Of a stretch of DNA of 41,852 bases, positions 1-41,852 are shown one piece after another (within the stretch, counting starts at the first letter, position 1; each line of letters begins with the position of its first letter). This DNA is from Roseofilum halophilum BLCC-M91 (lineage in GTDB: Bacteria; Cyanobacteriota; Cyanobacteriia; Cyanobacteriales; Desertifilaceae): positions 1 to 41,852 of the forward strand of contig NZ_JAQPOK010000146.1 of the NCBI RefSeq assembly GCF_030068445.1, read 5' to 3'. The notes under the pieces are model-generated. The model did not search any database. It was given only the letters and a program-made list of their open reading frames with translations, and was not told the origin of the DNA. The translations under genes were made by a program, and so were the position numbers.

Positions 1-2
1 AG

Positions 3-1214
3 ATGAGAGCGCGATACCAATATCGAATCTATCCAACCCAGCGCCAGACACAAAAACTTGCCCAGTTGTTTGGCTGTTGTCGCGTTGTGTGGAATGATGC
101 TTTGACTAGAGTTAAATCAACCCCATCAGGAGAAAAGTGGCTGAGTAACTCAGAACTACAAAAACAGGTAATCACTCAAGCTAAAAAGACTCCTGAACGG
201 CATTGGCTATCTGATGTTTCAAGTGTTCCTTTACAGCAGTCTGTGCGAGATTTAGGCGTAGCCTTCTCTAATTTTTTCAATAGCCGCTCAGGTAAAAGGA
301 AAGGCAAAAGAGTGGGGTTCCCTAGACTCAAGAAACGTTCTAGTAGCCAATCAGCTCGGTTTGTCAAGACTGGATTCTCACTCAAAGGCAACAAACTTGA
401 GTTAGCTAAGTTAGGTCGATTTAAGGTGAAGTGGTCAAGACCTCTCCCTTCTACACCGAGTTCTGTCACAATCACCAAAAACACTTCTGGTCAATATCAT
501 GCCAGTTTTGTTATTGAGATAGATTCAATAGACATTGAGTCGATTTATCCATCAGTCGGGGTTGACTTAGGGATAAGAACCTTTGCTCACCTCAGTACCG
601 GGGAAAAGATAGAATCACCAGACTACAGTAAGATTACCCGCAAAATCAGGCGAATGCAGCGAAAGTTATCTCGCCAAATCAAAGGGTCTAATAGACGACA
701 CCAGACTAGACTCAATCTAGCTAAACTTCACCTGAAACTAGCAAGCACTCGCAAAGATTTCCTACACAAAATAACGACTCGGTTGATTCACGAAAACCAA
801 GTGGTCTGCCTAGAAGACTTGAATGTGTCAGGAATGGTCAAGAACCGGAAGTTAGCTAGAGTTATTAGTGAGCAAGGTTGGGGTAACTTCCGAACTTTTT
901 GTGAAGCTAAGGCTCAAACGATCAACGATAGAGAAGTTAATGTTATCAGTCGTTGGGAACCAACATCTCAGGCTTGTTCAGAGTGCGGCTATAAATGGGG
1001 CAAAATAGACTTATCTATTCGTTCCGTTGTTTGTCTTAATTGCGGAACTGAACATGATAGAGATGAGAATGCTGCCAAAAACATAGAAAAAGTCGGGGTA
1101 GGGCATACCCACGACTCTAAATGGATAAAGAACGGGCATAAGACCAGGGTTTCTGGCAATCCGATAGCTTTGTCAAACCAACCGTCAGTTAAGCGGCTTA
1201 GTCTGTTTGATTAG
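3..1214 (+). CDS. tnpB: TnpB, RNA-guided nuclease of an IS200/IS605-type element
   Basis: TnpB proteins are transposon-encoded nucleases guided by an RNA made from the element's own right end. This 403-residue protein has the family layout: a basic N-terminal domain beginning RYQYRIYPT, then a split RuvC fold. The catalytic set looks complete: Asp188 in VGVDLG, Glu271 in CLEDLN and Asp354 in HDRDENAAKN. A zinc ribbon lies between the last two (Cys325, Cys328, Cys344, Cys347). Length and residue spacing match active TnpB proteins. No tnpA (Y1 transposase) follows, and nothing can be said about the left side because the window starts two bases before the ATG. The start at position 3 fits the family N-terminus. 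The gene lies directly upstream of the lasso-peptide genes on the same strand. Identification is firm; activity is inferred. Confidence 0.93.
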   Translation: MRARYQYRIYPTQRQTQKLAQLFGCCRVVWNDALTRVKSTPSGEKWLSNSELQKQVITQAKKTPERHWLSDVSSVPLQQSVRDLGVAFSNFFNSRSGKRKGKRVGFPRLKKRSSSQSARFVKTGFSLKGNKLELAKLGRFKVKWSRPLPSTPSSVTITKNTSGQYHASFVIEIDSIDIESIYPSVGVDLGIRTFAHLSTGEKIESPDYSKITRKIRRMQRKLSRQIKGSNRRHQTRLNLAKLHLKLASTRKDFLHKITTRLIHENQVVCLEDLNVSGMVKNRKLARVISEQGWGNFRTFCEAKAQTINDREVNVISRWEPTSQACSECGYKWGKIDLSIRSVVCLNCGTEHDRDENAAKNIEKVGVGHTHDSKWIKNGHKTRVSGNPIALSNQPSVKRLSLFD

Positions 1215-1216
1215 CC

Positions 1217-1254
1217 GGAGAATCCCCATCTCTTTAGAGTGGGGAGTATGTCAA
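1217..1254 (+). mobile_element. Right end of the TnpB element with hairpin (probable omega-RNA 3' scaffold)
   Basis: Three bases after the tnpB stop a hairpin forms: CCCCA (1224-1228) pairs with TGGGG (1240-1244) and CTCT (1230-1233) with AGAG (1236-1239), with a single bulged T and a 2-base loop. It is followed by GAGTATGTCAA. Hairpins of this form close to a TCAA-type end are typical of IS200/IS605 right ends, and in that family the guide RNA scaffold overlaps the tnpB 3' end and this hairpin. The exact boundary at 1254 is an inference. Confidence 0.65.
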
Positions 1255-1457
1255 CTGATATAAACTAGCTAGACGCTTGAGAATTTGTAGCAGCAGTCAG
1301 AGAGGGTAACGCTGGTCTCACCCCCCAGCCGCTTCCCCCACGGGAAGGGACTCAAAAACTGGCCTTGCTAAGTTGTGCGGAATGGCTATACTATGAGCTG
1401 AATCCTAGGGAGGGGATGGGCCAATACACTTAGACCATCTCTAGCCCATCACGACGA
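1255..1457. other. Intergenic region between the TnpB element and the lasso cluster
   Basis: No reading frame with coding character is visible. The first ~20 bases after the element end would be the guide segment of a TnpB guide RNA if the boundary is right. The region also holds the candidate B1 promoter. No remnant of a B2 peptidase gene is recognisable. Confidence 0.5.
1365..1392 (+). promoter_or_regulatory. Candidate promoter for the B1 gene
   Basis: TTGCTA (1365-1370) and TATACT (1387-1392) are separated by 16 bases, an acceptable sigma-70 arrangement about 65 bases before the B1 start codon. It is based on motif match only, and the -35 box is weak. Confidence 0.35.
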
Positions 1458-1769
1458 ATGACTTACCCCAAAGCTGAGGTGAACATTTCTATTTCTAATC
1501 AACAAAACATCACATTAGCTCCAGATGTCCTGGTTCAGGAACTCTCTGGAGAGTCGGTATTGCTCAATTTAAACAGTGAGGAATACTTCGGTTTGGATGA
1601 GGTGGGTTCGCGGATGTTATCCGTGTTGACGGGTTCTGCTTCGATTCAAGAGGCGAGCGATCGCCTCTTAGAGGAGTATGAGGTAGAACCGGAAAAACTG
1701 CACCAGGATTTAATGGAATTGATTGAAAAGATGGTCGATCAGGGCTTGGTTACTGTGAGTTCTGCCTAA
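1458..1769 (+). CDS. PqqD-family protein, lasso-peptide B1 (leader recognition element)
   Basis: This 103-residue protein is a stand-alone PqqD-like winged-helix domain, the RiPP recognition element that binds a precursor's leader peptide and presents it to the processing enzymes. Visible family traits are the segment from about residue 20 with APDVLVQELSGESVLLNLNS, then EEYFGLDEVGSRML, a helix with SIQEASDRLLEEY, and a C-terminal helix ending EKMVDQGLVTV. The length is normal for discrete lasso B1 proteins. It is the first gene of the cluster and is separated from the cyclase gene by 211 bases containing a promoter of its own. In lasso systems B1 works with the B2 peptidase, which is not visible here. 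Family assignment is strong; the lasso role follows from the neighbours. Confidence 0.88.
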   Translation: MTYPKAEVNISISNQQNITLAPDVLVQELSGESVLLNLNSEEYFGLDEVGSRMLSVLTGSASIQEASDRLLEEYEVEPEKLHQDLMELIEKMVDQGLVTVSSA

Positions 1770-1889
1770 AAGCGGCTTCAGGGATCGGGGGCGATCGGCA
1801 AATTTCTTTTCAACGCTGAATAAAAATGAGTCAGGTAAACCTTTCAGTTGTGCTATAAGTACACTGTGGAAAAAAATAAGTAAAATCAG

Positions 1890-1919
1890 TTTACAGTCGA
1901 GCTTAAGGTAGAGTATAAT
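1890..1919 (+). promoter_or_regulatory. Promoter of the cyclase-precursor operon
   Basis: TTTACA (1890-1895) and TATAAT (1914-1919, a perfect -10) are 18 bases apart, predicting a transcript start near 1926 and a leader of about 60 bases. Inside that leader lies a 13-base palindrome, GGGTAATTTACCC (1940-1952), which could be an operator but has no other support. The promoter suggests that C, the precursor and the following genes can be transcribed apart from B1. Confidence 0.6.
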
Positions 1920-1989
1920 CAGCTCGTTTTAAGCGACCAGGGTAATTTACCCATTACTCCGTCTAAACACCAGATTTGAGGTGAAGAGA

Positions 1990-3861
1990 GTGAGCGGAAT
2001 CGTAGGAATCGTCAATGCCGATCGGGCCCCGGTTGACCGGGAACTGTTGGCACGGATGACAGGATATATGACGTTCCGGGGGCCGGATGTCCAGAGAATT
2101 TGGGCGGAGGGTTCTGTCGGGTTTGGCCATACCCTGTTGCGGACGACTGATGAATCGGCGAACGAAACCCAGCCTCTAACGGTAGATCGACGGGTATGGA
2201 TTGTAGCGGATGCACGGGTAGATGGTCGCAGGGAGTTAATCCAAAGTCTTCAAGACCGAGGAGAAGCGGTTGACTTCAATACTCCCGATCCGAATCTGAT
2301 CCTCCATGCCTATCTGGTTTGGGGTATCGATTGTCTGGATCGCTTGATTGGGGATTTTGCCTTCGCCATCTGGGATGAGCCAGAACAGCGTTTGTTTTGC
2401 GCGAGAGACCATTTTGGGGTAAAACCGTTTTTCTACGCTAATTTGGGCAAGGAGTTGGTGCTGAGTAATACGCTCAATTGTGTGAGATTGCATCCGTCTG
2501 TATCGGATAAACTTAACGATTTGGCGATCGCCGACTTTTTGCTATTCGGCTATAATCAGGAAGTGGATACCAGCGCCTTTGCTGATATTCAACGCCTGCC
2601 TGCTGCCCATCGGTTAATCTGGACTCCAGAGAGCTTTAAGGTGGAGAGATACTGGACATTGCCCACGGATGGCTATATCCGGTATAAACGGGATGAAGAG
2701 TATGTAGAGCATTTTTTGGAACTAATGCGGTTAGCAGTCGGCGATCGACTGAGAACCAATAAAGTCGCAGTTTACATGAGTGGAGGATTAGATTCTACCA
2801 GTGTAACGGCGATCGCCAAAGAACTCCTCACCAAATCTTACCCCACCTACGACCTCAGAGCCTACACCACCGTCTTCGACCGTCTCCTTCCCGATGAAGA
2901 GCGCTACTACTCCGGTTTAGTCGCCGAACATTTGGATATTCCCATCCACTACCAAGTCGCCGACGACTTTGAGGTATACAAAGGGATTGAAGAGATAGAA
3001 GGGTGTACACCTGAACCCACCTTAATTCCTTTAGCGCATCCACCTCAAGAGCAAAAAAAGCTCATTGCTTCTCATAGTCAAATTGTTTTAAGCGGCCAAG
3101 GAGGAGATCCAGCTTTTTATTCCCAAGGAGCCTATTTTTATGTTAAACACTTATTGACAACCCGGCAACTTCCATGTTTGCTTAAAACTTTAACTAAGTA
3201 TGCAATCGACCAAGGTAAATTCCCCCAACCGGGTATTCGTTCTAGAGTTAAGCAATGGCTCAAACTACCATCGAATCAGCCTAATTATCCTTCTTGGATT
3301 CAACCTGATTTCACAGTCAATCTCAATTTAGAAGACCGGTGGAAACAGAAGTACATGGAGGGTCAATTGGAGCATCCTTCTCGTCCTGAAGCCTATAGTA
3401 GTCTTAGAAACTCTTGCTGGCCTGATTTATTTGAGCAGTATGATTCTGGAATCAGTGGTTGTCTTGTAGAACAGAGATATCCCTATTTTGATATCCGTTT
3501 AATTCATTATCTACTGGCAATTCCCCCCATCCCTTGGTTTCTCCATAAGAACATACTCCGTACAGCTATGAAGGAAATATTACCAGAAGCAGTAAGGCGA
3601 AGACCGAAGTCTCCATTATGTGGCGATCCACTCAGCTTGCGGGTTCAGCAACCGGTCATGAAATGGATTGATAACTTTCAAGTTAATCCACAATTATATA
3701 ACTATGTTAACCCTAAAGCCATTCCCCAACTATGCGGAATGAAAACAAGCAGTAGTGAAGTATGGATTAACTTACACCCTTTGAGCTTAAACTACTGGTT
3801 AGACCATTCACAATCCCCTAAACTTGAACCTGACAAGGAGAAAAGCTATGCCCTTATCTAA
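1990..3861 (+). CDS. Asparagine synthetase-like lasso-peptide cyclase (C protein)
   Basis: Lasso C proteins use ATP to adenylate an Asp/Glu side chain of the precursor and join it to the N-terminal amine of the core, closing the macrolactam ring. The protein has an N-terminal class II glutaminase-like fold (about residues 1-215) and a C-terminal synthetase domain with the PP-loop MSGGLDSTSV near residue 265. I chose the GTG at 1990 because it gives MSGIVGIV: true asparagine synthetases start MCG, and replacement of the catalytic Cys by Ser fits lasso cyclases that have no glutaminase activity. A start at 1981 would add three residues. The gene end overlaps the precursor ATG by 14 bases, suggesting coupled translation. 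Base composition drops to AT-rich from about 3040 onward, inside the synthetase domain. Confidence 0.88.
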   Translation: MSGIVGIVNADRAPVDRELLARMTGYMTFRGPDVQRIWAEGSVGFGHTLLRTTDESANETQPLTVDRRVWIVADARVDGRRELIQSLQDRGEAVDFNTPDPNLILHAYLVWGIDCLDRLIGDFAFAIWDEPEQRLFCARDHFGVKPFFYANLGKELVLSNTLNCVRLHPSVSDKLNDLAIADFLLFGYNQEVDTSAFADIQRLPAAHRLIWTPESFKVERYWTLPTDGYIRYKRDEEYVEHFLELMRLAVGDRLRTNKVAVYMSGGLDSTSVTAIAKELLTKSYPTYDLRAYTTVFDRLLPDEERYYSGLVAEHLDIPIHYQVADDFEVYKGIEEIEGCTPEPTLIPLAHPPQEQKKLIASHSQIVLSGQGGDPAFYSQGAYFYVKHLLTTRQLPCLLKTLTKYAIDQGKFPQPGIRSRVKQWLKLPSNQPNYPSWIQPDFTVNLNLEDRWKQKYMEGQLEHPSRPEAYSSLRNSCWPDLFEQYDSGISGCLVEQRYPYFDIRLIHYLLAIPPIPWFLHKNILRTAMKEILPEAVRRRPKSPLCGDPLSLRVQQPVMKWIDNFQVNPQLYNYVNPKAIPQLCGMKTSSSEVWINLHPLSLNYWLDHSQSPKLEPDKEKSYALI

Positions 3862-4003
3862 TAATCAAAACTCAGTGAAGAAAACTTACCAAAAACCCCA
3901 ACTCTCAGTTTACGGTGATATTCGCTGTTTAACTCAAGCTGGAAACAGTAACCAAATTCCAGATAACTTTAGTCCTGGACTGAAAACTGCTATTGGGATG
4001 TAA
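3848..4003 (+). CDS. Lasso-peptide precursor (A peptide)
   Basis: This 51-residue gene is short enough to be missed by standard calling. It has a good ribosome site (AAGGAG at 3835-3840, seven bases before ATG). Residues 14-29 fit the lasso leader signature YxxPxLxxxGxxxxxT: Tyr14, Pro17, Leu19, Gly23 and Thr29. With Thr at the second-last leader position, the leader ends at Gln30. The core then starts with the ring segment AGNSNQIPD (residues 31-39), followed by the tail NFSPGLKTAIGM (40-51). Asp39 is core position 9, so an Ala1-Asp9 nine-membered-residue ring is predicted; Gly2-Asp9 is the alternative if cleavage is one residue later. The position after the cyclase and before modification enzymes supports the call. 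The mature product is inferred. Confidence 0.85.
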   Translation: MPLSNNQNSVKKTYQKPQLSVYGDIRCLTQAGNSNQIPDNFSPGLKTAIGM

Positions 4004-4105
4004 TCTTTTTAGTGTTTTTGTATCAACCTTCTCCAAGGATCGAGTCTCAGTCAGCTCAATACTGATGTTTCCTCCTACACTCAACTCTATTAAATCCATC
4101 AGTTC

Positions 4106-5092
4106 TTGCTATTCAGTTACCTAGTCTTTGGTCTTCACATACAATCAAGCCAGGCAATTCCTGGCTTAATTCCTTCATCTGTCTTGTCATCCATAGATTT
4201 AACGGTTGCACTCAATATCAGTTTATCTGAAAAAGAAGAGTTATTCCAACGTCCTATAGTACCGATTTATGAGAGTGACGAAAGAGATGAACAAGGAAAA
4301 CCTTGCTTACAAGTCTATAAAGCTCAAGAAACCGGTTATTTTCAACTCAGTTATACTGATGGGAGTCAATTTTTTATTAACCCAGATGGAACTCAAGTTT
4401 GGACAACTTGTCCAGATCATTTGAGTATAGAAGATACAGCTACCTACCTTTTAGGCCCTGTTCTTGGGTTCGTTCTCCGTTTACGAGGAATAACTTGTCT
4501 CCATGCGAGTGCTATTGCTGTTGGGCAAGAAGCGATCGCATTTGTGGGTGACTCTGGTGCTGGTAAATCAACAACTGCCGCAGCTTTTGCCAAGCTAGGT
4601 TATCCGATCTTATCAGATGATATTGTAGCTCTCGTTCCCCAAGACAATCATTTTTTTATTCAACCTGCGTACCCCCGTATTCGTTTGTGGTCTTCTTCAG
4701 TCAAGATATTGTTTGAATCTCCTGATGCCTTACCTAGACTTGTTCCTACTAATCCAACGTGGGATAAACGATATCTGCATCTCAATGGTAGAGAGTATCA
4801 CTTTCAAAATCAGCCTCTACCTCTAACCCAAATTTATTTTCTAAGTCCAAGAGATCCTCAGATAGAATCCCCGTATCTACAAAAAATTTCTCCTGCTTCA
4901 TCTCTCATAAAATTGATAAAGCATACCTATGCTAATGTCTTATTGGACTCTAAGATGCGAGCAAATGAATTTTCTCTATTAAGTCAGTTAGTAAGAGCCG
5001 TGTCCTGCTCAGAAATAGTCCCTAGCTCAAATCCTAAGCAAATACAAAAGCTTTGTGAGGTAATTCTTAATAATTTTAGCAAAGCTAGATAA
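4106..5092 (+). CDS. HPr kinase-like protein of the lasso cluster
   Basis: The 328-residue protein carries an HPr-kinase-type P-loop, GDSGAGKST (148-156), followed by the paired acidic residues Asp171-Asp172 in LSDDIVAL and preceded by CLHASA (131-136), as in HprK C-terminal domains. Related kinases in lasso clusters phosphorylate the precursor peptide. The start is TTG at 4106: an in-frame stop at 4091 leaves no room upstream, and the resulting N-terminus LFSYLVFGLHIQS matches the way this family usually begins. No strong ribosome site is seen. It lies 102 bases after the precursor and touches the oxygenase gene. The DNA is AT-rich compared with the genes on either side. The substrate is inferred; the precursor here lacks the C-terminal Ser modified in described systems. 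Confidence 0.82.
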   Translation: MLFSYLVFGLHIQSSQAIPGLIPSSVLSSIDLTVALNISLSEKEELFQRPIVPIYESDERDEQGKPCLQVYKAQETGYFQLSYTDGSQFFINPDGTQVWTTCPDHLSIEDTATYLLGPVLGFVLRLRGITCLHASAIAVGQEAIAFVGDSGAGKSTTAAAFAKLGYPILSDDIVALVPQDNHFFIQPAYPRIRLWSSSVKILFESPDALPRLVPTNPTWDKRYLHLNGREYHFQNQPLPLTQIYFLSPRDPQIESPYLQKISPASSLIKLIKHTYANVLLDSKMRANEFSLLSQLVRAVSCSEIVPSSNPKQIQKLCEVILNNFSKAR

Positions 5093-5098
5093 TTGTGT

Positions 5099-5683
5099 AT
5101 GTCTAATTTAAAGTTAATTCATCATCTCGGTGTTTTTGTTCAAGAAGATTTTTTAAGTGTAGATCAATGTATCAACATAGTATCTGAATTAGAAAAATTA
5201 GAAGTTACTCCAGTAGGAGTAGTAGGAGAAGACGGACTGTATCAAATAAATCAGGAAGTGCGTAAAGTTCATCAAATAGATGCTTCGCAATCATCAATTC
5301 AACTGGTACAAAAAAAAATATTGACCGTCAAAGATAAATTAGAAGACTATTTCAGTCTACAACTAGACAGCAATGAGTCTCTTCAAGTTTTAAGATATAA
5401 AGAGGGAGATTTTTATTTACCTCATGTAGATACTAATCATGGGGATCATCAACCTTTTCACATAAAAAAAAGAAAAACATCTGTAGTGATTTTTCTCAAC
5501 AATTTATATCAAGGCGGTGCTTTAACGTTCTATGGGTTAATTCAAAAAAATAACTGGAAAAGTTATGGCTTTCCAGTGGATGGGAAGCCTGGCTTACTAT
5601 TAGCATTTTCTTCTGAATTAATCCATGAAGTAGAACCGGTTGTTCAAGGAACAAGATATACGATTGTAAGTTGGTTTAATTAA
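5099..5683 (+). CDS. 2-oxoglutarate/Fe(II) oxygenase, prolyl 4-hydroxylase type
   Basis: The protein has the metal triad of the family: His and Asp in LPHVDTNHG, a distal His in SELIHEV, and Arg in GTRYTIVSW for the 2-oxoglutarate carboxylate (residues 109, 111, 176 and 186 from this start). The middle segment VVIFLNNLYQGGALTFYG is the usual double-stranded beta-helix region of prolyl 4-hydroxylase-like enzymes. I chose ATG at 5099; a TTG at 5093 directly after the kinase stop would add two residues. The gene is packed against the kinase and, four bases on, the methyltransferase, so one transcript is likely. The likely substrate is the lasso precursor or product, which has two Pro, one ring Asp and several Asn; this is inference. 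The gene is AT-rich: two sampled 60-base lines (from 5281 and 5521) contain 18 and 19 G/C. Confidence 0.82.
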   Translation: MSNLKLIHHLGVFVQEDFLSVDQCINIVSELEKLEVTPVGVVGEDGLYQINQEVRKVHQIDASQSSIQLVQKKILTVKDKLEDYFSLQLDSNESLQVLRYKEGDFYLPHVDTNHGDHQPFHIKKRKTSVVIFLNNLYQGGALTFYGLIQKNNWKSYGFPVDGKPGLLLAFSSELIHEVEPVVQGTRYTIVSWFN

Positions 5684-5687
5684 AATT

Positions 5688-6836
5688 ATGTATAGTGTAT
5701 CGGGTTATGGCTCCATGATCGGCGATCGCGGCCGCATGGAAGCCTATACGCAAGCTCTGAAACAATCCATTACCCCCGGTTGTGTTGTCCTCGATATTGG
5801 CACGGGAACCGGTATATTTGCCCTGCTTGCCTGTCAATTCGGAGCCAAGAAAGTCTACGCCATTGAAACAAATCCGGCGATCGAAGTGGCAAAACAGGCG
5901 GCAGTTGCGAATGGCTATAGCGATAAAATTGAATTTATCCAAGATTTATCCACTAAAGTAGAATTACCCGAATTAGCCGATGTCATCATCTCCGACTTGC
6001 GGGGAATTTTACCTTTATTTCAGCAACATATTGGCTCTTTAGCTGACGCTAGAACGCGATTATTACGTCCTGGAGGCGTGTTAATTCCTCAACAGGATAA
6101 CATCTGGGTGAGTGTAGTAGAAGCGCCCAATTGGTGGAATAGAATTAACGATCCTTGGGATAAATATTGTTATGGCTTTAACATGGATGGGGCGAAAAAG
6201 ATCGTCAATAATGTTTGGGGAAAAGGTTGGGTAACACCGTCTCAATTATTGGCACAACCGCAACTTTGGGCAACATTGGATTATCAAACTATTGAGAATC
6301 CGAATGTGGGAAATCAAATGCTCTTTAAACCGTCGCGCAGTGGCACTGCCCATGGGTTGAGTGTATGGTTTGATGCCACCCTGATTGATGGCGTTGGCTT
6401 CTCCACGGCTCCAGGAATGCCGGAATTGGTGTATGGGACGGCGTTTTTCCCCTTTTTAGAGCCGGTTGAGATAGGTTTGGGCGATACGATTTCTGTAAAT
6501 TTACAAGCTAATTTGGTAAATAGTAGCTATATCTTCCGTTGGGATACTCAGGTGTTAGAGCAAGGGAAGGAAAGCCAGTGTAAAGCTCAATTTAAGCAGT
6601 CTACGTTTTTTGCCGAATCTCTTTCTCCTCAGCAGTTGCGGAAGCAGGCAGGGAATTTTGTACCCAAGTTGAATCAAGATGGTAAGATTGCGCAAGTGGT
6701 TTTAGCGTCTATGGGGCAAGGAAAATCGGTGAGCGAGATTGCAGGAGTGTTAATGGAGCAATTTCCAGAGGCGTTTTCTACTCCGAAAGAGGCTCTAACA
6801 CGGGTGGGGCAATTCTCAACAGTGTACAGTGAATAG
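5688..6836 (+). CDS. PRMT-like SAM methyltransferase with PqqD-like C-terminal segment
   Basis: This is a class I SAM-dependent methyltransferase of 382 residues. Motif I is VVLDIGTGTGIFALLA (about 33-48), the acidic post-I residue is in YAIETNP (Glu60), and SDLRGILP (102-109) occupies the place of the double-E loop of protein arginine methyltransferases but has only one acidic residue. The remaining central part resembles the PRMT beta-barrel. Residues about 325-380 (MGQGKSVSEIAGVLMEQF, then EALTRVGQFS) resemble the helices of a PqqD-like winged-helix domain, which could let the enzyme grip a leader peptide. It follows the oxygenase by four bases, and its last codons overlap the transporter's possible start. 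Methylation of the lasso peptide is the likely role; the target residue cannot be told from sequence. Confidence 0.78.
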   Translation: MYSVSGYGSMIGDRGRMEAYTQALKQSITPGCVVLDIGTGTGIFALLACQFGAKKVYAIETNPAIEVAKQAAVANGYSDKIEFIQDLSTKVELPELADVIISDLRGILPLFQQHIGSLADARTRLLRPGGVLIPQQDNIWVSVVEAPNWWNRINDPWDKYCYGFNMDGAKKIVNNVWGKGWVTPSQLLAQPQLWATLDYQTIENPNVGNQMLFKPSRSGTAHGLSVWFDATLIDGVGFSTAPGMPELVYGTAFFPFLEPVEIGLGDTISVNLQANLVNSSYIFRWDTQVLEQGKESQCKAQFKQSTFFAESLSPQQLRKQAGNFVPKLNQDGKIAQVVLASMGQGKSVSEIAGVLMEQFPEAFSTPKEALTRVGQFSTVYSE

Positions 6837-6837
6837 G

Positions 6838-8646
6838 ATGATGGCGGCGATCGCCTCTCGGTTGCAGCGCTTGCTCTATCTGAGAAAAGCGGCACAGTTA
6901 GTTTGGCGGAGTACCCCCAAATTAACCCTGGCGAATATTGTCCTCGTCTTTCTGCAATCGGTGCTACCCCTAGCTTCCCTCTACCTCACCAAACTGATTA
7001 TCGATCGCATCACTGAAGGCATTTCCACTCCCCAAACCTCCCTACAACCGGTACTCCTGCTAATTGCCATTGCTGCATTGGTGGCGATTATTGGTGATGG
7101 ACTGCGATCCTTAGCCGGATGGGTAAGCGAAGCGCAATCTCAAATCGTCACCGACTACGTGCAGAATCTGCTTCATAGCAAGTCCATTGAAGTGGATTTA
7201 GAATACTACGAAAACGCTCAATACTATGATTTTCTCCATCAGGCACAAACTGAGGCATCTTATCGTCCTACTGTCATTGTAAATCGATTTATCCAATTAG
7301 GCAATAGTAGTTTATCCTTAATTGGGATAGGACTGCTTCTGTTTTCCTTTGATTGGGCGATCGCCCTCATCCTCATTATCGCCGCTATCCCCGTTTTTCT
7401 CGTCCGGCTCCGATTTTCCCAACAGCTTTATCGGCAATGGCAACAATGGACTCCCCAAGAGCGCATGGCCCATTATTATAGTACCTTAATCACCCAAGTC
7501 GATCATGCCAAAGAAATCCGCTTATTTGACTTAGGCGAACTATTTGGGCGACGGTTTAATACCCTGCGTCAAGCCATTCGTCAGCAAAGAATATCCCTAT
7601 CTGCTCGTCGTTCCTTTGCCGAAAGTATTACCCAAAGTAGTGCCACCCTAGCCGTTTTTACCGCCTTTGCACTGATGGCAGATCGGGCATTAATGGGTGC
7701 AATTACCATTGGCTCTTTAGTGATGTACTATCAAGCCTTTCAACGGGGACAAACCTTACTGCGAGAAAGTTTAAGTTACTTGGCTTCTTTGTATGAAAAT
7801 AGTTTATTTATCGCCAACTTTTACCAATTTCTCGACCTCAAGCCGATGATTGTTGAACCCATAAAACCAGCTCGACTTCCGGCAACTCTTGAAGGCAGAA
7901 TCGAATTCGATCGCGTCAGTTTTTCCTATCCCCGAAGTGAACGCTCGGTTCTCGAACAGCTTAAGTTTACCATTGAACCCGGAGAAACCATCGCCATTGT
8001 GGGGGAAAATGGAGCCGGAAAAACCACCTTAATTAAACTATTATGTCGCCTCTACGATCCGACGGCTGGTGCAATTCGCTTAGATGGGATCGATCTGCGA
8101 GATTTATCTCCCAGTGAAATCAGAACAAATATTAGTATTGTCTTTCAAGATTATGCCCATTATCATTTAACGGTGCAAGAGAATATTGGTGTCGGAGATA
8201 TTCAGAACTGGGATAATTTAGCCCCAATTCAGCAGGCGGCTCAATGGGCCAAAATTGAGCCGACAATTTTGAAACTTCCCCAAGGATATGATACCATTTT
8301 AGGGAAACAATTTATTAATGGAGAAGAACTGAGTATTGGGGAATGGCAGAAAGTGGCGATCGCCCGATCTTTTCTGCGCCAAAATCACCCCATTTTAATC
8401 TTAGATGAACCCACCAGCGCCTTAGATCCGCAAGCGGAAGCAGAAATCTTAGAACAGTTGAATCAATTGACGCAAAAGCGAACGTCTATCATCATTAGTC
8501 ATCGTCTTTCTACGGTGAAATTTGCTGACCGAATTTTAGTTTTAAAAGAGGGGAAAATGGTGGAAACTGGAAATCACAGACAGTTAATGGAGAAATCGGG
8601 GATTTATGCCACACTCTTTAATACGCAAGCTCACTATTATCGATAA
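6838..8646 (+). CDS. ABC transporter, probable lasso-peptide exporter (D protein)
   Basis: This is a half-transporter of about 600 residues with an N-terminal block of about six membrane helices (roughly residues 25-330) and a C-terminal ATPase domain. Seen motifs are Walker A GENGAGKTT, a variant signature LSIGEWQKVAIARS instead of LSGGQ, Walker B ILILDEPTSALD and an H-loop in IIISHRLS. There is no N-terminal C39 peptidase, so it does not cut leaders itself. In lasso clusters such proteins export the mature peptide and give self-immunity. The start is uncertain: GTG at 6829 overlaps the methyltransferase stop, while ATG at 6838 or 6841 follows it. It is most likely co-transcribed with the methyltransferase. 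Its G+C content is visibly higher than that of the kinase and oxygenase genes. Confidence 0.88.
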   Translation: MMAAIASRLQRLLYLRKAAQLVWRSTPKLTLANIVLVFLQSVLPLASLYLTKLIIDRITEGISTPQTSLQPVLLLIAIAALVAIIGDGLRSLAGWVSEAQSQIVTDYVQNLLHSKSIEVDLEYYENAQYYDFLHQAQTEASYRPTVIVNRFIQLGNSSLSLIGIGLLLFSFDWAIALILIIAAIPVFLVRLRFSQQLYRQWQQWTPQERMAHYYSTLITQVDHAKEIRLFDLGELFGRRFNTLRQAIRQQRISLSARRSFAESITQSSATLAVFTAFALMADRALMGAITIGSLVMYYQAFQRGQTLLRESLSYLASLYENSLFIANFYQFLDLKPMIVEPIKPARLPATLEGRIEFDRVSFSYPRSERSVLEQLKFTIEPGETIAIVGENGAGKTTLIKLLCRLYDPTAGAIRLDGIDLRDLSPSEIRTNISIVFQDYAHYHLTVQENIGVGDIQNWDNLAPIQQAAQWAKIEPTILKLPQGYDTILGKQFINGEELSIGEWQKVAIARSFLRQNHPILILDEPTSALDPQAEAEILEQLNQLTQKRTSIIISHRLSTVKFADRILVLKEGKMVETGNHRQLMEKSGIYATLFNTQAHYYR

Positions 8647-8675
8647 ATATTATAACTCTTTTTCTCCTTACAGAG

Positions 8676-8700
8676 GTAGGGTGGGCAGTGCCCACCCTAC
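8676..8700. repeat. 25-base palindromic repeat
   Basis: GTAGGGTGGGC (8676-8686) and GCCCACCCTAC (8690-8700) are perfect 11-base inverted repeats around a 3-base loop. Palindromes of this form are scattered in cyanobacterial genomes. No T-run follows, so a terminator role between the exporter and the next gene is possible but unproven. Confidence 0.75.
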
Positions 8701-8733
8701 TGGGTAGAGGGATATAGGGAGAGGGAATTAACC

Positions 8734-9906
8734 ATGCGTCTTGAACATCAATTAATTTTAAATTGCGCTCGCACGTACCATTCGGGCGCAAATCAAGACA
8801 AAATTCTAGAATTACTTTCCAGAGATTTGGATTGGAATTATATCTTCGATTGGATTAACTATCATGGGTTGATCCCTCTATTTTACTGGACAATCAAAGA
8901 GTTTAAAGATCCTGTCGATCTCGATTTTTTTCAAGTTATCGATCACGAGTTTAAACAAAATGCCTATCGCAACTTATCCCTAACCCAAGAACTGATTAAA
9001 CTTATTCAACTTTTTGAGGCAGAAACAATTCCGGTTTTGGCGTTTAAGGGGCCGGTTTTAGCCCAAGTTGCTTATCAAAATCTGGGATTGAGGCAGTTTA
9101 TTGATTTAGATATTTTAATTCCTCAAGGGTCTGTGAGTCAAGCCTCAAAGATTTTAACTCAACAGGGTTATCTGCCTCAATTTGAGTTTAAGGGATGGCA
9201 AGAAAATCGCTATGCCCAAATTCGCCCGGAGCATAATTTCTATTCTTCAGAAAAAGATCTCAGTATTGATTTGCATTGGTCGTTAATTTCTTCGGCGCTC
9301 TCGTTTCACGAAAATCCCCAATTGATTTGGGAGGATAGGAACTATCAAGATCGAGTAAAATTAGCTAATCAAACGATTCTTACGTTATCGCCAGAAGCGT
9401 TGTTATTATTTTTATGTGTTCATGGGGCGAAACATGATTGGTCTCATTTATCTTGGGTGTGTGATATTGGGGAACTGTTGAATCGACATCAAGATTTAGA
9501 TTGGCAATGGATTGAGGGGCAAGTGGGTCATTTAGGCACGCAAACGATGTTAGAGTTGGGGTTAGGGTTAGCTCACACTTATTTAGATGCGCCAATTCCT
9601 GAAGATTGGCTGAAGAGATTAGAGAATAATCCTAAGATTCAGGAGTTAGGAGAATTAATAGAAGGGCAATGGTTTAAACGTCAATCTGATGAGAGTAGAC
9701 TGAGATTAATGGGGCAAATTTATGTACAAACGATGGATTCAGGGCGCGATCGCCTCTGGTACTGGTTGGACTATGTAGCAACCCCTACCCCCCTAGAGTG
9801 GGAAATCCTCCCCTTGCCCTCCGGGTTGTTTTTCCTCTATTATCCTTTTCGCCTGCTGCGTTTACTCTGGAAATATCGGCCAGACTGGCTCAAGGCTCAA
9901 TCCTGA
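8734..9906 (+). CDS. Nucleotidyltransferase family protein (NTP_transf_5 type) of the lasso cluster
   Basis: The protein (390 residues) fits the uncharacterised nucleotidyltransferase family found beside RiPP and polysaccharide genes. Motifs seen are AFKGPVLA (103-110) and LRQFIDLDILIP (119-130), with the metal-binding pair Asp124 and Asp126 in DLD, then the conserved region SIDLHWSLIS. Such genes recur in lasso clusters that encode an HprK-like kinase, but their role is not established; nucleotidyl transfer onto a peptide is a possibility. It follows the exporter by 87 bases on the same strand and is the last gene of the cluster. Its 3' end overlaps the oppositely oriented GAF gene by 10 bases. 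Confidence 0.75.
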   Translation: MRLEHQLILNCARTYHSGANQDKILELLSRDLDWNYIFDWINYHGLIPLFYWTIKEFKDPVDLDFFQVIDHEFKQNAYRNLSLTQELIKLIQLFEAETIPVLAFKGPVLAQVAYQNLGLRQFIDLDILIPQGSVSQASKILTQQGYLPQFEFKGWQENRYAQIRPEHNFYSSEKDLSIDLHWSLISSALSFHENPQLIWEDRNYQDRVKLANQTILTLSPEALLLFLCVHGAKHDWSHLSWVCDIGELLNRHQDLDWQWIEGQVGHLGTQTMLELGLGLAHTYLDAPIPEDWLKRLENNPKIQELGELIEGQWFKRQSDESRLRLMGQIYVQTMDSGRDRLWYWLDYVATPTPLEWEILPLPSGLFFLYYPFRLLRLLWKYRPDWLKAQS

Positions 9907-12767
9907 GCCAATTCAACCGGTAGCAATAACTGAAACATCACAGATTTATTGTCTAAGGGGTAGGTATTAAAATAACCGCCTAAACTTTGCATCAGAGATT
10001 GGCAAATGAGCAAATATAGACCAGGGGGCTGATCGAGTAAAGATGGACTGAGTAAATCGGGCGATCGCCCCTGCTCGAGTTCAGCAATTAAGCTCGGTTC
10101 TAATAACGTGGCACAAACAATGGACACATCAAACAATGAAACATGCCCTTCACCCGACTGATGCGAATTCTGGCGCAAACGCTCTCGCATTCTCCCTTGA
10201 GCAGGTGGCAATTCCGTCTCAGAAATCCCATTACACCAAATATCCACTTGTCCTTTCGGCTGGGCCATTTTGCAGGTAATCCCTAAAATTTCATGGAAAA
10301 TCAACTCTAACTTCACCACATCTCCGGTTAAATTCACGGCTCCAGGTTGTCCCTGCACGCGGATAAATAATTCCCGCTTTTTCACCAAGGTATCCACCCG
10401 TTCGATCGCCCGTTTAATTAAACTCACTAACGGCATAGCCATGTGATACCACTCTAATTCCCATTGCTCATCTCTGAGCATTTGCGCCAGATGACCCAAC
10501 GTGGTGTTGAGCGATCGCAATCCTTGCTGATAACGGGTTAGAGTTAGAGCATCCTTGGGCGTACCCAAACTATGGAGTTTTTTCAACTCCGTACTGAGTT
10601 TACGATAAATAATCTCGCTGCGACGTTGCTTATACCAAGTCAACTTTTGCGCCCGATCCTGCTGGACTTCAAAGTGAGTTTGTAGTGCCATCCTCCGCTC
10701 AGACCAAGCCAGTTGTCGTACCATAATCACCAACACACTCAGATAGCGATCGGACCACAAACGGCCGGGAGCATCCGCTAATACAATAATGCCCCTGGCA
10801 ACCTCCTGTTCATCTCCCCGAAAGGCGATCGCCACAATCTCCCCAATTCCCGATCCACTCAACCACTGACGAGTCACAGCCGACAGATCTCCAGCAGACA
10901 CCTGATACAGGCCTGAGCTGGCTAAAACCTCTTGCAGAAAGGGATCGTGGGCAATATCAATTTTGCCTTGAGTCTGTATACTAAACTCTGGGGCACTGAC
11001 CTGAGCGATCGTAATATAACCCAACTGGGGCTTATCCAAAGACCAACTCATTTTCAGCGCCAGGGGAATCTTAAACACCTGGGTGATTTTTCGTAGAGCC
11101 TCCTCCTCTAGACTTTCCGAGGACTCATCCCCCGTTGATTGAATCGCCGTTTGTCCCCATTGAATCAAAGATTGTAGTTTTTCCTGTTGTTGTTGACGGC
11201 TATGGAGTTGCCATTGATGGAGGATCAGCCCCAACTGTTGAGCCACCACCCGCACCAATTCCAGTTCTGTTCCTTCCCAGGTGCGAGCCACATCATGGCC
11301 AACCATCAGCACCCCTTCCATCTCATGGCCGATCGCCGTATTACACAGTAAAACACTCTTAATCCCCACTTGGGTAAATAGGGGTCGCCAAGTCATCAGT
11401 TGCCGATCTTCCTCCCAATTTTCAATCGGGATCGCTGCTCTCGACTGTTCAAGCTGCTGCCATTCCTGGGCATCAGGAACTGGTAAAGGGGAAGGTAGGG
11501 GGCGACGGTTACCCGGTTGACTTTGACAGACCACCTCAAAATGATTCTTATCGCGATCGTAGAGCAAGACCAAAAACCGCTCTACCCCTAGGCGATCGCA
11601 CACCAAATGGGCACAATGATCTAGAGTCTGTCGCCAATCCTCCTCAGAATAGATCGATCGCACCAACTCAGCCGTCAGTGCCTGGTCTTGTTTGGTGCGC
11701 TCTACGGCTGCTTCCATCGCTTCTAGGGGAGCCATCAGAGCAATTAACTGAGCCACTCCACGCACATAATTTCGTTCGGCATCCTCCCAAATTCGAGGCT
11801 CATTGCCCTCGATCGCCAAAAATCCCAATAACTCATTTTGATAGATAATTGGAGCGGCCAACAGCGACCGGGCCTTTATTTGCTGCATTAACCGACTGGT
11901 AGTATCCGCCTTCAAAGAACTGCGAGCTTCTCCCACAGACACCACTTGATCGGCTACCAACGCTTTATAAAAGCCAATCACCTCCTGTACCGTAATCCCC
12001 GAAGAGGCTTGTTTCCCCACCCCTTGGGCCGGGGTTTTTTGCACATTTGTAGTTCTGCGCCAAAAATAGCGGCGTTCGCGCTCAAACCAATAAATATTGG
12101 TGCGATCCGGGGTTAAAAACTCATGGGTTTTGGCCACCACCACATCTAACCTCTGGCGGAAATCGGAGAGCGATCGCAACTGATCCAATAATTCTAATAA
12201 GGGTTTATCCGGCCGTTTAGCCAACTGCCTACGCCAATTGGCTTCCATTTCATTTAACGTAGCCGCCAACTCCCCAAAAATCATCGATAGGCGAGCCTTT
12301 TCATCCGAGCGCGGTGAAATTCCCCACAGGGTCGATCCCAAAATCACCACCCCAAAACACAGGGCCCGATAGCGCAGGGGAAAGATAATTGTGCCTTGAA
12401 TATTGAGTTTTTCCGCTAACTTCCGCCATTCTCCCGCTCGCCGCTCTTCCCGCAAGTCGGGAACCCCGGCCGGTTTTTGCTGGATTACCACTTGCTCGAA
12501 CAGGTCTCCAGGACTTAAGGCAAAGGTTTGTTTAAGGATGGCGCGATCGCCTCCCGATGGCAGATTTCCCCCTTTGCCAAATAAGCGATGCTCTCGGCGA
12601 TCGTACAAACCAATCCAGATTAAGTCATATTCAAATTCCGTTTCAATATACTCAAGAGTTGTGTCAACCAACACATCAAGATTCTCCTCTTCCCTCAAGG
12701 TTTGGAGAGTCCGACCTAGGGTAACCAGTTGTTTTTCGCTTTGTTTCGGTATGGACTGCTGAGGCAT
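9897..12767 (-). CDS. Multi-GAF protein with degenerate histidine-kinase core
   Basis: The 956-residue soluble protein reads as a series of GAF sensor domains (about residues 10-170, 205-350, 375-515 and, less clearly, 540-690) followed by a helical region (700-780) and a HATPase-like region (790-950). The kinase core looks dead. I see no H-E-[LF]-R phospho-acceptor motif. The position of the N-box Asn reads EILGITCKM, and there is no DxGxG box. The tail GLYLLICQSLMQSLGGYF still resembles the end of a HATPase domain. It is probably a sensory scaffold or regulator rather than a kinase. No bilin-attachment Cys is obvious. The gene is monocistronic, transcribed away from pyrD and converging on the lasso cluster. 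Confidence 0.7.
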   Translation of the reverse strand: MPQQSIPKQSEKQLVTLGRTLQTLREEENLDVLVDTTLEYIETEFEYDLIWIGLYDRREHRLFGKGGNLPSGGDRAILKQTFALSPGDLFEQVVIQQKPAGVPDLREERRAGEWRKLAEKLNIQGTIIFPLRYRALCFGVVILGSTLWGISPRSDEKARLSMIFGELAATLNEMEANWRRQLAKRPDKPLLELLDQLRSLSDFRQRLDVVVAKTHEFLTPDRTNIYWFERERRYFWRRTTNVQKTPAQGVGKQASSGITVQEVIGFYKALVADQVVSVGEARSSLKADTTSRLMQQIKARSLLAAPIIYQNELLGFLAIEGNEPRIWEDAERNYVRGVAQLIALMAPLEAMEAAVERTKQDQALTAELVRSIYSEEDWRQTLDHCAHLVCDRLGVERFLVLLYDRDKNHFEVVCQSQPGNRRPLPSPLPVPDAQEWQQLEQSRAAIPIENWEEDRQLMTWRPLFTQVGIKSVLLCNTAIGHEMEGVLMVGHDVARTWEGTELELVRVVAQQLGLILHQWQLHSRQQQQEKLQSLIQWGQTAIQSTGDESSESLEEEALRKITQVFKIPLALKMSWSLDKPQLGYITIAQVSAPEFSIQTQGKIDIAHDPFLQEVLASSGLYQVSAGDLSAVTRQWLSGSGIGEIVAIAFRGDEQEVARGIIVLADAPGRLWSDRYLSVLVIMVRQLAWSERRMALQTHFEVQQDRAQKLTWYKQRRSEIIYRKLSTELKKLHSLGTPKDALTLTRYQQGLRSLNTTLGHLAQMLRDEQWELEWYHMAMPLVSLIKRAIERVDTLVKKRELFIRVQGQPGAVNLTGDVVKLELIFHEILGITCKMAQPKGQVDIWCNGISETELPPAQGRMRERLRQNSHQSGEGHVSLFDVSIVCATLLEPSLIAELEQGRSPDLLSPSLLDQPPGLYLLICQSLMQSLGGYFNTYPLDNKSVMFQLLLPVELAQD

Positions 12768-12845
12768 AGACCGAGGGTTCTAGGGATAGTGAATAAGGGC
12801 GAATGACGAATTAATAATAGACAAGCTGAGTGTCGATCATCAATA

Positions 12846-14036
12846 ATGGGTAACTTGAATCTGGGCGAAAAACGCGAAAAACGATTAAATATCCATTATC
12901 GACTCTTTCAATTGGAACCGTCTCCCATGCTTGAGCAATTTATCTTTGCAGGACTTAAAGTCGATCCAGAGGATCTTCATCACTTAGTTATGGGCGCTTT
13001 AAGCTGGTTAAGTCACCAACCGACGATCCGTTATGCCAGCTCAATCGATCGGACATTTGGGTTAACGGACGATCGCCTCCGGCAAACCCTCTGGGGATTA
13101 ACGTTCCCCAATCCGGTGGGATTAGCAGCCGGATATGATAAGGACGGCCTAGCGGTGGGGATGTGGGATCGTTTAGGCTTTGGATCGATGGAACTCGGTA
13201 CAGTTACCTTCCATCCGCAACCGGGTAATCCCCGTCCCCGTTTGTTTCGCTTAACTCAAGACCGAGCGGTTTTAAACCGTATGGGGTTTAATAACGAGGG
13301 CGCTGAGGCCATGGCACAACGGTTGAAAAATGGCCAGCATTGCCCTACCCCCCATCGAATTCCAATTGGAATTAATCTGGGTAAGTCCAAGATAACACCC
13401 CTAGAAAATGCGGCGGCCGATTATGGCCAGAGCTTCCGTTTACTCAAGGATTGGGGAGATTATTTTGTGGTCAATGTCTCGTCACCCAATACCCCTGGCT
13501 TGCGATCGCTCCAAGATGCCAGCCAATTGAGTCCTATTTTAGAGGCTATTCAACAGGAAAACCAAGGGCACAAACCCTTATTGGTGAAAATTGCCCCGGA
13601 TCTGGAGGATCGGGCGATCGCGGAAGTGGTGAATTCAGCCCAGAGTTATCAGTTATCCGGGATTATTGCCACCAACACCACCATTGATAAACGCCCTCTC
13701 AAAACCCAACTCAATCCCAAAACGGGCACTCCTATCCAGGAGGAGCAGGGGGGAATTAGTGGGGTTCCCTTGGCCAGGCGATCGACGGAGGTGATCCGCC
13801 TCATTTGGCGACAAACCCAAGGTCAGTTACCGATCATTGGTGTGGGGGGGATTTTCACTCCAGAAGATGCTTGGGAGAAAATTACCGCCGGAGCCAGTTT
13901 GATTCAAGTCTATACCGGTTGGGTCTATCAAGGCCCCTGGATGGTCAAGCGCATTTTACAGGGGTTGTTAGATAAGTTGGATGAGGAAGGATTAGACTCC
14001 TTGACAGATGCGGTGGGGAGAGATAATGAACAATGA
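12846..14036 (+). CDS. pyrD: Dihydroorotate dehydrogenase (quinone), class 2
   Basis: PyrD oxidises dihydroorotate to orotate in pyrimidine synthesis, passing electrons to membrane quinone. Family signatures are clear: [10 protein letters not shown] in the FMN-binding region, [13 protein letters not shown] with the catalytic Ser of class 2 enzymes, IATNTTI, and [11 protein letters not shown] near the end. The length of 396 residues is slightly above the norm, and the first ~27 residues are atypical; ATG at 12927 ([11 protein letters not shown]) is a possible alternative start, although it would trim the membrane-associating helix. The last residues, NEQ, and the stop codon are encoded by the first units of an AATGAAC tandem array. 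Confidence 0.95.
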
Positions 14037-14066
14037 ACAATGAACAATGAACAATGAACAATGAAT
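14025..14066. repeat. Heptamer tandem array (AATGAAC)
   Basis: There are five exact AATGAAC units and one AATGAAT. The array begins inside the last codons of pyrD and ends eight bases before the PfkB start, so it fills the whole intergenic space. It is of the short tandemly repeated repetitive (STRR) type known from filamentous cyanobacteria. Confidence 0.9.
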
Positions 14067-14073
14067 TGATTTT

Positions 14074-14970
14074 ATGCATAAATCCGGTTTGTTTGTGGGC
14101 TTGGCGACGTTGGATTTCCTCTATCTGACTCCCCAAATTCCCCAGGTGAATGAGAAACGGGTGGCAGTTGATTATACCGTGGCGGCGGGTGGCCCGGCGA
14201 CGAATGGGGCGATCGCCTTTGAGTATTTGCGACGGTTACATGAAAAGAGCGGCTCAACCCAACTCCTGGCAAGTGTGGGGACTCATCCCTTAAGCACTCT
14301 CATTCGGGCAGATTTGGAGGTTTATGGAGTCCACTGCATCGATCTTGACCCGCAACGACCCGATCCGCCCCCAGTTTCTTCTATTCTAGTGACTCCACCA
14401 AGGGGCGATCGCGCCGTGATTTCCATTAATGCCACCCATGCACAAGGGGCCTGGAAGCCCAGTTTTAGCGCTCTCTTAGACGACGTGCAGGTGGTATTAA
14501 TTGACGGCCATCAAATGGCCATCAGTCAAGAACTAGCTCAGGTGGCCAAGGCGCAGCAGATTCCGATTATTATTGATGGGGGCAGTTGGAAAGCTGGATT
14601 TGAGCGGGTTCTGGCATTGGCTGATACGGCGATCGCGTCGGCTAATTTTTATCCCCCTGGATGCCAGACTCACGAACAGGTGATGGCCTATTTAGTCGAA
14701 TTGGGCGTTCCCCAAATTGCCGTTACCCAGGGAGAAGGGGCGATCGCCTACTATACTCAAGGGAAACAAGCACAAATTCCGGTTCCTCAAGTTTCCGCAG
14801 TGGATACGTTAGGCGCTGGAGATATTTTCCATGGTGCATTCTGTTATTATTCCCTAGAATTGGACTTTGTAGAAGCCCTAACTCAAGCGGCCCAGATTGC
14901 TTCTGCTTCAGTTCAACAGTTCGGAACCAGAGCATGGTTGAACGGTTACGATGGGGAGATGGGGGGATAG
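14074..14970 (+). CDS. PfkB-family carbohydrate kinase
   Basis: This is a ribokinase-fold sugar or nucleoside kinase of 298 residues. The N-terminus FVGLATLDFLYLTP and the AAGGPATNGAIAF segment (about 32-45) fit PfkB substrate binding. The C-terminal signature VDTLGAGDIFHGAF (about 242-255) contains the anion hole and the catalytic Asp. The substrate cannot be set from the sequence. It lies 37 bases after pyrD with a heptamer array between, and 82 bases before the cupin gene on the same strand, so joint transcription is plausible. Its start at ATG 14074 fits the family's usual N-terminus. Confidence 0.85.
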   Translation: MHKSGLFVGLATLDFLYLTPQIPQVNEKRVAVDYTVAAGGPATNGAIAFEYLRRLHEKSGSTQLLASVGTHPLSTLIRADLEVYGVHCIDLDPQRPDPPPVSSILVTPPRGDRAVISINATHAQGAWKPSFSALLDDVQVVLIDGHQMAISQELAQVAKAQQIPIIIDGGSWKAGFERVLALADTAIASANFYPPGCQTHEQVMAYLVELGVPQIAVTQGEGAIAYYTQGKQAQIPVPQVSAVDTLGAGDIFHGAFCYYSLELDFVEALTQAAQIASASVQQFGTRAWLNGYDGEMGG

Positions 14971-15052
14971 AGGAAAGGTTTTGGGCTTCGCTCTCTAAAA
15001 TGGTTTCGGCTGTCGCCGACCTGAAAATTGATAAAAAATTTGATTAAAGATC

Positions 15053-16177
15053 ATGACAGAACCTCAACCAATGACCATTACCTTGCCGCCCCTGCGGATT
15101 ACGGTAAATAATCAACAACAGGTTAACCTAGAGTGGATGCCCCAAGCTCAAGGTCAGATGCCGCCGAGTCAACCCCAAATTCCAGAGAATTGGAAACGGT
15201 GGATCGCCTTAAATAAGCTGCATAATAAGCCGGAACAGTCGATGATTGAAGCCATGCAAAAACAGGGAGTCGATCCAAATATCGCTCGCCTGGCTATCAA
15301 TCAAGTGATGGCCGAACCCTCCTATAAAATCGGCGAGAATCTGGCCCAACTGCTGCGAAAATTAGAATCGACCCTCGCCATTCAACAGCAACTGGCGGCC
15401 CTTTCATCGAACGGGAACCGAATTGAGCGGCGATCGGGCCTTTCTAGACAAGAATTTCTAGACCGCTATTATGCCACCAATACCCCAGTCATTCTCACCG
15501 ATTTAATGCAAGAGTGGCCAGCCATGAAAACCTGGTCACCCGCATATCTCAAAGAACAATACGGCCGAGTTGAAGTCCAAATCCAAGCCAATCGCAACAG
15601 TAACCCAGAATACGAAGTTGAATGTGAAAAACACCGCAAAACCATCCGCCTGGGGGACTATGCCGATCAAGTCTTGAACGGTGGTGAGAATAATGATTAT
15701 TATATGGTGGCCAATAACCAAAACTTAGAGCGTGAGGAATTAAAAGGACTGCTCGACGATATTATCTTTTTCCCCGAATTCCTCAACCCCGAAGAAACCC
15801 AGAATCGCGTGTTCTTCTGGTTTGGCCCCAGTGGAACCATTACCCCTTTGCACCACGATCCCGTCAACTTAATGATGGCTCAAGTTTATGGACGCAAACG
15901 TTGGCGCTTAATTTCTCCCCAGCAGACTCCCCTACTGTACAACTATGTAGGGGTATTCAGTAAGGTGGATTGCGAAAACCCCGATTATCAGAAATATCCC
16001 CTATTTAAAAATGTGCAGATCGTTGAAGAAGTCTTGCAACCGGGAGACGTGATTTTCGTGCCCGTGGGCTGGTGGCATCAGGTTAAAGCCCTCGATCCCA
16101 GCATTTCCTTATCGTTTACCAATTTTGTTTTTCCCAATTTTTACACTTGGCAAGACCCCAATATTAAGGCGTGGTAA
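15053..16177 (+). CDS. JmjC/cupin-like 2-oxoglutarate/Fe(II) hydroxylase
   Basis: The C-terminal half (about 125-374) is a JmjC-type cupin. It begins SRQEFLDRYYATNTPVILTD and contains TPLHHDP with iron ligands His268 (or 267) and Asp269, Lys283 in GRKRWRLISP as the probable 2-oxoglutarate ligand, and the distal His342 in VPVGWWHQV. Family members hydroxylate proteins or small molecules; the substrate is unknown. The first ~120 residues are not a recognisable domain and include a polar, Gln/Pro-rich stretch. The gene follows the PfkB kinase on the same strand. A role in the upstream lasso cluster is unlikely given the distance. Confidence 0.83.
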   Translation: MTEPQPMTITLPPLRITVNNQQQVNLEWMPQAQGQMPPSQPQIPENWKRWIALNKLHNKPEQSMIEAMQKQGVDPNIARLAINQVMAEPSYKIGENLAQLLRKLESTLAIQQQLAALSSNGNRIERRSGLSRQEFLDRYYATNTPVILTDLMQEWPAMKTWSPAYLKEQYGRVEVQIQANRNSNPEYEVECEKHRKTIRLGDYADQVLNGGENNDYYMVANNQNLEREELKGLLDDIIFFPEFLNPEETQNRVFFWFGPSGTITPLHHDPVNLMMAQVYGRKRWRLISPQQTPLLYNYVGVFSKVDCENPDYQKYPLFKNVQIVEEVLQPGDVIFVPVGWWHQVKALDPSISLSFTNFVFPNFYTWQDPNIKAW

Positions 16178-16218
16178 ATATAGCGCTAGATGCTGGGAAT
16201 AGGGAATAATGGAGGAGA

Positions 16219-16389
16219 ATGGGATTGCGTAAACAGAGTTTAGGCTTTTATGCTTTAATCCATGGGTACGATCGTCATCAATCTTTTGAAAAACTTGATG
16301 AAGTTGACAGGATCGACGATCGCCAGAACATCCGCCAGTCTCTTAACGCCAATCAATCACTGAGTTGTATGACTTTTAGTATCGAGTAA
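16219..16389 (+). CDS. Doubtful 56-residue ORF
   Basis: ATG at 16219 follows GGAGG very closely and opens 56 codons beginning MGLRKQSLGF. The peptide resembles no family I know, and its last 33 bases overlap the converging histidine-kinase gene. It may be a chance frame or a decayed gene. Confidence 0.18.
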   Translation: MGLRKQSLGFYALIHGYDRHQSFEKLDEVDRIDDRQNIRQSLNANQSLSCMTFSIE

Positions 16390-19041
16390 AGTCTTAATAC
16401 CGATTTCATCAAATTCTGCGGCTAACGCGAGGATGCGATCGCAAAAAACCCTATACCTTGCGTCTTTTGCGTTCAGTCGTTGAGCCTCTTGCTCTATGGC
16501 TTCAATATCGCCAATTTTAGTAGCGTCCCATAACGCGCTCAATTCCTCTTCTGTGGGGAAAATGAGGTCTTGCTGAATGGAAGAATCTGGCTCGCTTTTC
16601 TTTTCATAGATCCAGGTTAATTGCAAATACTGTTGTAAGCGTATTAATAATTGCTCTAAATCAATCGGCTTTTCTAAGAACTCATTACAGCCAGCCGCGA
16701 TCGCCAAACTCCGATCGGCTAATGATACACTGGCACTAGCCGCGATAATCGGCAACTCTTTTGAATAAGACTCTCGAACACAGCCAGCCAAAGTATAGCC
16801 ATCCATCTCTGGCATCACAATATCCGTAATCACCAAGTCAGGTTTTTCCTGTTGCAACCGTTCTAAGCCCTCTCGTCCATTAGAAGCTTCCAGCATTCTA
16901 AAACCGAGTGGAGTTAACACCTCCGCAACCACCATTCGATTCACTTGATGATCGTCAACAATGAGGATAGTTTTTGGTTCTCCACTGTAACCGAGAATCT
17001 TACCCTGCTGTAAATTCGCTGCACTCGCAATCCATTCCTCTGAACGGGGTAATGTGACTTCAAACCAGAATTTGCTCCCTATCCCTAAGCGACTCTCCAC
17101 CTGAATGGTACTTCCCATCATCTCCACAATTTGACTACAGATCGTTAACCCTAATCCCGTACCTTGCGAACGTCGAGAGCTAGAACCCACTTGCTCAAAG
17201 GGGAGGAAGATTTTATTCACCTGTTCTGGACTCATTCCTACTCCTGTATCTTCAATTTCAAAGCGTAGGGTAGTCGTTATCTGAGAGGACTCTTCGGGGC
17301 TACAGACTACAGAAAAACTTACCTGGCCTTGGTCAGTAAATTTAATTGCATTGCCTAAAAGATTTAGTAAAACTTGACGTAGACGTTTCTCATCGGTTTT
17401 GACTCCTGTCGGTAAGTTTTCGTCTGGCAAAAACTGGAGAGTAATACCTTTATTGTCGGCTCGCACTCTTGCTATTTCCGCTACCCCAACTAAAAAGGAC
17501 GGTAAGTGTAAATCCTTGGGGAACAGTTCCATTTTTCGGGCTTCAATTTTAGCCAGGTCGAGGATATCATTAATGAGGGTTAACAGATGAGAACCGGCTT
17601 GTTCAATCACATCCACGCCCTTACGATGTTGATTGAGATCCGTCGCACGATGCATAATCTGAGCATAACCGAGGATACCATTGAGAGGGGTGCGAAGTTC
17701 GTGGCTCATATTCGCCAGAAATTCACTTTTGGCTCCGTTGGCACTATCGGCTGCTTCTTTAGCCTGAGAGAGTTCTAAGGTACGTTCTTCCACTCGCTGT
17801 TCCAGTTGAGAAAAGGAGGTTCTCAGTTCAGCAGCCATGCGGTTGAATGCTCTAGCCAAGGTTTTCAGTTCGGCGAAAGATCCTCCAGAGACTTGCTGCT
17901 CTAAATTTCCTTCTGACATTTCTTCTGAAGATTGTGCAAGTTTTAAGATGGGTTGAGCAATCCAATAAGACGTATACCATCCCAAAACGATGGCAATTCC
18001 CAAGGCTCCAAGACAGAGTAAAATGGTGTTTCGTCTACTGGCATCAATTTGTGCCATAAAATCCGCTTCTGGCACAACAATTACAATTAACCAATCTAAT
18101 CCAAACTCATCTTGATAAGGAAACACCTGTAAAAATTGTCGTTGGTCTTCACGCTCAAAGTCTAATTGCTCCAGATTTTGAATTTGTTTCAAATCTGTAA
18201 AGTGATTGAAAAGATACTGGACAGTTTCCTGAGTCAAAGGATCGGTACTTTCGACAACATTTAATCGTTGAATTTCTTCCCCTTCTTGACGAAACAGCTT
18301 TTCGTTGGTAGATGTGGCTACCAATTGACCTGAACGTTCGATAATAAAAGCTTGTCCCGTTTTACCAATCTCTAAACTTTCCAGAAAATCACTAATGTGG
18401 GTTAATATGAGGTCGGCCGCTGTGACTCCGATGAACTCTCCTTGTCGATTGTAAAGCGGAAGATCGGCAGTTAAGGCCAATTCTTGGGTCGCAAAAAAAG
18501 TGTAAATCTCTGTCCAGACTCCTTTTCCGGCACGATAAGCGGTTTTGTACCATTCCCGTTTTCGGGGATCGTAGTTTGGTACACTGCTCACCCGCTCTAA
18601 ACGTTGACCTTCCCCATCGAGCGTCCAGGTTTCAAAGTGATAATCTGTTCTCCGGTCAGACACTTCTAGAACAAAGCTCCGATCGGCTTTTCGTTGTACC
18701 CCTACATATTCTCCCTGCTCAGTTCCCAAGGAAATATAACTGACGGTCTCAAACTGCTGCATCTGAGAAAAAAAGTAGCGCTCTAAACTGGGAATATCTT
18801 CCAGATTCAACAGATCTAGGCTAACCGCTTCCCGATTAATTTTATTCACCAGATGGGGCATACTTAAATAAGTATCCAACTGCTGTTCAATCCGTTTGGC
18901 CAGTTCACTCTGTAATTGAGCTGCGACATCATTGACTGCTTTTTGTCCATTGCGTAACGAGAGCCATCCTGTTAATCCGACAACGGCAAAAACTTGGAGG
19001 GCAAAGGGAACGATTAAAACAAAACGCAAATTGACTTTCAT
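16357..19041 (-). CDS. Hybrid sensor histidine kinase/response regulator with Cache sensor
   Basis: The order of parts is: a membrane helix (7-28); a periplasmic double-Cache sensor (about 35-335, with YDPRKREWYK typical of Cache_1); a second membrane helix (about 338-362); HAMP (363-415); a HisKA domain with phospho-acceptor His447 in SHELRTPLNG; a HATPase with Asn564, DTGVGM (598-603) and GTGLGL (627-632); and a receiver with the phospho-accepting Asp740 in LVITDIVMPEMDG. A tail of about 100 residues has no clear domain. It probably senses a small extracellular ligand and runs an internal phosphorelay. It lies 27 bases downstream of a paralogue on the same strand, and both are preceded by good GGAGGA/AGGAGA sites, so they form an operon. 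Confidence 0.92.
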   Translation of the reverse strand: MKVNLRFVLIVPFALQVFAVVGLTGWLSLRNGQKAVNDVAAQLQSELAKRIEQQLDTYLSMPHLVNKINREAVSLDLLNLEDIPSLERYFFSQMQQFETVSYISLGTEQGEYVGVQRKADRSFVLEVSDRRTDYHFETWTLDGEGQRLERVSSVPNYDPRKREWYKTAYRAGKGVWTEIYTFFATQELALTADLPLYNRQGEFIGVTAADLILTHISDFLESLEIGKTGQAFIIERSGQLVATSTNEKLFRQEGEEIQRLNVVESTDPLTQETVQYLFNHFTDLKQIQNLEQLDFEREDQRQFLQVFPYQDEFGLDWLIVIVVPEADFMAQIDASRRNTILLCLGALGIAIVLGWYTSYWIAQPILKLAQSSEEMSEGNLEQQVSGGSFAELKTLARAFNRMAAELRTSFSQLEQRVEERTLELSQAKEAADSANGAKSEFLANMSHELRTPLNGILGYAQIMHRATDLNQHRKGVDVIEQAGSHLLTLINDILDLAKIEARKMELFPKDLHLPSFLVGVAEIARVRADNKGITLQFLPDENLPTGVKTDEKRLRQVLLNLLGNAIKFTDQGQVSFSVVCSPEESSQITTTLRFEIEDTGVGMSPEQVNKIFLPFEQVGSSSRRSQGTGLGLTICSQIVEMMGSTIQVESRLGIGSKFWFEVTLPRSEEWIASAANLQQGKILGYSGEPKTILIVDDHQVNRMVVAEVLTPLGFRMLEASNGREGLERLQQEKPDLVITDIVMPEMDGYTLAGCVRESYSKELPIIAASASVSLADRSLAIAAGCNEFLEKPIDLEQLLIRLQQYLQLTWIYEKKSEPDSSIQQDLIFPTEEELSALWDATKIGDIEAIEQEAQRLNAKDARYRVFCDRILALAAEFDEIGIKTLLDTKSHTTQ

Positions 19042-19068
19042 AATCAGTCCTCCATATAGAGTGGATAG

Positions 19069-22000
19069 CTAACTCGGCGCAGAATTAATAAGCTCGACAA
19101 TGGTTTTATCTTCAAATTCAGCAGCTAAGGTCAGGATACGATCGCAAAATCCGCAATAGTTGGGATTGACATCTTTTAAACGTTGGGCTTCTTGCTCAAT
19201 TCCCACAATATCTCCAATTTTTGCCATTTCATACATTTTAAGTAATTCATGACTTTTTGGAAAAACGATTTCTTGTTCTGTAGCAACACTTACAGATTCT
19301 AGGGATTCATAAACCCATTGCAGATTGAGATACTTCTGTAACACAATTAACAATTTTTCCATATCCACAGGTTTTTCCAGAAAATCTTTACAGCCAGCCG
19401 CGATCGCCAAACTTTGATCGGCCAGCGATACACTGGCACTAGCTGCGATGATCGGCAACTCTTGGGAATAAGACTCCCGAACCTGACGAGCAAAGTCATA
19501 CCCGTTCATTTCTGGCATGACAATATCTGTAATTACCAAGTCGGGTTGCTCCTGTTTGACCTGTTCTAATCCCTCCCGTCCATTACAGGCTTCGAGTATC
19601 CTAAACCCTAATGGCGTTAATACTTCCGAAATCACGATTCGATTGACGGCATGATCGTCAACAATGAGGATAGTTTTTTGTTCTCCACGGTAACTGAGAA
19701 TGTGACCTTCTGATAAATGAGCCGCAGAGCTAACCCATTCTGAGGAAATGGGAAAATTGATTTCAAACCTGAATATGGTTCCCATTCCTAATGTACTGTT
19801 AACCTCAATTTCACTGTCCATCATTTGGGAAATTTGACGACAGATAGTTAATCCTAAACCGGTTCCTTCTGACCGCCGTGATGTCGAGCCAACTTGCTCA
19901 AAAGGTAAGAATATTTTTTCGATTTGTTCTTGACTCATCCCTACCCCTGTATCCTGGATGGTAAAGCGAATTCTGGCCAGATTTTCTGCTGTTACCTGTT
20001 GGTTGGTCACGGAAAAGGTTACATTGCCTTGGTCAGTAAATTTAATCGCATTTCCCAAAAGATTGAGTAACAGTTGCCGCAGCCGTTTTTCATCGGCTTT
20101 AATACCGGTCGGTAATCTTTCGTCTGGCCAAAATTGGAGGGTAATGCCTTTATTTTCGGCTCGTACTCTTGCTATTTCTGCCACTCCCACCAAAAAGGAA
20201 GGTAAATGTAAATCCTTGGGAAAGAGTTCCATTTTTCGGGCTTCTATTTTAGCCAGGTCGAGGATATCGTTAATGAGGGTTAACAGATGGGAACCGGCTT
20301 GTTCAATCACATCTACGCCCTTACGATGTTGATTGAGATCCGTCGCACGATGCATAATCTGAGCATAACCGAGGATGCCATTTAGGGGAGTGCGAAGCTC
20401 GTGGCTCATATTGGCTAGAAATTCACTTTTGGCTCGGTTGGCACTATCGGCTATTTCTTTAGCCGCTTGTAATTCGAGTTCGGCTTGTTTGCGATCGCTA
20501 ATATCGGTATGAGACCCTACCATCCGCAAAGGTTGACCCCTACTATCTCGTTCTACGACTTTAGCACGGGATAAAATCCAAACATCATGCCCCTGTTTAT
20601 GGCGCATCCGAAATTCCATATAAAAGGTTTTTATTTTTCCCTGTAAATGATCTTCAATGACCTGTTTTGCTCCCGGTAAATCCTCTGGATGAACTAAGGT
20701 TTCCCAGGAGGAAAAAACATTAGTAATTTCGGATTCATCATAACCTAACATTTTTTTCCAACGGGGAGAAAAATAGACCTCATTTAAGGTGATATTCCAA
20801 TCCCAAATTCCATCATTGACGCTTTCATTCACTAATTGTAAACGTTCTTGACTTAAGCGCAAATCTTCCGTCCGCTCTTGTACTCGCTGCTCTAGAGTGT
20901 CAAAGGATTCTTTTAATTGAACGGCCATTTGATTAAAGGTTTGAGCCAAAAATTTTAATTCCGTAATGTTTCCACCCTTAACTTGCTGGGATAAATTGCC
21001 TTGAGCCATAGCTTTGGATGATTCCACTAAACTTAAAATCGGTTGTGAAATCCAACGAGAGGTACAAATTCCTAGGAGTATGGCGATTACTAATGCACCA
21101 AGACAGAGCAAAATTGTTGTACGGGTATTGGCATTGATTTGGGCCATGAAATCGGACTCTGGAACTACAATCACAATCAACCAATCTAATCCCCATTCAT
21201 CTTGATAGCTGATCACATTTAGAAAATGTCTGACTCCCTGAAGTTTGAAATCGATCTGTTGGGTTTGGGAAATTTTAGATAAACCACCAAAATGTTGGAT
21301 CAAGAACTGGGTGGTTTGTTGGGTGAGAAACTGTTGGCTATCAGTAGCCATGAGTCGCGTTAACTGCTTCTGTTCCGTTGGCGTAATAAAAGGTTGCTCA
21401 TCAGTGGAAGTGGCGACTAAAAATCCAGGCTTCTCTAGAATAAAGGCTTGTCCAGACTGACCAATTTTTAACTGACTGAGAAATTGATTAATCCCTAATA
21501 AGGTTAAATCTGTACCAATGACTCCCTTGAATTGATTGTCTTGGTCATAAATTGGGGTTCCAATGGTTAGGGCTAAACGAGGATAGGTGACGTAAGTATA
21601 AATTTCACTCCAGGCTGAGTGGTTTTGAGTGGCAGCCGGAACATACCAAGGACGAGGACGGGGATCGTAGTCTGAACTGACTCGCAGTAGTTTTTCGGTT
21701 CGCCTCCCTTGATCGTCGGTGGCATAAGTGTGAATTGTATAACTGGTTAAAGCATCGGAAATTTCAATATTTAACCCTCCATCATTCCTCTGTTCTACTC
21801 CATAAAATTCTCGCTCTTCATTGCCTGCTTGGATGTATCCGATATTGGGAAAATTACGGATTTGTTTGAGGAAATAGGGTTCCATGGTGCGGAGATTGTC
21901 TATATTCAGATAGCCTAATTCTATGGCATCGACAATGTTTTGATTGACTAGATAAGGGGTGCGTAAATAACTCTTCAGGTGTTGTTGAATGCGATCGCCG

Positions 22001-22140
22001 GTTTCTTGCTGTAACTGAGTGACTAAATTTTCTACGGTTTTCTGTCCATTGCGTAGCGATAGCCATCCCGTCAATCCCACTACCGCAAAAATCTGTAGGA
22101 CAAAGGGTACAATTAAAACTAAACGAAGATGGAATTTCAT
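19069..22140 (-). CDS. Hybrid sensor histidine kinase with Cache and PAS domains
   Basis: This is the upstream paralogue of the neighbouring kinase, 1023 residues. It has the same layout with one extra domain: membrane helix (7-28), Cache sensor (about 35-335, YDPRPRPWYVPA), helix (about 340-362), HAMP, PAS with PAC (about 430-555, ending MVGSHTDISDRKQAE), HisKA with His580, HATPase with Asn697, DTGVGM and GTGLGL, and a receiver with Asp872 in TDIVMPEMNG. The tail of about 100 residues matches that of the paralogue. AGGAGA lies six bases before the ATG. The sensor regions have diverged, but the segment around the phospho-acceptor is virtually identical in both proteins. Confidence 0.92.
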   Translation of the reverse strand: MKFHLRLVLIVPFVLQIFAVVGLTGWLSLRNGQKTVENLVTQLQQETGDRIQQHLKSYLRTPYLVNQNIVDAIELGYLNIDNLRTMEPYFLKQIRNFPNIGYIQAGNEEREFYGVEQRNDGGLNIEISDALTSYTIHTYATDDQGRRTEKLLRVSSDYDPRPRPWYVPAATQNHSAWSEIYTYVTYPRLALTIGTPIYDQDNQFKGVIGTDLTLLGINQFLSQLKIGQSGQAFILEKPGFLVATSTDEQPFITPTEQKQLTRLMATDSQQFLTQQTTQFLIQHFGGLSKISQTQQIDFKLQGVRHFLNVISYQDEWGLDWLIVIVVPESDFMAQINANTRTTILLCLGALVIAILLGICTSRWISQPILSLVESSKAMAQGNLSQQVKGGNITELKFLAQTFNQMAVQLKESFDTLEQRVQERTEDLRLSQERLQLVNESVNDGIWDWNITLNEVYFSPRWKKMLGYDESEITNVFSSWETLVHPEDLPGAKQVIEDHLQGKIKTFYMEFRMRHKQGHDVWILSRAKVVERDSRGQPLRMVGSHTDISDRKQAELELQAAKEIADSANRAKSEFLANMSHELRTPLNGILGYAQIMHRATDLNQHRKGVDVIEQAGSHLLTLINDILDLAKIEARKMELFPKDLHLPSFLVGVAEIARVRAENKGITLQFWPDERLPTGIKADEKRLRQLLLNLLGNAIKFTDQGNVTFSVTNQQVTAENLARIRFTIQDTGVGMSQEQIEKIFLPFEQVGSTSRRSEGTGLGLTICRQISQMMDSEIEVNSTLGMGTIFRFEINFPISSEWVSSAAHLSEGHILSYRGEQKTILIVDDHAVNRIVISEVLTPLGFRILEACNGREGLEQVKQEQPDLVITDIVMPEMNGYDFARQVRESYSQELPIIAASASVSLADQSLAIAAGCKDFLEKPVDMEKLLIVLQKYLNLQWVYESLESVSVATEQEIVFPKSHELLKMYEMAKIGDIVGIEQEAQRLKDVNPNYCGFCDRILTLAAEFEDKTIVELINSAPS

Positions 22141-22319
22141 ACTCAGTCTCCTATGTCAAGGGAGGAGTTATAATCGTCTTAATCTTACCGAGTAGATGTT
22201 AAGGTTTAATTATGCTGTGGATACAGGATTTGAGCTGTACCACACACTACTTTATGGGAGTTTTTCCAAGATTCAAGTTTTCCCAGTTTTCCGACGGGCT
22301 TGGAGGTGGCTTGTTGTCA

Positions 22320-23831
22320 TCAAGCCAAGAATAATTTATAGGCAGGATTGTTATTTTCGTCCCAATAGCGATAGCCTAAAGTGTCTAAAAAGGCTTGCCA
22401 TTCTGCCATTTCTTGGGGGGGAACTTGTATTCCGACGACGATGCGCCCGTAGTCTGCGCCGTTGTTGCGATAGTGGAAGAGGCTGATATTCCAGTTGGGA
22501 CTCATGGAGGCGACAAATTTCATTAGTGCGCCGGGACGTTCGGGAAATTCAAAGCGGTAGATTAATTCGTGTTCTGCGAGGGTCGATCGCCCCCCAACCA
22601 TGTGGCGCAGATGCAGTTTAGTCAGTTCATCATCGGTTAATTCTAGGGTTTCAAAGCCAGTTTCTGCAAAGGTTTTGGCGATTTTGGCGGCATCTTCTCG
22701 GTCTTTAATTCGCACGCCGACAAAGATATGGGCGCAGGTGCTAGAGGCGATGCGATAGTTAAATTCGGTGAGGTTGCGCGTCCCCAAACAGTCGCAGAAG
22801 CGGCGCAAACTGCCGGGTTTTTCGGGAATGGTGACGGCAAAAATGGCTTCTCTGCGTTCCCCAAATTCGGCTCGCTCGGCGACAAACCGCAGGCGATCGA
22901 AGTTCATATTTGCACCACAGGCAACGGCGACGAGGGTTTGTCCTTGGATGTTTTCCCGCTCGACATAGGCTTTGGCTCCGGCGATCGCCAAGGCTCCCGC
23001 CGGTTCCACAATGGAGCGCGTATCTTCAAACACATCTTTGATCGCCGCACAGGTATCATCGGTCTCTACCAGAATAATTTCATCCACATATTCTTGACAG
23101 AGGCGGAAGGTTTCCTCGCCCACTTCCCGCACCGCTACCCCATCGGCAAACAAGCCCACTTGGGGCAATCTCACCCGTTTCCCGGCTTTCAGGGATTGAT
23201 TCATGGCATCAGAATCCACCGGCTCTACCCCAATAATTTTCGTCTCTGGATGCAGGCGTTTCACGTAAGCACCAATGCCAGAAATGAGACCTCCTCCACC
23301 GATCGCCACAAAAATCCCATGAATGGGCTGTTGATATTGGCGTAAAATTTCCATCCCTATCGTTCCCTGTCCGGCAATCACATCGGGATCGTTAAACGGA
23401 TGAATAAACGTTAACCCTTTCTCGGCTTCGAGTTCGCGGGCATAGCCATAGGCTTCATCATAGGTTTCACCATACAATATTGCCTCTCCACCATGCGATC
23501 GCACCGCATCCACTTTCACCTGCGGTGTCGTCACCGGCATCACAATCAATGCACGGGTTCCCAAATGCCGCGCAGCCAGGGCAACCCCTTGGGCATGATT
23601 CCCCGCAGACGAAGCAATTACCCCTTGCGCCAACTGTTCCGGAGGCAATTTCGCCATCCGATTATACGCCCCCCGCAACTTAAACGAAAATACCGATTGC
23701 ATATCTTCCCGTTTCAGCAGCAGCCGATTCCCCAGTCGCCGCGAAAGGTTGCTCGCCACTTCTAGGGGCGTTTCTTGGGCAACATCATAGACGCGAGCCG
23801 TGAGAATTTGGACCAGATAATCACACAACAT
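22320..23831 (-). CDS. ilvA: Threonine ammonia-lyase, biosynthetic
   Basis: IlvA deaminates threonine to 2-oxobutyrate, the first step toward isoleucine. PLP binding is seen in SVFSFKLRGAYNR (Schiff-base Lys) and in the glycine loop AIGGGGLISGIGAY. Two ACT-like regulatory domains follow, the first from about residue 330 (FAVTIPEKPGSLRRFCDCLG) and the second from about 425 (YRFEFPERPGALMKFV), matching the isoleucine/valine-controlled form. I chose ATG at 23831, which gives MLCDYLVQILTARVYDVA like other IlvA proteins; the longer frame to 23900 adds 23 residues without family resemblance. It is a monocistronic gene. Confidence 0.95.
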   Translation of the reverse strand: MLCDYLVQILTARVYDVAQETPLEVASNLSRRLGNRLLLKREDMQSVFSFKLRGAYNRMAKLPPEQLAQGVIASSAGNHAQGVALAARHLGTRALIVMPVTTPQVKVDAVRSHGGEAILYGETYDEAYGYARELEAEKGLTFIHPFNDPDVIAGQGTIGMEILRQYQQPIHGIFVAIGGGGLISGIGAYVKRLHPETKIIGVEPVDSDAMNQSLKAGKRVRLPQVGLFADGVAVREVGEETFRLCQEYVDEIILVETDDTCAAIKDVFEDTRSIVEPAGALAIAGAKAYVERENIQGQTLVAVACGANMNFDRLRFVAERAEFGERREAIFAVTIPEKPGSLRRFCDCLGTRNLTEFNYRIASSTCAHIFVGVRIKDREDAAKIAKTFAETGFETLELTDDELTKLHLRHMVGGRSTLAEHELIYRFEFPERPGALMKFVASMSPNWNISLFHYRNNGADYGRIVVGIQVPPQEMAEWQAFLDTLGYRYWDENNNPAYKLFLA

Positions 23832-23983
23832 GGATTGGGGAACCGAATGTAGGGTAAGGGCACAATACTTAAGCCTATCATGTTCCGATCCTCTGGGCAA
23901 AAGCGGCGATCGGACTCATCAGACCTATTCTATCAGTTGTAAAATCAGAGAAATGCTAAATTTGTAGTGTACTCAAAAGTATT

Positions 23984-24025
23984 TAATTGTTAATTGTTCA
24001 TTGTTAATTGTTCATTGTTAATTCT
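23984..24025. repeat. Heptamer tandem array (TAATTGT/TCATTGT)
   Basis: Six 7-base units alternate between TAATTGT and TCATTGT, the last being TAATTCT. The array is upstream of the SDR gene and makes a false N-terminal extension of that reading frame. Confidence 0.85.
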
Positions 24026-24044
24026 TGAGAGGCTCTCTAAAATA

Positions 24045-25028
24045 ATGACATTACCACTCAAAGGAAAAATTGCCCTAGTTACCGGAGCATCTCGTGGATT
24101 AGGGAAAGGCATTGCCACCGGGTTAGCGGAAGCTGGGGCAACGGTTTATATTACCGGCAGAACCCTGCACGCTGCTGAGGGAAGAATGGGAAGTTTAGAA
24201 GAAACCCAAAAGGAACTCGACGCAGTAGGTGGGGTAGGTATTCCGGTACAAGTCGATCATGCTGATGATGAGCAGGTGCGCTTGTTATTTGAGCGTATTG
24301 CTGATGAACAAAAGGGAAAATTAGATCTATTGGTGAATAATGCTTATGCTGCCGTCTCCATGCTTAAAGAGACCTATGGTCAACCTTTTTGGGAATTGGA
24401 GCCGAATTTATGGGATCGGGTCAATCATGTGGGATTGCGGGGGCACTATATTGCCAGCGTTTATGCTGCGCGGATGATGGTTCCCCGCAAACAGGGACTG
24501 ATTTGTACCCTGTCCTCTTGGGGGGGCTTGTTTCCGATATTTGGCGTATTGTATGGGGTAGGCAAAACGGCGTGCGATCGCCTGGCCCTAGAATTAGCCT
24601 TAGAACTTAAACCCCATAACATTACCTCCCTCTCCATTTGGCCGGGAATTGTGGGTACAGAACAATTTACCCAATTTGCTCAAGAGCAAGAATCGAGCGC
24701 TACTCTACCAGAAAGAGGCAATCCGTTTGCCGATGGTTTTAACTGGGAAACTCCCTTATTAACCGGTCGCGTGATTGCCTGTCTAGCGACTGATTCTGAG
24801 ATTATCCAACGCACGGGAAAAGTGCAGATTGTTGCCGAACAAGCCCGACGCTATGGTGTGGTAGACCGAGACGGCAATCAACCTGCGTCTTTGCGATCTT
24901 TACAGTTTATTTTGCCGATGATGCTCCCGCAATTACGCGCTTATTCTTCTTGGCTGCCTAGTCTGTATGTTCCCTGGTGGATCTTGATGTCTGGGGTAGT
25001 TAAATCCCCTCAAGTTGGTAATGGGTAA
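24045..25028 (+). CDS. Short-chain dehydrogenase/reductase (DHRS1-like)
   Basis: This is an NAD(P)-dependent oxidoreductase of the SDR family. The Rossmann motif is VTGASRGLGKG, the NNAY motif is in LLVNNAYAAV, and the catalytic YxxxK is in LYGVGKTACD. The long C-terminal part (about 200-328) resembles DHRS1-type members. The substrate is unknown. I chose ATG at 24045 (MTLPLKGKIALVTG); an upstream ATG at 23994 would add 17 residues encoded by a heptamer array. The last residues, VGNG, and the stop codon are also made by GGTAATG repeat sequence. Confidence 0.88.
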   Translation: MTLPLKGKIALVTGASRGLGKGIATGLAEAGATVYITGRTLHAAEGRMGSLEETQKELDAVGGVGIPVQVDHADDEQVRLLFERIADEQKGKLDLLVNNAYAAVSMLKETYGQPFWELEPNLWDRVNHVGLRGHYIASVYAARMMVPRKQGLICTLSSWGGLFPIFGVLYGVGKTACDRLALELALELKPHNITSLSIWPGIVGTEQFTQFAQEQESSATLPERGNPFADGFNWETPLLTGRVIACLATDSEIIQRTGKVQIVAEQARRYGVVDRDGNQPASLRSLQFILPMMLPQLRAYSSWLPSLYVPWWILMSGVVKSPQVGNG

Positions 25029-25231
25029 TCGAGATTGCTTCATTCCGCTCCGCTCCATTCGCAATGACATACTGTAACTGATTATTCGGATTTGATATTA
25101 CAACTGATCCAACGGACTCGATATCATACCTCATAATAGCGCCAGGCGCTCTAGGGTGTGCCCTGAGCGGAGTCGAAGGGCACACTGCTTTAATTGATGA
25201 CCATCACCCATTACCGATCGCCGATCGCCCA
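25029..25231. repeat. Intergenic region with palindromic repeats
   Basis: No gene is seen. GTGTGCCCT (25156-25164) and AGGGCACAC (25177-25185) are perfect 9-base inverted repeats around GAGCGGAGTCGA, a form common in cyanobacterial intergenic DNA. A second repeat-like stretch, 25034-25065, is bounded by ATTGC and GCAAT. Confidence 0.6.
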
Positions 25232-27028
25232 TTAACCATTTTTTGCCTTCGGTTTGTGGGTAGAAGCCACAGACAGTTCTTTCAACTGGCGATTATCCAC
25301 CGTTGCCGGAGCGTCGGTAAGTACACATCGAGCTTGCTGAGTTTTGGGGAAGGCAATCACATCGCGGATAGAGTCTTCACCCGCGAGGAGCATTACAAAT
25401 CGGTCTAAGCCATAGGCAATCCCGCCATGGGGAGGAGTCCCATATTCAAAGGCTTCCAGGAGGAAACCAAATTTATTGTGGGCTTCTTCGGGGGAGAGTC
25501 CGATCGCCTCAAACACTTTTTCCTGAATCTCTCGCTGGTAGATCCGCAGGCTTCCCCCGCCAATTTCGTTGCCGTTGTAGACGAGATCGTAGGCTCTAGC
25601 GCGGGCGGTTTTGATGTCGTCTAGGTCTTCGGGGTTGGGGGAGGTGAAGGGGTGATGCAAGGCTTCGAGGCGCTTTTCGTCAGGGTTCCATTCAAACATG
25701 GGGAATTCGGTGACCCAAATTAGGTTGATTTGGTTGTCGTCTATTAATCCCATTTGTCTGCCAATGACTTGCCGCAACCGGTCTAGGGTTTTGTTCACTG
25801 TGGCAGTATCTCCGGCTCCAAAGAGGAGTAAATGGCCGGCTTCGGCTCCGGTGCGTTGCAGGATTTCCTGTTTTTGTTCGGCGCTGAGGTTATCTTTAAT
25901 TGCGCCAATGGTGTCGATTTCCCCATTTTCCCGGACGCGGATATAGGCGAGACCTTTGGCTCCGGCTTCTGTGGCTTCTTTGAAGAGTTCTCCACCGGGT
26001 TTAATGGCAACGTTAGAGATGCGATCGTTGCCGTTGGGTATGGGTAAAATTTTTACTGCGCCACCGGCTGCAATGGCTCCGGAAAAGACCTTAAACCCAC
26101 AATCTTTGACGACATCGGATACATCGGCTAATTCCAGTCCAAAGCGGGTGTCGGGGCGATCGCATCCATAGCGCTCCATGGATTCTTTGTAGGTGATGCG
26201 GGGGAAGGGTCGGGGAATGTCAATGTTTTTAATGGTTTTGAAGATGTGACAGACTAAGCCTTCGTTGAGGTTAATGATGTCTTCTTCGGACATGAAGCTC
26301 ATTTCCATGTCGAGTTGGGTGAATTCGGGCTGGCGATCGGCTCGTAGGTCTTCATCCCGGAAGCAGCGAGCAATCTGATAATACCGGTCAAACCCGGAGA
26401 CCATGAGTAACTGTTTAAACAATTGCGGTGATTGGGGTAGGGCGTACCATTCCCCGGAATTTACCCGACTGGGAACCAGGTAATCCCTTGCTCCTTCTGG
26501 GGTGGAGCGGGTCAGGATGGGGGTTTCAACTTCTATGAAGTGTTGTTCGTCTTCTAGGTAACGGCGGATGGCTTTTACGACTTGGTGGCGCAGTTGCAAG
26601 TTGCGAGTCATGCGATCGCGTCTTAAGTCTAAATAGCGATATTTCAGCCGCAAATCTTCCCGTACTGCCTCTTCTTCGTAGCTCGATACCTGAAAGGGCA
26701 TTTGCCGGTTAATGCCGTTGAGTAGCTCAATTTTATCGGCGTAAATTTCGATTTCTCCAGTGGCAATTTTGGGGTTGAGTGAGTCTTCGGGTCTCTGGGT
26801 GACTCGTCCCTCAATTTTTACCACGTATTCATTCCGCAGCTTTTCTGCCAGCTCGTAGGAGTCGGGGGTTCGGTCTGGATCGCTGACAATTTGCACAATT
26901 CCGGTGCGATCGCGCAAGTCTAGAAAAATAACACCACCATGATCGCGACGGCGATCGACCCAACCACACAGGGTTACCGTCTCGCCAATGTTTTTTCCTT
27001 GTAATTCTCCGCAGTAGTGGGTTCGCAT
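25232..27028 (-). CDS. aspS: Aspartate-tRNA ligase
   Basis: This class II aminoacyl-tRNA synthetase charges tRNA-Asp. The order is bacterial: an N-terminal OB-fold anticodon-binding domain (about 1-105, with [20 protein letters not shown]); catalytic motif 2, [18 protein letters not shown] (about 215-235); an inserted GAD domain (about 310-410); and motif 3, [15 protein letters not shown], near residue 545. The length of 598 is normal for the bacterial form. The gene is divergent from the peroxiredoxin gene. Whether it also charges tRNA-Asn cannot be decided here. Confidence 0.97.
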
Positions 27029-27120
27029 GGTGGTTCCTAGCGTTCAGTAGAGTTCATTATTAACACAACTTTCCCATTATCTAACAAGAATGGCGGTACT
27101 GGCGATCCAAAATTTTCCCC

Positions 27121-27150
27121 TTGACAACCCGTACTCGTTATGAGTATGAT
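27121..27150 (+). promoter_or_regulatory. Promoter of the peroxiredoxin-glutaredoxin gene
   Basis: A perfect -35 box TTGACA (27121-27126) and a near-perfect -10 box TATGAT (27145-27150) are 18 bases apart. The predicted transcript starts near 27157 and gives a leader of about 55 bases, ending in AGGAG about 10 bases before the ATG at 27211. Confidence 0.7.
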
Positions 27151-27176
27151 TATAACAATACAAATTCATAACGAGT
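27133..27176. promoter_or_regulatory. Inverted repeat over the promoter, candidate operator
   Basis: ACTCGTTATGA (27133-27143) and TCATAACGAGT (27166-27176) form a perfect 11-base inverted repeat with a 22-base gap, flanking the -10 box and the probable transcript start. Within it, TGAGTATGATTATAA (27141-27155) partly resembles a Fur/PerR 7-1-7 box. Which regulator binds is unknown. Confidence 0.5.
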
Positions 27177-27210
27177 TCGTTTTAGACACCTATCAGGAGA
27201 TTAAACCCTT

Positions 27211-27942
27211 ATGTTGCAGAATAAAGAAGGTCAAACCGTACCCAACGTCAACTTCCGCGCTCGTGTCAACAACGAATGGAAAGACATCAGCAGCGATGAA
27301 CTCTTTGCCGGTAAAACCGCGATCGTCTTCTCCCTTCCCGGAGCATTCACCCCCACCTGCTCCTCCACCCACGTTCCCGGATACAACGAACTCGCCGACG
27401 TTTTCAAAGCCAACGGCATCGATGACATTATCTGCATTTCCGTTAACGACACCTTCGTTATGGAAGCATGGGCGAAAGATCAAAAAGCCGACAAAATCAC
27501 CTTCATTCCCGATGGTAACGGAGACTTCACCAACGGCATGGGCATGTTAGTAGACAAACAAGACCTAGGGTTTGGTCAACGCTCTTGGCGCTACTCCATG
27601 CTCGTCAAAGATAAAACCATCGAAAAAATGTTCATCGAACCGGAAAAACCCGGCGATCCCTTCGAGGTTTCCGATGCAGAAACCATGCTCAAACATATTA
27701 ACCCCAGCGCCGTCAAACCGAAAATGATTTCGCTATTTACAAAAGTCGGCTGTCCCTTCTGCGCCAAAGCCAAATCTCTGCTCCAAGACAAAGGCTTAGA
27801 ATATGAAGAAATCACCCTAGCCGATGCGATAACCACCCGTTCCCTGAAAGCAATTACGGGCAAAACCAGCGTTCCCCAAGTGTTTATTGATGGGAAATAT
27901 ATTGGCGGTTCAGAAGAATTAGCCGCTTATTTCGCCTCCTAG
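27211..27942 (+). CDS. Hybrid peroxiredoxin-glutaredoxin
   Basis: The N-terminal ~165 residues are a Prx5-type peroxiredoxin with the peroxidatic Cys50 in PGAFTPTCSSTHVPGY. The C-terminal ~70 residues are a glutaredoxin with the active site CPFC (Cys181 and Cys184), the TSVPQVFIDG cis-Pro loop and GGSEEL for glutathione. Such fusions reduce peroxides directly with glutathione, the glutaredoxin domain recycling the peroxiredoxin. The protein is cytoplasmic. The gene stands alone behind a strong promoter with an inverted repeat, and ends at a hairpin with a following T-rich run. Confidence 0.94.
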   Translation: MLQNKEGQTVPNVNFRARVNNEWKDISSDELFAGKTAIVFSLPGAFTPTCSSTHVPGYNELADVFKANGIDDIICISVNDTFVMEAWAKDQKADKITFIPDGNGDFTNGMGMLVDKQDLGFGQRSWRYSMLVKDKTIEKMFIEPEKPGDPFEVSDAETMLKHINPSAVKPKMISLFTKVGCPFCAKAKSLLQDKGLEYEEITLADAITTRSLKAITGKTSVPQVFIDGKYIGGSEELAAYFAS

Positions 27943-27986
27943 CGATCGCCGTGGACGATTCGAGCTAAATTAGTGCTTTAGATTCT

Positions 27987-28020
27987 GGGGAGCGGCAGTG
28001 TCTCGCTCCCTATATTTTTA
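27987..28020 (+). terminator. Probable terminator after the peroxiredoxin gene
   Basis: GGGAGCG (27988-27994) pairs with CGCTCCC (28004-28010) around a 9-base loop and is followed by TATATTTTTA. A second small palindrome, TATAGCGCTGCGCTCTATA, overlaps its end (28019-28037). Confidence 0.6.
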
Positions 28021-28062
28021 TAGCGCTGCGCTCTATAGTGTTTACAAATACTGGAAAGTAGC

Positions 28063-29298
28063 TTATAGCCAATGGACTTGGGGCACATCCGTCCGCACCA
28101 ACACTTTCCCCTGAGAAATTACAACCTCCACCGTTGCTCGTCGGCGAATGGCATGATAGGGACTCTCGGCATCAAGAATAATAATATTGGCGGGTTTACC
28201 CACTTCTAGACCATACCAATCAGATACATTTAGGGTTTTTGCGCCTCCCGTCGTCACCATATCGTAGCAAGCCTTAATTTCTGCCAGCCCCGTCATCTGA
28301 CAAACATGAACCGCCATATGAGCAACTTCTAACATATTGCCAGTTCCCAGACTATACCAAGGGTCTTGGATACAGTCATGGCCGAGGGAAACATTTAAGC
28401 CATTTTGCCATAATTCTTTCACACGGGTAATGCCGCGCCGTTTGGGATAGGTATCGGTGCGTCCTTGCAGGGTAATATTGATTAAAGGATTGGCAATAAA
28501 GTTAATGTTTGCCCGTTTGAGCAAGCCCATCAGCTTAAAAGCATAGGCATCATTATAGGAGCCGAAAGCTGTCGTATGACTGGCTGTCACTTGGGAACCG
28601 AGTCCGCTACGAACGGCACAAGCAGCCACCACTTCTAAAAATCGGGATTGATCGTCGTCGATTTCATCGCAGTGAATGTCGATTAATTTATGGTATTGTT
28701 GAGCGAGTTCAAAGATGCGATGCACTGATTTTACCCCATCTTCGCGGGTCAATTCGTAGTGGGGAATGCCTCCAACCGCATCTGCACCCAGTTGCAAGGC
28801 GGTTTCTAAAAGCTGTTCGTTTTGGGGTTGCCCATAAATTCCGTCTTGGGGAAAGGCGACGACTTGGAGCGCGATGGAGTCTTTTACCTGCTCTCGCAAG
28901 TCTAATAAGGCTTTTAAGGCAATGAGATTGGGTTCGCTTACGTCTACATGGGTGCGTACCCAAAGGACTCCTTGTGCTGCTTGTTGTTTGAGGGCTTTTA
29001 AGGCTCGTTCCTGGACTTCCTCATACTGTAAGGATTGCTTGCGATCGCCCCAAATGGCAATCCCTTCAAACAGGGTTCCGCTCTCATTCCACCGGGGATC
29101 GCCCGCAGTTAGGGCAGAATCTAGATGAATATGGGACTCAACAAAGGGAGGACTGATAAGCTTATCAGTAACCCAGAGTTCCTCTTGACTGGGAGCCTTG
29201 ATTTCTGGGGCGATCGCGGCGATCTGGTTACCGGAAATCGCCAGATCTAGGCGATCGCCCCCCGGAAAACGTCCCCCTTTAATCACTAAATCATACAT
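28063..29298 (-). CDS. codA: Cytosine deaminase-like amidohydrolase
   Basis: The protein closely follows bacterial CodA, which turns cytosine into uracil for pyrimidine salvage. The metal and catalytic residues sit in the expected order: His56 and His58 in ESHIHLDSALTAG, His209 and Glu212 in DIHCDEIDDDQSR, His241 in TASHTTAFGSYND, and Asp308 in SLGHDCIQDPW. Other CodA stretches include QGRTDTYPKRRGITRVKE. The length of 411 is slightly below the E. coli enzyme. Related amidohydrolases act on other pyrimidines or triazines, so exact specificity is inferred. A GGTAATG heptamer array lies directly upstream of the start codon, in the probable leader. Confidence 0.85.
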   Translation of the reverse strand: MYDLVIKGGRFPGGDRLDLAISGNQIAAIAPEIKAPSQEELWVTDKLISPPFVESHIHLDSALTAGDPRWNESGTLFEGIAIWGDRKQSLQYEEVQERALKALKQQAAQGVLWVRTHVDVSEPNLIALKALLDLREQVKDSIALQVVAFPQDGIYGQPQNEQLLETALQLGADAVGGIPHYELTREDGVKSVHRIFELAQQYHKLIDIHCDEIDDDQSRFLEVVAACAVRSGLGSQVTASHTTAFGSYNDAYAFKLMGLLKRANINFIANPLINITLQGRTDTYPKRRGITRVKELWQNGLNVSLGHDCIQDPWYSLGTGNMLEVAHMAVHVCQMTGLAEIKACYDMVTTGGAKTLNVSDWYGLEVGKPANIIILDAESPYHAIRRRATVEVVISQGKVLVRTDVPQVHWL

Positions 29299-29303
29299 AA
29301 GCT

Positions 29304-29331
29304 GGTAATGGGTAATGGGTAATGGGTAATC
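29304..29331. repeat. Heptamer tandem array (GGTAATG)
   Basis: Three GGTAATG units and one GGTAATC lie five bases upstream of the codA start codon, between it and the oppositely oriented kinase gene. Confidence 0.85.
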
Positions 29332-29474
29332 AGTGAACTATAAGTAATAATAAAAAACATATGTCTAAAGATATAATTTCAATAAAATTATCCCATTCTC
29401 CGCGTCCCCCACTTCCCCACTCCCCCATTCCCCTATTCACCGTAAGATAGATCAATGTGTCCTGCCCAACCCAT

Positions 29475-31502
29475 GCTATGAGATATTGCCTCAACCCGGA
29501 CTGCAAGCAACCCAAAAATTCTGACGGCAATGCCTTTTGTCAAAGCTGTCGCAGTACCCTGTTGCTCAAAGACCGGTATAAAGCACTCAAATGTATTGGT
29601 CAAGGGGGGTTTGGCCGCACATTTTTGGGCATCGATCGCGATAAACCCTCTCACCCCTATTGTGTGATCAAGCAATTCTTTCCCCAAGCCCAGGGAACCA
29701 ATAATGTGCAAAAGGCAACCCAATTATTTGAACAAGAGGCAGTACGCTTAGACGATCTGGGAGAACATGCCCAAATTCCGGCTTTATACGCCCACTTTAG
29801 CCAAGATTCTCGCCAATATCTGGTACAAGAATTTATTGATGGGCAAAATTTAAGCCAAGTGCTGGAGCAAACTGGGCGATTTAATGAGAAGCAAATCCGC
29901 GAGTTACTTTATAATCTGCTTCCGGTTTTAGATTTTATCCATCACCATCATGTGATTCATCGAGATATTAAACCGGAAAATATTCTTTTGCGCGAAAATG
30001 GGCAACTGGTTTTAGTGGATTTTGGGGCGGCGAAATATGCCACCTCAACGGCTTTACTGAAAACCGGAACCACCATTGGCACACCGGAATATTTAGCCCC
30101 AGAACAAGGAAGGGGACGGGCGGTTTTTTCTAGCGATCTCTATAGTTTAGGGGTGACTTGTCTGCATATGCTGACGGGAAAGTCGCCCTTTGAGTTATTT
30201 GATATTCATGAGGATACCTGGATTTGGCGGCAGTCTTTGGCAGATAATCCGATTAGTAAATCCCTAGCAGATATTATCGATCGCCTCATCGCCGATGCGA
30301 TTAATCACCGCTATCATTCTGCTCAAGAGGTTCTCAAGGATTTGCAAGATTTACCCACTCTCGATCGGGCGGTGAATCCCCCAACAACAACCATACAACC
30401 GGCTGTTTCCCCGTTAGCGTCTCAATTCCCTTCAACCCCTTCATCATCTGAATGGTGCTGCGTGCATACCCTCAGTGGTCATAGGCAATGGGTGGGCGCT
30501 GTTGATATACATCCCAATTCTAGGGTAATCGCCAGTGGCTCGGAAGACCAAACGATTCGCTTCTGGGATGTGGTGACGGGAGAGCATCAGGGAAGCCTCA
30601 ACCGTCATGCTTTGTATGTGAATACGGTGGCGTTTAGCCCCAATGGTCGGTTTTTAGCCAGTGGGGGGGACGATCGCGCGATCTATGTGTGGGATTTACA
30701 ACGGGGGGAATGGGGGCCACAATTGGGAGAGAGCCATACAGGAGACGATCGCCGTTATGGAGAGGCGATTAATGCGATCGCCTGGAATCCCCAAGCTACT
30801 CTGTTAGCGAGTGCCAGTAAAGACCGCACGGTAAAGATTTGGCAGCTCGACCCTAAAGATGCTCGCTATGGAGAAGCGATCTATACCCTAACCGGTCATT
30901 TAGCCTCCGTGCGAGCCGTCAGTTTTAGCCCCAATGGGCGGATTATTGCCAGTGGCAGCGATGATAATAGTATTAAGCTGTGGCACTTAGGAAAAGAGGT
31001 AGAGTTTGCAACTCTGGGGGATTTGGCTTCCCGGTTAAATATTGTCAATGCTTTGGCTTTTAGTCCCGATGGACAATGGTTAGCCAGTGGGGGTTGGGAT
31101 AATTTGGTGAAACTGTGGGATTTCGAGACGGGAAAAACCATGCAAATTTTTGAAGGACATCAAGATTATGTGCGATCGCTCGCCTTTAGTCCAGATGGGA
31201 AATTTTTGGTTAGTGGCAGTGACGATCGCACCCTGAAACTTTGGCAAGTGGAAACCGCTACCCTATTAACGACCCTAGACGGTCATCAAAATTGCGTCAA
31301 TAGCGTTGCTTGGAGTGCTGATGGTCAATTTATCGTCAGTGGGAGTGCCGATAAAACCCTCAAGGTTTGGCAAGGAGAACCCCATCAACCCAAAATTCAA
31401 GATCAAACCGTACAACAGATCCCTCCCTCGACTCCCGTTCCTCCTCGCCCACCGAAACGCCGCGTATATCGCCCTTCCGTCCATCAACCCTGGCTCGACT
31501 GA
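29475..31502 (+). CDS. Serine/threonine protein kinase with WD40 beta-propeller
   Basis: The N-terminus has a zinc-ribbon-like motif typical of cyanobacterial kinases (CLNPDCKQ, then FCQSCRST). A Hanks-type kinase domain follows (about 30-290) with GQGGFGRT, the ATP-binding Lys in CVIKQFF, catalytic HRDIKPEN, DFGAAK and APEQ, so it should be active. Seven WD40 repeats (about 335-640), the first with GHRQWVGAVDIHPN and the last with GHQNCVNSVAWSADG, would close a complete seven-blade propeller for binding partner proteins. The tail is Pro-rich. I chose ATG at 29475 (MRYCLNPDC); GTG at 29457 adds six residues. No membrane segment is seen, and its targets are unknown. Confidence 0.93.
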   Translation, partial: AMRYCLNPDCKQPKNSDGNAFCQSCRSTLLLKDRYKALKCIGQGGFGRTFLGIDRDKPSHPYCVIKQFFPQAQGTNNVQKATQLFEQEAVRLDDLGEHAQIPALYAHFSQDSRQYLVQEFIDGQNLSQVLEQTGRFNEKQIRELLYNLLPVLDFIHHHHVIHRDIKPENILLRENGQLVLVDFGAAKYATSTALLKTGTTIGTPEYLAPEQGRGRAVFSSDLYSLGVTCLHMLTGKSPFELFDIHEDTWIWRQSLADNPISKSLADIIDRLIADAINHRYHSAQEVLKDLQDLPTLDRAVNPPTTTIQPAVSPLASQFPSTPSSSEWCCVHTLSGHRQWVGAVDIHPNSRVIASGSEDQTIRFWDVVTGEHQGSLNRHALYVNTVAFSPNGRFLASGGDDRAIYVWDLQRGEWGPQLGESHTGDDRRYGEAINAIAWNPQATLLASASKDRTVKIWQLDPKDARYGEAIYTLTGHLASVRAVSFSPNGRIIASGSDDNSIKLWHLGKEVEFATLGDLASRLNIVNALAFSPDGQWLASGGWDNLVKLWDFETGKTMQIFEGHQDYVRSLAFSPDGKFLVSGSDDRTLKLWQVETATLLTTLDGHQNCVNSVAWSADGQFIVSGSADKTLKVWQGEPHQPKIQDQTVQQIPPSTPVPPRPPKRRVYRPSVHQPWLD

Positions 31503-31511
31503 AGGGGAGGG

Positions 31512-31580
31512 AATGAATAATGAACAATGAACAATGAACAATGGGTAAAACCATTGCCTATTGCCTATTGCCTACTGCCT
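31512..31580. repeat. Two adjacent heptamer arrays (AATGAAC, ATTGCCT)
   Basis: AATGAAC-type units run from 31512 to 31546. A second family, ATTGCCT three times and then ACTGCCT, runs from 31553 to 31580. The second array reaches into the stop codon of the converging membrane-protein gene. Confidence 0.85.
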
Positions 31581-32334
31581 ATTCTTTCCCACGACTCTTT
31601 TGCTGTTTTGACGGTTTACGACTAAAAAACCGTTCCAGTTGCTGAGTCCCTTCTTGGAAATGGATTAGGGTAGTGACGATCGCGATCGCTCCATAGACGA
31701 CTCGCAACAACCAGCCTTGAAAGGCAAATACCCAATCGAGCCATTGGGCGCGATAATTCTGGGCATCGCTGCCGCCATCGTTTAAGAAGGTGGATAACAT
31801 GGATTTTAAGCGGTTGTCCTCGGCTTCTAACTGATTCAGGCGATCCAATTGAGTGGGGAGAATCGGGAATTTAGCGGTATAGAGATAAAAGCCTAACCTG
31901 CCAGTCTTTCCGGTTTTCTCTTCTAGAAATTCGTCGGTTTTTTGCACAATTTCCCCAGAGGACAACTGGGTATTTTCGGCAATATCATTCAGCCAGTTAT
32001 TATAGCGCACTACTGTAGGAATGCTAAGAATAAAGGGAACAGTGGGAATGAGGAGGACAAGGCTGACTTGCTTGCGAATACGAGGGGGCAAAAACACCGT
32101 AGAGAGTCCAAACCCTAAGCCCAAAATGGCAAACGAGATTAAGTTAGACAGTTCGCTCAAGTCTAACATGCGAAAAATATCGCCAATAATCGGTAAAGAA
32201 TATAAATGGTGATCGGCCAGAAAAATAAATAGTAATTTGCTTAAGACGACTAAACTGACCACTAAAGGAATGATCAGGATGTAGAGGACAATGCGAAAAA
32301 TAAGTTTCAACCGATCCATGGGAGTGGGGTTCAA
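31579..32334 (-). CDS. Membrane protein of unknown function
   Basis: I do not recognise the family. The 251-residue protein has about four hydrophobic segments, near residues 10-36, 60-80, 89-108 and 207-228. Between the third and fourth is a polar region with charged, helical character (ENTQLSSGEIVQKTDEFLEE and NQLEAEDNRLKSMLSTFL) that may lie outside the membrane. The C-terminus is strongly basic (RKPSKQQKSRGK). It converges on the WD40 kinase gene, and its stop codon sits in a heptamer array. No nearby gene indicates a role. Confidence 0.65.
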   Translation of the reverse strand: MNPTPMDRLKLIFRIVLYILIIPLVVSLVVLSKLLFIFLADHHLYSLPIIGDIFRMLDLSELSNLISFAILGLGFGLSTVFLPPRIRKQVSLVLLIPTVPFILSIPTVVRYNNWLNDIAENTQLSSGEIVQKTDEFLEEKTGKTGRLGFYLYTAKFPILPTQLDRLNQLEAEDNRLKSMLSTFLNDGGSDAQNYRAQWLDWVFAFQGWLLRVVYGAIAIVTTLIHFQEGTQQLERFFSRKPSKQQKSRGKE

Positions 32335-32663
32335 AAGTCAAAAGTTAAAAGCCAAAATTCAAATGTTATATCCCTAATTAAGGAGCTAGGGAGCCTAATT
32401 AAGGAGCTAGGGAGCGAGACGCTCCCACTCCTTAATATTAAAGGTTTTAGGAATGCGGGCATCTTGCCCGCTAGTTACAGCGCTTCGCGCGGTAATGAGG
32501 TACAGTCGGAAAAGATCCCCCTTTCATGTCCGCTTGCGGAAAATCCCCCTTAAAAAGGGGGGCAGTAAAAGTCCCACTTTTTAAGGGGGGTTGGGGGGAT
32601 CGAAATGTACCGCATAGCAGCGAAAACTGCTGTATACCCATTTACCGGATTTGATATTAGAAG
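32335..32663. repeat. Repeat-rich intergenic region with several palindromes
   Basis: No gene is seen in these ~330 bases. They hold a 17-base palindrome GGGAGCGAGACGCTCCC (32410-32426), another GCGGGCATCTTGCCCGC (32455-32471), a small hairpin TCCGCTTGCGGA (32529-32540), and a larger imperfect palindrome bounded by GATCCCCC (32514-32521) and GGGGGATC (32594-32601) with CCCCCTTAAAAAGGGGGG inside. A direct duplication of TAATTAAGGAGCTAGGGAGC lies near 32378-32415. All are of types common in cyanobacterial intergenic DNA. Confidence 0.75.
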
Positions 32664-33482
32664 TCAGAAAGACTCTTTTGCCGCTAGGGTGCATTGATCG
32701 ATTGTAGACAAATCGAGACTCCCCCAGCGATCGCGATCGCCTAGAGGCATCTCTAACCACAGCAGATATTCAATATTACCGGCTGGCCCGGTAATGGGAG
32801 AATGGCTTAAGCCACGATAAGACCATCCTAGACTATCCGCGCTTTCATAAACCGTAGCGATCGCCTGGCTATGGTCTTTGGGATCGCGGACGACTCCCTT
32901 TTTACCCACCCGCGATCGCCCCACCTCAAACTGAGGTTTCACTAACGCGACTAACTCCCTGGGAGGAGCTAATAGCGCCCATAGTGCGGGTAAGACCTTG
33001 GTTAATGAAATAAACGAGACATCAACAACCGCTAAATTTGCGGGTTCCTCCCCATTATATAGCGCTTCAGCACTCAAATAGCGTAAATTCGTTCGTTCTC
33101 TTAAAATCACCCTAGAATCCGTGCGGATGCGCCAATCCACTTGACCATAACCTACATCCACCCCATAAACCTGTTTTACCCCATTTTGCAGCAAACAATC
33201 CGTAAAACCTCCGGTAGAAATGCCTCCATCTAGGGCAATTCGACCCGCAACAGTTAAGTCAAAATGCTCAAGAGCATGGGCTAATTTTTCACCGCCTCTA
33301 GAGACAAAAGGCGATCGCTCCTTTACCGTTATCGTCGCCTCTGTAGAAATCAACGTCCCCGGTTTATCCATCACCACCTGATTCACCATCACCTCACCCG
33401 CCCGAATCAAGCGCTGGGCCAGTTGTCGAGAGTCACACAGAGACCGTTCTACCAGTAAAAGATCGAGTCGTTGTTTAGGCAA
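32664..33482 (-). CDS. tlyA: TlyA-family rRNA 2'-O-methyltransferase
   Basis: TlyA proteins methylate cytidine 2'-OH groups in ribosomal RNA; older annotations call them haemolysins. An S4 RNA-binding domain occupies residues 1-60 (RLDLLLVERSLCDSR, then AGEVMVNQ). The FtsJ-like domain follows, with SRGGEKLAHAL, the SAM-binding region ALDGGISTGGFTDCLL, AVVDVSFISL, LVKPQFE and GNIEYLLW, which supply the K-D-K-E catalytic set. The SAM loop reads GGIS where GAS is usual, probably a tolerated change. The length of 272 is normal. The gene is downstream of the glucokinase on the same strand, separated by repeats. Confidence 0.92.
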   Translation of the reverse strand: MPKQRLDLLLVERSLCDSRQLAQRLIRAGEVMVNQVVMDKPGTLISTEATITVKERSPFVSRGGEKLAHALEHFDLTVAGRIALDGGISTGGFTDCLLQNGVKQVYGVDVGYGQVDWRIRTDSRVILRERTNLRYLSAEALYNGEEPANLAVVDVSFISLTKVLPALWALLAPPRELVALVKPQFEVGRSRVGKKGVVRDPKDHSQAIATVYESADSLGWSYRGLSHSPITGPAGNIEYLLWLEMPLGDRDRWGSLDLSTIDQCTLAAKESF

Positions 33483-33538
33483 GAGAATAGGGGGATAGGG
33501 GAATAGGGGGATAGGGAGGATAGGGAGATAGGGAGAGT

Positions 33539-33555
33539 GCGAGCATCTTGCTCGC
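33539..33555. repeat. 17-base REP-like palindrome
   Basis: GCGAGCATCTTGCTCGC has 6-base arms around ATCTT. It differs from the palindrome at 32455-32471 only by a compensated base pair in the stem. Confidence 0.7.
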
Positions 33556-33560
33556 TTGTT

Positions 33561-33692
33561 AACCCATTATTACCCATTATTACCCATTACTCATTACCCA
33601 TTACCCATTACCCATTACTCATGACTCATGACTCATGACTCATTACCCATTACCCATTACCCATTACCCATTACCCATGACTCATTACTCAA
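33561..33692. repeat. Long mixed heptamer array (TACCCAT/TACTCAT/TGACTCA)
   Basis: About nineteen consecutive 7-base units, mostly TACCCAT with runs of TGACTCA and TTACTCA variants, fill the space between tlyA and the glucokinase gene. They continue across the glucokinase stop codon (33657-33659) into its coding region. Confidence 0.9.
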
Positions 33693-34574
33693 ACATTCCC
33701 ACGCCAACTTAGCCGCCCCCACCATACCCGCTTGATTGCCCAACTCGGCCACCAAAACCTGGAGTCCTTCGCGGGAAGTGGGTAACACGCGCTGTTCGAT
33801 TTCCTCTAGGGTTGCTGGCAGGAAATAGGCGGCGCTTTGACTAATGCCACCGCCTAGTATAATCGCTTCTGGGGTTAAAACATAGATTAAATTCGCCAAA
33901 CCTGCTCCTAAACGATGACCATAGTTTTGCCAAAATTCTAGGGCTTGTCGGTTGCCGGTTTCAGCTAGGTGACCGAGTTCTTCCGGGTCGAGATGGCCAA
34001 AGCGGCGAACGGCGGGAATAGAAACCTGTTGTTCCAGGGAGCCTCGGTTACCACTGTTGCAGGGATGGCCATAGAGGTCAATCGTGATCAGACCCAGTTC
34101 TCCGGCAGTGCCCTGGCGACCGGTAAATAATTTACCATTAATAATGATAGCTCCACCGACTCCCGTTCCCAGGGTGAGCAAGATCATATCTTGGAAATGG
34201 CGGCCGGCTCCGATCCAGGATTCCCCCATTCCAGCGCAGTTTGCGTCGTTGGCCAGGATGACAGGCTTGCCGGTTTTCGCTTCTAACCAGGCAGCTAGGG
34301 GCACGTCTTTCCAGTTGGAGAGGTTGATAGCGATGCGCGAAATTTTACCCGTTTGGTCTACGGGGCCAGGGACACCGACTCCCAGGGCGAGGGCGCTCTC
34401 GTCGGGGTCAAGTTCCGCCAGGGCAGGCAGTAGGGCGCTAATAACCGCTTCCGGGGTTGCCGGTTGGGGAGTCGGGAGGGTGAGGGTATTTTGGCAACTG
34501 CCATCCTTACGAAACCGGCCCAGTTTGATGCCAGTTCCGCCGATATCGATGCCGATGACTGTGGGTTGGTTCAT
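33657..34574 (-). CDS. ROK-family kinase, probable glucokinase
   Basis: The protein phosphorylates a hexose, most likely glucose, with ATP. It has the N-terminal phosphate loop IGIDIGGTGIKLG, catalytic Asp in LANDANCAGMGE, the LGTGVGGAI motif, GELG, and the C-terminal IILGGGISQSA. There is no helix-turn-helix, so it is an enzyme rather than a ROK repressor. The usual ROK zinc motif CxCGxxGCxE is degraded to CNSGNRGSLE, keeping only one Cys. The last residues (SNESWVMGNG) are encoded by a heptamer array that has invaded the 3' end. The gene lies downstream of pilQ with a large hairpin array between them. Confidence 0.85.
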   Translation of the reverse strand: MNQPTVIGIDIGGTGIKLGRFRKDGSCQNTLTLPTPQPATPEAVISALLPALAELDPDESALALGVGVPGPVDQTGKISRIAINLSNWKDVPLAAWLEAKTGKPVILANDANCAGMGESWIGAGRHFQDMILLTLGTGVGGAIIINGKLFTGRQGTAGELGLITIDLYGHPCNSGNRGSLEQQVSIPAVRRFGHLDPEELGHLAETGNRQALEFWQNYGHRLGAGLANLIYVLTPEAIILGGGISQSAAYFLPATLEEIEQRVLPTSREGLQVLVAELGNQAGMVGAAKLAWECLSNESWVMGNG

Positions 34575-34590
34575 GGTTGGGTATTGGGAG

Positions 34591-34986
34591 ATTGTGCCCT
34601 CTTCCCCCTGCCCCCTTCTCCCACGGGAGACGGGGGTTCAAGTCCCTCTCCTGTGGGAGAGGGATTTAGGGAGAGGGCTTTACCTGGGGGAGATTGTGCC
34701 CTCTTCCCCCTGCCCCCTTCTCCCAGGGGAGACGGGGGTTCAAGTCCCTCTCCCGTGGGAGAGGGATTTAGGGAGAGGGCTTTACCTGGGGGAGATTGTG
34801 CCCTCTTCCCCCTGCCCCCTTCTCCCACGGGAAACGGGGGTTCAAGTCCCTCTCCTCTGGGAGAGGGATTTAGGGAGAGGGCAAATCCGGTTATTGTGCC
34901 CTCTTCCCCCTGCCCCCTTCTCCCACGGGAGATGGGGGTTCAAGTCCCTCTCCTCTGGGAGAGGGATTTAGGGAGAGGGCTTTACC
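34591..34986. repeat. Four-copy tandem array of ~102-base hairpin units
   Basis: Near-identical units start at 34591, 34693, 34795 and 34893 (spacing 102, 102 and 98). Each reads ATTGTGCCCTCTTCCCCC, then a Pro-codon-like C-rich stretch with TCTCCCACGGGAGA variants, then GGGGGTTCAAGTCC, a CCCTCTCC...GGAGAGGG hairpin, and ATTTAGGGAGAGGGC. Inverted repeats join the two ends of the unit (GCCCTCT with AGAGGGC), so each could fold into one long hairpin. The final unit overlaps the pilQ stop codon (34982-34984). Confidence 0.85.
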
Positions 34987-37900
34987 GGTTGGGATAGCGG
35001 AAGCCTCGGTTCCGCAGTTGTTGCTGCACATTGGGGCTGGGGGCGTAGCCATATCCCCAGTTAGCATCGTCCACATCTTGGATGATGTTGGGGGTAACCA
35101 CAATCACCACTTCTGCACGCTCCGATTCTCTATCAGTACGGCGGAACATGCGACCGATGATGGGCAGGTCTCCAAGAATGGGAAGTTTGGAAACAATTTC
35201 CCGCTCTTGGTCTTGGATAACCCCAGCAATTAAGAGAGTTTGACCATCGCGCAGGCGGATTTTACCGGAACTTAGCTCACGCTGAGAAACTAGGGCCACC
35301 TCTTGTACAAAACCATCCACAATGATGCTGTAAGTATCTGTGGGAGTCGATATACGCGGATTAAGGGTCATGGTAATAAACCCATTATCATCAATGCGAT
35401 CGACCGTAATCGGCATCAATAACCCCACATCATCAAACTCGGTGTTAATGGTGGTGGTAGTGCTATTGGCGTTAACGGTGGTTTCTTGTTCCACGTTAAC
35501 GGGGATGCGGTCTGTGAGGTTAATGGTTGAGGTTTCACCCTCTTGAATAGTGAGGGTGGGGTCAGTGAGTATCTTGGCGTTGCCTTCAACAATATTTGCT
35601 TCTAGTTGAGCGAGGAACTGTCGGGGATATTGGAAGACTTGCGGCAGTTGGTAGGCAAGTTGCGCCGCTTGACCCACAATGGCAGGTAAGCCATTAACGG
35701 CTGCTCCGGTAGCGGCGGAAATGAGTTCACCGACAGGGTTACGGAGGGCGGGAATCGTTCCACCTCCTGGAACCAGGTCGGTGATTAACCGGGGGATACC
35801 TTGGGCATCGAAGAATTGAGGAGCCACGGCTAAATCAGCATCAATTAAATCTTGGCCATTGGTTAGGGGTTGAAATTGTCCACCACCTGGAGTTAATTCA
35901 GTGAATAAACGAGGTGTGCCTGTGGTATCGAAGAATCGAGGAGCTGCGTCACCTTGGGTAACTTCGACTAGCCCTTCCGGATTCAGAAGAGGTTGAAAGA
36001 CTCCTCCACCAATAGTCAATTCATTAAAGTTTCTAGGAACTCCACTGACATCAAAAAACACTGGAGATAAATTGCCTGCTGGAGTTAGTCCACCGCCAGC
36101 ATTTGGCAATGGTTCAAATGTTCCATTAGAAACACCAGGGACATTTAATTCACTCAGCAGGCGAGGTGTACCTGTAGAATCTAAGAAATATTCTGCTCCA
36201 GTACCAGCATCAGTAACAATATTTCCATCAGGACTGCGTAGAGGATTAAACTGACCCCCACCAACCGTGAGTTCATTAAAGAGTCTCGGTTGACCTGTTT
36301 CATCAAAGAATCGAGGTGCTCCTGGTCCAGCCTGAATCAAAGCCCCGTTGGGAGTCGTCAGGGCTGGGATTTGTCCCCCGCCCAGTTGCAGCTCACTTAA
36401 TAGTCTGGGTTGTCCATTGGCATCAAAATACCGGTCGGCTTGGGGGGGACTAGCGGCCTCAATCAAGTTATTGCCACTATCCAATAGGGGTTGGAAGGCC
36501 CCCCCATTGGGGCTGAGTTCATTTAAGGTGCGGGGAATGCCATTGCGGTCATAATACAGAGGAGGCGTTCCAGAAGAGGGAGAAACTTGACGACCCGCAG
36601 CACCGGGAATACCGGGGGCAGTTGGGTCAAAGCCAGCCACTCCGGGAGTGGTGGGTAAGCCACCAGGGGAGAAGACGGAACCGGGTTGGTTTTGCCCCAC
36701 GGGAACCAGTTGGCCGGTGGCCGGGTCGCGCACCAGTTGGGTTCCATTGGGGTTAACAAAGGGCTGTACGCCTGAAAGGGGGTTACCGGCAATGGGACGA
36801 CCAAACTGGTTATTACGGGCTTGATCGGCTGAAGGTGGGGTTAAGCGCCCAAAGTTGGCGATGCCTCGCCCCCCATCAACGACGAAGAAGGAGTCTCCAG
36901 AACCGAAGGAAAAACTACTGTTGGAAAATTCTTCAGCGTTTAGGTTAATGTCAATCACTTTGACGTTAACGGAGACTTGGCGGCGACGGAGATCTTGTTG
37001 GGAGAGCAGACCAGTAGCAATTTCTACTTTGCGCGGGTCACCCACCAGGGTAATGGAGTTAAGGCGTTCATCGGCAATGACGGAGAGACCGCGCAGGAGG
37101 AGGGGGCCATTGGCTGCTTCGACGGTGAGGTTTTGAATACTGGTATTGGTTTCTTCTGTTTCCCGTCGGTCTACTCCTGTGCCTTCAACGATGCGTCGGG
37201 TTTCGGTGAGGACTCGTTGATAGTCTGCTCCTTGGGAGGCGAGGAGGGTGGCGGAGCTTTCGGCTTCGGCTTGGTTGAGGCGGAGGGTGCGGGTAATGAC
37301 GGGACTGGATTCTAGGGGCAGGCTAGTGCCCACAAAGATGGTGCGCCCGACGCGGTTGGCTTGCATTCCGCTCAGTTGCAAGACGCTATTAAAAACGTTT
37401 TGCACGGGTTCATTTTCGATGTCTAGGGAAATCGTCCGCCCGGCAACGGAAGTCGCTGCTCCCGCTTGCCCTTCGGGAATGTCGCCCGCGCCGTCGGTGA
37501 AGGCGAGGTTCATGCCCGCAACTCGCGCTAGGAGGGCGAGAACGTCACGCACGGGGGCATCCCGGAGAACGAGACGGGGCACGTTTTCGGAGGAGCCGAG
37601 GTTAATGGTGCGCCCGGATGCGTCGATGGTGGATACGGAGATGTCGCCGAGGGGAGGGGCGATGGCTCTTTGCCGGAAGGGAGGGGCGACACCGGTTCCG
37701 GGGGGTAGGCTGGGGATGCCGTTTTGCAGGCTGGGCAGGGGGACGTTGTTGTAGGGAGCGCCCTGGGCCATCTGTTGAGGGGGGCTTTGGGCGATGGGTC
37801 GGGGGGCGGGGGGGTTGGGGGCGGTATTGGCGCTGGGTTGGGGGGTTTCTTGCTTGAGGGAGAGAATGAAGTTAGAGCCGTCTTGAATGCTGATGCGGCC

Positions 37901-38251
37901 GCTGAGGCTGCCTTGGTTGCCGGTGACGGTGACGCGGATGCTGTTGTTGTCTACGGAGTTGACGCTAACGGAGGCAATGCCGGGTGCGGGGTTGGCTTGC
38001 ATGAATTCGCCGCTAGGGAGGTTGAGCTGCATGTTGGAGATGTTGGCGACCCATTGGTTGCCGCTAGGGACGGCAAAGACTTGGGGGCGATCGCCTTCAG
38101 TTGTGTCTAATACGACTTCAATTCCTCCACTGGTGGGGTTGAGGGAGACGTTGTTGATTCGGGTCGGAGCTGCCCAAGCCGCAGAGTTCGATAGAATTAC
38201 GGCGGCACTTCCGATCAGGGCCCCACTTAGTCCAAAATGATACTTTTTCAT
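34982..38251 (-). CDS. pilQ: Type IV pilus secretin PilQ with AMIN domain and large repeat insert
   Basis: PilQ forms the outer-membrane pore for type IV pili and DNA uptake. From the frame's upstream GTG (38263): a signal peptide (about 5-32, ending SAAWAA), an AMIN domain (about 33-137), a Pro-rich linker, a secretin N-domain (about 228-315), NolW-like parts (322-425), and the secretin beta-domain (about 870-1062) with the family signature VPVNVEQ to VVTPNI. I chose ATG at 38251 because AGGAGA (38255-38260) precedes it and MKKYHFGLSG starts a normal signal peptide. At ~1090 residues it is far longer than usual, owing to a linker and seven ~41-residue repeats (about 569-856). The usual pilMNO genes are not adjacent. 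Confidence 0.93.
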   Translation of the reverse strand: MKKYHFGLSGALIGSAAVILSNSAAWAAPTRINNVSLNPTSGGIEVVLDTTEGDRPQVFAVPSGNQWVANISNMQLNLPSGEFMQANPAPGIASVSVNSVDNNSIRVTVTGNQGSLSGRISIQDGSNFILSLKQETPQPSANTAPNPPAPRPIAQSPPQQMAQGAPYNNVPLPSLQNGIPSLPPGTGVAPPFRQRAIAPPLGDISVSTIDASGRTINLGSSENVPRLVLRDAPVRDVLALLARVAGMNLAFTDGAGDIPEGQAGAATSVAGRTISLDIENEPVQNVFNSVLQLSGMQANRVGRTIFVGTSLPLESSPVITRTLRLNQAEAESSATLLASQGADYQRVLTETRRIVEGTGVDRRETEETNTSIQNLTVEAANGPLLLRGLSVIADERLNSITLVGDPRKVEIATGLLSQQDLRRRQVSVNVKVIDINLNAEEFSNSSFSFGSGDSFFVVDGGRGIANFGRLTPPSADQARNNQFGRPIAGNPLSGVQPFVNPNGTQLVRDPATGQLVPVGQNQPGSVFSPGGLPTTPGVAGFDPTAPGIPGAAGRQVSPSSGTPPLYYDRNGIPRTLNELSPNGGAFQPLLDSGNNLIEAASPPQADRYFDANGQPRLLSELQLGGGQIPALTTPNGALIQAGPGAPRFFDETGQPRLFNELTVGGGQFNPLRSPDGNIVTDAGTGAEYFLDSTGTPRLLSELNVPGVSNGTFEPLPNAGGGLTPAGNLSPVFFDVSGVPRNFNELTIGGGVFQPLLNPEGLVEVTQGDAAPRFFDTTGTPRLFTELTPGGGQFQPLTNGQDLIDADLAVAPQFFDAQGIPRLITDLVPGGGTIPALRNPVGELISAATGAAVNGLPAIVGQAAQLAYQLPQVFQYPRQFLAQLEANIVEGNAKILTDPTLTIQEGETSTINLTDRIPVNVEQETTVNANSTTTTINTEFDDVGLLMPITVDRIDDNGFITMTLNPRISTPTDTYSIIVDGFVQEVALVSQRELSSGKIRLRDGQTLLIAGVIQDQEREIVSKLPILGDLPIIGRMFRRTDRESERAEVVIVVTPNIIQDVDDANWGYGYAPSPNVQQQLRNRGFRYPNR
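35696..36559 (-). repeat. Seven ~41-residue repeats inside PilQ
   Basis: The repeats share the pattern [R/Y/Q]-F-F-D-x-x-G-x-P-R-L-x-x-E-L-x-x-G-G-G-x-F-x-P-L, beginning near residues 570, 611, 651, 692, 736, 777 and 817. They differ enough in sequence to be old rather than recent copies. They are inserted between the N-domains and the pore domain. Confidence 0.85.
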
Positions 38252-38580
38252 TGCTCTCCTCACGCGATCGCCTTAGACACTGATGAATATAAACCGTATG
38301 CAAACCCTGGTTAAATGAGGGTCTAGCCACTTAAGGATAGATTCTGGTTACTTATCTTTCCCTAAGTGACCCTCAATCGTCAATAGTGTAAGGGAAATTT
38401 GTGGATAGTGGGGAGGGGAAGGCAAAAGGTACTCATGCAAAAGGTAAAGAGCTATTCCCTATTGCCCATGCCCCATTGGTTTTGGTCACAGCCTGCGGTA
38501 CTCTAGATTGGGTAAGTCTATCTCAGAATTACTCTTATTTCACGTCCCCTTGACAAGATGTTACATAAGTGAACGCAAAC
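38252..38580. promoter_or_regulatory. Divergent control region between pilQ and glgA
   Basis: No gene is seen in these ~330 bases. An imperfect hairpin spans 38317-38374: outer arms GAGGGT/ACCCTC and inner arms CACTTAAGG/CCCTAAGTG with one mismatch and a 5-base bulge. It probably lies in the pilQ leader or between the two promoters. TTGACA at 38551 is too close to the glgA start to act as its -35 box. No convincing promoter pair was found. Confidence 0.45.
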
Positions 38581-40047
38581 ATGAAAATTTTATTTGTTGC
38601 CGCAGAAGCAGCACCATTGGCGAAAGTGGGTGGTATGGGTGATGTCGTTGGTGCCCTGCCCAAAGTCTTACGAAAAAAGGGTCATGATGTGCGGGTTTTC
38701 ATGCCCTATTATGGTTTTTTGCCGGATAAAATAGATATCCCGGAAGAACCGATTTGGAAAGGAACAGCAATGTTCCAAGATTTTGAAATTTATCAGGCTT
38801 TTTTGCCGAAATCAGATGTGCCGCTCTATTTGTTTGGCCATCCTTCTTTTTCGGGGCGCAATGTCTATTTTGGCGACGATGAAGGATGGAGGTTTACTTT
38901 ATTTGCAAATGCGGCGGCGGAGTTTGCTTGGAATTTTTGGCGACCAAGTATTGTCCATTGCCATGATTGGCACTCAGGAATGCTACCGGTATGGTTGAAT
39001 GAAACACCGGATATTAATACGGTGTTTACGATTCATAATTTGGCCTATCAAGGGCCTTGGCGTTGGTATTTAGACCAGATTACTTGGTGTCCTTGGTATA
39101 TGGAAGGCCATAATACTATGGCGGCAGCCGTGCAATTTGCCAATAAGGTGACGACGGTTTCGCCGACCTATGCAGAACAGATTAAAACCTCAGAATATGG
39201 GGAAAATTTAGAGGGTTTACTCTCTTATGTGAGTGGTAAGAGTATCGGTATTTTGAATGGTATTGATACGGAGAGTTATAATCCGCAAACGGACAGATAT
39301 CTGTATCAGAATTTTAATGCAGAGACATTGGATAAACGCCCAATCAATAAGGTCTCTTTACAGGAAGAAATTGGTTTGGAGGTGAATAAGGGCGCGTTTT
39401 TGGTGGGGATGGTTACCCGGTTGGTGGAACAGAAGGGGATCGATCTGGCGCTGCAAATTCTGGATCGGTTTATGGCGTATACGGATGCCCAGTTTGTGTT
39501 GTTGGGAACGGGCGATCGCTATTATGAAACGCAAATGTGGGAGTTGGCTTCCCGCTATCGGGGACGGGTTTCGGTACAGTTGCTCTATAATGATGCTCTG
39601 GCTCGCCGTATTTATGCGGGATGTGATGCGTTCTTGATGCCTTCTCGGTTTGAGCCTTGTGGTATTAGCCAAATGTTGGCTATGCGCTATGGTTGTGTTC
39701 CCATTGTGCGCCGTACTGGGGGTTTGGTGGATACGGTGAGCTTCCACGATCCCATGAGAGAGTTGGGAACGGGGTATTGCTTCGATCGCTATGAACCTCT
39801 GGATCTGTTTAGCTGTATGATTAAGGCTCTAGAAGGGTTCCGATATAAGGAATATTGGAAAAAATTACAACAGCGAGGGATGCGCCAAAATTATAGTTGG
39901 GATCTTTCGGCAGATCAGTATATCAAGGTCTACGAGGAAATTTTCCCGGATGCTCCCCCACCCCCTCCTCCTGCACCTAAACTAGAGGAAGAAACAAAAA
40001 TAGCAGCAGAAGAGCCTAAGCCTTCTGCTGGCAGTACAAGTTTATAG
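38581..40047 (+). CDS. glgA: Glycogen synthase (ADP-glucose), GT5
   Basis: GlgA extends glycogen chains from ADP-glucose. Seen are the N-terminal substrate loop KVGGMGDVVGALP (Lys15), HCHDWHSG and TIHNLAYQG in the first Rossmann fold, LNGIDTESYNP, and in the second fold GMVTRLVEQKG, PSRFEPCGISQ (catalytic Glu) and RRTGGLVDTV. I chose ATG at 38581 (MKILFVAAEAAPL), which fits the family; GTG at 38569 adds four residues. The C-terminal ~30 residues form a low-complexity Pro-rich then Glu-rich tail. The gene stands alone and ends near a strong hairpin. Confidence 0.96.
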   Translation: MKILFVAAEAAPLAKVGGMGDVVGALPKVLRKKGHDVRVFMPYYGFLPDKIDIPEEPIWKGTAMFQDFEIYQAFLPKSDVPLYLFGHPSFSGRNVYFGDDEGWRFTLFANAAAEFAWNFWRPSIVHCHDWHSGMLPVWLNETPDINTVFTIHNLAYQGPWRWYLDQITWCPWYMEGHNTMAAAVQFANKVTTVSPTYAEQIKTSEYGENLEGLLSYVSGKSIGILNGIDTESYNPQTDRYLYQNFNAETLDKRPINKVSLQEEIGLEVNKGAFLVGMVTRLVEQKGIDLALQILDRFMAYTDAQFVLLGTGDRYYETQMWELASRYRGRVSVQLLYNDALARRIYAGCDAFLMPSRFEPCGISQMLAMRYGCVPIVRRTGGLVDTVSFHDPMRELGTGYCFDRYEPLDLFSCMIKALEGFRYKEYWKKLQQRGMRQNYSWDLSADQYIKVYEEIFPDAPPPPPPAPKLEEETKIAAEEPKPSAGSTSL

Positions 40048-40063
40048 TTTTTTGAGTATGAAG

Positions 40064-40092
40064 AGACTCTCTCGAGTTATTCGGGAGAGTCT
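40064..40092. terminator. Hairpin between convergent glgA and DUF4327-like gene
   Basis: AGACTCTCTCGA (40064-40075) pairs with TCGGGAGAGTCT (40081-40092) over 12 positions with one G-T pair and a 5-base loop. No long T-run follows on either strand, so terminator function is probable from position but not certain. Confidence 0.5.
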
Positions 40093-40121
40093 GAGGGTTA
40101 TATGCTCAATAGCAGAGGAGG

Positions 40122-40343
40122 TTAGTCTTCTCTCCAGTCTTCTCTGCCGAGTAAATCAATGATGCGATCGCGCAGTAAATATCCGTGGCGCTCTAATTCT
40201 AATTCTACAGATTCCCATTCTCGACTGGGAATATAACGGCACAAACTGTAAATCGGTTGTAATCTCTCGACAGAACCCACATCTACTAAGTGACGGGCTT
40301 CATCTTTAATCATGGTAATTGAGTATTGCAGAGTTGGCATCAT
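40122..40343 (-). CDS. Small DUF4327-like protein
   Basis: This 73-residue protein fits, from memory, a small cyanobacterial family (DUF4327) of unknown function, with YSITMIKDEARHLVD, QPIYSLCRYIPSREW and ELERHGYLLRDRI as its conserved-looking stretches. The start is either of the two adjacent ATG codons. It is soluble, acidic at the C-terminus and has no signal. No partner gene is indicated: it lies between glgA and rnz, converging on glgA. Confidence 0.7.
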   Translation of the reverse strand: MMPTLQYSITMIKDEARHLVDVGSVERLQPIYSLCRYIPSREWESVELELERHGYLLRDRIIDLLGREDWRED

Positions 40344-40472
40344 AATCTACACCTTTTATCCTATCGGTACAGGGTCGTAATAACGTTGATTAAGTATAAA
40401 TACTTTAGCTTTTTCCTTCATTCTCCTATTGTGAGGGATATTTGTACTTTTTCTGTGATATCTTTATTATTT

Positions 40473-41414
40473 TTAATGATTGGATGCCTGGCGAGCAATT
40501 TCATAGGTGAGAAAATCGTGGGCCATATCGGTTTGGGGGAAAATTGCCCTTGCTTCAGTTAATAAGTCTTCCAGTTGTAGGGCGTTACCTGGGGCATACC
40601 GGGGACTAAAATGGGTGAGCATCAGTTGCTTGACTTGGGCGGCTAGGGCGACTTGAGCGGCCATGGTGGAGGTAGAATGGAGGCGATCGTAGGCCAGTTG
40701 GGCATCTTGATGGGCAAAGGTAGACTCATGTACGAGCAAGTCGGCACTTTGGGCTAGGTCTACTGCTCCTTCACAAAAGATGGTATCAGTGCAATAGACA
40801 AAACTTCGACCCACTTGAGTGGGGCCGCAGAGTTTAGCGCCGTGGATTTTGCGCCCGTCGGTTAGGGTAATCCATTCTCCTTTTTTGAGTTTGCCATAGA
40901 GGGGGCCGGGGGGAATACCCAAGGCTTGAGCGCGATCGACATCGAAGCGTCCGGGACGGTCTTTTTCTTGTACGCGATAGCCAAAGGCGGGAACTCGATG
41001 TTTTAGGGGGTTGCAGATGACGCGATATTCGGCATCTTCATAGATTAGGCCGGGTTCTACGGTATGGACTTTAACGGGGTAGGAAAAGTGGGTTTGGGAA
41101 TAGCGGATACATCCTTGGAGGTATTCATTGAGTTTGGGGGGGCCATAAATATCGATTTGTTCCATACTTCCGGCTAACCCACAACTGGCGAGTAAACCCA
41201 TCAGGCCAAAGATGTGATCGCCGTGCATGTGGGTGATAAAGATGCGCCGAAGTTGGCTCACTTTGAGGTCACTGCGTTGGAATTGGTGCTGAGTTGCTTC
41301 TCCGCAGTCAAAGAGCCAGAGTTCAGATTTTTGGGTCAGACGAAGGGCGATCGCCGAAACATTTCGCGATCGGGTGGGGACACCGGAGCTAGTTCCAAGA
41401 AAAGTAATTTGCAC
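40473..41414 (-). CDS. rnz: Ribonuclease Z
   Basis: RNase Z trims the 3' end of tRNA precursors. The metallo-beta-lactamase motif HxHxDH is present as THMHGDH (His62, His64, Asp66, His67), with the N-terminal [18 protein letters not shown] and downstream [10 protein letters not shown] and LTHFSPRY that supply the remaining ligands. The length of 313 is normal for the short bacterial form. The gene is apparently single, followed 130 bases on by the small DUF4327-like gene. Confidence 0.96.
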
Positions 41415-41476
41415 GCTAGGGTATCAAGGGGGACTGCGTTCTCTATTTTAATGGAAGAAGTCTAAGGGCAGGGGGA

Positions 41477-41852
41477 TTAAGATTGGCACTCTGCCAACCA
41501 AGACACTAAATCCTCAACTCCCGTAAAATCGAGTAGCGCTTCCCCTAAATCTTCCAGAGTTTCCACAGACAAAGACTGAATCTGTGCTTCCAATTCTGGA
41601 GAAAGTTCCCCCACTCGTCGCGTCAAGAGACGAATGACTAAAGATGCCTCCCGTTGTACACCTCGCTGAATTCCTTCGAGCAAACCTTCTTCATGAATTT
41701 CCTGATAAATCACTGACTCGCGCATCGTCTCTTTCCTCAACAGTTGTTTGATTAACTTTTTGTCAAATCTCAAACCCGCTAACACTTGACTACAAGCGAG
41801 AACATCTGCTTGTTGTTTGCTCTCCTCGATTGTAGCAACCTGATTCGCTACT
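41477..41852 (-). CDS. Rpn/transposase-like nuclease family protein, 3' part (DUF4351-type tail)
   Basis: The frame is open to the window edge, so the gene's 5' part is missing. What is visible is an ATIEESKQQADVLACS stretch, then LAGLRFDKKLIKQLLR and the KETMRESVIYQEIHEEGLLEGIQRGVQREASLVIRLLTRR segment described here by position only in part (about 41590-41750), ending in ALLDFTGVEDLVSWL. This tail is typical of cyanobacterial Rpn-like PD-(D/E)XK proteins with a DUF4351 end. The nuclease domain itself would lie outside the window, so its state is unknown. Confidence 0.72.
   Translation of the reverse strand, partial: VANQVATIEESKQQADVLACSQVLAGLRFDKKLIKQLLRKETMRESVIYQEIHEEGLLEGIQRGVQREASLVIRLLTRRVGELSPELEAQIQSLSVETLEDLGEALLDFTGVEDLVSWLAECQS

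What the first reader, a model, noticed from the sequence alone, without database searches (positions are those of the whole stretch)
1458..9906. Lasso-peptide cluster with an unusual set of four tailoring-type genes
Sequence shows, in one direction: a PqqD-like B1, an AsnB-like cyclase, a precursor with the lasso leader signature, an HprK-like kinase, a 2OG/Fe oxygenase, a PRMT-like methyltransferase, an ABC exporter and a nucleotidyltransferase-like protein. Kinases, oxygenases or methyltransferases are each known singly in lasso systems. Having all three plus the nucleotidyltransferase in one cyanobacterial cluster would predict a heavily decorated peptide. That this combination is undescribed is my judgement, not a database result.
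Basis: partly seen in the sequence, partly recalled or inferred. Interest (0 to 1): 0.85.

Follow-up and report, generated by a model that had tools for sequence, protein, structure and literature searches.

The report
Lasso cluster with distant leader peptidase
A cyanobacterium carries a gene cluster for a knot-shaped, decorated peptide whose processing protease sits elsewhere in the genome and whose product-defining middle part looks swapped between lineages, so such clusters may be missed by rules that expect all genes together and may show nature's way of exchanging knotted peptides.

Summary
In detail: 1458-9906 encodes a lasso-peptide set (B1, cyclase, precursor, HprK-like kinase, 2OG oxygenase, PRMT-fold methyltransferase, ABC exporter, nucleotidyltransferase-fold protein). 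The four-enzyme combination is rare, not unique: 2 of 80 cyclase-related loci have it too, one in the same order. Kinase+methyltransferase is common (24 of 80).

(1) No leader peptidase (B2) lies in the cluster; all 6 genus genomes held keep a B2 elsewhere, probably working in trans. (2) From mid-cyclase (~2970) through precursor, kinase and oxygenase to the methyltransferase start (~5688) the DNA is foreign relative to congeners, while the flanks stay about 89% identical to L105. Congener pairs show the same over a shorter stretch, and trees of the two parts reject each other: an exchangeable specificity cassette. (3) Precursors beside this kinase subfamily share [K/R][S/T] near the C-terminus (33 of 37; 15 of 15 new ones), so the kinase probably phosphorylates tail Thr17, not a C-terminal Ser. 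(4) The methyltransferase has the PRMT fold but lacks the double-Glu loop and THW; the core has no Arg.

New variant of a known kind; no product has been seen.

The parts
1458..1769 (+). B1, PqqD-type RiPP recognition element
   Evidence: PF05402 57 bits; the only PqqD match in the genome at E<=0.1; 94% identical to the B1 of a congener
1770..1980 (+). gap where B2 normally sits; holds a -35/-10-like element (1890-1919, 18-nt spacer), TATAAT kept in 5 of 5 aligned genus clusters
   Evidence: promoter-like matches in the scanned region are no more than shuffles give (4 against 4.5); no convincing B2 remnant by tblastn, best E 0.01, short pieces
1981..3861 (+). C, lasso macrolactam synthetase (cyclase); Ser in place of the AsnB Cys2; SGGLDS at aa 267
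2970..5687 (+). exchanged cassette: cyclase from about aa 330 on + precursor + kinase + oxygenase
3848..4003 (+). A, precursor: leader MPLSNNQNSVKKTYQKPQLSVYGDIRCLTQ, core AGNSNQIPDNFSPGLKTAIGM (predicted ring A1-D9, predicted phospho-site T17 of K16-T17)
   Evidence: AAGGAG upstream of the ATG
4106..5092 (+). K, HprK-like peptide kinase (H133, K154, D171, D172)
5093..5683 (+). OX, 2OG/Fe(II) oxygenase, prolyl-4-hydroxylase-like
   Evidence: PF13640; PDB prolyl-4-hydroxylase E 3e-6; among the 6 genus genomes only here in this cluster
5688..6836 (+). MT, PRMT-fold methyltransferase with altered active site
6829..8646 (+). ABC exporter, MsbA-like half-transporter
8734..9906 (+). NT, PF14907 nucleotidyltransferase-fold protein

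Best explanation
This is a lasso-peptide cluster of a K-MT-NT type that recurs in several phyla. B1 binds the leader of the 51-aa precursor (inferred). Before ring closure the kinase phosphorylates Thr17 in the tail motif K16-T17, and the oxygenase and methyltransferase act on the precursor (inferred from motifs and from tested relatives). The leader is cut after Gln(-1), next to Thr(-2), by a B2 protease that is not in the cluster but at an unlinked locus (in trans). The cyclase joins A1 to D9 and the exporter secretes the peptide; the nucleotidyltransferase-like protein probably adds a group to the phosphate, as PsmN does in pseudomycoidin. The C-terminal half of the cyclase, the precursor and the kinase (here with the oxygenase) form a cassette exchanged between lineages by recombination, on a conserved backbone of cyclase N-half, methyltransferase, exporter and nucleotidyltransferase. 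Shown by sequence: gene content, absent local B2, orphan B2 kept in the genus, mosaic structure, conserved tail motif. Inferred: every chemical step and the partnership with the orphan B2.
For: Genes. The genome has one match each for B1, B2 and lasso cyclase. 48 of 55 related loci with B1 just upstream of C have B2 as well. 6 of 6 genus genomes held carry the cyclase, a B2 above the PF13471 cut-off elsewhere, and no B2 in the stretch fetched around this cyclase; in G004 both lie on one contig about 125 kb apart. The six B2s keep the Cys, His and Asp positions (sequences; triad recalled); three of six were tested against NF033537, all above cut-off; constraint dN .04-.12, dS .21-.63 among the five orphan B2s. 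B1 and B2 trees hold the same 7-row group: five cluster B1s or orphan B2s, G003's linked pair, Oscillatoria L017. Cassette: L104 and L105 are 96-98% identical in cyclase aa 1-300, K 99-328, MT and ABC, but 57% in cyclase 360-626 and 52% in K 1-98; synonymous divergence jumps too; AU tests reject each topology with the other data (2.9e-8, 1.5e-5). Tail motif: 33 of 37 cores beside K>=360 bits, shuffle mean 10.7, maximum 19 of 2000 shuffles; all 5 of these cores with a single Ser/Thr have it in the motif; 15 of 15 new precursors.
Against: No expression, peptide or enzyme data. The window's own B2 lies on a 2.1-kb contig, so its position there is not proven (G004 is the clean case). Inside the shared 7-row group the B1 and B2 trees differ: G003's B1 joins L017's (99/96), its B2 joins the orphans (100/98), and the B2 bootstrap had not settled. 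Pseudomycoidin is reported to form without leader peptidase (title in a reference list), so B2 may not be needed. The K threshold of 360 bits was chosen after seeing the data; shuffles ignore relatedness, and several of the 15 new precursors look alike. Two further pattern hits in the new close-kinase loci (L157, L161) were dropped as spurious because they lack a lasso leader; L161 thus has no precursor. The second half of my written prediction (weak kinases beside C-terminal Ser) failed: 1 of 3 loci with precursors. Four of 37 cores in the K>=360 group lack the motif. Unrelated locus pairs also have a faster-evolving cyclase C-half.
Confidence: 0.68

Rival explanations
1. B2 is simply lost from the pathway, which runs without it or with a general host protease, as reported for pseudomycoidin; the orphan B2 serves something else.
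For: No B2 in the cluster; pseudomycoidin title in a reference list; the orphan sits behind a 118-aa gene in 4 genomes (the one scanned is HepT-like); B1 and B2 trees differ in the place of G003.
Against: Window genome has no other lasso cyclase or PqqD match, yet a B2 is kept in 6 of 6 genomes and constrained; both trees hold the same 7-row group; in G003 B1 and B2 sit together away from the cyclase.
Confidence: 0.22
2. The divergent middle of the cluster reflects fast evolution (relaxed or diversifying selection) of substrate-binding parts, not recombination.
For: Cyclase aa 360-626 and kinase aa 1-98 are less conserved than the other halves in many unrelated pairs as well.
Against: Synonymous differences jump with the same borders (L104-L105 cyclase pS .07-.26 to .40-.68); sharp border near 2970 in four comparisons; reciprocal AU rejection.
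Confidence: 0.12
3. The kinase phosphorylates a ring Ser (as BsfK does on Ser3) or another residue, and [K/R][S/T] is recognised by some other enzyme, such as the methyltransferase (Lys methylation).
For: BsfK precedent; window core has S4 and S12; 5 of 7 cores from methyltransferase-positive loci with weak or no K also carry the motif.
Against: 13 of 16 K>=360 cores from loci without the methyltransferase still carry it; 5 of 5 K>=360 cores with one Ser/Thr have it there.
Confidence: 0.3
4. Decaying or silent cluster with no product.
For: TnpB gene 243 bp upstream; no expression data.
Against: All eight window genes are open; dN below dS in all pairs where dS could be computed, for B1, B2, C, K, MT, ABC and NT across 6 genomes; catalytic residues kept.
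Confidence: 0.06

Closest known systems
Pseudomycoidin cluster psm (PsmK kinase, PsmN nucleotidyltransferase)
   Same: HprK-type kinase plus nucleotidyltransferase-annotated protein beside a lasso set; product reported to form without leader peptidase (review passages and reference list)
   Different: There the kinase acts on a C-terminal Ser; no oxygenase or PRMT-fold enzyme is mentioned in the passages; whether PsmN is PF14907 was not tested
Paeninodin cluster (PadeK/ThcoK)
   Same: HprK-like kinase with the H-K-D-D motif acting on the precursor
   Different: Target is the C-terminal Ser; the window core ends in Met and carries K16-T17 in the tail
Bradymonas bsf cluster (BsfK, BsfN)
   Same: Split B1/B2, kinase, nucleotidyltransferase, ABC; kinase helped by B1
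   Different: BsfK acts on ring Ser3; Ile at leader -2; B2 in the cluster
Canucin (CanE) and lassomycin/StspM
   Same: Fe/2OG oxygenase or methyltransferase acting on a lasso precursor
   Different: CanE hydroxylates C-terminal Asp14; StspM was modelled on mitomycin-7-O-methyltransferase and methylates the C-terminal carboxyl
Roseofilum lasso cluster of Mar Drugs 2023 (PMC9967302)
   Same: Most probably the same genus; RRE, B2 and cyclase reported (passages)
   Different: That cluster has its own B2, as L115/L117/L118 here have; the B2-less window type is not mentioned in the passages I saw

Membership tests
lasso-peptide biosynthetic gene cluster | B1/RRE (PqqD fold) next to cyclase | tested here: met
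   PF05402 57 bits
lasso-peptide biosynthetic gene cluster | AsnB-like cyclase without glutaminase Cys2, with SGGLDS | tested here: met
   Ser at the Cys2 column; apart from MCG-type Asn synthetases; NF033535 below its cut-off
lasso-peptide biosynthetic gene cluster | precursor with YxxPxL...G leader, Thr(-2), Asp/Glu at core position 7-9 | tested here: met
   YQKPQLSVYG, T(-2), D9; NF033528 31.3 bits, cut-off 33
lasso-peptide biosynthetic gene cluster | B2 leader peptidase inside the cluster | tested here: not met
   none in the window cluster; one B2 elsewhere in the genome, above the cut-offs of PF13471 and NF033537
lasso-peptide biosynthetic gene cluster | threaded product | not testable with these tools
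   needs expression and MS/NMR
lasso HprK-like tailoring kinases (PadeK/ThcoK type) | conserved His-Lys-Asp-Asp | tested here: met
   H133, K154, D171, D172; each kept in 36 or 37 of 37
lasso HprK-like tailoring kinases (PadeK/ThcoK type) | C-terminal Ser substrate | tested here: not met
   core ends in Met; subfamily shares an internal [K/R][S/T]
protein arginine methyltransferases | PRMT fold (Rossmann plus beta barrel) | tested here: met
   PRMT7/6/1 by sequence; PRMT2/6/1 by fold, TM about 0.7
protein arginine methyltransferases | double-Glu loop and THW loop | tested here: not met
   first Glu is Asp103 in 24 of 30 (Glu in 3); columns of the second Glu and of the THW His have no residue at 60%; loop names recalled
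protein arginine methyltransferases | arginine in the presumed substrate | tested here: not met
   no Arg in the window core; Arg in 8 of 28 MT+ cores
2OG/Fe(II) oxygenases | HxD...H iron triad and a 2OG-binding Arg | tested here: met
   HVD, H of IHEVEP, R of GTRYT read by eye in the sequence (motif recalled); PF13640
PF14907 nucleotidyltransferase family | profile match, KG...R...DxD motif and fold | tested here: met
   203 bits; K105 G106 R120 D124 D126 invariant in 18 of 18; best fold match LnuA adenylyltransferase E 6.5e-5, the only one under 0.001

The most novel reading that the evidence does not exclude
Natural plug-and-play lasso biosynthesis: lineages of one genus swap a cassette (C-terminal half of the cyclase + precursor + substrate-reading N-terminal part of the kinase, here also an oxygenase) into a fixed backbone, with a leader peptidase supplied in trans. 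The cyclase C-half and kinase N-part would then be the core-specificity determinants, and the tail Thr would be phosphorylated and extended by the nucleotidyltransferase-fold enzyme, while the PRMT-fold enzyme methylates something other than arginine.
Probability: 0.35. Interest if true: 0.8.

Novelty: new variant of a known kind. Interest (0 to 1): 0.62.

Why it matters
If true: (1) mining rules that need B2 next to the cyclase would miss lasso clusters. The one genus paper I found reports lasso capacity only in some Roseofilum strains (antiSMASH 6 and PRISM; passages), whereas 6 of 6 genus genomes held here carry this B2-less type; I do not know whether the strains overlap. (2) The natural exchange border at about residue 330 of the cyclase gives a ready hypothesis for where core specificity lies and where chimeric lasso cyclases could be cut. 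(3) A third kinase target (tail [K/R][S/T], beside C-terminal Ser and ring Ser3) becomes directly testable. (4) A PRMT-fold RiPP enzyme with a rebuilt active site is a lead for new methylation chemistry.

Tried and rejected
Rejected: cyclase as a true asparagine synthetase; MT as arginine methyltransferase of the core; uniqueness of the four-enzyme set; core start at Gly with ring G1-D8, because the Thr(-2) rule places A1-D9; B2 remnant in the B1-C gap (tblastn best E 0.01, short pieces); silent cassette copies (all 12 cyclase matches listed at E<=1e-40 in 6 genomes begin at query residue 1-4); a named donor of the window's cassette (nearest kinase outside the genus 51%; oxygenase in 7 of 291 genomes, own included, nearest 41%); linking the oxygenase to a core residue (only three oxygenase-positive cores found). 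I first took the second cyclases of G004 and G005 for broken, from the stop counts; on checking, their reading frames are open (613 and 614 aa) and those stops lie at the frame ends, so I dropped that.

Of 20 close-kinase loci, 5 were already in the set; of 15 new ones, 14 had precursors (15), all with the motif; two spurious pattern hits (L157, L161) were dropped. Middle group: 8 new loci, 7 with precursors, 1 with the motif, 3 ending in Ser. Weak group: 8 new loci, 3 with precursors, none with the motif, 1 ending in Ser, so that half is not supported.

Counting choices: precursors with cores outside 12-40 aa (many Moorena ones) and duplicate cores were dropped, leaving 76; a few of the 48 in the MT- group are probably spurious ORFs. 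MT+ means a match above 150 bits anywhere in the locus. L002, L050 and L025 were left out of the precursor and tree counts because L104, L108 and L116 cover the same contigs. The profiles behind the bit scores were built from these same loci. L036_187 is a Cys-bearing Asn-synthetase-like protein that my cyclase filter let in.

Full report
What is there. The window's first 10 kb carry, on one strand, B1, cyclase, precursor, HprK-like kinase, 2OG/Fe oxygenase, PRMT-fold methyltransferase, ABC exporter and a PF14907 protein. The precursor (3848-4003) overlaps the cyclase's end, has an AAGGAG site, the lasso leader signature and Thr at -2, which sets the core to AGNSNQIPD-NFSPGLKTAIGM with ring A1-D9. 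Contig lengths link congener G001 to Roseofilum acuticapitatum BLCC-M154 (L002) and G005 to the MAG UBA2566 (L050), so the genus is most probably Roseofilum.

How common the set is. So the kinase-methyltransferase pairing is a recurrent type in Cyanobacteria, Acidobacteria, Proteobacteria and others, and the oxygenase is the rare addition. In the cyanobacterial order, 48 of 291 genomes (own genus included) have the kinase at E<=1e-25 and 7 of 291 the oxygenase at E<=1e-15.

Leader peptidase in trans. 48 of 55 related loci with B1 just upstream of C have B2 as well; the seven without include the two congeners L002 and L050. In the window the B1-C gap is 211 bp. All six genus genomes held have the cyclase and a B2 elsewhere. 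In G003 neither B1 nor B2 is beside the cyclase; a linked B1-B2 pair sits on another contig (L113). The B2s keep the Cys, His and Asp positions; the three tested match NF033537 above cut-off. The B2 tree joins five orphans with L113 (100/98), then Oscillatoria L017 (98/91) and Cyanosarcina L011 (99/99); the B1 tree holds the same 7 rows without L011 (95/87), but there L113 pairs with L017 (99/96), so the inner order differs; the B2 bootstrap had not settled. The shared group, constraint and the absence of another lasso cyclase in the window's genome favour a working partner at a distance. A -35/-10-like element in the gap, with TATAAT kept in 5 of 5, may serve the cyclase; the scan finds no excess over shuffles.

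Exchanged cassette. Aligned over the cluster, the window is 0.76-0.97 identical to four congeners up to ~2968 (lowest at the cluster's 5' end and in the B1-C gap), then 0.40-0.69 through the rest of the cyclase, precursor and kinase (the oxygenase has no counterpart), then 0.81-0.97 from the methyltransferase start. Against L105, mismatches are 852 of 1927 inside and 597 of 5237 outside. L104 and L105, 96-98% identical in four backbone blocks, drop to 57% in cyclase 360-626 and 52% in kinase 1-98, with synonymous divergence rising alike. L105's cassette is closer to that of the distant G003 (67%, 66%) than to L104's. Backbone data give (L104,L105) 100/100, cassette data (L105,L106) 99/100; AU tests reject each with the other data. 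The window's cyclase C-half is closest to Argonema L004 (52%), not to congeners (44-47%), so its cassette may come from outside the genus; the AU test leaves that open (p 0.18 for window with L003/L004, 0.82 for window beside its congeners). L107 and L108 share one allele and show no drop. Unrelated pairs also have a faster C-half, so part of the contrast is general.

Kinase target. The kinase has the H-K-D-D residues of lasso kinases (motif from review passages). Known targets are C-terminal Ser, and Ser3 for BsfK. Beside kinases scoring >=360 bits in my profile, 33 of 37 cores have [K/R][S/T] after the ring acid (shuffle mean 10.7, maximum 19 in 2000 shuffles); beside weaker or no kinase without the methyltransferase 4 of 32, with 14 of 32 ending in Ser. 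All five K>=360 cores with a single Ser/Thr have it in the motif. A test written down beforehand held for 15 of 15 new precursors near close kinases, and failed for the weak-kinase half. Thr17 is therefore the best candidate in the window.

Methyltransferase. By sequence (PRMT7 2e-25, PRMT6 5e-25) and fold (pLDDT 89.6; PRMT2/6/1, TM about 0.7) it is PRMT-like, but the guanidinium-binding Glu pair and THW are not kept across 30 homologues, and SDxRG.LPL stands in the loop's place. The window core has no Arg, and only 8 of 28 MT+ cores do. I cannot name its target; Lys16, the C-terminal carboxylate or the phosphate are open, the last two suggested only by the conserved Arg105 (21 of 30), Arg122 (29) and Arg124 (28).

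PF14907 protein. The model (pLDDT 90.7) matches small nucleotidyltransferases (LnuA E 6.5e-5, ANT(2'') 2.6e-3) and, weakly, FKRP (0.03). With the PsmN precedent I expect it to act on the phosphorylated residue. Whether PsmN belongs to PF14907 was not tested.

Literature. Ten paper searches gave listings and abstract starts only; I saw passages of PMC9266682, PMC9967302, PMC10368454 and PMC12670498. None of what I saw describes this combination, a B2 in trans, or natural cassette exchange in a lasso cyclase; the library lacks most subscription papers. That antiSMASH's lasso rule needs B2 is my recollection, not a test, and I do not know whether the strains of PMC9967302 are among the six genomes.

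Noticed in passing
L104, L105, L106, L107, L108 precursors; L004, L005, L011, L015: Nine methyltransferase-positive cores have the ring acid at position 10 if Thr is at -2, one beyond the 7-9 stated in PMC10368454: either a 10-residue ring or cleavage one residue later.
   Followed up: partly
L109-L112 (orphan B2 loci): The orphan B2 lies directly behind a 118-aa gene on the same strand in four genomes; the copy scanned, in L110, is HepT-like (PF01934, 85 bits).
   Followed up: partly
L114, L115 (12-19 kb), L116: A second lasso set without B1/B2 beside it (cyclase, kinase, ABC, NT; in L116 also an oxygenase) in three congeners. Its cores end in Ser, and it may share B1/B2 with another cluster.
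   Followed up: partly
window 3-1214: TnpB of the IS200/IS605 kind, 243 bp upstream of B1.
   Followed up: no
window 34982-38263: Secretin gene (PF00263) whose middle shows repeated units resembling YFDxxGxPRLxxEL, seen by eye.
   Followed up: no
window 34586-34986: Four tandem copies of a 102-bp G+C-rich repeat (92% matches), next to the secretin gene.
   Followed up: no
window 15053-16177: Cupin_8/JmjC-type gene, apart from the cluster.
   Followed up: no
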